NCBI GenBank assembly: GCA_003224525.1
Contig: QHZB01000198.1
Coordinates: 1 to 35,872, forward strand
Reading direction: 5' to 3'
DNA from: Acidobacteriota bacterium
Lineage (GTDB): Bacteria; Acidobacteriota; Terriglobia; Acidiferrales; UBA7541
DNA length: 35,872 nucleotides
Position numbers and translations under genes: made by a program. The notes under the pieces were generated by a model. The model did no database searches and was not told where the DNA came from. It worked only from the letters and a program-made list of their open reading frames with translations. Position 1 is the first letter of the stretch. The number at the start of each line of letters is the position of its first letter. Shown here one piece after another: positions 1 through 35,872 of this stretch.

Positions 1-1
1 G

Positions 2-475
2 AAGCCAAAGAACACAATCTGCCTCTGGTTCGACAAAGACGCGCATGAGGCGGCGCGCTTCTACGCCGTCACCTTTCCGGATAGTAAAGTAACCGCGGTT
101 CACGAGGCTCCCGCTGACTATCCGGGCGGCAAGAAGGGCGATGTGCTGACGGTGGCGTTCACCGTCGTGGGCATTCCCTGTCTCGGTCTCAACGGCGGCC
201 CGGCGTTCAGGCACAGCGAGGCCTTTTCCTTTCAGATAGCGACGGAGAATCAGGAAGAGACAGACCGCTACTGGAACGCGATCGTCGGCAATGGCGGCAC
301 GGAAAGCCAGTGCGGTTGGTGCAAGGACCGCTGGGGCCTCTCCTGGCAGATCACTCCGCGCGCGCTAACCGATGCGCTTGCGGCTGGTGGCGGTGAGGCA
401 AAGCGTGCCTTCGAGGCGATGATGACGATGAGGAAGATCGACACTGCCGCCATCGAGGCAGCGCGGCGAGGCTGA
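2..475 (+). CDS. VOC / PhnB-like protein (3-demethylubiquinone-9 3-methyltransferase-like fold), 5' truncated
   Basis: The reading frame is open from the left edge to a TGA at 473-475, so the start lies outside the window. The visible 157 residues contain the hallmarks of the PhnB-like branch of the VOC superfamily (PF06983): an early 'WFD...EAARFY' beta-alpha-beta start, 'GIPCLGLNGGP' in the middle and the family signature 'SQCGWCKDRWGLSWQI' near residues 100-115. Members are small cytoplasmic, often metal-dependent proteins of mostly unknown substrate; the methyltransferase name is inherited annotation and should not be taken as function. An internal ATG at 143 would drop the conserved N-terminal strand, so it is not the start. 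It converges with the VOC gene at 661-1185. Confidence 0.85.
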   Translation, partial: KPKNTICLWFDKDAHEAARFYAVTFPDSKVTAVHEAPADYPGGKKGDVLTVAFTVVGIPCLGLNGGPAFRHSEAFSFQIATENQEETDRYWNAIVGNGGTESQCGWCKDRWGLSWQITPRALTDALAAGGGEAKRAFEAMMTMRKIDTAAIEAARRG

Positions 476-660
476 CGCGAACACGCTGTGACCTTCAGAG
501 AAAGCTGCCGGTACCATTAACCTCTACACTGCGCGACTGATCGGGCGGAATCGGCCGATGCGGATATTGAGATGACTGGGCGCAAAGCATTTCCGGCCAT
601 TCTACGACTACGGGACCGTAGCTACAGAAAACCGATTGAGTAAAGTGCAGTGGAAGACCC

Positions 661-1185
661 TTAGGGCTTTGCGGACGGCGGCTGCCAGAGCTCAATCTTA
701 TTCCCATCCAGATCATAGATCCAGGCAAAGCGACCGTAGGATTCATTCATTCGTTTGGCGTCAATCTTTACTCCCTCTTGTTTTAAGCGGTCGAGCAAAG
801 CATCCAGATCGTCCACGATGTAGTTGACCATGAACGGTGCGTGGCTGGGATCGAAATAGTCAGTGGAGGTGGGAAAAACAGTCCAAACTGTAACGTGTTC
901 CTTTTGCGGGTCGTCGTGTTCGCGCCACGGAAGCATCACGCCTTCGCCTTTGTCAGCGAGTCCAAGATGCTTCGAATACCATTCGCGCAGCTGATCACGA
1001 TTAGCGGATTTGAAGAAGACACCGCCGATTCCAAGGATGCGCCCGCGCTGCTCCATTTTGACAAGCGGCTTCGACTTTTCAGGTTGCGGAGATTGCACTT
1101 CCTGTCCTCCTTTTGAGCAGATGAGCAACAGCGAGCCGAGCGCAATTGTGCTCCAGGGTATTCCTTGCATGTGTGGATTATACAA
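661..1185 (-). CDS. VOC family protein (glyoxalase/bleomycin-resistance fold), probably exported
   Basis: A 174-residue protein with one VOC domain from about residue 48: 'GIGGVFFKSANRDQLREWY' begins the first beta-alpha unit, and 'GRFAWIYDLDGNKIELWQP' is the typical end of the second, carrying the metal-ligand Glu of the family. The first ~28 residues are a short hydrophobic stretch ending in a Cys (LLLIC), which resembles a lipoprotein signal, but Ile at the -1 position is a poor lipobox, so export is likely and lipidation uncertain. ATG at 1170 is an alternative start that keeps the hydrophobic segment. Substrate unknown. It converges with the partial VOC gene to its left. Confidence 0.8.
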   Translation of the reverse strand: MYNPHMQGIPWSTIALGSLLLICSKGGQEVQSPQPEKSKPLVKMEQRGRILGIGGVFFKSANRDQLREWYSKHLGLADKGEGVMLPWREHDDPQKEHVTVWTVFPTSTDYFDPSHAPFMVNYIVDDLDALLDRLKQEGVKIDAKRMNESYGRFAWIYDLDGNKIELWQPPSAKP

Positions 1186-1215
1186 GTTTCGATTCGAATG
1201 GAGAAAACGGTTCGC

Positions 1216-1544
1216 TCAAAGTTCGCCGCGATTCACCCTTTCTAGATCGCGCATGAGGTCTCGAACTGGCTTGGCATCGCCCGTAGAGAACCAGGCTTGC
1301 GGGATCGCAAAGTATCCTAGGTTGCGTGTTCATCGGCACTAGGCGCGAATGACTCCTGCAAAACGCCGTAGAAATCCGCAAAATAGTGCCATCCTCGTCG
1401 CCCTACTAGTCGTTGCGTAAAGGACCGCTTGCGGGGGCGGCGACGCCGTGCGAACGCGAACGTCAAATAGCGCCGAAGAAAGCCCGTCATTTTTCTCTGA
1501 AGATCACACGAACACGCCGAAACGTCCTTATTCGTCTTGATCAC
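1216..1544 (-). other. Gene-free stretch 1186-1685 with a possible decayed coding remnant
   Basis: There is no intact gene between 1186 and 1685. On the minus strand, 1317-1544 reads without stops and ends in a protein-like run ('GWHYFADFYGVLQESF'), meets a TAG at 1317-1319, and the sequence then continues in another frame as 'GYFAIPQAWFSTGDAKP' through 'RDLMRDLERVNRGEL' to a TGA at 1216. The two pieces look like one protein C-terminus with a frameshift between them. I do not recognise the family and codon-like composition is the only support, so this may be chance. Confidence 0.2.
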
Positions 1545-1685
1545 GCGCCACTCGTCCCTTCTGGGATATGGTAGAAGCGAGTTTTAAACACAATGGATTG
1601 TCGGCGACTACTTCGTTTTAGGCCGTCCATGACCGGTTGTGTCCAGGTCGGTGTAAACAAGAATTAGTCCGCAGAGGGGTACCCG

Positions 1686-2075
1686 ATGAAGCGCACGTGG
1701 ACGATCATAGGGGTAGGCGACGTGCCGGGCAGCTTGAAATGGTACCGGGCGCTGTTCGGTCAGCCGGCTACCCTTCCTGCCCATGATTACTTTGGGCAAA
1801 TCCTCGATTCAGATGGAACTGTCTTGCTCTGCCTCCACGAGTGGGGTGCCCACGAGCATCCCTCATTGATGAGCCCCGATCACGGGACACCCAGCAACGG
1901 GCTCCTGTTGTTCTTCCGTGTCGATGATTTCGACCTGGCGCTTCAAAGGGCACGCTCTCTCGTCACTCAGCTCGAAGAGGAGCCACACGTGAATCCGAAC
2001 ACTCAAACCAAGGAGTTCTCGCTCCGAGATCCGGACGGATATTACGTTACGATCAGTGCGCTCTCTGCGGCCTGA
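1686..2075 (+). CDS. VOC family protein (glyoxalase/bleomycin-resistance fold)
   Basis: A 129-residue single-domain VOC protein. It opens with 'IIGVGDVPGSLKWYRALFGQP', the usual first beta-alpha unit of glyoxalase-like proteins (shown here in part: GVGDVPGSLKWY), has 'GLLLFFRVDDFDLALQRA' in the second module and finishes with 'FSLRDPDGYYVTISAL', where the family normally places its last metal ligand (Glu/Gln); here the position reads Thr/Ser, so metal binding is doubtful. The ATG at 1686 sits 7 bases behind a GAGGGG ribosome-binding site. It stands alone, with a GC-rich hairpin behind it. Substrate unknown. Confidence 0.85.
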   Translation: MKRTWTIIGVGDVPGSLKWYRALFGQPATLPAHDYFGQILDSDGTVLLCLHEWGAHEHPSLMSPDHGTPSNGLLLFFRVDDFDLALQRARSLVTQLEEEPHVNPNTQTKEFSLRDPDGYYVTISALSAA

Positions 2076-2122
2076 CAAGGCGCTGCAACTGCCGAGCGCT
2101 GGCCGGGGCTTCATAGGGCAGC

Positions 2123-2154
2123 GCCGCCCGACCTCGCTCCCCTCGCCGGGCGGC
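2123..2154. terminator. GC-rich hairpin between convergent genes, possible terminator
   Basis: GCCGCCCG at 2123-2130 and CGGGCGGC at 2147-2154 form a perfect 8-bp stem with a 16-base loop, between the VOC gene and the YdeI-family pseudogene. The 3' side is followed by TCTTGCC rather than a clean T-run, so intrinsic termination is only possible. Confidence 0.3.
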
Positions 2155-2285
2155 TCTTGCCGTCTGATCGCCCATTCCATTAGGGAACGTATCGCGGAGT
2201 TTCGATTATTCTGATGATGTCACGCGCAAACCGGAAGTCGGGCCGACTCCAGTCCGCGCGGTCGCAATGTCTGACCATCTTGGAA

Positions 2286-2537
2286 TTAGCGGTGGGCGCA
2301 TCCGGGCCAACAACAGAGGCGTCGTTTTCCATCCTTAAGGCTTGAGCAGCCCCACTCGATCCGGCGGCTTCTAGTTTCTGCTTTTTTAGCTGACTCAATC
2401 TAACATATCCACTCGTTGCGTGCGAGCGGTGTAATGTCCTCCCATGCTGTTAACGCTTGCGGGTCGGATGTAAGTGCTTTTTTTAAATCTGCGGACACTT
2501 CGTGTACCACACCGCTAGAAATCTTTTTTTGCGTCAT
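2286..2537 (-). pseudogene. YdeI/OmpD-associated family gene interrupted by one in-frame TAG
   Basis: Starting at ATG 2537-2535, behind AAGGCGAG, the frame reads MTQKKISSGVVHEV..., then 'LTAWEDITPLARNEWIC', stops at TAG (2400-2402), and continues in the same frame as 'IESAKKAETRSRRIEWGCS' and 'LKDGKRRLCCWPGCAHR' to TAA at 2286-2288. The parts before and after the TAG together give a full-length (83-codon) member of the YdeI/OmpD-associated family, whose members have 'NEWICW-IESAKKAETR' and end in 'GKRRPCCWPGC'. The TAG stands where the family has Trp, so a single TGG-to-TAG change explains it. An upstream ATG at 2612 exists but would add residues the family lacks. The family is loosely tied to antimicrobial-peptide or stress resistance; its biochemistry is not known. 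Translational readthrough or a sequencing error are the alternatives. Confidence 0.8.
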
Positions 2538-2766
2538 AGATAAGCTCGCCTTTCGTAAGCCCAGCAGCGCGAGGATCTCTTGCTGAGCAAAGAATGTGGG
2601 TCGTTCGGCCATTCAGCGAGTCCTGACGCTCAGGTTAACTCGGCGCTTGACTATCCATTGCGGTCGTGTGACGGGCAACTCTTCCGTAATCGGACAAAGG
2701 AAGGGTTGCCGACAATACGGGAGTCAGGAATTGCAGCCTTGAACTTTCAAGGACTTCATTACCGCA

Positions 2767-3342
2767 TTAGCGCCGCGAGTCCGGTGGCACTAGGTTGTTC
2801 GCACGATAGTAGACCACAAGCTGGCCATAGTGCTCGCCGCTGTGCTCGATGGCGACCATCCAGATGGAGGAGTTGTGGGCCAGCCGGTTCCCAAAAAACT
2901 TTGATGTATTGTCCAGTCCCGCGTCGCCCTGCTGTTGAATCACTTTTGCTCCGTCCGCGACGGCCTCCTGCACGAACTTGACCACGTCGGCCTTCGTCTT
3001 GAAAGCGTCGCGCGAAGGATTGTCGCCCTCGCCGAAGTCAGGCCCGACGTTTGATCCGGAAATCCTGCGTATCAGGACGAAATCCAGTGCGGCGGCATGG
3101 AGAAGATTCAGGGCAAAGGTGCGCTGGTCCTTCTGCAGCTTGAAGTCGTATTTGTCTTCGGGAAAATCCTTCGCCATCGCGACGAGTTTGTTCCCAATGT
3201 CATTCCACCTGTCCAACATCTCATCGGATCGAGAGCGCGCCGGACTCGGAGCTTGACTCTGCGTTTGGGCCTGACTGTTAGGACTCATTCCGACGGCAGC
3301 AAGCAGAGTGGCCGCAACTAGCGCAAGTGAGGACCGTTTCAT
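2767..3342 (-). CDS. Secreted DinB-family (four-helix, metal-binding) protein
   Basis: A 191-residue protein with a classical signal peptide (basic MKRSS, hydrophobic core, cleavage near SQA-QT around residue 25). The mature part is a DinB/YfiT-like four-helix bundle: His82 ('LLHAAALDFVLIRR') and the pair His167/His171 ('EHSGEHYGQLVVYYRANN') sit where the family's metal triad lies, and the C-terminal 'YYRANNLVPPDSRR' is typical of DinB proteins in Acidobacteria. DinB-like proteins include thiol-dependent transferases, but the exported ones have no assigned reaction. A GGAGCAAT-type site (AAGGAGCAATCCACA before the ATG) supports the start at 3342. Confidence 0.85.
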   Translation of the reverse strand: MKRSSLALVAATLLAAVGMSPNSQAQTQSQAPSPARSRSDEMLDRWNDIGNKLVAMAKDFPEDKYDFKLQKDQRTFALNLLHAAALDFVLIRRISGSNVGPDFGEGDNPSRDAFKTKADVVKFVQEAVADGAKVIQQQGDAGLDNTSKFFGNRLAHNSSIWMVAIEHSGEHYGQLVVYYRANNLVPPDSRR

Positions 3343-3544
3343 TGTGGATTGCTCCTTATTTTGATCTGCTTTCAGGAATTCCCTTGGAGGTTAGACGGAA
3401 CGCTACTCCTAAAGTTTTGAGCAAATTTTCGGATCAAAAGTCGAAAAACTTGCATGTGACTGGAAGGATTGATCCAACACTTGGATGGCACCCGAGTAAC
3501 GCGTTTAATCGCCTGCAAATCGCAGCCGAGTTGGTGTTATCGTC

Positions 3545-4467
3545 GTGAAAATGATCATCAGGCACGTTCGTGCAGTGGAAGGACGTCCCCCAGAGGTCCC
3601 CACCGGCTGGCAGAAGCAAAACGCCTATCCTTCGCCCGATGGGAAACAGACCCTCTGGGTGGAGAGTCTAGGCGAGTTCACCATGGGCTCAAGGCACTAC
3701 GCCTTGCGGATTGGCAGCAGCGCCCTGACTTTCGAGAATGCGATACCACTTACTGTAAGGTTCCTGCAAAGGAAAAATCACGCATCGATTCCCCGGATTA
3801 CTATCAGCCCTGGTCGTGCGACAGTCGCTCGCTTCTGATCTGCCCTTACGGCAGTCCGCCGACCTTGCTTGACTTGGACAACCGGCGGGCCCGCGAGCTG
3901 CGCGTCAAGAAAGGGAGTTTGTTGACCGCCTTATGTTCACGGACACGCCCGCTGGCGTTTCTCGCGCCATGGGAATGGGCGCGTCCGGGAATAGCGGGCG
4001 AGAAAGCGTGTTTTGTGCCCCTTGACGGCGATCTATCTCCCAGCTTGGTTGTGAGCGGACCTGTGGCTTTTTCATACGCGGTCTGGTTGGGAGACCTGCT
4101 GTTGCTTCTTGAGCAAGATCCTTGGTCGCATCGCGCTACGCTCAAATTGCTCGACCCAATCCGCTCGCAGCCGGTCGCAGAAGCGGACGTGAGTCCGGAT
4201 CGGCTCCTGGCGTACGACAGTTCGCGAATCCGGCAACTCAAGATTGGTGGGTTTAGATCGGCAGATGGGAGGGGCAGCTGGGGCACAGCGTTTTTCTCCC
4301 TGGACGTCTGGAGCAGCTGCCACTATGTGGAATCCAAGAAAGCTCTGGTGATGAAGGTGGGACGTCCGGTAGGTGAACCTCAGAAGGAGCGCGGTTGGCT
4401 GCGGCGTGCGTACGAAGTTCCCATCAAGTTTGTATGGGTGGAAGTCGCTTTGGATTTCGAGGGCTAA
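3545..4467 (+). pseudogene. Protein of unknown function, probably one gene with a frameshift near 3730-3775
   Basis: Two overlapping frames look like halves of one protein. From GTG 3545 (or ATG 3551) the first reads MKMIIRHVRAVEG and 'YPSPDGKQTLWVESLGE', which is protein-like up to about residue 70 and then degenerates. The frame one base back becomes protein-like just there ('SRIDSPDYYQPWSCDSR', 'LLICPYGSPPTLLDLDN') and stays so to TAA 4465-4467. A long open frame starting at ATG 3469 covers the second half, but its first ~100 residues look like out-of-frame sequence. The product would be about 305 residues, rich in Trp and beta-strand-like segments, with no signal peptide. I do not recognise the family. 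If the frameshift is a sequencing error this is an intact gene. Confidence 0.5.
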
Positions 4468-4801
4468 GCGCCCGGCCAGACCAAAGAAAGCCGATTGCGG
4501 GCGGATGACGGGCCGGAAGTTATGCCAGGAGACCCTCAACCTCCGGATAGGCCGGCCATCTTGCCAGAACCCCCACCTGTAACTCTTCACCGGTCGATTG
4601 TTCCACTTGCTCGCTAGCTGCTAGCCGAAGTTCCACGTTGGCGATTGAATGGAGAAGAATCGCGGCACGTTTGCTCGTAAGAGGCACAAGGCACGTCGCA
4701 AGCCGAGTTCGGAAAACGCTAAAGCGTGAATATATATAATGACCCTCGTTCTCCGAGGCGCGGAGCGTTTATACTCAATCCGCTTGGTTTCGGGGGAGAA
4801 C

Positions 4802-4981
4802 ATGGCAACCGGCGCAATTCGCCACGGCAGTTCCCGCCCCGACAATCTCTTTTTCCCCGGCGTGGTCAGATCTCGTGACCACTGGGTAGTGAACCGAACG
4901 CTCGGAGCGATGAGAAATCTCTTCTGGTTGAGAACATTGGCGTTTCGCGACACTGGATGGCCCATGAGAACGACAACATGA
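4802..4981 (+). other. Possible 5' remnant of a membrane-protein gene
   Basis: ATG 4802 follows GGGGGAG and begins 'MATGAIRHGSSRPDNLFFPG', which resembles from memory the N-terminus of a multi-helix membrane protein of unknown function frequent in Acidobacteria. After about 22 codons the expected hydrophobic helix is absent and the frame runs through unrelated sequence to a TGA at 4979-4981. A TATAAT at 4735-4740 could be its -10 box. Low confidence; no domain can be assigned. Confidence 0.2.
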
Positions 4982-5261
4982 GCTCTCGCTACGGAAGCTC
5001 TTCTCGAAGACGTCCCATATCGTGAATGCGGCGAGAAAGTAGGCCTCGGTTTCAACCTGCCCATGCCGAAGCCCGTCCTGTTTGGGCTACGTGGGCTACA
5101 AAATAAGGAAAATGTAGTCGCAGCGTCACGCCACTTAACTCCAATTTGCAGAGGGAAATGGAGATCGTTGGGCGAGGACATTGGAACCACCGATCTCTTG
5201 GCACACAACCAGGATGTCGTCGGCACTTTTCTTCGCTGTAAGTTGTTGGCTTTAAAAGAAG

Positions 5262-5312
5262 TGGTCGGGGCGAATGGATTTGAACCATCGACCTCCTGGT
5301 CCCGAACCAGGC
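5262..5312 (-). other. 3' half of a tRNA-Pro(CGG); attachment-site-like remnant
   Basis: On the minus strand the sequence has a 5-bp anticodon stem (CCTGG/CCAGG at 5307-5311 and 5295-5299) enclosing the loop TTCGGGA, which puts CGG (Pro) at the anticodon, then AGGTC as variable loop, a T-arm with loop TTCAAAT (5278-5284) and stem GATGG/CCATT, the 3' acceptor strand CGCCCCG (5266-5272), discriminator A and an encoded CCA (5262-5264). The D-arm and 5' acceptor strand (expected CGGGGCG) are missing: what lies upstream is the hairpin repeat. A precise 3' half of a tRNA is what integration of tyrosine-recombinase elements leaves behind; no integrase is in the window. It cannot be a functional tRNA as it stands. 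Confidence 0.75.
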
Positions 5313-5388
5313 ACTTGAATCTCGTAAACGCTTTATATGACATCGCTTACGAGACAAGGAGCGTTATTTCCCTCTTCTTAGCTGTACC
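5311..5388 (+). repeat. Hairpin repeat, copy A (next to the tRNA-Pro remnant)
   Basis: Arms TCTCGTAAACG (5320-5330) and CGCTTACGAGA (5344-5354) pair over 11 bp with one A-C mismatch around a 13-base loop CTTTATATGACAT. It is followed by ACAAGGA, TTATTTC, and AGCTGTACC, then a second TGTACC at 5394-5399. The same order of blocks occurs at 16467-16549. The two copies share the loop (CTTTATmTGrCAT), most of the arms, GACAAGGA, TTATwTC and AGCTGTrCC. Role unknown; an integrase arm/core region is my favoured reading because of the adjoining tRNA half. Confidence 0.6.
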
Positions 5389-5409
5389 TAATTTGTACCC
5401 AGCAACACT

Positions 5410-5490
5410 CACAAGTTGGCGCCGTGCGGGAGACCCGGACTTAACTGAATAGTTTGGGCCTGCTCGTTAGACGTGTTCGCCAACTTTGTG
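5410..5490. repeat. Spaced inverted repeat upstream of the CRTAC1 genes
   Basis: CACAAGTTGGCG at 5410-5421 matches the reverse complement of CGCCAACTTTGTG at 5478-5490 with a single extra T, the arms being 56 bases apart. It lies between the hairpin repeat and the first CRTAC1 start (5531), so it might be part of the same attachment region, the ends of a very small element, or a looping operator. No target-site duplication is evident. Confidence 0.4.
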
Positions 5491-5530
5491 TGAAGATGTC
5501 TTTTGGGTTAAACGACCCACTTGGGGCCTG

Positions 5531-7387
5531 ATGCCTTCCTCGCGATCCAGCCAATTTAGGTGCGTACTCCTCGCAACCGCAGTACCCGCCATTTGTGTGA
5601 CGCTGCTTCTGAGCTCCGGGCTGGCCCAACAAAATCCCGCGGAAAAGGAGCCCGTCCGAGGCCAGCAGAGCGGCGTAAGCACGGGCGGCGCGTACGCTCC
5701 GGTGAAGGACCCACTTTCGCGACCGATTACGGCCGGGGGCTTTGTTGACGGCGCGCCGGTCATTTTCATTGAAATAACGCATGCGGCTGGTCTCGACATA
5801 TTCCATCATCGCTCAGGAACGCCCGAGAAAAGGACGATTCTAGAGACGCCCGGATCCGGCGTGGCGCTGCTCGATTACGACACCGATGGCTGGCTGGACA
5901 TTTACCTCCTGAATGGCTCGACTTTCCCCGGGCTGAAGGGCAAGGAAGCACCGCCGCGCGCCATGCTTCTGCACAACAACCATGACGGCACATTCACTGA
6001 CATTACGGAAAAGGCCGGCGTCGCCAACGAACGCTGGGGCTTCGGCGTAGCCGTGGGGGACTACGACAATGACGGGTGGCCAGACATTTATGTATCGAAC
6101 TTCGGCAAAAATCGGCTCTACCACAACAATCATGACGGCACATTCACCGATGTCGCGGAGAAAGCGGGCGTCACGCTCGGCGGCTGGTCGACCGGGGCGA
6201 CGTGGGGAGACTACGATCATGACGGCTTCCTCGATCTGTTCGTTCCGGGCTATGCAAAGTTTGATCCTGATCATCCGCCGGTCTCCGGGAAGGGCGGACT
6301 TCCGCCGGGCTTCTGTAATTTTCGCGGAATTGAGGTGATGTGCGGGCCGCGCGGCCTGGCGGGCGAAGGCGATCACCTGTTCCATAACAATGGAGACGGC
6401 ACCTTCACCGACGTGAGCGTAAAGGCTAAAGTTTCGGACCCTAAGGATTACTATGGATTCGCGTCCGTATTCGTTGACGTGGACGATGACGGCTGGCTCG
6501 ACTTAGCTGTTGCCAACGACTCCGTCCCTAAGTACCTCTATCGCAACAAACACGACGGCACGTTCGAGGACGTGAGCTATATTTCCGGGTTCGCGCTGAA
6601 TGACGAAGGGCGCGAACAGGCATCCATGGGTATCGCGGTGGGCGACTACAACCGCGACGGAAAAGTTGATTTCTACACTACCAATTTCTCCGACGACTAC
6701 AACACGTTGTACCGGAACGACGGCGACGGCAATTTTTCCGATGTGAGCGCCCGCGCAGGAATTGCTGCCGTTACTCTTCCATTTCTAGGGTGGGGAACTG
6801 GATTCCTCGACTACGATAACGACGGGTTGCTCGACATATTCGTTGCCAATGGGCACGTCTATCCGGGTGTCGATTTACAGGACTGGGGCACAACCTGGGC
6901 GCAGCGGCCGCTGCTGCTGCGCAATCTGGATGGATCGAAATTCCAGGAGGTGCTTGCGGCAACAGGCAGTGGTTTGGCAGTTGTTGTTTCGGCACGAGGC
7001 GCGGCGTTTGGCGACCTGTTCAACGATGGTCATATCGACGTTGTGCTCAATAACATTGATTCGAAGCCCACTTTGTTGCGGAATGTGGTCAAGAATTCGA
7101 ATCACTGGATCACGCTAAAGCTGCTGGGAGGCCCGAAGAGCCCCCGCGACGCGATCGGAGCTAAGGTATTTGTCACAACCGGAAGCGTGCGGCAACGCGG
7201 GGACATCTTCAGCGGTGGAAGCTATGCATCGAGTTCCGATCAACGCTTGCACTTCGGCCTTGGAGCGGCAGTGAAAGTGGACAGGGTGGAAATTCACTGG
7301 CCAAGCGGGGCGAAGGAAGAAATTACGATCCCCGCCATCGACCGCATCTTTACCGTGAAGGAAGGCAAAGGAATCATTGCGCCGTGA
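5531..7387 (+). CDS. CRTAC1-family secreted beta-propeller protein (FG-GAP/VCBS repeats, ASPIC/UnbV C-terminus)
   Basis: From ATG 5531 the protein has 618 residues. It starts with a signal peptide (MPSSRSSQFR, then a hydrophobic core ending at GLA-QQ near residue 34). The body carries seven calcium-binding loops of the form DxDxDGxxD (DYDTDGWLD, DYDNDGWPD, DYDHDGFLD, DVDDDGWLD, DYNRDGKVD, DYDNDGLLD, DLFNDGHID), consistent with a seven-bladed propeller, and the last ~75 residues are the ASPIC/UnbV module ('GAKVFVTTGSVRQRG', 'RLHFGLGAAVKVDRVEIHWP'). A TTG at 5486 would extend it but precedes no signal-like sequence. Such proteins are exported and thought to act in surface binding; no reaction is known. 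Its last codons overlap the next gene's GTG by 4 bases, so the two are translationally coupled. Confidence 0.92.
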   Translation: MPSSRSSQFRCVLLATAVPAICVTLLLSSGLAQQNPAEKEPVRGQQSGVSTGGAYAPVKDPLSRPITAGGFVDGAPVIFIEITHAAGLDIFHHRSGTPEKRTILETPGSGVALLDYDTDGWLDIYLLNGSTFPGLKGKEAPPRAMLLHNNHDGTFTDITEKAGVANERWGFGVAVGDYDNDGWPDIYVSNFGKNRLYHNNHDGTFTDVAEKAGVTLGGWSTGATWGDYDHDGFLDLFVPGYAKFDPDHPPVSGKGGLPPGFCNFRGIEVMCGPRGLAGEGDHLFHNNGDGTFTDVSVKAKVSDPKDYYGFASVFVDVDDDGWLDLAVANDSVPKYLYRNKHDGTFEDVSYISGFALNDEGREQASMGIAVGDYNRDGKVDFYTTNFSDDYNTLYRNDGDGNFSDVSARAGIAAVTLPFLGWGTGFLDYDNDGLLDIFVANGHVYPGVDLQDWGTTWAQRPLLLRNLDGSKFQEVLAATGSGLAVVVSARGAAFGDLFNDGHIDVVLNNIDSKPTLLRNVVKNSNHWITLKLLGGPKSPRDAIGAKVFVTTGSVRQRGDIFSGGSYASSSDQRLHFGLGAAVKVDRVEIHWPSGAKEEITIPAIDRIFTVKEGKGIIAP

Positions 7388-9168
7388 CACGCTGGCCGAA
7401 AGCCGATGCTCAACACTACCGTTATCGTAACGTTGATTCCAAGCTCGCAATCGTATTTCTCTGTTTGGTGGTTTCGGTTCCGCTGACGCTCGTCGTCGGC
7501 CAGGAGCACGGTTCAACTCCAACGGCGGCGTCATCAGGTCCTCCCGGGAAGTTCGTGGATATTACAGCCCGCTCGGGCGTAAATTTCCAGTACCAAGCAT
7601 CGCACACCTCGAAGAAGTATCTGCCCGAAACCATGGGGGCGGGAGTGGCGCTCTTTGACTACGACAACGATGGACGCCTGGATATTTTTTTTGTCAACGG
7701 GGCGCCTCTGAGCGATCCCACGCCAAAAGGTACGATTCCTCAGAAAACCGGACCGAAATACTGGAACCGTCTGTATCACCAAAAAGCCGATGGAACGTTT
7801 GAAGATGTGACCGAGAAGGCCGGCTTGCAAGGAACCGGATACGGTATGGGGGTGGCCGTGGGCGACTATGACAACGACGGCTACGAAGATCTCTACGTAA
7901 CCGCGTACGGAGGGAACAAGTTGTACCACAACAACGGCGACGGAACATTTTCCGACGTGACCGCGAAAGCCGGGGTTGGCGGCAGCGGATGGTCCACCAC
8001 CGCGGCGTGGTTGGATTTGGATGGAGACGGCTTTCTCGATCTCGTGGTGCTGCGGTACCTCGAGTGGGATTTCGACGACATCTGGTGCGGCGAGCACAAA
8101 GAAGGCTACCGCGCCTATTGCCATCCGGACTATTTCAAACCGGCGCGGCCGCTCATCTATCACAACAACGGAGATGGAACGTTCACGGAAGTGGCGGAAA
8201 AGCTCGGTCTTTCCAAACTCGCCAAAGGTCTTGGAGTGGCCCTGGCGGACTACGACCGCGACGGCCACATCGATCTGTTTTTTGCGAATGATTCGATGGT
8301 GGAATATCTGTATCACAACAAAGGCGACGGATCGTTTGAAGAAGTCGGATTGGTTTCCGAAGTGGCCGTGGATATTGACGGCCGCACTTATGCCGGCATG
8401 GGAGTTGATTTCGCCGACTACAATAATGATGGATGGCCGGACATCGTTGTCACGGACCTCGCCAATCAGCGGTATGCGCTTTATCAGAACAACGGCGACG
8501 GCACATTTACTTACGTGAGTACGCGATCCGGGCTTGCGGGGATCACGCTGGCACACTCGGGATGGGGCGTGCGGCTATTTGATTTCGACAATGACGGCTG
8601 GAAGGATTTGCTGATTGCGCAGGGCCACGATCTCGACACCATCGAACAGACGAACCCTAATCTGCGCTATCGCGAGCCAATGCTGCTGGCACGCAATACT
8701 GGCAAAGGATTCGTGGATGTGTCACAAAGCTCCGGCGAAGTGTTCAACCGATCCTGGGTGGCGCGCGGATTGGCGATTGGGGATCTGGACAACGACGGGC
8801 GGCTGGACGCCGTGGTGACGACGAACGACGGACCGGCGTATGTATTGCGCAACGAAACGCCTTCAGCGAATCACTGGCTGCTGCTCACACTCGTGGGGCA
8901 CAAGAGCAATCGCGATGCGATCGGCGCCAATATAAAGCTGGTTACCGCAAGCGGGCAGCAATTCGCCACGGTTTCCACGGCGAGCAGTTATCTTTCGTCC
9001 GGCGATAAGCGCGTTCACTTCGGGATCGGGAAAGAAAGCAGCGTGGAATCCATTGAGATTCGGTGGCCGAGCGGGATTGTACAGGCACTCAAGAACATTC
9101 CGGCGGACCAGGTCCTGCAAATTGGCGAACCGATCGCGCCTGCGAACGCGAAACCCGCGGTGAAATGA
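7384..9168 (+). CDS. CRTAC1-family secreted beta-propeller protein, tandem paralogue
   Basis: The 594-residue product begins at GTG 7384 inside the stop of the previous gene (GTGA). A signal peptide follows a long basic N-region (hydrophobic 'AIVFLCLVVSVPLTLVVG', residues ~22-39). It has seven DxDxDGxxD calcium loops (DYDNDGRLD, DYDNDGYED, DLDGDGFLD, DYDRDGHID, DYNNDGWPD, DFDNDGWKD, DLDNDGRLD) and an ASPIC/UnbV end ('RVHFGIGKESSVESIEIRWP'). It is clearly a diverged duplicate of its neighbour. The stop overlaps the ATG of the TPR gene (ATGA at 9165-9168), giving a three-gene coupled unit. In Acidobacteria CRTAC1 genes commonly travel with TPR genes; their joint role is not established. Confidence 0.93.
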   Translation: MTRWPKADAQHYRYRNVDSKLAIVFLCLVVSVPLTLVVGQEHGSTPTAASSGPPGKFVDITARSGVNFQYQASHTSKKYLPETMGAGVALFDYDNDGRLDIFFVNGAPLSDPTPKGTIPQKTGPKYWNRLYHQKADGTFEDVTEKAGLQGTGYGMGVAVGDYDNDGYEDLYVTAYGGNKLYHNNGDGTFSDVTAKAGVGGSGWSTTAAWLDLDGDGFLDLVVLRYLEWDFDDIWCGEHKEGYRAYCHPDYFKPARPLIYHNNGDGTFTEVAEKLGLSKLAKGLGVALADYDRDGHIDLFFANDSMVEYLYHNKGDGSFEEVGLVSEVAVDIDGRTYAGMGVDFADYNNDGWPDIVVTDLANQRYALYQNNGDGTFTYVSTRSGLAGITLAHSGWGVRLFDFDNDGWKDLLIAQGHDLDTIEQTNPNLRYREPMLLARNTGKGFVDVSQSSGEVFNRSWVARGLAIGDLDNDGRLDAVVTTNDGPAYVLRNETPSANHWLLLTLVGHKSNRDAIGANIKLVTASGQQFATVSTASSYLSSGDKRVHFGIGKESSVESIEIRWPSGIVQALKNIPADQVLQIGEPIAPANAKPAVK

Positions 9169-9482
9169 TGCGTGAGTACGGCAGCGATCGGTCGGGAATG
9201 CTCGGCAGGGCTGTGATGCTGCTGTTATTGGTTCCGTTTATATGCGCGCCGCAAACCGATAGCGAATATGCGCGAGGGGTAGCCGCGTTCCGCGCGGGAG
9301 ACTACGCTTCAGCCGCGGATTTGTTCGCCAAAGCTGAACTGGCTGCTCCAGGGACGAGCGACGCTCTCATCTATCAAGCAAAATCGCTCATTCATTTGCA
9401 GAACTTCAGTTCTTCGGAAAGCGCGCTTCGCCGCTATATCGCAGTGCACACGGACTCGCATGAAGCTCTGTATCGAAAGTGA
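9165..9482 (+). CDS. TPR protein, truncated by a deletion junction
   Basis: ATG 9165 overlaps the stop of the second CRTAC1 gene. The 105-residue product has a hydrophobic export segment ('AVMLLLLVPFICAPQ') and then two TPR-like helical hairpins ('YARGVAAFRAGDYASAADLF', and a second around 'LIYQAKSLIHLQNFSSSESA'). TPR partners of CRTAC1 proteins are normally several hundred residues long. This one stops abruptly after 'SHEALY' with RK and a TGA at 9480-9482, exactly where LacI-family sequence begins in another frame. I read it as a gene whose 3' part was deleted. Confidence 0.75.
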   Translation: MMREYGSDRSGMLGRAVMLLLLVPFICAPQTDSEYARGVAAFRAGDYASAADLFAKAELAAPGTSDALIYQAKSLIHLQNFSSSESALRRYIAVHTDSHEALYRK

Positions 9483-10134
9483 CGTCCGCGGAGTCGCGGT
9501 GATGACGTCTTCGATCGACAAGAGCATAGCTTCGGAGCTCATCGACGGGGGAATTGGCGTGGTGTTCTGCAACGTGAGCCCGGCCGAGAAGTTGGTGAGC
9601 ACCATTTCGATAGACTATCAACGCGGTATCGCGCAAGCCATCGAGCATATCGTAGGACTCGGTCACCGCCGCGCCGCGGTCATTGCTGGACCGGACGACA
9701 ACCGGACGGCCATTACAATCAAGGACGCGCTGGTTGCCGGATTGAAAAAGAGAGACGTCAACCCATTACCAGTGATCAGCAGTAACTACCGCATCGATGC
9801 TGGAGCCTCAGCGGTACGTGCCATTCTTTCAACGCCGGGGAAGCCCACGGCGATCTTCTGCGGCAGCGACCTTATAGCCTTGGGCGCCATGAGCGTTCTC
9901 GAAGAGGCGGGTGTGGGGATTCCGGAAGACATCTCCGTTATCGGCATCGACGACATCTCCTTTGCTTTCCTGGCACGCCCGCCGTTGACCACCATCCGTG
10001 TTCCTCGCGAGCGGGTGGGGACGACCGCCTTCGAGGCATTGGATAGGATGCTGAAGCTCAAACGGCGAAAAGGTGCAGAGTACTATTTGGAAAAAGAACT
10101 GGTCATTCGCAGGTCGACCACGACTGCTAGGTAG
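9460..10134 (+). CDS. LacI-family regulator, C-terminal sugar-binding part only (no DNA-binding domain)
   Basis: Residues from about position 5 match the periplasmic-binding-protein-like core of LacI/GalR regulators: 'GVAVMTSSIDKS', 'GIAQAIEHIVGLGHRRAAVI', 'AIFCGSDLIALGAMSVLEEA', 'ISVIGIDDISFAFLARPPLT' and the closing 'LVIRRSTT'. A complete LacI protein has ~340 residues with an N-terminal helix-turn-helix; this has 224 and lacks the HTH, hinge and first subdomain strand. The ATG at 9460 lies inside the truncated TPR gene, so it is an accidental start if used at all. The product could bind a sugar but not DNA. It lies just upstream of a LacI-type operator (10429-10453), which it can no longer serve. 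Confidence 0.8.
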   Translation: MKLCIESDVRGVAVMTSSIDKSIASELIDGGIGVVFCNVSPAEKLVSTISIDYQRGIAQAIEHIVGLGHRRAAVIAGPDDNRTAITIKDALVAGLKKRDVNPLPVISSNYRIDAGASAVRAILSTPGKPTAIFCGSDLIALGAMSVLEEAGVGIPEDISVIGIDDISFAFLARPPLTTIRVPRERVGTTAFEALDRMLKLKRRKGAEYYLEKELVIRRSTTTAR

Positions 10135-10145
10135 ATCAGTGTTAA

Positions 10146-10244
10146 ACGGATGAGCGGCAGTCCTGGCACGTTGAAACCACCAGCGGGAAGATCAGCATGT
10201 TGCCGTTTATCGCGATTGAGGACCAGCAGTATCCAACCTATTTG
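10146..10244 (+). pseudogene. C-terminal remnant of a GH127 (beta-L-arabinofuranosidase-like) gene
   Basis: Twelve bases after the LacI fragment, one frame reads 'ERQSWHVETTSGKISMLPF' then 'IAIEDQQYPTYL'. This lines up with the end of the intact GH127 protein at 31897-33726 ('QQNWQVETATADLNMLPF', 'TAISNEQYSTYL'). Only about 33 codons remain; everything upstream is gone and the native stop is replaced by read-on sequence to TAG. It marks the far end of a deletion. The rest of 10135-10540 holds the promoter and operator listed below and nothing else I can identify. Confidence 0.65.
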
Positions 10245-10389
10245 GGTGGTCTGATTAACTTTTCATCGGGTTGCCCCGTCATTTTTCTTGTTTCAAAACC
10301 AATCCTCGCTTTCTCCAAATAGTTCACGATCTGAACTTCTAGTCCACATGGATTGCATCATGAAAAGCGTTCTGCAGAAGAATGGAGCC

Positions 10390-10418
10390 TTGACAAGCCA
10401 TGTGAGGCTGCGTAAAAG
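10390..10418 (+). promoter_or_regulatory. Sigma70-like promoter for the Gfo/Idh-DUF1080 operon
   Basis: TTGACA (10390-10395, perfect -35) is followed after exactly 17 bases by TAAAAG (10413-10418, four of six matches to TATAAT). Transcription would start near 10425 and run into the palindrome at 10429-10453, leaving a leader of about 115 bases before ATG 10541. Confidence 0.55.
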
Positions 10419-10428
10419 AAGAGCGAAA

Positions 10429-10453
10429 GCAACCGGTTTCCGAAACCGATTGC
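10429..10453. promoter_or_regulatory. LacI/GalR-type operator palindrome
   Basis: GCAACCGGTTTC (10429-10440) and GAAACCGATTGC (10442-10453) form a 12-bp inverted repeat around one central C, with a single mismatched pair; the inner 7 bp per side are perfect. The composition (ACCGGTTT-like half-sites) is that of LacI-family operators. It begins about 4 bases after the predicted start of transcription, a position that allows repression. The nearest LacI gene has lost its DNA-binding domain. Confidence 0.65.
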
Positions 10454-10540
10454 ATATTTAGATTCATGTAATGGGCGGATCGCGACGGAGCGTGAGCCAT
10501 ATGCGCGGAAGCTGTAAGTAGCGCCAAAGGAGATTGCAAT

Positions 10541-11893
10541 ATGAGCAAGGCTGATTACTCGCGCCGTGAGTTTTTACAGAGAAGTGCAGGAATAGCGGGT
10601 GCTTCCCTTATCGGCGGCTCCATTCTACTGGAGTCCGAACCTTTGATCGCTTTGCCGCGATTGAATGCCCCCAGTGACAAGGTTCGCTTTGGAATTGTGG
10701 GAGTCGGCATGGAGGGAACGGGACTGCTGACCACTGCCGTTCAGCTCCCCGGAGTGGAGTGCGCGGCCGCTTGCGATCTTTACGACGGGCGTCACGAACT
10801 GGCGCGGGAAATTGTTGGAAAACCGATCCGCACGACGCGACGCTACAAAGAGTTGCTCGATGACAAAGAGATAGACGCCATCGTCATTGCAGTTCCCGAC
10901 CATTGGCATAAACAGGTCGTCGTGGACGCCGTGGGCGCGGGTAAGGATGTGTACTGCGAGAAGCCAATGTCGCACAGCCCTGCGGACGGCCTGGCGATGG
11001 TCGCAGCCGCAAAGAAGACGGATCGCATCGTGCAGATCGGCGCGCAGCGGACGAGTTCCGTCTTGTGCGCAAAAGCGAAAGAGCTTTTCGCAAGCGGAGC
11101 CATCGGTGAGCTAAGCCTTGTCGAAGGGAGTTTGGGCCGGAATGATCCCACTGGGGCCTGGGAATATCCCCCTCCAGCAGACTTATCTCCCGAGAACTTG
11201 GATTGGGATACCTGGCTCGGAACAGCACCCAAGAAGCCCTTTGACCCATTTCTTTTCGCGCGCTGGCGCTGCTGGAAGGAATATGGAACGGGCTTAGCCG
11301 GCGACTTGCTCGTTCACTTGCTCAGTGGGATGCAATTTGTTCTCGGAATCAATGAAGCTCCCAAACGAGCGTCGGCTTTTGGTGGCATTTACCGCTGGAA
11401 AGATGGGCGCAATACGCCCGACGTGCATCCGGTTCTGTTCGAATACGCAAACGTCCCGGTGTACATGCGCTTGACGCTGGGGACTGAAACCTCGGAAGTC
11501 ACTCGGTTTATGGGTTCCAAGGGCATCATCGAACTTACAGAGTTTGGCCTCAGCTACACCCCTCAAGCCGGGATTGACCTGGCTCCCAGCTATTACTGCC
11601 ACGGGCTCCCGAGCCGCCTGAAGAACACCTACTTCAAGCAGTGGCACGACGAGCACGATCCCAAACCGGGAGATGAGCCTGCCCCACAGAGCGTAAGTTA
11701 TCGGGGCAACGACTATGATGATCTGCGGCCGCATCTCTGGAATTTCTTCCAGTCCGTCCGGTCGCGGAAACCGGTCGTGCAGGACGTTGTGTTCGGTCAC
11801 AACGCAGCGCTCGGCTGTCACATGGCGAATGAGTCTTACTACCGGAAGAGCCCCGTGTATTGGGATTCCGTTTCGCAGACTATAAAGTCCTGA
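10541..11893 (+). CDS. Tat-exported Gfo/Idh/MocA-family oxidoreductase
   Basis: A 450-residue NAD(P)-dependent sugar oxidoreductase. It starts with a twin-arginine signal (SRREFLQRS, residues 7-15, then a hydrophobic Ala/Gly-rich stretch), so it folds with its cofactor before export. The Rossmann motif 'GIVGVGMEGTG' (about 51-61), 'AIVIAVPDHWHKQVV' and the family's catalytic-lysine motif 'CEKPMSHSP' are all present; a long C-terminal substrate domain follows. AAGGAG 7-9 bases before ATG 10541 fixes the start. Exported members with DUF1080 neighbours are associated with oxidation of glycosides at C3 (3-keto-glycoside pathways); that role is inferred from context. It is the first gene behind the promoter/operator at 10390-10453. 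Confidence 0.93.
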   Translation: MSKADYSRREFLQRSAGIAGASLIGGSILLESEPLIALPRLNAPSDKVRFGIVGVGMEGTGLLTTAVQLPGVECAAACDLYDGRHELAREIVGKPIRTTRRYKELLDDKEIDAIVIAVPDHWHKQVVVDAVGAGKDVYCEKPMSHSPADGLAMVAAAKKTDRIVQIGAQRTSSVLCAKAKELFASGAIGELSLVEGSLGRNDPTGAWEYPPPADLSPENLDWDTWLGTAPKKPFDPFLFARWRCWKEYGTGLAGDLLVHLLSGMQFVLGINEAPKRASAFGGIYRWKDGRNTPDVHPVLFEYANVPVYMRLTLGTETSEVTRFMGSKGIIELTEFGLSYTPQAGIDLAPSYYCHGLPSRLKNTYFKQWHDEHDPKPGDEPAPQSVSYRGNDYDDLRPHLWNFFQSVRSRKPVVQDVVFGHNAALGCHMANESYYRKSPVYWDSVSQTIKS

Positions 11894-11988
11894 CGCGCTG
11901 ATTGGCACTGCTCGTTTACGAAACGAGATGGAAGCGCAATGGTCGGCAAGCCGCTGTTTAGCGCCAAAGAAAGGGGCTCCGTAGTTCT

Positions 11989-12966
11989 ATGAAGCTTCAG
12001 AGGATCGTATTTGTGTTGGTGATGGTCATCTCGATGTTATCCGCCAGGGCGTATTCCCAAACCGGAAAATCCGCGAAAAGTACCTCCACTTCCGAATCCG
12101 TCAACGCTTTTCTGGGGCGCTGGGATTTGACGCTAAAGGCGCCAGATCGGGAGTATCCCTCGTGGTTGGAACTCCGCCAAGAGGGCGGACAACTGAAGGC
12201 CCAGATGGTGAGCCGCTGGGGAAACGCACGGCCGCTTTCCAAAGTTGCCCTCTCGAAAGGACGTCTTACTTTCGTTTCTCCGAAAGAGGAAGAAGAACGG
12301 CCCGACGATATGGTCTTCGAAGGAACCCTCGTCGGGAAGATGTTGTCGGGGACCACGACTGGGCCAGACGGAACCCCCTGGCAGTGGACCGGCCAGAGAG
12401 CGCCAGCTCTAAATCAAGAAAGTGCCCCGAAGTGGGGGAAGCCGATTTCCTTGTTTAACGGAAAAGATCTGACGGGATGGAGGATGGCAGGAACCGGTAC
12501 GAGCTTGTGGAAAGTCGAAGATGGTAGCTTGGTAAGTCCCGGGAACGGTCCTGAATTGATCAACGATTCCAAGTTTGAAGATTTCAAGTTGCATGTCGAA
12601 TTCAATTGCGGGGCAAATTCCAATAGTGGCGTCTATTTGCGCGGCCGGTACGAAGTTCAGATCGAAACCGACTCCATCGAGGAACCACCGAGTCACCACA
12701 TGGGCGGGGTATACGGTTTTTTGGCGGCTTTGCCGGAACTGCCCCGCAAGCCGGGGGAATGGCAGAGCTTCGATATCACGCTGGTCGGGCGTTGGGTCAC
12801 CGTCGTTCAAAATGGCCAGACCATCATCGATAGCAAAGAAATCCCAGGCATCACGGGCGGCGCCCTGGACAGCCACGAAGAACTGCCGGGACCCATTTAT
12901 CTTCAGGGAAGTGAAAAAGGGCACGTAGCCTATCGCAGTATGGTCATCACGCCAGCGGAGAAATAG
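11989..12966 (+). CDS. Secreted DUF1080 (3-keto-disaccharide hydrolase-like) protein
   Basis: A 325-residue protein with a signal peptide ('IVFVLVMVISMLSARAYS', cleavage near residue 24). Residues ~35-140 form a small beta-rich domain ('GRWDLTLKAP...LELRQEGGQL') and ~150-320 the DUF1080 (PF06439) jelly roll: 'PISLFNGKDLTGWR', 'LHVEFNCGANSNSGVYLRGR', 'YEVQIETDS', and 'GPIYLQGSEKGHVAYR'. Characterised DUF1080 proteins cleave 3-keto-glycosides by elimination/hydration. Placed 95 bases after an exported Gfo/Idh oxidoreductase, it is a good candidate to act on that enzyme's product in the periplasm. Substrate identity cannot be read from the sequence. Confidence 0.92.
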   Translation: MKLQRIVFVLVMVISMLSARAYSQTGKSAKSTSTSESVNAFLGRWDLTLKAPDREYPSWLELRQEGGQLKAQMVSRWGNARPLSKVALSKGRLTFVSPKEEEERPDDMVFEGTLVGKMLSGTTTGPDGTPWQWTGQRAPALNQESAPKWGKPISLFNGKDLTGWRMAGTGTSLWKVEDGSLVSPGNGPELINDSKFEDFKLHVEFNCGANSNSGVYLRGRYEVQIETDSIEEPPSHHMGGVYGFLAALPELPRKPGEWQSFDITLVGRWVTVVQNGQTIIDSKEIPGITGGALDSHEELPGPIYLQGSEKGHVAYRSMVITPAEK

Positions 12967-12994
12967 AAAGGATCAGCACGCCCCGGAACGGCTA

Positions 12995-14071
12995 ATGACT
13001 CACTTCTTGCGCGACATTCTTCGCCAGCCCAACGAGTTACAACGGACAATCGATTTTCTATTGGGAGCGGGCCGGCCGGCCATGGACGCGGCGACGACTG
13101 CAATCCGCAGCGCTCGCCACGTCTACTTGACTGGAATCGGCAGCAGTTGGCACGCGGTACTGACTGCTGGGCCGTTGTTTCACCTTGGCGCCCGCCCGGT
13201 CTATATGCAGGACGCAGCGGAGTTGCTGCAATTCGCCACTATTCCGCCGGACTCAGCAATGATCGTAATTTCGCGCAGCGGTCGCAGCGTGGAAATTGTC
13301 AATTTGCTCGACAAAGTTCGCAACAGCGGCGTGACCGTTATCGGCATCACCAATTCGAATGGCGGGCCACTCGCAAAAGAGGCGCAAATTTCCATTGTGG
13401 TTCCCCTCGAGATGGACCACGCGATTTCCGTCAATACTTATTCCACATTGGCGGCGACAGTCGGGATTCTAGCGAGTGCCGTCGTCGGCTCCTGGAATGC
13501 CACTCTCGCAACCTCGCTCTCCCGCGTCGTCGGAAGGACAGCGTTGGCCATTCCGGTCTGGCAGGCGCAGATTGCGGACACGCCTTGGCTTGCACCTGGG
13601 GCCGTTTTTTACTTTCTGGCTCGTGGTTCCAGCCTGGGGAGTTGCCAAGAGGCCAGGCTCCTTTGGGAGGAAGGCCTCAAATCGCCTGCGACCGCGATGG
13701 GCACCGGCAGCTTTAGGCACGGCCCACAGGAAATGGTTAACAAGGATGCGCGCTTCGGCATGTGGATTGATGGGGAGCGTATGCGTGGGCAAGACCTAGC
13801 CGTGGCCAGGGATCTGAGACAACTAGGGGCATCCATCATGCTGATCGGCCAAGACCTGCCACAGGATGCTGGGAACCTTGTATTCCAACTCCCGGCCGTA
13901 CCGCCCGACTGGCAATATCTCATCGATATCATCCCCGCACAACTCGCAGCCGAACGGCTGTCGCAGCTCTCAGGAGTTGATTGCGATTCCTTTCGTTATA
14001 GTTCTTTCATTGTCGAAGGCGAGTACGGCTTGTTGCGTGAAGAAGCTGGAACCCCCAAAGGTGAGAAATAA
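12995..14071 (+). CDS. SIS-domain sugar-phosphate isomerase/deaminase-like protein (GlmS C-terminal type)
   Basis: The 358 residues make two SIS domains without a glutaminase domain, as in AgaS/FrlB-type proteins. The first has 'YLTGIGSSWHAVLTAGPLF' and 'MIVISRSGRSVEIVNLL' (the S-x-S-G phosphate loop); the second has 'FYFLARGSSLGSCQEARL', 'LKSPATAMGTGSFRHGPQE', in which 'FRHGP' is the conserved GlmS-like element near the active site. The likely role is isomerisation or deamination of an amino- or keto-sugar phosphate in the cytoplasm. It lies 28 bases after the DUF1080 gene and 34 before the ROK kinase, so one transcript is likely. Confidence 0.9.
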   Translation: MTHFLRDILRQPNELQRTIDFLLGAGRPAMDAATTAIRSARHVYLTGIGSSWHAVLTAGPLFHLGARPVYMQDAAELLQFATIPPDSAMIVISRSGRSVEIVNLLDKVRNSGVTVIGITNSNGGPLAKEAQISIVVPLEMDHAISVNTYSTLAATVGILASAVVGSWNATLATSLSRVVGRTALAIPVWQAQIADTPWLAPGAVFYFLARGSSLGSCQEARLLWEEGLKSPATAMGTGSFRHGPQEMVNKDARFGMWIDGERMRGQDLAVARDLRQLGASIMLIGQDLPQDAGNLVFQLPAVPPDWQYLIDIIPAQLAAERLSQLSGVDCDSFRYSSFIVEGEYGLLREEAGTPKGEK

Positions 14072-14105
14072 CCCCACCCCTTGGGGAACTGAGGAACGAA
14101 ACGAG

Positions 14106-15065
14106 ATGCCGCGAAGGGAAATCGTGATTGGCGCCGTTGATATCGGCGGAACAAAGATAGCGGTCGGCATGGTGGATGACACCGGTAGGGTGTTGTCCAA
14201 GTTGGAGTCTCCGACCGACGCCCATCGTGGCTATTTAAATGGACTCGAGCGAATTATCGGCATGCTGCGAGAAACGGCACAGCATGCCGGCGTCCAGATC
14301 TCTGGCATCGGAATTGGATCCACCGGAATGGTGTATCCATCCAGCGGCGCCTTTGGCGATGTCGACTTTCTCCCGGGATGGCGGGGGAACAACCCGGTGG
14401 AAGATCTGGCGCGTGCGCTCAACGTGACCGTGGCTCTGGAAAACGACGCGGATGCTTCGGCACTCGGGGAGGCCAGTTGGGGCGCTGGAAGAGGCAAGCC
14501 CCGATTGGTTTACGTGACGGTGGGCACCGGAATCGGCGGCGGAATTATCTTCGATGGACAGCTTTATCGCGGCGCGGATATGGCCCATCCAGAAGTTGGT
14601 CACCACGTTATCGACCCATCCGGACCCCTTTGTACCTGCGGTTTCCGGGGATGTTGGGAATCGCTGGCGACTGGTCCGGCTATGATCGCATGGCTCAGAG
14701 CGCATGTAGCACACGACCACTGCTATCCCGTAGATCTGACCGCCGAACAAGTCTGCCAGCTCGCGCGACAGGGAGATGCCCTGGCTCGCCAGGCGGTTGA
14801 GCACGAAGCCTACTATCTGGGTCTCGGCCTGGCCAATTTGATCAATCTTTTTGTGCCGGACGTGATCGTCTTAGGCGGGAGCGTCATGAAGAGCGCGGCT
14901 CTCTTTCTTGACGGCATTCGCAAAGTAATTAGTCAAGGTTGCCGGTTCGTTCCGTTTGAGAAGACGGAACTGGACCTGGCCTCGCTGGGAGAGAACGCCA
15001 ATCTCATAGGTGCAGCGCGGGTCTGGCACCATCGCTTCAAACAGGGAGTCGCTCGGCCTTCGTGA
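14106..15065 (+). CDS. ROK-family sugar kinase
   Basis: A 319-residue ROK protein: ATP phosphate-1 loop 'GAVDIGGTKIAVGMVDD' near the start, 'LENDADASALGEASWGAG' (catalytic Asp region), 'VYVTVGTGIGGGIIFDG' (phosphate-2 loop), and the zinc signature CTCGFRGCWE with Cys176, Cys178 and Cys183. No helix-turn-helix precedes the domain, so it is a kinase and not a NagC/Mlc-type repressor. Sugar unknown (glucose, N-acetyl-hexosamine and fructose are all possible). ATG 14106 begins right at the conserved N-terminal strand; longer upstream frames overlap the SIS gene and look out of frame. Confidence 0.93.
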   Translation: MPRREIVIGAVDIGGTKIAVGMVDDTGRVLSKLESPTDAHRGYLNGLERIIGMLRETAQHAGVQISGIGIGSTGMVYPSSGAFGDVDFLPGWRGNNPVEDLARALNVTVALENDADASALGEASWGAGRGKPRLVYVTVGTGIGGGIIFDGQLYRGADMAHPEVGHHVIDPSGPLCTCGFRGCWESLATGPAMIAWLRAHVAHDHCYPVDLTAEQVCQLARQGDALARQAVEHEAYYLGLGLANLINLFVPDVIVLGGSVMKSAALFLDGIRKVISQGCRFVPFEKTELDLASLGENANLIGAARVWHHRFKQGVARPS

Positions 15066-15164
15066 AGTACCGCCGCGAGCGGCGGCCATTTGCCAGACCG
15101 ATCCAGCCATCCCCGGCGCCGCTGGACACGCAGCAATCAGTTGGGAGAGAGAGAAAGGCAACTC

Positions 15165-16430
15165 ATGGTGAGAAGCCGCTATACGGTCAGCTTGGTGTTC
15201 CTTACTTTTTTCGTGATCTCCTTGCTGACCAATATCCTTGGTCCCATTGTGCCGGACATTATCACCAGTTTTCACGTGAGTCTGACTGCCGCGGGTTTTC
15301 TGGCCTTTGCCTTTTTCATCGCTTATGGAGTGATGTCCATACCTGCCGGTTTTTTGGTGGAACGATTCACCGAAAAACCTGTGATGGTGCTGGCCTTCTT
15401 GGCAGGGACGCTGGGATCACTGAGTTTCGCATTGTTCCCCGGATATCGCGTTGCCATCATTTCCTATTTCACCATCGGCGCTGGCATGGCCGTTCTGCAG
15501 GTGGCCATCAACCCGTTGTTGCGGGTCGCGGGCGGGGAAGAACACTACGCATTCAATTCGACTTTGGCCCAATTAGTTTTCGGAAGCGCATCATTTGTCA
15601 GTCCGCGAATTTACTCTTATCTTGTGCTAAATCTCAAGGATCCTTCGCCCGATCAAAATATCGTTTTGCGCATCCTGCGGTGGCTGACGCCCGCAGAATT
15701 GCCATGGGCTTCGATCTACTGGATTTTCGTTGTTTCCGCCATAACGATGGTGGTCGTTTTATTCTTTGCTAGGTTCCCAAAAGTTCAGCACACCGCCGAA
15801 GAGCGTGCGGGGTCTTTGAACATGTACCGATCCCTGGCGCGCCAACGGGTTGTGTGGCTTTACTTTGCGGCGATGTTTGCTTACGTGGGCTGTGAACAAG
15901 GCACCGCCGATTGGATGTCGAGCTTTCTGAACCAGTATCACGGTTTTGATCCTCATACCACGGGTGCTGCAGCGGTTTCCTGGTTCTGGGGCTTACTCAC
16001 GGCGGGTTGTTTAGTGGGGATGTTATTGTTGAAGATCTTCGATAGCCGCAAGGTGCTCATGGGTTCATCCATAGGGGCTCTGTTCTCTTTGTCTGCAGCC
16101 TTGTTTGGATCCGCAAAGGTTTCCGTAATTGCTTTTCCCGCAGTCGGTCTGTTTGCCTCGGTAATGTGGCCTATCGTAGTGTCGCTGGCTCTCAATTCCG
16201 TCGAGGAGTTCCACGGTTCTTTCTCAGGCATTTTGGGTACCGGAATCATAGGCGGAGCGATAGTGCCGGTGATCATTGGGCGCATCGGAGACTACGCTGG
16301 ACTGCGTAGCGGCTTGGCATTTCTCTATGTTATGTTTGGGTTTGTCCTCAGCGTTGCCTTCTGGGCGCGACCAGTGATCAACAATGCCACCATTCGTCTC
16401 AAGAAAGCGTCTGCTGAGCTTTTAGATTGA
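15165..16430 (+). CDS. MFS sugar transporter (FucP/glucose-galactose porter-like)
   Basis: The 421-residue product is hydrophobic throughout with about 12 membrane segments. It opens 'SLVFLTFFVISLLTNILGPI' and has the pattern of the FHS/FucP branch: 'FFIAYGVMSIPAGFLVERF' in helix 2/loop 2-3, 'ALFPGYRVAIISYFTIGAGM' and 'QVAINPLLRVAGGEEHYAF' around helices 3-5. ATG 15165 has AAAGG five bases upstream; an ATG at 15090 would add a basic, non-membrane tail. It closes the five-gene set starting at 10541 and probably imports the sugar or keto-sugar that the exported enzymes release, with a proton as coupling ion in this family. Confidence 0.9.
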   Translation: MVRSRYTVSLVFLTFFVISLLTNILGPIVPDIITSFHVSLTAAGFLAFAFFIAYGVMSIPAGFLVERFTEKPVMVLAFLAGTLGSLSFALFPGYRVAIISYFTIGAGMAVLQVAINPLLRVAGGEEHYAFNSTLAQLVFGSASFVSPRIYSYLVLNLKDPSPDQNIVLRILRWLTPAELPWASIYWIFVVSAITMVVVLFFARFPKVQHTAEERAGSLNMYRSLARQRVVWLYFAAMFAYVGCEQGTADWMSSFLNQYHGFDPHTTGAAAVSWFWGLLTAGCLVGMLLLKIFDSRKVLMGSSIGALFSLSAALFGSAKVSVIAFPAVGLFASVMWPIVVSLALNSVEEFHGSFSGILGTGIIGGAIVPVIIGRIGDYAGLRSGLAFLYVMFGFVLSVAFWARPVINNATIRLKKASAELLD

Positions 16431-16466
16431 TGGGAACTGTTTCGCAGAGATGCACTCAGAGTCCCC

Positions 16467-16549
16467 TGGCTGAAAAACTCTAAGTGCTTTATCTGGCATC
16501 GCTTAGGGACAAGGACCTTATATCAGTCATTGGGCCTACTAGCTGTGCC
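16467..16549 (+). repeat. Hairpin repeat, copy B
   Basis: Arms CTCTAAGTG (16478-16486) and CGCTTAGGG (16500-16508) pair over 9 bp (two G-T pairs) around the 13-base loop CTTTATCTGGCAT, followed by ACAAGGA, TTATATC and AGCTGTGCC. This is the same arrangement as at 5311-5388, in the same orientation. One G-C pair of copy A is absent from both arms here, and the A-C mismatch of copy A is a G-C pair here. Its right end overlaps the last codons of the metallo-hydrolase gene. No tRNA sequence adjoins this copy. Confidence 0.55.
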
Positions 16550-17375
16550 ATTGTTCGCCGCAGCGTAGCACCCTGAAGGGCTGTCCTAACTTGCGGCATT
16601 CGTGGATGAATTCGTCCGGCGAAGCGCTATTGAATTCGAACATTTCGAAATGGCACGGTATGACCAGTTTCGCCTCCATGTCTTTTGCCAACTTAGCCGC
16701 TTCGCGTCCGAATAAATTGCCCGGAACGCGCCGTTCTAGCGCCCGTCCGTTAATGGGAAGGAGCGCGACGTCTGTTCTGAAGGGCCGCAGTTTTTCTGCC
16801 ATTCCTTCGTATCGGACGGTGTCACCGCTGTGGTAAATCGTCCAGCCGCCGAATTCGAGAACATATCCCAAGTACTTCGCGCGACCGTGTTCATCTCGTT
16901 CCACTGTTTCGTGGGCCGACGCGATGCCGGAAAATCTGATCCCCGAGATTTCCACCGAAGTTCCATCGTCTACGCCAATCGGAATTGCAGGGTCAATCTT
17001 CAGCCGATCTGCCACAAATGCCCGATTGGCTTCCGCAACCACAAGTTTCAGGCTTGGGTTTGCCGCAAGGATCGGACGGAGTGTTTCCGCATCGAGATGA
17101 TCCGTGTGGTTGTGCGTGGAAGCGGCGATATCCGCCATCGAGAGACGCGCGGGATCAATTACCAGCTCCGTCATCCGGACGTGAGGTTTGTCAGTTTGTT
17201 TGTACTTCTTGGTCAGCGAATCTGAAAGATAGGGATCGAGCAGGACGTGTATTCCCTGCCATTGCAGCAGGAAGCCACTCTGTCCCAGCCACCACAAACG
17301 AAAACTGCCGTCGCGCCGATCGGAGGCGTGAATGTCTGCGAGCAGCGCGACGTGGGACTGGAAAGGCCGGATCAC
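16539..17375 (-). CDS. UlaG-like metallo-beta-lactamase-fold hydrolase
   Basis: Starting at GTG 17375, which overlaps the previous gene's TGA by 4 bases, the protein has 278 residues; an ATG at 17447 would add 24 residues inside the upstream gene. It begins 'LWWLGQSGFLLQWQGIHVLL', carries the metal motif 'STHNHTDHLDA' (H88, H90, D92, H93), and later 'IYHSGDT' and 'KLVIPCHFEMFEFN' with further ligands. This is the layout of UlaG/L-ascorbate-6-phosphate lactonase and related hydrolases, which open sugar lactones or cleave phosphodiesters. As the last gene of a four-gene overlapping sugar operon, a lactonase role fits, with substrate unknown. Confidence 0.88.
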   Translation of the reverse strand: MIRPFQSHVALLADIHASDRRDGSFRLWWLGQSGFLLQWQGIHVLLDPYLSDSLTKKYKQTDKPHVRMTELVIDPARLSMADIAASTHNHTDHLDAETLRPILAANPSLKLVVAEANRAFVADRLKIDPAIPIGVDDGTSVEISGIRFSGIASAHETVERDEHGRAKYLGYVLEFGGWTIYHSGDTVRYEGMAEKLRPFRTDVALLPINGRALERRVPGNLFGREAAKLAKDMEAKLVIPCHFEMFEFNSASPDEFIHECRKLGQPFRVLRCGEQWHS

Positions 17376-18478
17376 GAGAGTCCAAGTTCTCTCCGCACAA
17401 TGGATACACCGCTCACCATGTTGGCCAACTTCTGCCTTGCTGCCCAACGGGCCGTTTGACTGAGTCCGCAGTCGGGCGCGAAGGAGAGTTTCTCCGCAGG
17501 CGCGTACTTCAGGCAGAGGCGCACCCGCTCGGCGACATCGCCCGGGGTTTCGATGTAATAGCTCTTTACGTCGATGATTCCGACAGCCACGTCAATACCC
17601 CGATCCGCGATCTCGCGAGTCAGCTCAATTTCCGCGAACTCACGGCTTGCCATTTCCAGGTGCATTTCATCCACGGGCAGTTCGAAGAATGCCGGGAAGA
17701 GCGGCGCATACCGCCGCAGACCAACCGCGCGGGCTTTGTAATTGCCGAAGCAAAGATGAGTAGAAAGGCGGCATTGTCCGAGGATCGGCTTGACGGTCTC
17801 GGCAAAGATCTTGACGAAGCGGCGAGGATCTTCGCGGTGCCCGTAGCAACTCATCGAGGGCTCGTCCAGTGTGATTTCGCGGCAACCGCAATGCACCAAC
17901 TGCTCAAGTTCTTCCCGCACAATCGGAATCAAGGCCTCAGTTATGTCCCAGCGGTCCTCGTAAGTACCGCCCGGATTGATTCGGCCGCTCAATGTATAGG
18001 GCCCCGGCACGCTGGCCTTCAACACCGGGCCGGGCGGCGCGACCTTCTGCAGCAGCCTGAACTCCCCCACCGCTCCCAGGCCGTGCTTGGAACGCAATTG
18101 TCCGGTGACCTCATATTTTCCGCGTTGATCGTGGGCGGGTGGGCCGAAACGGCGTGGCGAAGCCGGTGTAGAATCGAGGCCCTCCAGCCGGCCATAGAAC
18201 GACAGGTTGAAATCGTAACGGGTCTGCTCGCCATCCGTGATGACGTCTAATCCTGCGGCGAGCTGATCGTGGATCGCGGCGATCACGGCGTCAGTGCGAA
18301 ATTCTTCGATGTCGGCCTCACCGAATTGCTCCAGATGGGCGGACGCAAACTCGAGCCATCCCGGAAACGGATAGCTTCCGATCACCGTGGTTTGCAAAGG
18401 ACGGCGTTGTTTTCCCCGATCTCGGCCCATGGAATTGGCTTCCGGCGAAACCGTCGCCTTCTTTCTTGCGGGACTCAT
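17372..18478 (-). CDS. MetE C-terminal-domain-like zinc methyltransferase
   Basis: A 368-residue protein matching the catalytic (C-terminal) half of cobalamin-independent methionine synthase. Seen: 'VIGSYPFPGWLEF' at the start, 'ITLDEPSMSCYG' (205-ish), and all four zinc ligands of MetE: His241 and Cys243 in 'STHLCFGN', Glu275 in 'MHLEMASR', Cys337 in 'FAPDCGLSQTARW'. The N-terminal MetE half is absent, as in the archaeal/YxjG type. Known members move a methyl group to a thiol. Here the gene overlaps the SDR gene upstream (ATGA) and the metallo-hydrolase downstream (GTGA), with no methionine-pathway gene nearby, so it may act in sugar or thiol-conjugate metabolism. Which methyl donor and acceptor it uses cannot be told. 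Confidence 0.88.
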   Translation of the reverse strand: MSPARKKATVSPEANSMGRDRGKQRRPLQTTVIGSYPFPGWLEFASAHLEQFGEADIEEFRTDAVIAAIHDQLAAGLDVITDGEQTRYDFNLSFYGRLEGLDSTPASPRRFGPPAHDQRGKYEVTGQLRSKHGLGAVGEFRLLQKVAPPGPVLKASVPGPYTLSGRINPGGTYEDRWDITEALIPIVREELEQLVHCGCREITLDEPSMSCYGHREDPRRFVKIFAETVKPILGQCRLSTHLCFGNYKARAVGLRRYAPLFPAFFELPVDEMHLEMASREFAEIELTREIADRGIDVAVGIIDVKSYYIETPGDVAERVRLCLKYAPAEKLSFAPDCGLSQTARWAARQKLANMVSGVSIVRRELGLS

Positions 18479-19227
18479 TCGCTCACCGCCCAGCCGCCGT
18501 CGACTGTAACGATCTGGCCTGTGATCGGGCCGGAGTCACTGCGCAGCAGGAAGCAAGCGGTCTTGGCGACGTCCTCGGCGCTGAGCAAACCTTTGGTCAG
18601 AGGCTGTTTATGGGTCATATATTCTGTGATCTTCGGGTTTGCTTGCGCCCGGGCGCTCATCGGAGTACGCACCAGGCCAGGCGCAATCACGTTGATTCGG
18701 ATGCCGTCAGGAGCGTAGTACGCTGCCGCGGCCATGCTCATTGCCTCGATCGCTCCTTTGCTGGCGGCGTAACCCACGGTCGCAAAGTGGTCGCGCTGCG
18801 GGTGACGCGCCAGCACACTTCCGCAATTGAGAATAGCTCCGGCTTGCGCGCATTTCCTCCACACGCCAAGTACCTCACGGCACATCAGGAATGTGCCTTT
18901 GGCGTTCACATCCATCGCCAGGTCCCAGGCTGCAGACTTGCATTCGTGAAGCGGGCCATCGCCGGCCGAGCGCGCGCTGATACCCGCCACGTTGAAGAGA
19001 GCGTCAATTCTCCCGAATCGGTCCAGGCACGCAGCAACAGCATTCCGGACCGCAGGCTCATCGCTTACATCTGCGACCGCGACGCTCGCTTCGCGCAGCC
19101 CCGTCGCCAGGGAACGGCATTCCTGCTCGTTTAACCCGACGACAAACACTGGATTTTCGGCTGCCCATAAGCGCGCTGTGGCAGCCGCAATTCCCGACGA
19201 GCCGGTGACTAGGAGTACTTCCTTCAC
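18475..19227 (-). CDS. SDR-family NAD(P)-dependent dehydrogenase
   Basis: A classical short-chain dehydrogenase of 250 residues: cofactor motif TGSSGIA (8-14; the family's last Gly is Ala here), 'NVAGISARS' (NAG-type motif), Ser137 in 'NCGSVLA', the pair Tyr153/Lys157 in 'YAASKGAIE', 'IRINVIAPGLVRTPM', and the end 'SGPITGQIVTVDGGWAVSE'. It probably oxidises a sugar, polyol or hydroxy acid in the cytoplasm. It is second in a leftward operon, 6 bases after the SIS gene, and its TGA overlaps the ATG of the MetE-like gene. Confidence 0.92.
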   Translation of the reverse strand: MKEVLLVTGSSGIAAATARLWAAENPVFVVGLNEQECRSLATGLREASVAVADVSDEPAVRNAVAACLDRFGRIDALFNVAGISARSAGDGPLHECKSAAWDLAMDVNAKGTFLMCREVLGVWRKCAQAGAILNCGSVLARHPQRDHFATVGYAASKGAIEAMSMAAAAYYAPDGIRINVIAPGLVRTPMSARAQANPKITEYMTHKQPLTKGLLSAEDVAKTACFLLRSDSGPITGQIVTVDGGWAVSE

Positions 19228-19233
19228 TGCGCC

Positions 19234-20043
19234 CTATTCGAACAAGTGCTTGAGGCTTTGCCGATACGCCTCGTAGAACGTTTCCAGTTGCTCCGAGGCG
19301 CTGGTATTGCCGACGAACTGATGGCTCGGCAAAATGACCGGCTTCACTCCGCGCTTTAGCAGCGCCTCTGCGGCTGCACAGCGGATCATATTAATGATCA
19401 TTGCGCCTGTGATCGTGGAAACTGGCCCCGTTCTCCATTCAAGCCCATCCAACTCGAGGACACAATCACCCGCCGGACAAAGATTGTCGATAACGAGGTC
19501 GGCGCACTCAGTAAGCTTCTTCCCGGAAGAGTGCGCCGCTTTCGCTTCTTCAGAGTGGGCCTTGGAAACGATAGCGATCACCGGCAATCCCCGCGCTTGA
19601 GCGCCCATAGCCATTTCGACAACTACAGGTCGAATACCGCTAGTTGAAATAACGATAAAGGCATCATTCGGGCCAAAATGAAAACTCCGCAGAATCTGCT
19701 CGGCGTAGCCCTCGTAATTCTCCAGATAAAGCGGGGCGCGCAAGCCATTGGCTCCGATAATAGCTGCATGATTCGAAAGTGCGGCCTCCACCAGGGCCAC
19801 GAAGCCGGGGTAACAGCCTTGGCGCGGGGTCATCTCCTCGCACATCATCCTGGAGTGGCCGTTGCCGAAAAGAAAGACGAGCCCGCCGCGGGCCATCCGG
19901 TCCGCACACAATTCCGCCGCTTTCTGAATTACGTCTGCTTGCGTGCGCTTCAACTCCTGAAGCAGGTTCATGGCATGGTCATAGAACGCCGAGCCTGCCT
20001 GCTTGCCGGCGGGGACAGTGGTGTTGGGGGCTGGATCACGCAC
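19234..20043 (-). CDS. SIS-domain sugar isomerase-like protein (SIS_2/UPF0309 type)
   Basis: From GTG 20043 the protein has 269 residues; longer frames reach into the divergent promoter. It has a helical N-terminus ('AMNLLQELKRTQADVIQKAA'), the SIS core 'GLVFLFGNGHSRMMCEEMTP', the phosphate loop 'AFIVISTSGIRPVVVEMAM', and 'CADLVIDNLCPAGDCVLELD'. This is the single-domain SIS group found beside sugar kinases, which handle phosphosugars. AAAGGAG lies 13 bases before the GTG, longer than usual; ATG at residue 24 is an alternative. It heads the leftward operon SIS-SDR-MetE-like-metallohydrolase, opposite the ROK gene. Confidence 0.88.
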   Translation of the reverse strand: MRDPAPNTTVPAGKQAGSAFYDHAMNLLQELKRTQADVIQKAAELCADRMARGGLVFLFGNGHSRMMCEEMTPRQGCYPGFVALVEAALSNHAAIIGANGLRAPLYLENYEGYAEQILRSFHFGPNDAFIVISTSGIRPVVVEMAMGAQARGLPVIAIVSKAHSEEAKAAHSSGKKLTECADLVIDNLCPAGDCVLELDGLEWRTGPVSTITGAMIINMIRCAAAEALLKRGVKPVILPSHQFVGNTSASEQLETFYEAYRQSLKHLFE

Positions 20044-20143
20044 GGTTAGTTTTTGGCTCCTTTGCCGCAGGGGGAGGAGGCGCAAGGACGTCACCCTGCC
20101 CGCGCTGCGCGTCTTCGGCCATCTCCATATTGCCCGGTAGAAT

Positions 20144-20169
20144 TGCACAAAGTGGGTATAATGCACAAA
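20144..20169. promoter_or_regulatory. Divergent promoter region: -10 box inside an 8-bp direct repeat
   Basis: TGCACAAA occurs at 20144-20151 and again at 20162-20169, 18 bases apart, with a perfect TATAAT (20157-20162) between and touching the second copy. No good -35 sits 16-18 bases upstream, so activation by a factor bound to the repeat is plausible. The -10 box faces the ROK gene; transcription would start only a few bases before its GTG (20175), giving an almost leaderless message. The same site could control the leftward operon starting at 20043. Confidence 0.45.
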
Positions 20170-20174
20170 CCATC

Positions 20175-21149
20175 GTGAGCGAAAAACTCACTAGCGCTGA
20201 TTCTCGTGACCCGCTGGCAATTGGCGTTGACATTGGCGGAACCGCAATCAAAGCGGCTATCGTCGGAATACGGGGAAACCTGCTCGAGAGCTTTCTTGAA
20301 CCCTCGCCGCCCACCGCCTCTGCCTTGCATGCCTTCGTTCATTCGGTTTTGAAATCCGCCAAGGCTCCGGTACGGGGAATCGGCATTGGCTGCAAAGGGA
20401 TCATCGATGCCGGCTCCTCCCGCGTGAAGAGCTTGCCGGGAGACCTGCATTTCCTGGAAGGGCAGCTATTGAGCGAGGTGATCGCCGCTGGTGATGTGCC
20501 CGTCTGTGCCGAGAATGACGCGCGCACCGCGCTAATTGCCGAAGTGCTCTGGGGTGCCGCCCGCGGACGGCGAAATGTAGTCATGCTGACGCTGGGCACC
20601 GGGGTTGGCGGAGCGGCGTTGGTTGATGGCGTGATCCTTCGTGGAGCGGGGGGTGCCGCCGGCCACCTTGGTCATGTGACGCTTGATCCTCGGGGCGGGC
20701 TGTGTATTTGTGGCAACTACGGCTGTCTGGAGACGCACTTTTCGTCGCGCGCCATCGAATCGGATTATTGGGCCCACATGCACCGCGCCGCGCACGTGAA
20801 ACTTTCGAAGGGCAGCACCGGCCAGCCGCCTGATACCGAGGCTATCTTCCGTGCTGCCGCCGAGGGTGACGAAAGCGCGTGCTGTGTCATCGATCGGGCG
20901 CTGGAGTATCTGGGGGCCGCGCTGGTGAGTTTCCTGCACACCTTCGATCCCGAGATTGTCATCCTGGGAGGCAATATCGCGGCTGCCGGACCGCAATTGA
21001 TCGCTCCGATTCAGGACAAGATCGCGCGGCGGACAAAAATATTGCTGGGCCGGGAAGTTCCGATTGTATTTCAGAAAATTGTCGGCTATGGCGGTGTTGC
21101 CGGAGCGGCGGGGCTGGTTTTTCTGGAGCAGGGGTTATTGGCAATTTGA
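20175..21149 (+). CDS. ROK-family sugar kinase
   Basis: GTG 20175 gives a 324-residue kinase that starts 'SEKLTSADSRDPLAIG' and goes straight into the phosphate loop 'GVDIGGTAIKAAIV'. Also present are 'AENDARTALIAEVLWGAARG', 'MLTLGTGVGGAALVDG' and the zinc motif CICGNYGCLE (Cys177, Cys179, Cys184). No DNA-binding domain precedes it. An upstream extension to 19779 is out-of-frame antisense of the SIS gene. It leads the rightward operon ROK-MFS-GH2-PGI-ROK fragment and presumably phosphorylates the monosaccharide delivered by the adjacent transporter. Confidence 0.92.
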   Translation: MSEKLTSADSRDPLAIGVDIGGTAIKAAIVGIRGNLLESFLEPSPPTASALHAFVHSVLKSAKAPVRGIGIGCKGIIDAGSSRVKSLPGDLHFLEGQLLSEVIAAGDVPVCAENDARTALIAEVLWGAARGRRNVVMLTLGTGVGGAALVDGVILRGAGGAAGHLGHVTLDPRGGLCICGNYGCLETHFSSRAIESDYWAHMHRAAHVKLSKGSTGQPPDTEAIFRAAAEGDESACCVIDRALEYLGAALVSFLHTFDPEIVILGGNIAAAGPQLIAPIQDKIARRTKILLGREVPIVFQKIVGYGGVAGAAGLVFLEQGLLAI

Positions 21150-21204
21150 AGCGAAGATTGGGCACGCGTCCTGGGCGGAGTGAAATAACGGTCGCGGCTA
21201 CAAT

Positions 21205-22584
21205 GTGACTATGGATTCAACTACACAGACGCCCGGATACGTTGAGCAAGTGCGGAAAGGCTCAGCCCGCTACCTTTACCTGCCAGCGATGGTAGCCGCT
21301 ATTGGCGGTTTGCTGTTCGGCTTTGACACGGCTGTGATTAACGGCGCGATCGTCTTCATCAAGCAACAGTTCGGGTTGAGCGACTCGCAAACCGAAATCG
21401 CCGCCAGCAGCCTTCTTCTGGGATGCGTTGTCGGAGCCAGCGTGGCGGCCTTCACCAGCGACCGCTTTGGAAGGAAGCGGGTCCTGCTGGGTGCGGCGGC
21501 GTTGTTCACAGTTTCTTCCATAGGTGCGGCGCTTCCGCGTAATCTGATTGAGTTTGCCGTCGCCCGGCTCCTGGGCGGTGTAGCCATCGGAATCGCCTCA
21601 ACGCTTTCGCCCTTGTACATCGCAGAGATCTCGCCGGCACGGAAGCGCGGTCTGCTGGTGTCGCTCAATCAGTTGGCGATTGTCAGCGGAATTCTGTTGT
21701 CCTACAGCGTCAATTACCTGCTTACCGGTGCGGGACCCGCAAACTGGAGATGGATGTTCGCAGCCGCAGCGCTTCCCTCCGTGCTTTTCTTCCTAACGCT
21801 GCTTTTCATTCCCGAGAGTCCACGCTGGCTGATGCAAAAAAGCCGAGAGCAAGAAGCGGAACACTTTCTCGCGCAGATCGTTGGTCCGCAAGCCGCCGCC
21901 GGAGAAATTGAAGCCATCCGTGCCGCCATTTCAGAAGAGAGCGGAGACCTGCTGGATCCGGCGTTTCGGAAGGCCCTGCTCATTGCCATAGCGATCGCCC
22001 TCTTTAGCCAGTTCACCGGCATCAACACCATCATCTACTACGGCTCGCTCGTCTTCCTGGAGCATGTACCGCGCCAGACTGCCAGCACCGCGCTGTGGGC
22101 GAACGTCATTATCGGGGCGATCAATTTTGTGGCTACCATCGTGGGAATGCTTCTGATTGACCGCTCTGGACGAAAGCCACTCCTGATGTCGGCTTTCGCG
22201 GGAATGGCTCTTTCCCTCGTCGCTGTTTCAGTGGCAATTCATTTTCAAGCCGCGGGCGCAATCGTCTTGATTTTTGTCCTTACCTACGTGGCATGCTTTG
22301 CGGTCGGGGTGGGTACCGGGACCTGGGTGATGATGTCGGAAATCTGCCCAACGCGAGTACGGGGCCGTGCGATGTCGGTCGCTACCGTCGCCCTTTGGTG
22401 CGGGACACTCCTGGTTACTTTGACATTCCTTTCGCTGGTTAACCTGTTTACTGCTTCTGGTGTTTTTCTGCTCTACGCAACGGTCTCGATCGCCGCGTTC
22501 CTCTTTGTCTGGCGGAGGATTCCAGAAACCAAGGGGCGGACGTTGGAGGAAATCGAGAAGTGGTGGCTGGCTCAGAGGGGTTGA
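21205..22584 (+). CDS. MFS sugar porter (xylose/galactose:H+ symporter-like)
   Basis: A 459-residue (457 if ATG 21211 is used) 12-helix transporter with all sugar-porter signatures: 'GGLLFGFDTAVINGAI' in helix 1, 'SDRFGRKRVLLGAA' in loop 2-3, 'YIAEISPARKRGLLVSLNQ' after helix 4, 'FIPESPRWLM' before the central loop, 'FTGINTIIYYG' in helix 7, 'LIDRSGRKPLL' in loop 8-9 and 'VPETKGRTLEEIE'-type end ('RIPETKGRTLEEIEKWW'). It lies 55 bases after the ROK gene and 31 before the GH2 gene. Substrates of the family are hexoses, pentoses and inositols taken up with protons. Confidence 0.93.
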   Translation: MTMDSTTQTPGYVEQVRKGSARYLYLPAMVAAIGGLLFGFDTAVINGAIVFIKQQFGLSDSQTEIAASSLLLGCVVGASVAAFTSDRFGRKRVLLGAAALFTVSSIGAALPRNLIEFAVARLLGGVAIGIASTLSPLYIAEISPARKRGLLVSLNQLAIVSGILLSYSVNYLLTGAGPANWRWMFAAAALPSVLFFLTLLFIPESPRWLMQKSREQEAEHFLAQIVGPQAAAGEIEAIRAAISEESGDLLDPAFRKALLIAIAIALFSQFTGINTIIYYGSLVFLEHVPRQTASTALWANVIIGAINFVATIVGMLLIDRSGRKPLLMSAFAGMALSLVAVSVAIHFQAAGAIVLIFVLTYVACFAVGVGTGTWVMMSEICPTRVRGRAMSVATVALWCGTLLVTLTFLSLVNLFTASGVFLLYATVSIAAFLFVWRRIPETKGRTLEEIEKWWLAQRG

Positions 22585-22615
22585 CAGATCTTTTTGGGGC
22601 CTCTGGAAACGGGAA

Positions 22616-24838
22616 ATGCCGAGAATAACAAACTGGTTTTTCAAGTCGCTCATCATCCTGTCTTTCGCAGTGGCCTTCCCACTCTCGATGAGGGGGGCCC
22701 AGAGAACGACAATTTCACTGAATGGGACTTGGGACATCGAGGATTCCAGAGAAGCGGAGGCGGTCCCTGTTGCATGGAACCACAAGGCTCCGGTACCGGG
22801 CCTGGTGCACTCTGCCAAGCCCGCCTTCCCGCAGGTAGACCTGTTCGATAGCAGGATGCTGATTCAGACCCGGGTCGGCGACGGGAAACTTCCCAAGAGC
22901 GCCATCGTCTATAACGCGGGCGTACCGCGGCAGGACCGCAACTGGTTTTGGTACCACCGCACGTTGGCAATCTCTACCACAAATAGCGTGGCCATTCTCC
23001 GTATCAACAAAGCGCAGTTCGGAGCAGCAGTTTGGCTCAATGGGATAAAGATCGGCGACCATTTATCCTGCTTCACGGCCGCCGTGTTTGACGTTAGCAA
23101 AGCAATCCGGCGAGGTCCGAACGAATTGATCGTGCGGGTCGGCGCGCACCCCGGGGTGCTGCCACCGACTGTTTCCGGCGGCACCGATTACGAAAAGCTC
23201 CGCTGGACCCCCGGGATTTACGACAATGTTTCGCTCACGCTCAGCGAAAATCCCGTGATCGAGAGCGTCCAGGTGGCCTCGAAGATCGCAGACAGCTCCA
23301 TCTTAGTGCAGACTTCCCTGCGGAATTTTGGAAAGAACCCTGCGTCGTTTAACCTCACGTACCGGGTGCATGTCTGGAAGGAGAGCGTCACGGTGGCGAG
23401 TTCCGTGACCAAGGGCATCAGGCTCGCGCCCGGCGAAAGCAAAGTGGTTCTCCAGACTGTGGCGGTGGCGGGCGCACGTTTGTGGTCTCCTGAGTCACCC
23501 AACCTTTACGCGCTCGAGACCATCACCGGCGGCGACACTGCCACTACTCGTTTCGGCATGCGGGAGTTCCGCTTCGACACCGCCACCAAACGGGCCTATC
23601 TTAACGGCCGTGTCTACTTCATGCGCGGCTCTAACATCACGCTGCACCGGTTTTTTGAAGACCCACTTTCCGGCACTTTGCCGTGGGACGAGGCGTGGGT
23701 GAGGAAACTACTCGTCGAGATCCCCCACGAGATGCACTGGAACAGCTTCCGGTTTTGCATCGGCCCCGTCCCGGATCAATGGCTTGAGATCGCTGACGAA
23801 GCGGGTCTACTGATTCAGAACGAATACTTCGTCTGGACCGGCCATGATTGGCATGGCCCCGAAAACCAGGTCCATTTCAACACGGATCAAATGATCCGCG
23901 AATATACAGAATGGATGCGGGACAACTGGAACCATCCGAGCGTGGTCATCTGGGATGCGAACAACGAAACCTGGGACCCAACGTTCGGCGAGAAGATCAT
24001 CCCTGCAGTTCGCGGCCTCGACCTTTCAAACCGTCCGTGGGAGAACAGCTACAACCCTCCCGAAGGTCCGGACGACCCAGTTGAAGATCACCCATACGAG
24101 CACCAGATCATGGCGGATGGTGGTCCGCCGTTCAGCATGACCACGCTGGAGAACCCGAACGGCGAGGCTCCTGGTGCACAGACGGGACACGCACTGATCC
24201 TGAACGAATACGGCTGGCTCTGGTTGAATCGGGACGGCACCCCCACCGAACTCACCAAGAAACTCTACCCGGCTCTGCTCGGCAAGGATTCGACTGCGCA
24301 GCAACGGCTGGCCCTTAACGCCTACCTGCTCGCGGGCCTTACGGAGTACTGGCGCGCGTACCGCCAGTATGCCGCCGTGCTCCACTTTGTGTATCTCGCC
24401 AGCAGCGATCCCGCAGGCGCTACATCGGACCATTTCCGCGACGTGAGAAAACTCGAACTTCATCCCGAGTTCCGCGATTACATGAGCAATGCGTTTGCGC
24501 CGGTGGGAGTTTACCTCGGTTTTTGGCAGCCGGCCGTCGAGGCCGCAAGCCTCCGGTCGTTACCAGTGATGCTGGTCAACGACGAGGATCGAGAGGTCGA
24601 GGGCACGCTTACCCTTGCGCTCGAAAATGCGAAGGGTGACCGAGTGGCAACTCAAACGGCCAAGTTCAAAATCGCACCGCTTGGTCAGGCGACCATTTAC
24701 AACGATTTCAAGTTCCCACAAACCACTGGCGATTTCCTCTTGCGGGCTATCCTTGAGTACCAGGGAGGTGGCGTCGGCGTGTCCACGCAGAGTCGCCGCT
24801 ATGTCAAGCTCGTCGAGCCTGAAAGAAAACAGGACTGA
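22616..24838 (+). CDS. Secreted glycoside hydrolase family 2 protein (beta-galactosidase/glucuronidase/mannosidase clan)
   Basis: From ATG 22616 the enzyme has 740 residues and a signal peptide ('SLIILSFAVAFPLSMRGAQ'). Order of parts: sugar-binding jelly roll ('ISLNGTWDIEDS', 'WFWYHRTLAI', 'LRINKAQFGAAVWLNGIKIG'), an Ig-like domain ('LWSPESPNLYALETI'), then the TIM barrel beginning 'MREFRFDTATKRAYLNG'. The acid/base is Glu451 in 'VIWDANNETWDP' (the Asn-Glu motif of clan GH-A) and the nucleophile is likely Glu531 in 'LILNEYGW'. The substrate cannot be fixed; the 'RGSNITLHRFF' segment resembles exported members acting on plant or microbial polysaccharides. It sits between the sugar porter and the phosphoglucose isomerase. 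Confidence 0.9.
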   Translation: MPRITNWFFKSLIILSFAVAFPLSMRGAQRTTISLNGTWDIEDSREAEAVPVAWNHKAPVPGLVHSAKPAFPQVDLFDSRMLIQTRVGDGKLPKSAIVYNAGVPRQDRNWFWYHRTLAISTTNSVAILRINKAQFGAAVWLNGIKIGDHLSCFTAAVFDVSKAIRRGPNELIVRVGAHPGVLPPTVSGGTDYEKLRWTPGIYDNVSLTLSENPVIESVQVASKIADSSILVQTSLRNFGKNPASFNLTYRVHVWKESVTVASSVTKGIRLAPGESKVVLQTVAVAGARLWSPESPNLYALETITGGDTATTRFGMREFRFDTATKRAYLNGRVYFMRGSNITLHRFFEDPLSGTLPWDEAWVRKLLVEIPHEMHWNSFRFCIGPVPDQWLEIADEAGLLIQNEYFVWTGHDWHGPENQVHFNTDQMIREYTEWMRDNWNHPSVVIWDANNETWDPTFGEKIIPAVRGLDLSNRPWENSYNPPEGPDDPVEDHPYEHQIMADGGPPFSMTTLENPNGEAPGAQTGHALILNEYGWLWLNRDGTPTELTKKLYPALLGKDSTAQQRLALNAYLLAGLTEYWRAYRQYAAVLHFVYLASSDPAGATSDHFRDVRKLELHPEFRDYMSNAFAPVGVYLGFWQPAVEAASLRSLPVMLVNDEDREVEGTLTLALENAKGDRVATQTAKFKIAPLGQATIYNDFKFPQTTGDFLLRAILEYQGGGVGVSTQSRRYVKLVEPERKQD

Positions 24839-24844
24839 ATTCTC

Positions 24845-25402
24845 GTGATCAACGAACCCATTCGAGTTGACTTCTCCACCGGCGAGCTGGCTGGCGAGGG
24901 CGTCGAGGAAGTCTGCCGGACCCTCGGGCAGCTTGAGGGCCTATTTCGCGATAAGGAAGCATGGGGCGTCATGAACGCCGCCCAACTTGTCTACCGTGTA
25001 CAGATGTTCCGGCCGGTTGCGGAAGGCGTGGTTGGCGGCCTGTTTTGGGGAACCACCTTCGTCGAGCCGGGCCTGGTGGGCGATGAATACTTCATGACGA
25101 AGGGCCACTTTCATGTCTTGCGAAATCGCTCCGAGTACTACGTTACGACCGGAGGCGAAGGCGCCTTGATTCTCATGGATGAGGGGCGGCGGACACGCTT
25201 TGAACTCATGCGGCCGGGTTCGGTCCATTACATACCCAGCAGCCACGCGCACCGTGTGGCTAACACCGGATCCTCAGTGCTTTCCTTCCTTGCGTGTTGG
25301 CCGAGTGATGCGGGTCACGACTATGAATCCGTCCTTGAACATGGGTTTTCCGCCCGTCTGCGGCGAGTTGACGGATCTCCTTTCTTGGTCGAGGAGCCAT
25401 GA
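24845..25402 (+). CDS. pgiA: Cupin-type glucose-6-phosphate isomerase
   Basis: A 185-residue metal-dependent phosphoglucose isomerase of the archaeal/cupin type (PF06560), interconverting glucose 6-phosphate and fructose 6-phosphate. Visible: 'GLFWGTTFVEPGLVGDEYF', the metal-binding 'TKGHFHVLRNRSEYY' (His88, His90, Glu97) and 'YIPSSHAHRVANTG' (His136). It has no resemblance to the larger classical Pgi. GTG 24845 lies 6 bases after the GH2 stop; its own TGA overlaps the ATG of the ROK pseudogene. It would feed the kinase product of this operon into glycolysis. The symbol follows the cupin PGI family and is tentative. Confidence 0.88.
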   Translation: MINEPIRVDFSTGELAGEGVEEVCRTLGQLEGLFRDKEAWGVMNAAQLVYRVQMFRPVAEGVVGGLFWGTTFVEPGLVGDEYFMTKGHFHVLRNRSEYYVTTGGEGALILMDEGRRTRFELMRPGSVHYIPSSHAHRVANTGSSVLSFLACWPSDAGHDYESVLEHGFSARLRRVDGSPFLVEEP

Positions 25403-25668
25403 TCGTTCTCGCGGTCGATTTTGGTGGATCGCATATCAGCTGCGGATGGTGCGCGATAGCGAAATGCTGGCCTCCAGCACCTGCCGGTAGATTCATCCGG
25501 TCTGCTGCGGGCCAACCTTCCGGCCGTTTCGGCTTCCCTTCGCTCCGCCGCAGGAAAGGTCGGCCTTCCTATCAGCCGGTGTGAGGGGGTGGCCGTAAGC
25601 TTCGGTGGCCTGGTGAATCCTCGACTCGGGGCGGTGCTCTCGACAAACGGCCGGCAGATCAAGAAAAA
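25399..25668 (+). pseudogene. Second ROK-family kinase, decayed (two frameshifts, 3' end lost)
   Basis: ATG 25399 overlaps the stop of the isomerase gene (ATGA), as in an intact coupled operon. It begins 'MIVLAVDFGGSHISCG', a ROK phosphate loop. The frame then slips: 'MVRDSEMLASSTCR' follows from 25446 and 'VDSSGLLRANLPAVSAS', 'EGVAVSFGGLVNPRLGAVLS' from 25487, each step losing one base. Homology stops near 25668, about a quarter of the way through a ROK protein, and unrelated sequence follows. The frame directly continuous with the ATG ends at 25584. A functional kinase is excluded unless the sequence is wrong, and the truncation would remain even then. Confidence 0.8.
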
Positions 25669-25755
25669 TAGTGGTTCTTCTTCATCGCGTCAGGTTCTGA
25701 CATGTGGGTTTTGACAAGGTTGGGAGCCAAAGTGCTCGATCATGAGAGAAAAAAT

Positions 25756-26901
25756 ATGAAGCTCCGAAGGAAAATCGCTTGTACGATCTGGCTAGTCGTT
25801 TCCTTTGAGCTAGGGATAAGCGTTGCTGGCCAAACTAAACCTCAGTCTGAACTCAAGACACGCAATGTTGTTCTAATCGTAACTGACGGGTTGAGGTGGC
25901 AAGAGGTCTTCCAAGGGCCGGATCATTCGCTCATGAACCGTGAACATGGAGGCGTGGAGAATATCGACACCTTGCGCACTGACTTCTCGAGGGCTACTTC
26001 GTCCCAGAGCCGAGAAACGGTGTTCCCCTTCCTATGGAAGACGTTCGCACATCAAGGGCAGATTTTTGGCAATCAGGAGAAAGAAAGTATCGCGAGGGTG
26101 GCTAACCAATATGCATTTTCCTACCCCGGCTACAACGAAATGATCGCGGGGTTTCCGGATCCGCATGTTGATAAGAACGATTTTGGTCCCAATCCGAACG
26201 TTACAGTGTTCGAATGGCTGAACCGCATACCTGAACTGCAGGGACGAGTTGCTGTTTTTGGCACTTGGGACGCCTTTAAGGACATCTTCAACCAGAAGCG
26301 CAGTGGCTTGTTCATTTCCGCCGGATGGGATCCAATCGCACGCGCGGAATCCCGCGCCAGGCAGGCATTGATCGAGGATTTTTACAGCACGACCACGCGA
26401 CTCTGGGACGACAACGTTTACGATGCGTTTCTGCAGCCGGTTGTGCTCGATTATGTGCAGGCGCACCAGCCCAGAGTGCTTTTCGTAGGCTATGGTGAAA
26501 CCGATGAATGGGCTCACTCGGGACGTTACGATCTGCTGCTAAGGGCTGCACATCAGTTTGATAAATTTGTGGAGCAGCTCTGGAATACCATGCAGTCGAT
26601 GCCGTCTTACCGCGATCAGACAACCTTTATCATCACGACAGACCACGGGCGCGGCAGCGGACTAACTGGGTGGAAGGACCATGGCACGGAGCAGAAGGGA
26701 TCCGAAAATATCTGGATTGGAGTTTTTGGTCCGGACACGCAACCCCTGGGCGAGCGGGAACATGCGCCGGCAGTGACGCAGAGCCAGATTGCGGCAACTC
26801 TGGCTGCGCTGTTAGGAAAAGACTACCGAGGCTCTGTGCCCCAAGCCGCTAAGCCTCTGCCCGATGTCGTGGCCACTCGGACTTCGAGCACAGTCAAATA
26901 G
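25756..26901 (+). CDS. Secreted alkaline-phosphatase-superfamily protein
   Basis: From ATG 25756 the product has 381 residues with a signal peptide ('IACTIWLVVSFELGISVAGQ'). The alkaline-phosphatase fold shows as 'NVVLIVTDGLRWQEVFQG' (first metal Asp), 'ATSSQSRETVFPFLWKTF' (region of the nucleophile), 'VLFVGYGETDEWAHSGRYD' (metal Asp/His) and 'TTFIITTDHGRGSGLTGWKD' (metal Asp-His). Proteins of this group are phosphodiesterase- or phosphatase-like, substrate unknown. An upstream ATG at 25702 would add a non-signal leader. It follows the truncated ROK gene and is closed by a strong terminator, so it is likely a separate unit. Confidence 0.85.
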   Translation: MKLRRKIACTIWLVVSFELGISVAGQTKPQSELKTRNVVLIVTDGLRWQEVFQGPDHSLMNREHGGVENIDTLRTDFSRATSSQSRETVFPFLWKTFAHQGQIFGNQEKESIARVANQYAFSYPGYNEMIAGFPDPHVDKNDFGPNPNVTVFEWLNRIPELQGRVAVFGTWDAFKDIFNQKRSGLFISAGWDPIARAESRARQALIEDFYSTTTRLWDDNVYDAFLQPVVLDYVQAHQPRVLFVGYGETDEWAHSGRYDLLLRAAHQFDKFVEQLWNTMQSMPSYRDQTTFIITTDHGRGSGLTGWKDHGTEQKGSENIWIGVFGPDTQPLGEREHAPAVTQSQIAATLAALLGKDYRGSVPQAAKPLPDVVATRTSSTVK

Positions 26902-26918
26902 CGAGTTCACCAAAATAG

Positions 26919-26950
26919 AGAAGACCACAATACGACTGGTCTTCTTTTCT
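26919..26950 (+). terminator. Intrinsic terminator
   Basis: AGAAGACCA (26919-26927) pairs perfectly with TGGTCTTCT (26937-26945) over 9 bp with a 9-base loop, and TTTTCTT follows directly. It lies 18 bases after the stop of the phosphatase-superfamily gene. Confidence 0.8.
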
Positions 26951-27084
26951 TCGCGGCGCATCTGGTCAATAACAACGACTTAACAGTAGCGATCCAATCG
27001 ACGGAGGGCCAATAAGTGCAGCTGCAGAATACCTGCACGGTCGGCGCAATTGCCATGCTTTGCTCGCGTGTTAGTCTGAGTGGC

Positions 27085-29058
27085 ATGCAGGCCGCCAAGA
27101 GGCTGACAATTTTGTTGGTGATATGGGCCGCCAGTCTTTCCGCTCAGAGCGCTCGAAAACCAGCATCACAACCTGATGTTTTTCTGGTGACCATTGATAC
27201 GCTGCGCGCCGACCATGTTCACTGCTATGGCTATGGGCCTATTCAAACCCCGGCGCTGGACACCCTCGCGAAAGATGGCGTCCGTTTCACTCAAGCGTTC
27301 ACACCCAGCCCGATTACAAACACCTCGCACACTTCCATCCTCACGGGACTGTTGCCTAGCACGCACGGTGTCACTGACTTCGCCGTGCGTCTGGCAAACA
27401 CTTACCCAGCTTGGGCGGAATTGCTGAAGAAGCAGGGCTACCGCACCGGTGCATTCATTGGTTCTGTCGTTCTCGACAGTCAAAGCTTTGCGCCCGGGCT
27501 GGATCGCGGCTTTGATTTCTACGATAACTTTCCCAAAGTTACGCACAGCAAATCGCGATGGGGGCGCCTGGAGCGTCGTGGCAGAGACGTGGCGCAACAT
27601 GCAGAGAATTGGTTGAGCACCCATCCCACGGGTCCACATTTCGTCTGGGTCCACTTTTACGATCCGCACGACCCCTACGACCCGCCTCCACCGTTTTCGC
27701 AAGTCTATAAGGACCGTCTATACGACGGTGAAATCGCTTATGCGGATTCGGCACTGGCAGATTTTTTGGCGTATCTGAAGAAAAAGGGCTGGTATGAGAA
27801 TTCAGTCGTGATTGCAGTGGGCGATCACGGCGAGGGACTCGGAGAGCATCATGAGGAAACGCACGGGATTTTCCTCTACGATTCCACCATGCACGTTCCG
27901 TTGATCATCAAGTTCCGGGATCAGAGAGAGGCCGGCAGAGTGGTGGAGGCGCAAGTACGTACTACGGACATATTGCCCACCGTGATCGATCTGCTGAAGA
28001 TCCCTCTGCCGGAGCGGCTCGATGGGGAGTCATTGGTTTCATACCTTGCCCTCGTGGGTACACCCGAAACTACCGGTCGCGCCGCTTTCGGCGAGACCGA
28101 TTACCCCATGCGTTTCGGCTGGGCGCCTCTACGGTCGGTACGTGGCGAAGGATTCAAGTTTATCGAAGCTCCTAGACCGGAGTTCTACAACTTGCGCTCC
28201 GATCCGCGAGAACTAACAAATAATTACGTGCCATGGGATGCGATAGTACAGAAGTTTCGCGCGATGCTCTCGGACTTGAGGAGTAAAATGCCTCCTCGAT
28301 CGCCCTCTGCCGGATCCGTGAGCCAAAGCACAATCGACGAGCTAAAAGCCCTGGGATACTTGGGCCGCGCGGACGCTGGCAGCTCAACCAACGTGCCCGA
28401 AGCCTCGCTGCTACCTGATCCCAAGGAAAAGATCGAGGAACAGAACCTGCTGCATAAGGCGATGATCGCGTCCGAGGACGGACGCTCTAGCGAGGCGCGC
28501 ACTGCCTTGGAGAAAGTCCTGGAGCTTGATCCCAAAGCGCCAACAGCGCTGCGCCAAATTGGAGAGCTGGAGTTGCATGCGGGTGACTACGCAAAGGCCG
28601 CCGAGCATCTGAAACACGCACGTGAGATTCGTCCCGATGACGCGACGGCTGCGTTCTACGAAGGCCAGGCCCGGCAAGGAGAGGGTGATCTAGCCGGTGC
28701 CCGCGAGGCGCTGGAAGCCAGTTTGAAACTTACTCCCGCGCAGTTTCCGGCTCGTCTCCTGCTCGGTCAGGTTTACTTGGGATTGAAAAGTCTGAAGGCA
28801 GCCGAAGACCAGTTCGAAGCTGCACTTCTGATGCAACCGCAGAACTTGGAAGCGCAACTCTGGCTGGCGAGAGCGCAGATTGCGTCCGGGAATTTTGTTG
28901 AGGCGTTGCGACAGTTGAAACCGCTTTCCAAGTCACAACCGAACAATGCGGAGGTCTTTGAATTGCTTACGCAAGGCTATTCCGGGTTGGGCAGGAGAGA
29001 GGAGGCGGAACGGGCGGAGAGCCGAGCCAGAGGACTGCGGAAAAACCAACAACCCTGA
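27085..29058 (+). CDS. Sulfatase/phosphatase-fold protein with C-terminal TPR repeats
   Basis: From ATG 27085 the protein has 657 residues: signal peptide ('LTILLVIWAASLSAQS'), then an alkaline-phosphatase-superfamily domain to about residue 420 ('VFLVTIDTLRADHVHCYGYG', 'FVWVHFYDPHDPYDPPPPF', 'VIAVGDHGEGLGEHHEETHG'), then 4-5 TPR motifs from about 450 ('ARTALEKVLELDPKAPTALR', 'YAKAAEHLKHAREIRPDDA'). The position of the formylglycine Cys/Ser of true sulfatases is Thr78 ('SPITNTSHTSILTGLL'), so it cannot be matured as a sulfatase and a Thr nucleophile, as in phosphodiesterases or phosphoglycerol-transferase relatives, is more likely. A GTG at 27016 would add 23 residues before the signal peptide. 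Confidence 0.9.
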   Translation: MQAAKRLTILLVIWAASLSAQSARKPASQPDVFLVTIDTLRADHVHCYGYGPIQTPALDTLAKDGVRFTQAFTPSPITNTSHTSILTGLLPSTHGVTDFAVRLANTYPAWAELLKKQGYRTGAFIGSVVLDSQSFAPGLDRGFDFYDNFPKVTHSKSRWGRLERRGRDVAQHAENWLSTHPTGPHFVWVHFYDPHDPYDPPPPFSQVYKDRLYDGEIAYADSALADFLAYLKKKGWYENSVVIAVGDHGEGLGEHHEETHGIFLYDSTMHVPLIIKFRDQREAGRVVEAQVRTTDILPTVIDLLKIPLPERLDGESLVSYLALVGTPETTGRAAFGETDYPMRFGWAPLRSVRGEGFKFIEAPRPEFYNLRSDPRELTNNYVPWDAIVQKFRAMLSDLRSKMPPRSPSAGSVSQSTIDELKALGYLGRADAGSSTNVPEASLLPDPKEKIEEQNLLHKAMIASEDGRSSEARTALEKVLELDPKAPTALRQIGELELHAGDYAKAAEHLKHAREIRPDDATAAFYEGQARQGEGDLAGAREALEASLKLTPAQFPARLLLGQVYLGLKSLKAAEDQFEAALLMQPQNLEAQLWLARAQIASGNFVEALRQLKPLSKSQPNNAEVFELLTQGYSGLGRREEAERAESRARGLRKNQQP

Positions 29059-29169
29059 ACAAGCAATTCCTTTCTTGGTTATCATCCCGAAGAGTCTTGC
29101 CCCTCGCTCACGATCCAAAAGGCCGCCGTAACACAAACGCCGGAGCCGCCTCCGCCGGTTCGCCGAATC

Positions 29170-29583
29170 GTGCCGACGACCTTCCCGAGAAGCTTGCGCA
29201 ACGGCGCGACCGAAGTCAGCAGGAACCAACTGAAAGCATCGAGTCTCAATGCCATACATGATGCAAGCGGCACGCACGAGCCTGCCTTGACGGCAAGCGT
29301 GGAGGTTACGAATATCGGTTCACGCGCCGCGGAAGAAGTGGTACAGCTCTATGTGCGGCTCCAAGGGACAAGCGTGGCCCAGCCGATGCGTGCCTTGAAG
29401 GGATTTCGGCGTGTCGCTCTAGCTCCCGCCGAAACCAAAAAGGTAACATTCGACCTGGGGCCCGAAGCTTTTGCGATGTGGCATGACCGAAATCAGTTTG
29501 CCGTCGAACCAGCAAAGGTGAGCATCTGGATCAGCCCTGACTCCGCGCGTGGAACGGCGGGCGCAGTGGAAATCGTCCCGTAA
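29170..29583 (+). pseudogene. C-terminal fibronectin-III-like remnant of a GH3 beta-glucosidase-type gene
   Basis: The last ~105 codons match the Fn3-like domain (PF14310) that ends GH3 glycosidases: 'LTASVEVTNIGSRAAEEVVQ', 'QLYVRLQGTSVAQPMRALKG', 'FRRVALAPAETKKVTFDLGP' and '[16 protein letters not shown]'. The catalytic barrel and middle domain, over 500 residues, are missing. The 111 bases between it and the preceding gene look like non-coding dispersed DNA, so the gene was cut there. ATG 29170 is an incidental start. It ends 7 bases before the glycoamylase-domain gene, so the old operon order was probably GH3, glycoamylase-type, GH127. Confidence 0.75.
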
Positions 29584-29590
29584 GAAAAGC

Positions 29591-31855
29591 ATGTCTCCCA
29601 TCAGGCAAATCTCGCGGCGGAGGCTGTTATCTCTCCCACTCTCGTCACTGTTCTGCGTCGCTGCTTGTCTGTTTCCTGAGATTGCCCGCGGAAACTCGGA
29701 ATACTATCGCCACATTTATTTCGACAACAGCCTGAATTCCGATTTTTATTTTTACAGTTCGGGCCAGGCGTCTCCGCCCAGTACGCTTGAGCAGAAAAAC
29801 TGGAGATTGCCAGTCGAGACCAAGATTTTCCTGACTCCCCCCAATGGACTTCGCCTCGAGTGGCAATCGCAAGCCGGCGGTGGATGGGAAGCGGAAGTGC
29901 GAGTCGTCAACTTTCGCAATCGCTTCCCAGCATTCTCGGGAGAAAACCTTTTCATTTGGTGTTTTGCGCCACAAGCGGTTTTGGCGGCTGACCTTCCACT
30001 CATCGTTTTGTCTGACACTCGCGAGGGCCTTCAAGTGGCTGAGTTACCAGGAAGCTTTACTCAGCCAATCCCACTGGGGAAATTCGTCGGCGACTTGCCC
30101 GCTGGACGTTGGGTTCAAGTCCGGATTCCGCTTGCCGAGTTCAGAACTGCATCCATTTACGCTTTTAAGCCGCAATACCTGCAAAACATTATCTTCCTTC
30201 AAGGACGGGCAGACGGCGTTCGACACACGCTCATCCTCGATGAAATCAGCGTGGACGACGGCTCCGCTCAAGACAAAGCGCCTACGGACGCGCTTCCCAC
30301 TCCCAAGAACGTTAAGGCAACCGGCTATGACCGGCACATTGAAGTCCAGTGGGACCCGGTGGATAGTGCTACGCTCGGACGCTATGTGATTTACCGCTCG
30401 CTCGATGGCAAGGCCTTCGAGCCGATTGGCATTCAGCTTCCAGATACGCATCGTTACTCAGATTTTCTTGGGAAAGCCGGCGTGACGGCGCAATACAAGG
30501 TCGCTGTCTCAGATCGCCAGTATAAGCAGTCTCCACTGTCCAATGCTGCCAGCGCTTCCACGCGCGAATTCACCGACGACGAACTCCTTACCATGCTGCA
30601 GGCAGCCTGTTTCCGCTACTACTGGGAGGGCGCTGATCTGCATTCGGGTATGACCCGGGAGAGCATCCCCGGAGACGACCGCATCACTGCCACCGGCGCG
30701 AGCGGTTTTGGCATCGCTGCCCTGATGGTCGGAGTGCATCGTGGATTCATCACGCGCGAGCAAGGCGTGGAGCGCCTCACCAAAATTGTCGGTTTCCTTG
30801 AACATGCAGATCGCTACCACGGCGCCTGGTCGCACTACATGGACGGAAGCACGGGAAAAACCATGCCTGTGTTTGGTATGTTCGATGACGGCGGCGACCT
30901 GGTGGAAACCTCGTTTCTGATGCAGGGACTTCTCGCCGCCCGCCAATACTTCCACGGTAGCAATGAAACGGAAGAGTCTCTCTACCGCCGGATCTCGAAT
31001 CTTTGGGAAACCGTCGAATGGGATTGGTACCGCCAGTCCCCGCAGAGCGGCTTCTTGTATTGGCATTGGTCACCGCTGTGGGCCTGGCAGATTCACCATC
31101 CGCTCATCGGATTCAACGAGGTGATGATCACCTACCTGCTGGCCATGGCCTCGCCCACGCACGCCGTGCCCGCCGACCTTTATTACTCCGGGTGGGCGGG
31201 ACAATCGCAAAATGCACTGGATTATCGCGCAGGCTGGTCGGGCTCGACCGACGGAAATCGCTATGGAAATGGGCACACCTATTTCGGCACTAAGCTTGAC
31301 GTAGGCGTTGGTACGGGAGGACCGCTATTCTTTACTCATTATTCCTACATTGGCTTCGATCCACATAGCTTGCACGACCGCTATACATCCTCCTACTTCG
31401 ACAACAACCGCAACATCGCGCTGATCAATCGCGCCTACTCGATTGCCAATCCCAAGCACTTCGAGGGTTATGGCCCGAACGCCTGGGGACTAACGGCCAG
31501 CGATGGTCCGTCGGGCTACGTTCCCCATGCACCCGACAACGCCAGCGATCAGGGTACGCTCACCCCTACCGGCGCACTGGCAACTTTCCCTTACACACCG
31601 GAAGCCTCGATGGCAGCCTTCAAACACTACTATCGGGACCTCGGTCTCCAGCTCTGGGATATTTACGGCCCGCGCGACGCATTCAATCCCGGCCAAAACT
31701 GGATTTCACCAATTTATATGGGACTGAACCAGGCCCCGATCACGGTCATGATTGAGAATTACAGGACTGGGCTGGTGTGGAAGAACTTCATGTCCAATCC
31801 GGAGATCGGGCAGATGCTACAGAAGCTCGACGCCGTTTCCAGAAAACAGCCGTAG
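29591..31855 (+). CDS. Exported glycoamylase-domain protein (PF10091, GH144-like)
   Basis: From ATG 29591 there are 754 residues with an N-terminal signal that has an Arg-rich start ([13 protein letters not shown]). Residues ~35-235 form a beta-sandwich carbohydrate-binding-like region, ~245-330 a fibronectin-III domain ('[20 protein letters not shown]'), and ~345-750 the catalytic (alpha/alpha)6 region: '[20 protein letters not shown]', '[20 protein letters not shown]', '[20 protein letters not shown]', '[20 protein letters not shown]' and '[20 protein letters not shown]'. PF10091 proteins include beta-1,2-glucanases of GH144, which is a possible substrate here; the older 'glucoamylase' name is not evidence of starch use. 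GH127 follows 41 bases later. Confidence 0.9.
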
Positions 31856-31896
31856 TTCGGTTTTGCTCCGTATTGAGTGATAATGGCAGCAGACTG

Positions 31897-33726
31897 ATGT
31901 CCTTCGTATTTGACATTACGCGCCGCAAGTTCATGCAATCAGCTTCGCTGCTGACTGCAGGGCTTGCGACTTCTCGATCTTGGCTCCCCAAGTCTCTGGC
32001 TGCGGCGCGCACCCCGCAGCCTCTTGAAGAGTTCGGCTACAGCGACGTACTTCTGGCCAGTGACCTCCACAAAAAACAGCTCGAGGAGACCCATTCCGTG
32101 CTAATGGGATTGAGCGAAGATAGCCTGTTGAAACCGTTCCGTGAGATGAGCGGCCAACCGGCGCCCGGCGATGACCTGGGTGGTTGGTATCACTACGACC
32201 CAAACTACGACTGGCACACTTTTGATGCGGGTTTTGCTCCGGCGGCAACTTTCGGCCAATGGGTGTCTGCTCTAGCGCGCAGCTACGCAATTACGGGCGA
32301 CCAGAAGACACGCGAAAAAGTTTTGCGTTTGAATCGCTTGTATGCTCAGACGATCTCGGGAGATTTTTACGAGAACAACCGCTTCCCCGCCTACTGCTAC
32401 GACAAGCTGGTATGTGGACTGATCGATTCGCACCGATTTGTTGGCGATCCCGATGCGTATCGCATTCTCGAACATACGACGGACACCGCCTTGCCGCATT
32501 TGCCCGGGAAAGCCGTTGAGCACGGACGCAGCTGGCGGCCCGGCAAGGATGAGTCCTACACCTGGGACGAGTCCTACACCATCGCAGAAAATCTCTTCTT
32601 GGCTTACCAAAGGGGCGCGGGGGAGCGGTACAGCGCATTGGGAGCTCAGTATTTGGATGACGAATATTTTGGTCCGCTGGCCGAGGGCCGGAGCGTGTTC
32701 GCTGGAAGGCATGCCTACAGCCACGTGAATGCGTTGTGTTCGGCAATGCAGGCCTATCTAACTTTGGGAAGCGAAAAGCATTTGCGCACCGCTAAGAACG
32801 CGTTCGACCTGCTCGAGGCGCAAAGCTTCGCGACCGGTGGCTGGGGGCCGGACGAGACGCTCCGCGCGCCAAACAGCGGAGACATCGAGTCCAGTCTCAC
32901 GAACAGCCACCGTAGTTTTGAAACACCCTGTGGGGCCTACGCGCACTTTAAACTCACGCGCTACCTGCTTCGTGTGACCGGCGAGTCGCGATACGGCGAT
33001 AGCATGGAGCGCGTGATGTACAACACCGTCCTCGGCGCAAAGCCGTTACAGCCGGACGGGAGGACCTTTTATTATTCCGATTACAACTTCAAGGGACGAA
33101 AGGTCTATTCCAATCATCGCTGGCCTTGCTGCTCTGGTACGTTGCCACAGGTCGCGGCGGACTACGGAATCAACACGTATTTCCGGGACCGGAGCGGCAT
33201 ATACGTGAATCTTTACATTCCATCAACCCTACGGTGGACTCAGGAAAGCGCGGCGGTTTCCCTGACCCAGAAGGGCTCGTATCCCTTCGACAGTGTGGTG
33301 CAGTTCGAGGTGGCTACTCCCCGGCGGCTGGAGTTCGCTCTGAACTTCCGGATTCCATCCTGGGCAGAGGGCGCCTCGATGTCCGTGAATGGCAAGCGGG
33401 TGCGGGAACAAGTGATTCCGGGGAGCTTTGCAACCGTTCGGCGAGAATGGAAGGCAGGCGACCAGATCGAATTAGACTTGCCGCTAACGAAGCGTCTGGA
33501 ACCCATTGACCCGCGCCACCCAAAAACGGCCGCGCTGCTGTGTGGTCCACTGGTCCTCTTTGCGATCACCCAGACGCCGCCGCTTGTGACCAGCCGGCAA
33601 CTGTTAGCTGCAAAGAAGACCGGACAGCAAAATTGGCAAGTCGAAACGGCCACTGCAGATCTGAACATGCTGCCGTTTACGGCTATTTCGAACGAGCAGT
33701 ATTCAACCTACTTGCTTGTCAAGTAG
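31897..33726 (+). CDS. GH127 beta-L-arabinofuranosidase-like protein, Tat-exported
   Basis: From ATG 31897 the protein has 609 residues and a Tat-type signal (TRRKFMQSASLLTAG). The PF07944 (alpha/alpha)6 barrel spans about 40-480, then a beta-sandwich. The zinc site of GH127 is recognisable: Glu342 and Cys345 in 'SFETPCGAYAHFK' and Cys411/Cys412 in 'HRWPCCSGTLPQ', where the first Cys of the pair is the nucleophile in characterised enzymes. 'FATGGWGPDETLRAP' probably carries the acid/base Glu. The spacing ETPC differs from the ETC of the Bifidobacterium enzyme. Known activity is hydrolysis of terminal beta-L-arabinofuranose, but the family is broader. It ends 42 bases from the convergent TonB receptor gene. 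Confidence 0.9.
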   Translation: MSFVFDITRRKFMQSASLLTAGLATSRSWLPKSLAAARTPQPLEEFGYSDVLLASDLHKKQLEETHSVLMGLSEDSLLKPFREMSGQPAPGDDLGGWYHYDPNYDWHTFDAGFAPAATFGQWVSALARSYAITGDQKTREKVLRLNRLYAQTISGDFYENNRFPAYCYDKLVCGLIDSHRFVGDPDAYRILEHTTDTALPHLPGKAVEHGRSWRPGKDESYTWDESYTIAENLFLAYQRGAGERYSALGAQYLDDEYFGPLAEGRSVFAGRHAYSHVNALCSAMQAYLTLGSEKHLRTAKNAFDLLEAQSFATGGWGPDETLRAPNSGDIESSLTNSHRSFETPCGAYAHFKLTRYLLRVTGESRYGDSMERVMYNTVLGAKPLQPDGRTFYYSDYNFKGRKVYSNHRWPCCSGTLPQVAADYGINTYFRDRSGIYVNLYIPSTLRWTQESAAVSLTQKGSYPFDSVVQFEVATPRRLEFALNFRIPSWAEGASMSVNGKRVREQVIPGSFATVRREWKAGDQIELDLPLTKRLEPIDPRHPKTAALLCGPLVLFAITQTPPLVTSRQLLAAKKTGQQNWQVETATADLNMLPFTAISNEQYSTYLLVK

Positions 33727-33768
33727 TGGCCGCTGATCAGGTCTAGCTTAGCTAAGACTGAACTAGGG

Positions 33769-35872
33769 TTAAAATTCAATCCTCAGTGCCAGCTGCCCGA
33801 CACGGTTTCCACCGGCGTCACCCTTGCGAGTGGCGAGAACCTTTCCGAATGTGCCTTGGCCGCTAACACTCTCAGTCAGATTTTGGCGCGGATCATCGAA
33901 GTTTGGATGGTTCAGGACGTTGGTAAAGCTAGACTCGAACTTGAATGCGATCCGCTCTGTCACCTGGAATCTCTTGCTAAGGCCGAGGTTCCAAGTAGCG
34001 GTCCCCGGGCCAACGAGAGACCCTACACTTGCGTTGCCAAAGCGGCCAGCTCGCGGTAACGCGTTGCCGGCCGCGTCTTGGGTCGGGCAAGCAAGGGCGT
34101 TGCTTTGGAGGTCTTGTCCCGGGGTGCGACCGGGGCAGGCGAATACGTTCGCATTCCACCACTGCGTGCTAGTGTGGTTAAAGTTGTTGGGATTGCCCGC
34201 CAGGTCAGGCCGGTTAAAGCCGCCAAAGGGAGCGTTGCCAGTGGAATCAAAAAATATGAAGGGAGTTTCGAAGGGGCCAGTTTCAGCCAGGAAAATCGTG
34301 CTGAGCTGCCAGCCTCCCAGGAGTCCGTCCACTACACCATTGGCGTTACCGAGATACCGGCGCCCCTTCCCAACAGGAAGCTCATCCACCAGGGTGGTGA
34401 TCCAGCGATGTTTCCGGGTGCCACCGAGGTTGCCGTAGTCCCCCCGGAGGTTGTACTGATTCATCGTATCGCCCGTAACTTCCCCGTCAAAGCCGGAACC
34501 GGGCCACGATTCGGTGTCCGACAGGTTGCGCGCCCAAGTCCACGTAGATTGTAACGTGAGCCCGCGAGAATACTTGTGGATCACTTCGGTCTGCATCGAT
34601 TCATAGGTGCTGATCGCCCCGGCTGCACGCATCCTGACCTTGCTCCAAGCTGGAAACGGAATTGGATTGGGGTTGCCCTGGTCATAAGGGGCCGTCGTTG
34701 GAAGCGGCTGATTGAGATTCGGGGCCCAGGTCAGTTGATTCGCACGGCTGCCAATATACGACACCCGCAAGGAAGTATTACCATGAATTACCCGTTCGAC
34801 CGAAAGGTTCCACTCGACACTGTACGGGTCCTTCTTGTCCTTCTGATTCGCAGTGAAAAATGATTGTGTATGCAACAGGAGCCCGTTGGGGGCTTGGACA
34901 TTGGGAAACTGGAAGTACCCCGGCTGGCCAAACCCAGCATTTGCATAATTAGCCTGGAAGCCGTCGTGGATACCTGCCACGGAGAAAAATACCGCCCCTA
35001 AGGTCGTAACGTCGTAGATGCCAGCACCGCCGCGAATAACCGTCTTATTGTCAACAAAGGGCCGATACGCAAAACCGACGCGAGGAGTGAAGTTGGTGTA
35101 AACGTTGCGCAACGCTTTCGGCCAGCCCGCCTGTTGAGAGGTCAAGAAGGGAGTGCAGGGAGGCGGGCCGGGATTGGGATTGACATTGTTTGGTGAGTTG
35201 CAGACGTTGACGGCCTCTGCCCACAGAGGCTGCGTTGCCGCCAGAGACCTGGGGTCCGAGGAAAAGATCACGCGCCCCGTGACCGGAACGCTGGGATCGA
35301 AGTTGGTCAGGTTAATGGGGTCGTAGAGCGGCGGTATTCTCGAAATCCTTAGGCCAACGTTCAACGTCAGTTTTTGCGTGGCCTTGAGCGTGTCCGCCGC
35401 GTAACCGTAATAGTGAGTGGTGCTGCCATCGATGTTCCTCGGTGGAGTGTGGGTGACATACGTGTAGTAGGGAACTCCAAGTAGGAAGTCGGCGAAATTA
35501 TTCCCCGTGTAATTCCCATTAAAGAAGAAGTCTCCATAGTCGTCCGCCGGCGAGGAACCGGAGTACCAGGCTGTGACCAGGTGAAGCTTGCGAAGATCGA
35601 AGCCAAACTTCATCGTGTGCTTCCCCTTGATCCAGGTCAGGTTCTCATTGATCTGGAAATTGTAGGAAAGCTCCGGATTAGGCCGGGTGTGAACAATGGG
35701 GTCGATGCTACTCCTGGGCTCGAAAACAAAGTCGGGGAAACCTCCCGGAGGGAAAGGCCCCAGTTGCTGGGAATTCAGTCCCATTTTCTGCATGAAGGCT
35801 GGCCCATCGAGCGGAAAGGCCCCGCCACTCTGCCTGCGGCTGATGCCTCCGCGCAGCTCATTGATCAGGTTT
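33769..35872 (-). CDS. TonB-dependent outer-membrane receptor, C-terminal part (runs off the window)
   Basis: The frame is open from the right edge to the stop at 33769-33771, so about 700 C-terminal residues are seen and the start lies outside; the ATG at 35793 is internal. Content is an outer-membrane beta-barrel rich in Asn, aromatic residues and alternating strands: 'NLINELRGGISRR', 'TMKFGFDLRKLHLVTAWYSG', 'FTPRVGFAYRPFVDNKTVIR', 'KDPYSVEWNLSVERVIHG' and a terminal Phe in 'NRVGQLALRIEF', the usual barrel-assembly signal. This matches the large Oar/CarboxypepD_reg-like TonB receptors of Acidobacteria; the expected N-terminal carboxypeptidase-regulatory and plug domains would lie to the right. 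The neighbours suggest a glycan ligand. Confidence 0.9.
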   Translation of the reverse strand, partial: NLINELRGGISRRQSGGAFPLDGPAFMQKMGLNSQQLGPFPPGGFPDFVFEPRSSIDPIVHTRPNPELSYNFQINENLTWIKGKHTMKFGFDLRKLHLVTAWYSGSSPADDYGDFFFNGNYTGNNFADFLLGVPYYTYVTHTPPRNIDGSTTHYYGYAADTLKATQKLTLNVGLRISRIPPLYDPINLTNFDPSVPVTGRVIFSSDPRSLAATQPLWAEAVNVCNSPNNVNPNPGPPPCTPFLTSQQAGWPKALRNVYTNFTPRVGFAYRPFVDNKTVIRGGAGIYDVTTLGAVFFSVAGIHDGFQANYANAGFGQPGYFQFPNVQAPNGLLLHTQSFFTANQKDKKDPYSVEWNLSVERVIHGNTSLRVSYIGSRANQLTWAPNLNQPLPTTAPYDQGNPNPIPFPAWSKVRMRAAGAISTYESMQTEVIHKYSRGLTLQSTWTWARNLSDTESWPGSGFDGEVTGDTMNQYNLRGDYGNLGGTRKHRWITTLVDELPVGKGRRYLGNANGVVDGLLGGWQLSTIFLAETGPFETPFIFFDSTGNAPFGGFNRPDLAGNPNNFNHTSTQWWNANVFACPGRTPGQDLQSNALACPTQDAAGNALPRAGRFGNASVGSLVGPGTATWNLGLSKRFQVTERIAFKFESSFTNVLNHPNFDDPRQNLTESVSGQGTFGKVLATRKGDAGGNRVGQLALRIEF

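Follow-up and report, generated by a model that had tools for sequence, protein, structure and literature searches.

Organization of the Locus

The window, i.e., the whole analysed stretch of 35,872 nt of contig QHZB01000198.1 from an Acidobacteriota genome (the host), contains two related copies of a dyad in identical orientation. Copy A, CTCGTAAACG-CTTTATATGACAT-CGCTTACGAG, is located at 5321-5353 and copy B, CTCTAAGTG-CTTTATCTGGCAT-CGCTTAGGG, at 16478-16508 (plus strand); the conserved dyad feature annotated at copy A, which matches the motif model described below, spans 5320-5354 on the plus strand. Downstream of each copy, the elements ACAAGGA, TTATwTC, and AGCTGTrCC are present. To avoid circularity, scoring was carried out using a weight matrix derived from 55 other copies, with A and B held out. 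Copies B and A scored 51.5 and 28.1, respectively; the next site in the window reached 5.0, and the top score in 100 dinucleotide shuffles of the window was 17.8. A and B are genuine relatives, beyond chance similarity. The two like-oriented copies reported in a preliminary description of this DNA were therefore borne out by the sequence and the held-out scores, and its account of the G5324-C5350 pair and the A5328/C5346 mismatch of copy A agreed with the sequence as read.

The cargo between the copies (5467-16464, plus strand) was annotated using Pfam. It encodes two ASPIC/UnbV-FG-GAP (CRTAC1-like) proteins, a protein with a LacI-type sugar-binding domain, and Gfo/Idh, 3-keto-disaccharide hydrolase (DUF1080), SIS, ROK, and MFS proteins, so that the CRTAC1 and Gfo/Idh-DUF1080 clusters originally noted here were recovered. 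An integrase was not found between A and B. Homologous cargo blocks, with starts at 5449-5699 and stops at 16420-16464, are present in five relatives (G016, G010, G029, G014, and G020), and the blocks of both segment halves lie on a single contig in G016 and G020. The homology starts at 5449-5477 in G029, G016, G014, and host contig C423 and at 5699 in G020; it ends at 16464 in G010, 16431 in G020, and 16420 in G016. As these limits are near A and B, the two copies closely border a cluster whose neighbours elsewhere are different. The weight matrix revealed no dyad in the cargo-bearing stretches fetched from the five relatives. The occurrence of the 11-kb segment in related genomes without the hairpins, which the preliminary description had named as evidence against its own reading, was thus observed for large blocks of the segment.

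The 3' half of a tRNA-Pro(CGG) gene, including CCA, directly precedes copy A (5262-5312, minus strand). Positions 5263-5312 are identical to the intact tRNA-Pro(CGG) genes of host contig C36 and of contig C220 of relative G018, and the identity stops one base past the anticodon stem. The anticodon stem-loop CCTGG-TCCCGAA-CCAGG, read directly at 5295-5311 (no strand assigned), is the presumed recombination core, the sequence common with the intact tRNA stopping at 5312. ARAGORN reported no tRNA in the window and missed this half. On contig C220, the left flank of copy A (4877-5312, 96% identity over 439 bp) continues into the intact tRNA-Pro(CGG), and the two sequences diverge at 5313; therefore, something entered the tRNA gene at the end of the anticodon stem, with copy A as its first feature. 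The proposed check of whether the copies adjoin tRNA ends or integrases thus gave a positive answer for A, and the motif is linked to integrases as well (see below). An arm-type direct repeat, TGTACC twice, 11 bp apart, was read at 5382-5399 (plus strand); repeats of this kind occur at other dyad ends.

Farther to the left, a second, decayed tRNA-Pro 3' half at 5155-5212 (minus strand) is likely but not strongly indicated, with a local alignment score of 45 against 38 for the best unrelated place in the window. A tandem repeat, TGGGCTAC, was read at 5081-5099 (plus strand) and is of a kind found at the 3' ends of dyad-island integrase genes. Two partial profile matches in collinear order (E 0.086 and 0.041) weakly point to a probable decayed C-terminal integrase-gene end of a neighbouring tRNA-Pro island at 4942-5065 (plus strand); one integrase gave pieces at E 0.002 left of A. 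As for copy B, no tRNA-Pro half was found to its left (score 13 vs. a random mean of 17). Its dyad belongs to the same tRNA-Pro subtype, and the most similar copies found, in G028 and G029, are each next to a tRNA-Pro half. A decayed arm-type repeat of copy B was recognized at 16543-16559 (plus strand) by direct reading and comparison with these two genomes.

Distribution of the Dyad Motif

A sequence-only model built from nine host copies matched 27 places in the host at E ≤ 1, including A and B. At E ≤ 0.001, 124 places were found in 23 of 61 genomes (60 relatives and the host), with weak matches being lost under stricter filters. The motif was present in 22 of the 36 genus genomes, including the host, and in one genome of another family in the class. 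The preliminary description had held that a lack of further copies would speak against a dispersed element; such copies exist both in the host and across the genus, so the motif is indeed dispersed. An exact pattern scan of species genomes retrieved 38 stretches, all titled Acidobacteria, Acidiferrales, or Terriglobia MAGs (24 gp2 and 4 gp1 among them). Two motif matches were obtained in viral contigs. The candidate on viral contig L199 looks like a chance match, with a matrix score of 20.5 and a position inside a predicted baseplate/tail gene.

A total of 68 ends were classified, comprising 67 of the 124 places and one from the host scan. By pattern, a tRNA half was found upstream of the dyad at 43 of them, compared with 250 of 5000 random stretches; these were 29 3' halves and 14 5' halves. 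The remaining 25 ends, including B, had no tRNA half by pattern, and several of these appear by eye to retain the anticodon arm. Contig C436 carries two dyads back to back around an anticodon-loop-like core. An ARAGORN call of tRNA-Leu at the C68 junction was rejected; on reading, this junction is a tRNA-Arg(TCT) 3' half fused to a dyad end. Judged from these sequences, a single dyad type is common to islands at several different tRNAs, and either half of the tRNA is used.

Complete Elements and Associated Integrases

The dyad islands are inserted in tRNA genes of uncultured soil Acidobacteria and carry accessory gene blocks. The element in genome G031 has the order tRNA half, dyad, direct repeats, cargo, tyrosine integrase, and restored tRNA. 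The 5' half of tRNA-Arg(TCT) and the dyad are at one end, and the integrase and the intact tRNA-Arg(TCT) are at the other; the ends lie 5.4 kb apart and share a 39-bp repeat, perfect and terminating within the anticodon loop. The direct-repeat unit TTGTACCGAA is present at both ends, including the 3' end of the integrase gene, and the cargo comprises an AbiEi/AbiEii pair and a TonB/TPR protein. In genome G010, a tRNA-Pro 3' half with a dyad faces an intact tRNA-Pro(CGG) 6.3 kb away; AcrB-type and outer-membrane efflux genes lie in this complete element, in which an integrase was not detected. Both elements display a known island hallmark: a tRNA fragment closes one end and the complete tRNA the other, so that the two form direct repeats. 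The window contains the fragment end of such a pair, at A only.

Homologues of the G031 integrase, chosen by protein similarity and not by tRNA, were found at 87 places in 28 of the 36 genus genomes. For 38 of these, the gene end was read, and a tRNA or tRNA half was recognized by pattern within 240 nt past the stop codon in 32. After removing five frameshifted or cut ends, 29 of the 33 remaining were followed by a tRNA or tRNA half no more than 130 nt past the stop, compared with 172 of 3000 random places. ARAGORN found a tRNA in 11 of 15 loci (L200-L214): Arg(TCT), Pro(CGG), and Ala(CGC) in three each and Asn(GTT) and Arg(CCG) in one each. A further island hallmark, a tyrosine integrase gene beside a tRNA, is thus present in the family and absent between A and B. 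The PF00589 domain was assigned to all six proteins of one set and to four of five in another; in the fifth, only a SAM-like integrase domain was recognized. Among solved structures, the closest in sequence are chains labelled 'Int protein' (6en0 and 6emz), which we take to be the Tn1549 integrase. Among the dyad-bearing loci of the host, whose contigs are short, an integrase-like frame was found only in C403 and C479.

Of the 33 integrase genes, 25 have direct repeats within their final 75 nt (370 of 3000 random places); beyond the dyad, a simple test detected tandem repeats at 29 of 61 ends (154 of 3000 random places). On contigs G030:C378 and G016:C237, the order is integrase end, tRNA half, dyad, and the repeat units differ between the two sides; these are read as two neighbouring elements in tandem. 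A TAAGT box at the integrase stop was observed in 20 of 33 ends and 48 of 3000 random places but was given no weight, since the random sites compared were not anchored at stop codons.

Base-Pairing Analysis of the Dyad

Pairing was analyzed in 59 distinct copies, 7 of the 68 ends having been dropped beforehand as not fitting an ungapped 25-nt frame. For the six inner pairs, 92.1% of the cells were paired, compared with a shuffle mean of 92.2%, and double changes were absent from this stem in all 59 copies. The position corresponding to 5324 is G in 1 of 59 copies and that corresponding to 5350 is C in 54; at the A5328/C5346 pair, C is found in 57 copies, its partner being G (40 G-C) or A (15 A-C). 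The right half-site TCGCTTA is almost invariant, and the left one is variable. Both changes named compensatory from the comparison of A and B are therefore one-sided in the larger copy set, and the selection for a base-paired hairpin that the preliminary description had deduced from them did not hold for the inner stem. In the three outer pairs (one C bulged), 59% of the cells were paired vs. a shuffle mean of 54%, a value reached by 3 of 1000 shuffles, and six double changes were counted, which were reached by 22 of 1000 shuffles, this control not preserving the relatedness of the copies. The outer-pair excess is a weak pairing signal, and shared ancestry could also produce it.

Folding as single-stranded DNA was modest (z = -2.37 for A and z = -1.28 for B). 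The idea of a dispersed repeat, either a structured RNA or REP-like, under selection for hairpin folding could draw on the somewhat better folding of A than of its shuffles and on the small outer-pair excess; however, Rfam gave no match at gathering scores, the inner stem showed no covariation, tRNA halves stand at 43 of 68 ends, and the conservation continues into the direct repeats, so that a structured RNA family was rejected and such a repeat is barely credible here. A protein-binding dyad fits the data better than a folded hairpin; our guess for the putative dyad-binding protein is an accessory bending or directionality factor.

Origin of Copies A and B

The hairpins of the preliminary description are very probably dyads in one attachment-site arm of integrase islands that target tRNA anticodons. 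The dyad (TAARYGC-N11-TCGCTTA type) would be the conserved part of one attP arm, with the anticodon stem-loop of tRNA genes as the place where the tyrosine integrases of the dyad islands recombine. The integrase presumably binds the anticodon core and the direct repeats, and the dyad would bind an accessory bending or directionality protein instead of working as a folded hairpin. On this reading, copy A is the dyad end of an island at the tRNA-Pro(CGG) gene, with cargo from ~5467, which appears to have lost its integrase end; copy B may mark the dyad-bearing end of another, older tRNA-Pro island set against the cargo of the first. It is probable that A and B represent like ends of two decayed tRNA-Pro islands lying side by side. 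The simplest reading is that the integrase end of the first island and the intervening tRNA half have been deleted; alternatively, the island of B may have entered at a secondary site. The points against the island reading are the 25 of 68 ends without a tRNA half by pattern, the absence of an integrase between A and B, the detection of integrase-like frames at just two dyad-bearing loci of the host, the differing repeat units on G030:C378 and G016:C237, the lack of a detected integrase in the G010 element, and the outer-pair excess.

The preliminary description had also suggested a mobile unit or a pair of attachment arms. Both leads pointed the right way, the arm being that of tRNA-integrating islands; the notion of A and B as the two ends of one 11.2-kb unit moving as A-cargo-B is not supported, and it is quite improbable, even though both copies lie close to the limits of cargo homology (5449-5477 in most relatives and 16420-16464). 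Both copies face the same way and represent one type of end; in complete elements, by contrast, the dyad lies opposite the integrase and tRNA. B has no tRNA half, and in the five relatives, the fetched stretches carry cargo blocks of the segment but no motif. It is very improbable that the dyad itself is the recombination core, cut by the integrase between the half-sites. Inverted half-sites with a short spacer do resemble a tyrosine-recombinase core, and B has a dyad and no tRNA, but what the G031 ends share is a tRNA half, matching perfectly over 39 bp that run into the anticodon loop, and the identity between G018 and the window stops at 5312, before the dyad at 5320. A crossover inside the dyad was rejected, the sequence common to the ends being the tRNA half; the predicted crossover in the anticodon stem-loop is supported by where the shared sequence ends in G031 and at A. 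We regard as speculative and rather unlikely an extension of the island reading in which a common factor docks at the dyad, and islands without an integrase, at various tRNAs and either half, are mobilised in trans, forming a genus-wide cargo-shuffling system that builds metabolic blocks in tRNA-anchored arrays.

Comparison with Known Elements

Tycheposons are cargo islands at tRNA genes with tyrosine recombinases, and the dyad islands resemble them in this general layout. Papers from 2002 reportedly dealt with tRNA sublocation and 5'-half integration. Three tandem tyrosine recombinases on host contig C403 (1510-3874) are reminiscent of recombinase-in-trio (RIT) elements; this assignment was rejected, as the trio is not flanked by the motif, and the one dyad found on C403 (~7860) follows a separate integrase fragment.

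According to the available part of the Islander study (PMC4383910), tyrosine-integrase islands split a tRNA at the anticodon and are bounded by the displaced fragment on one side and the restored tRNA on the other, with tandem islands also described; 159 islands with a 5' fragment and 3760 with a 3' fragment were listed. The dyad islands are alike in the tyrosine integrase, the anticodon-split tRNA, the fragment with the restored tRNA, and the tandem arrangement, and as tRNA-anchored islands with an anticodon-centred site, they are of a kind already known from that source. They differ in that one dyad type serves either tRNA half (29 3' and 14 5' halves at 68 ends), and the portion of PMC4383910 consulted contained no description of the dyad. 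In heterobivalent attP sites of the lambda/KplE1 kind, as portrayed in the section available (PMC2951348), the core site is flanked by arm-type and accessory-protein sites, and the core plus arm-type repeats found here follow this layout. The integrase promoter of KplE1 overlaps attL (PMC2951348, same section), whereas the dyad islands have the integrase gene turned with its 3' end towards the tRNA. The pTN3-like integrases, as far as the accessible text of PMC8371274 goes, likewise use the 5' half of tRNA genes; they are archaeal, whereas both halves are used within one bacterial family here. A recognisable dyad family was not seen in the literature at hand, covered in part (including PMC4383910, PMC8371274, PMC2951348, and PMC3174227), which does not establish its absence from print; so far as the search reached, the dyad island family is undescribed, and it is large in these Acidobacteria.

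The combination of dyad, tRNA half, and direct repeats provides a simple handle for island ends in fragmented metagenome assemblies of Acidobacteria. The cargo of the window suggests that CRTAC1 and Gfo/Idh-DUF1080 blocks can travel on tRNA islands, and one motif for both tRNA halves makes the switching of halves by an integration module testable. Weak relatives of the integrase were found in 14 of 50,697 phage records, with 24-26% identity among the eight matches listed.

Other Dyad-Bearing Loci and Mobile or Repeated DNA

The left part of the window (1-4877) was a mosaic of pieces 87-98% identical to several relatives, with examples of such identity at window positions 1-486, 1510-2224, and 2669-3501. 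The end of host contig C54 carries the same sequence as window bases 1-189. The 1-4877 segment is probably other mobile or repeated DNA.

Host contig C436 (locus L059) contains a back-to-back pair of dyad ends of different subtypes at 6726-6922, and the only sequence separating them is an anticodon-loop-like core. The arrangement resembles what recombination between a 5'-half island and a 3'-half island would leave behind. A viral contig (L198, 587-9241), which encodes a portal protein, a terminase, an HNH protein, and an integrase, also bears the dyad together with direct repeats. There, they lie close to a tRNA-like 3' half beside the integrase gene, a layout that differs from that of the islands.

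The complete G031 island includes an AbiEi/AbiEii pair (L142, 10201-12401), a type IV toxin-antitoxin system of a known phage defence kind. In the host genome, three tyrosine recombinase genes are arranged in tandem on contig C403 (L092, 1510-3874), reminiscent of the recombinase-in-trio (RIT) elements.
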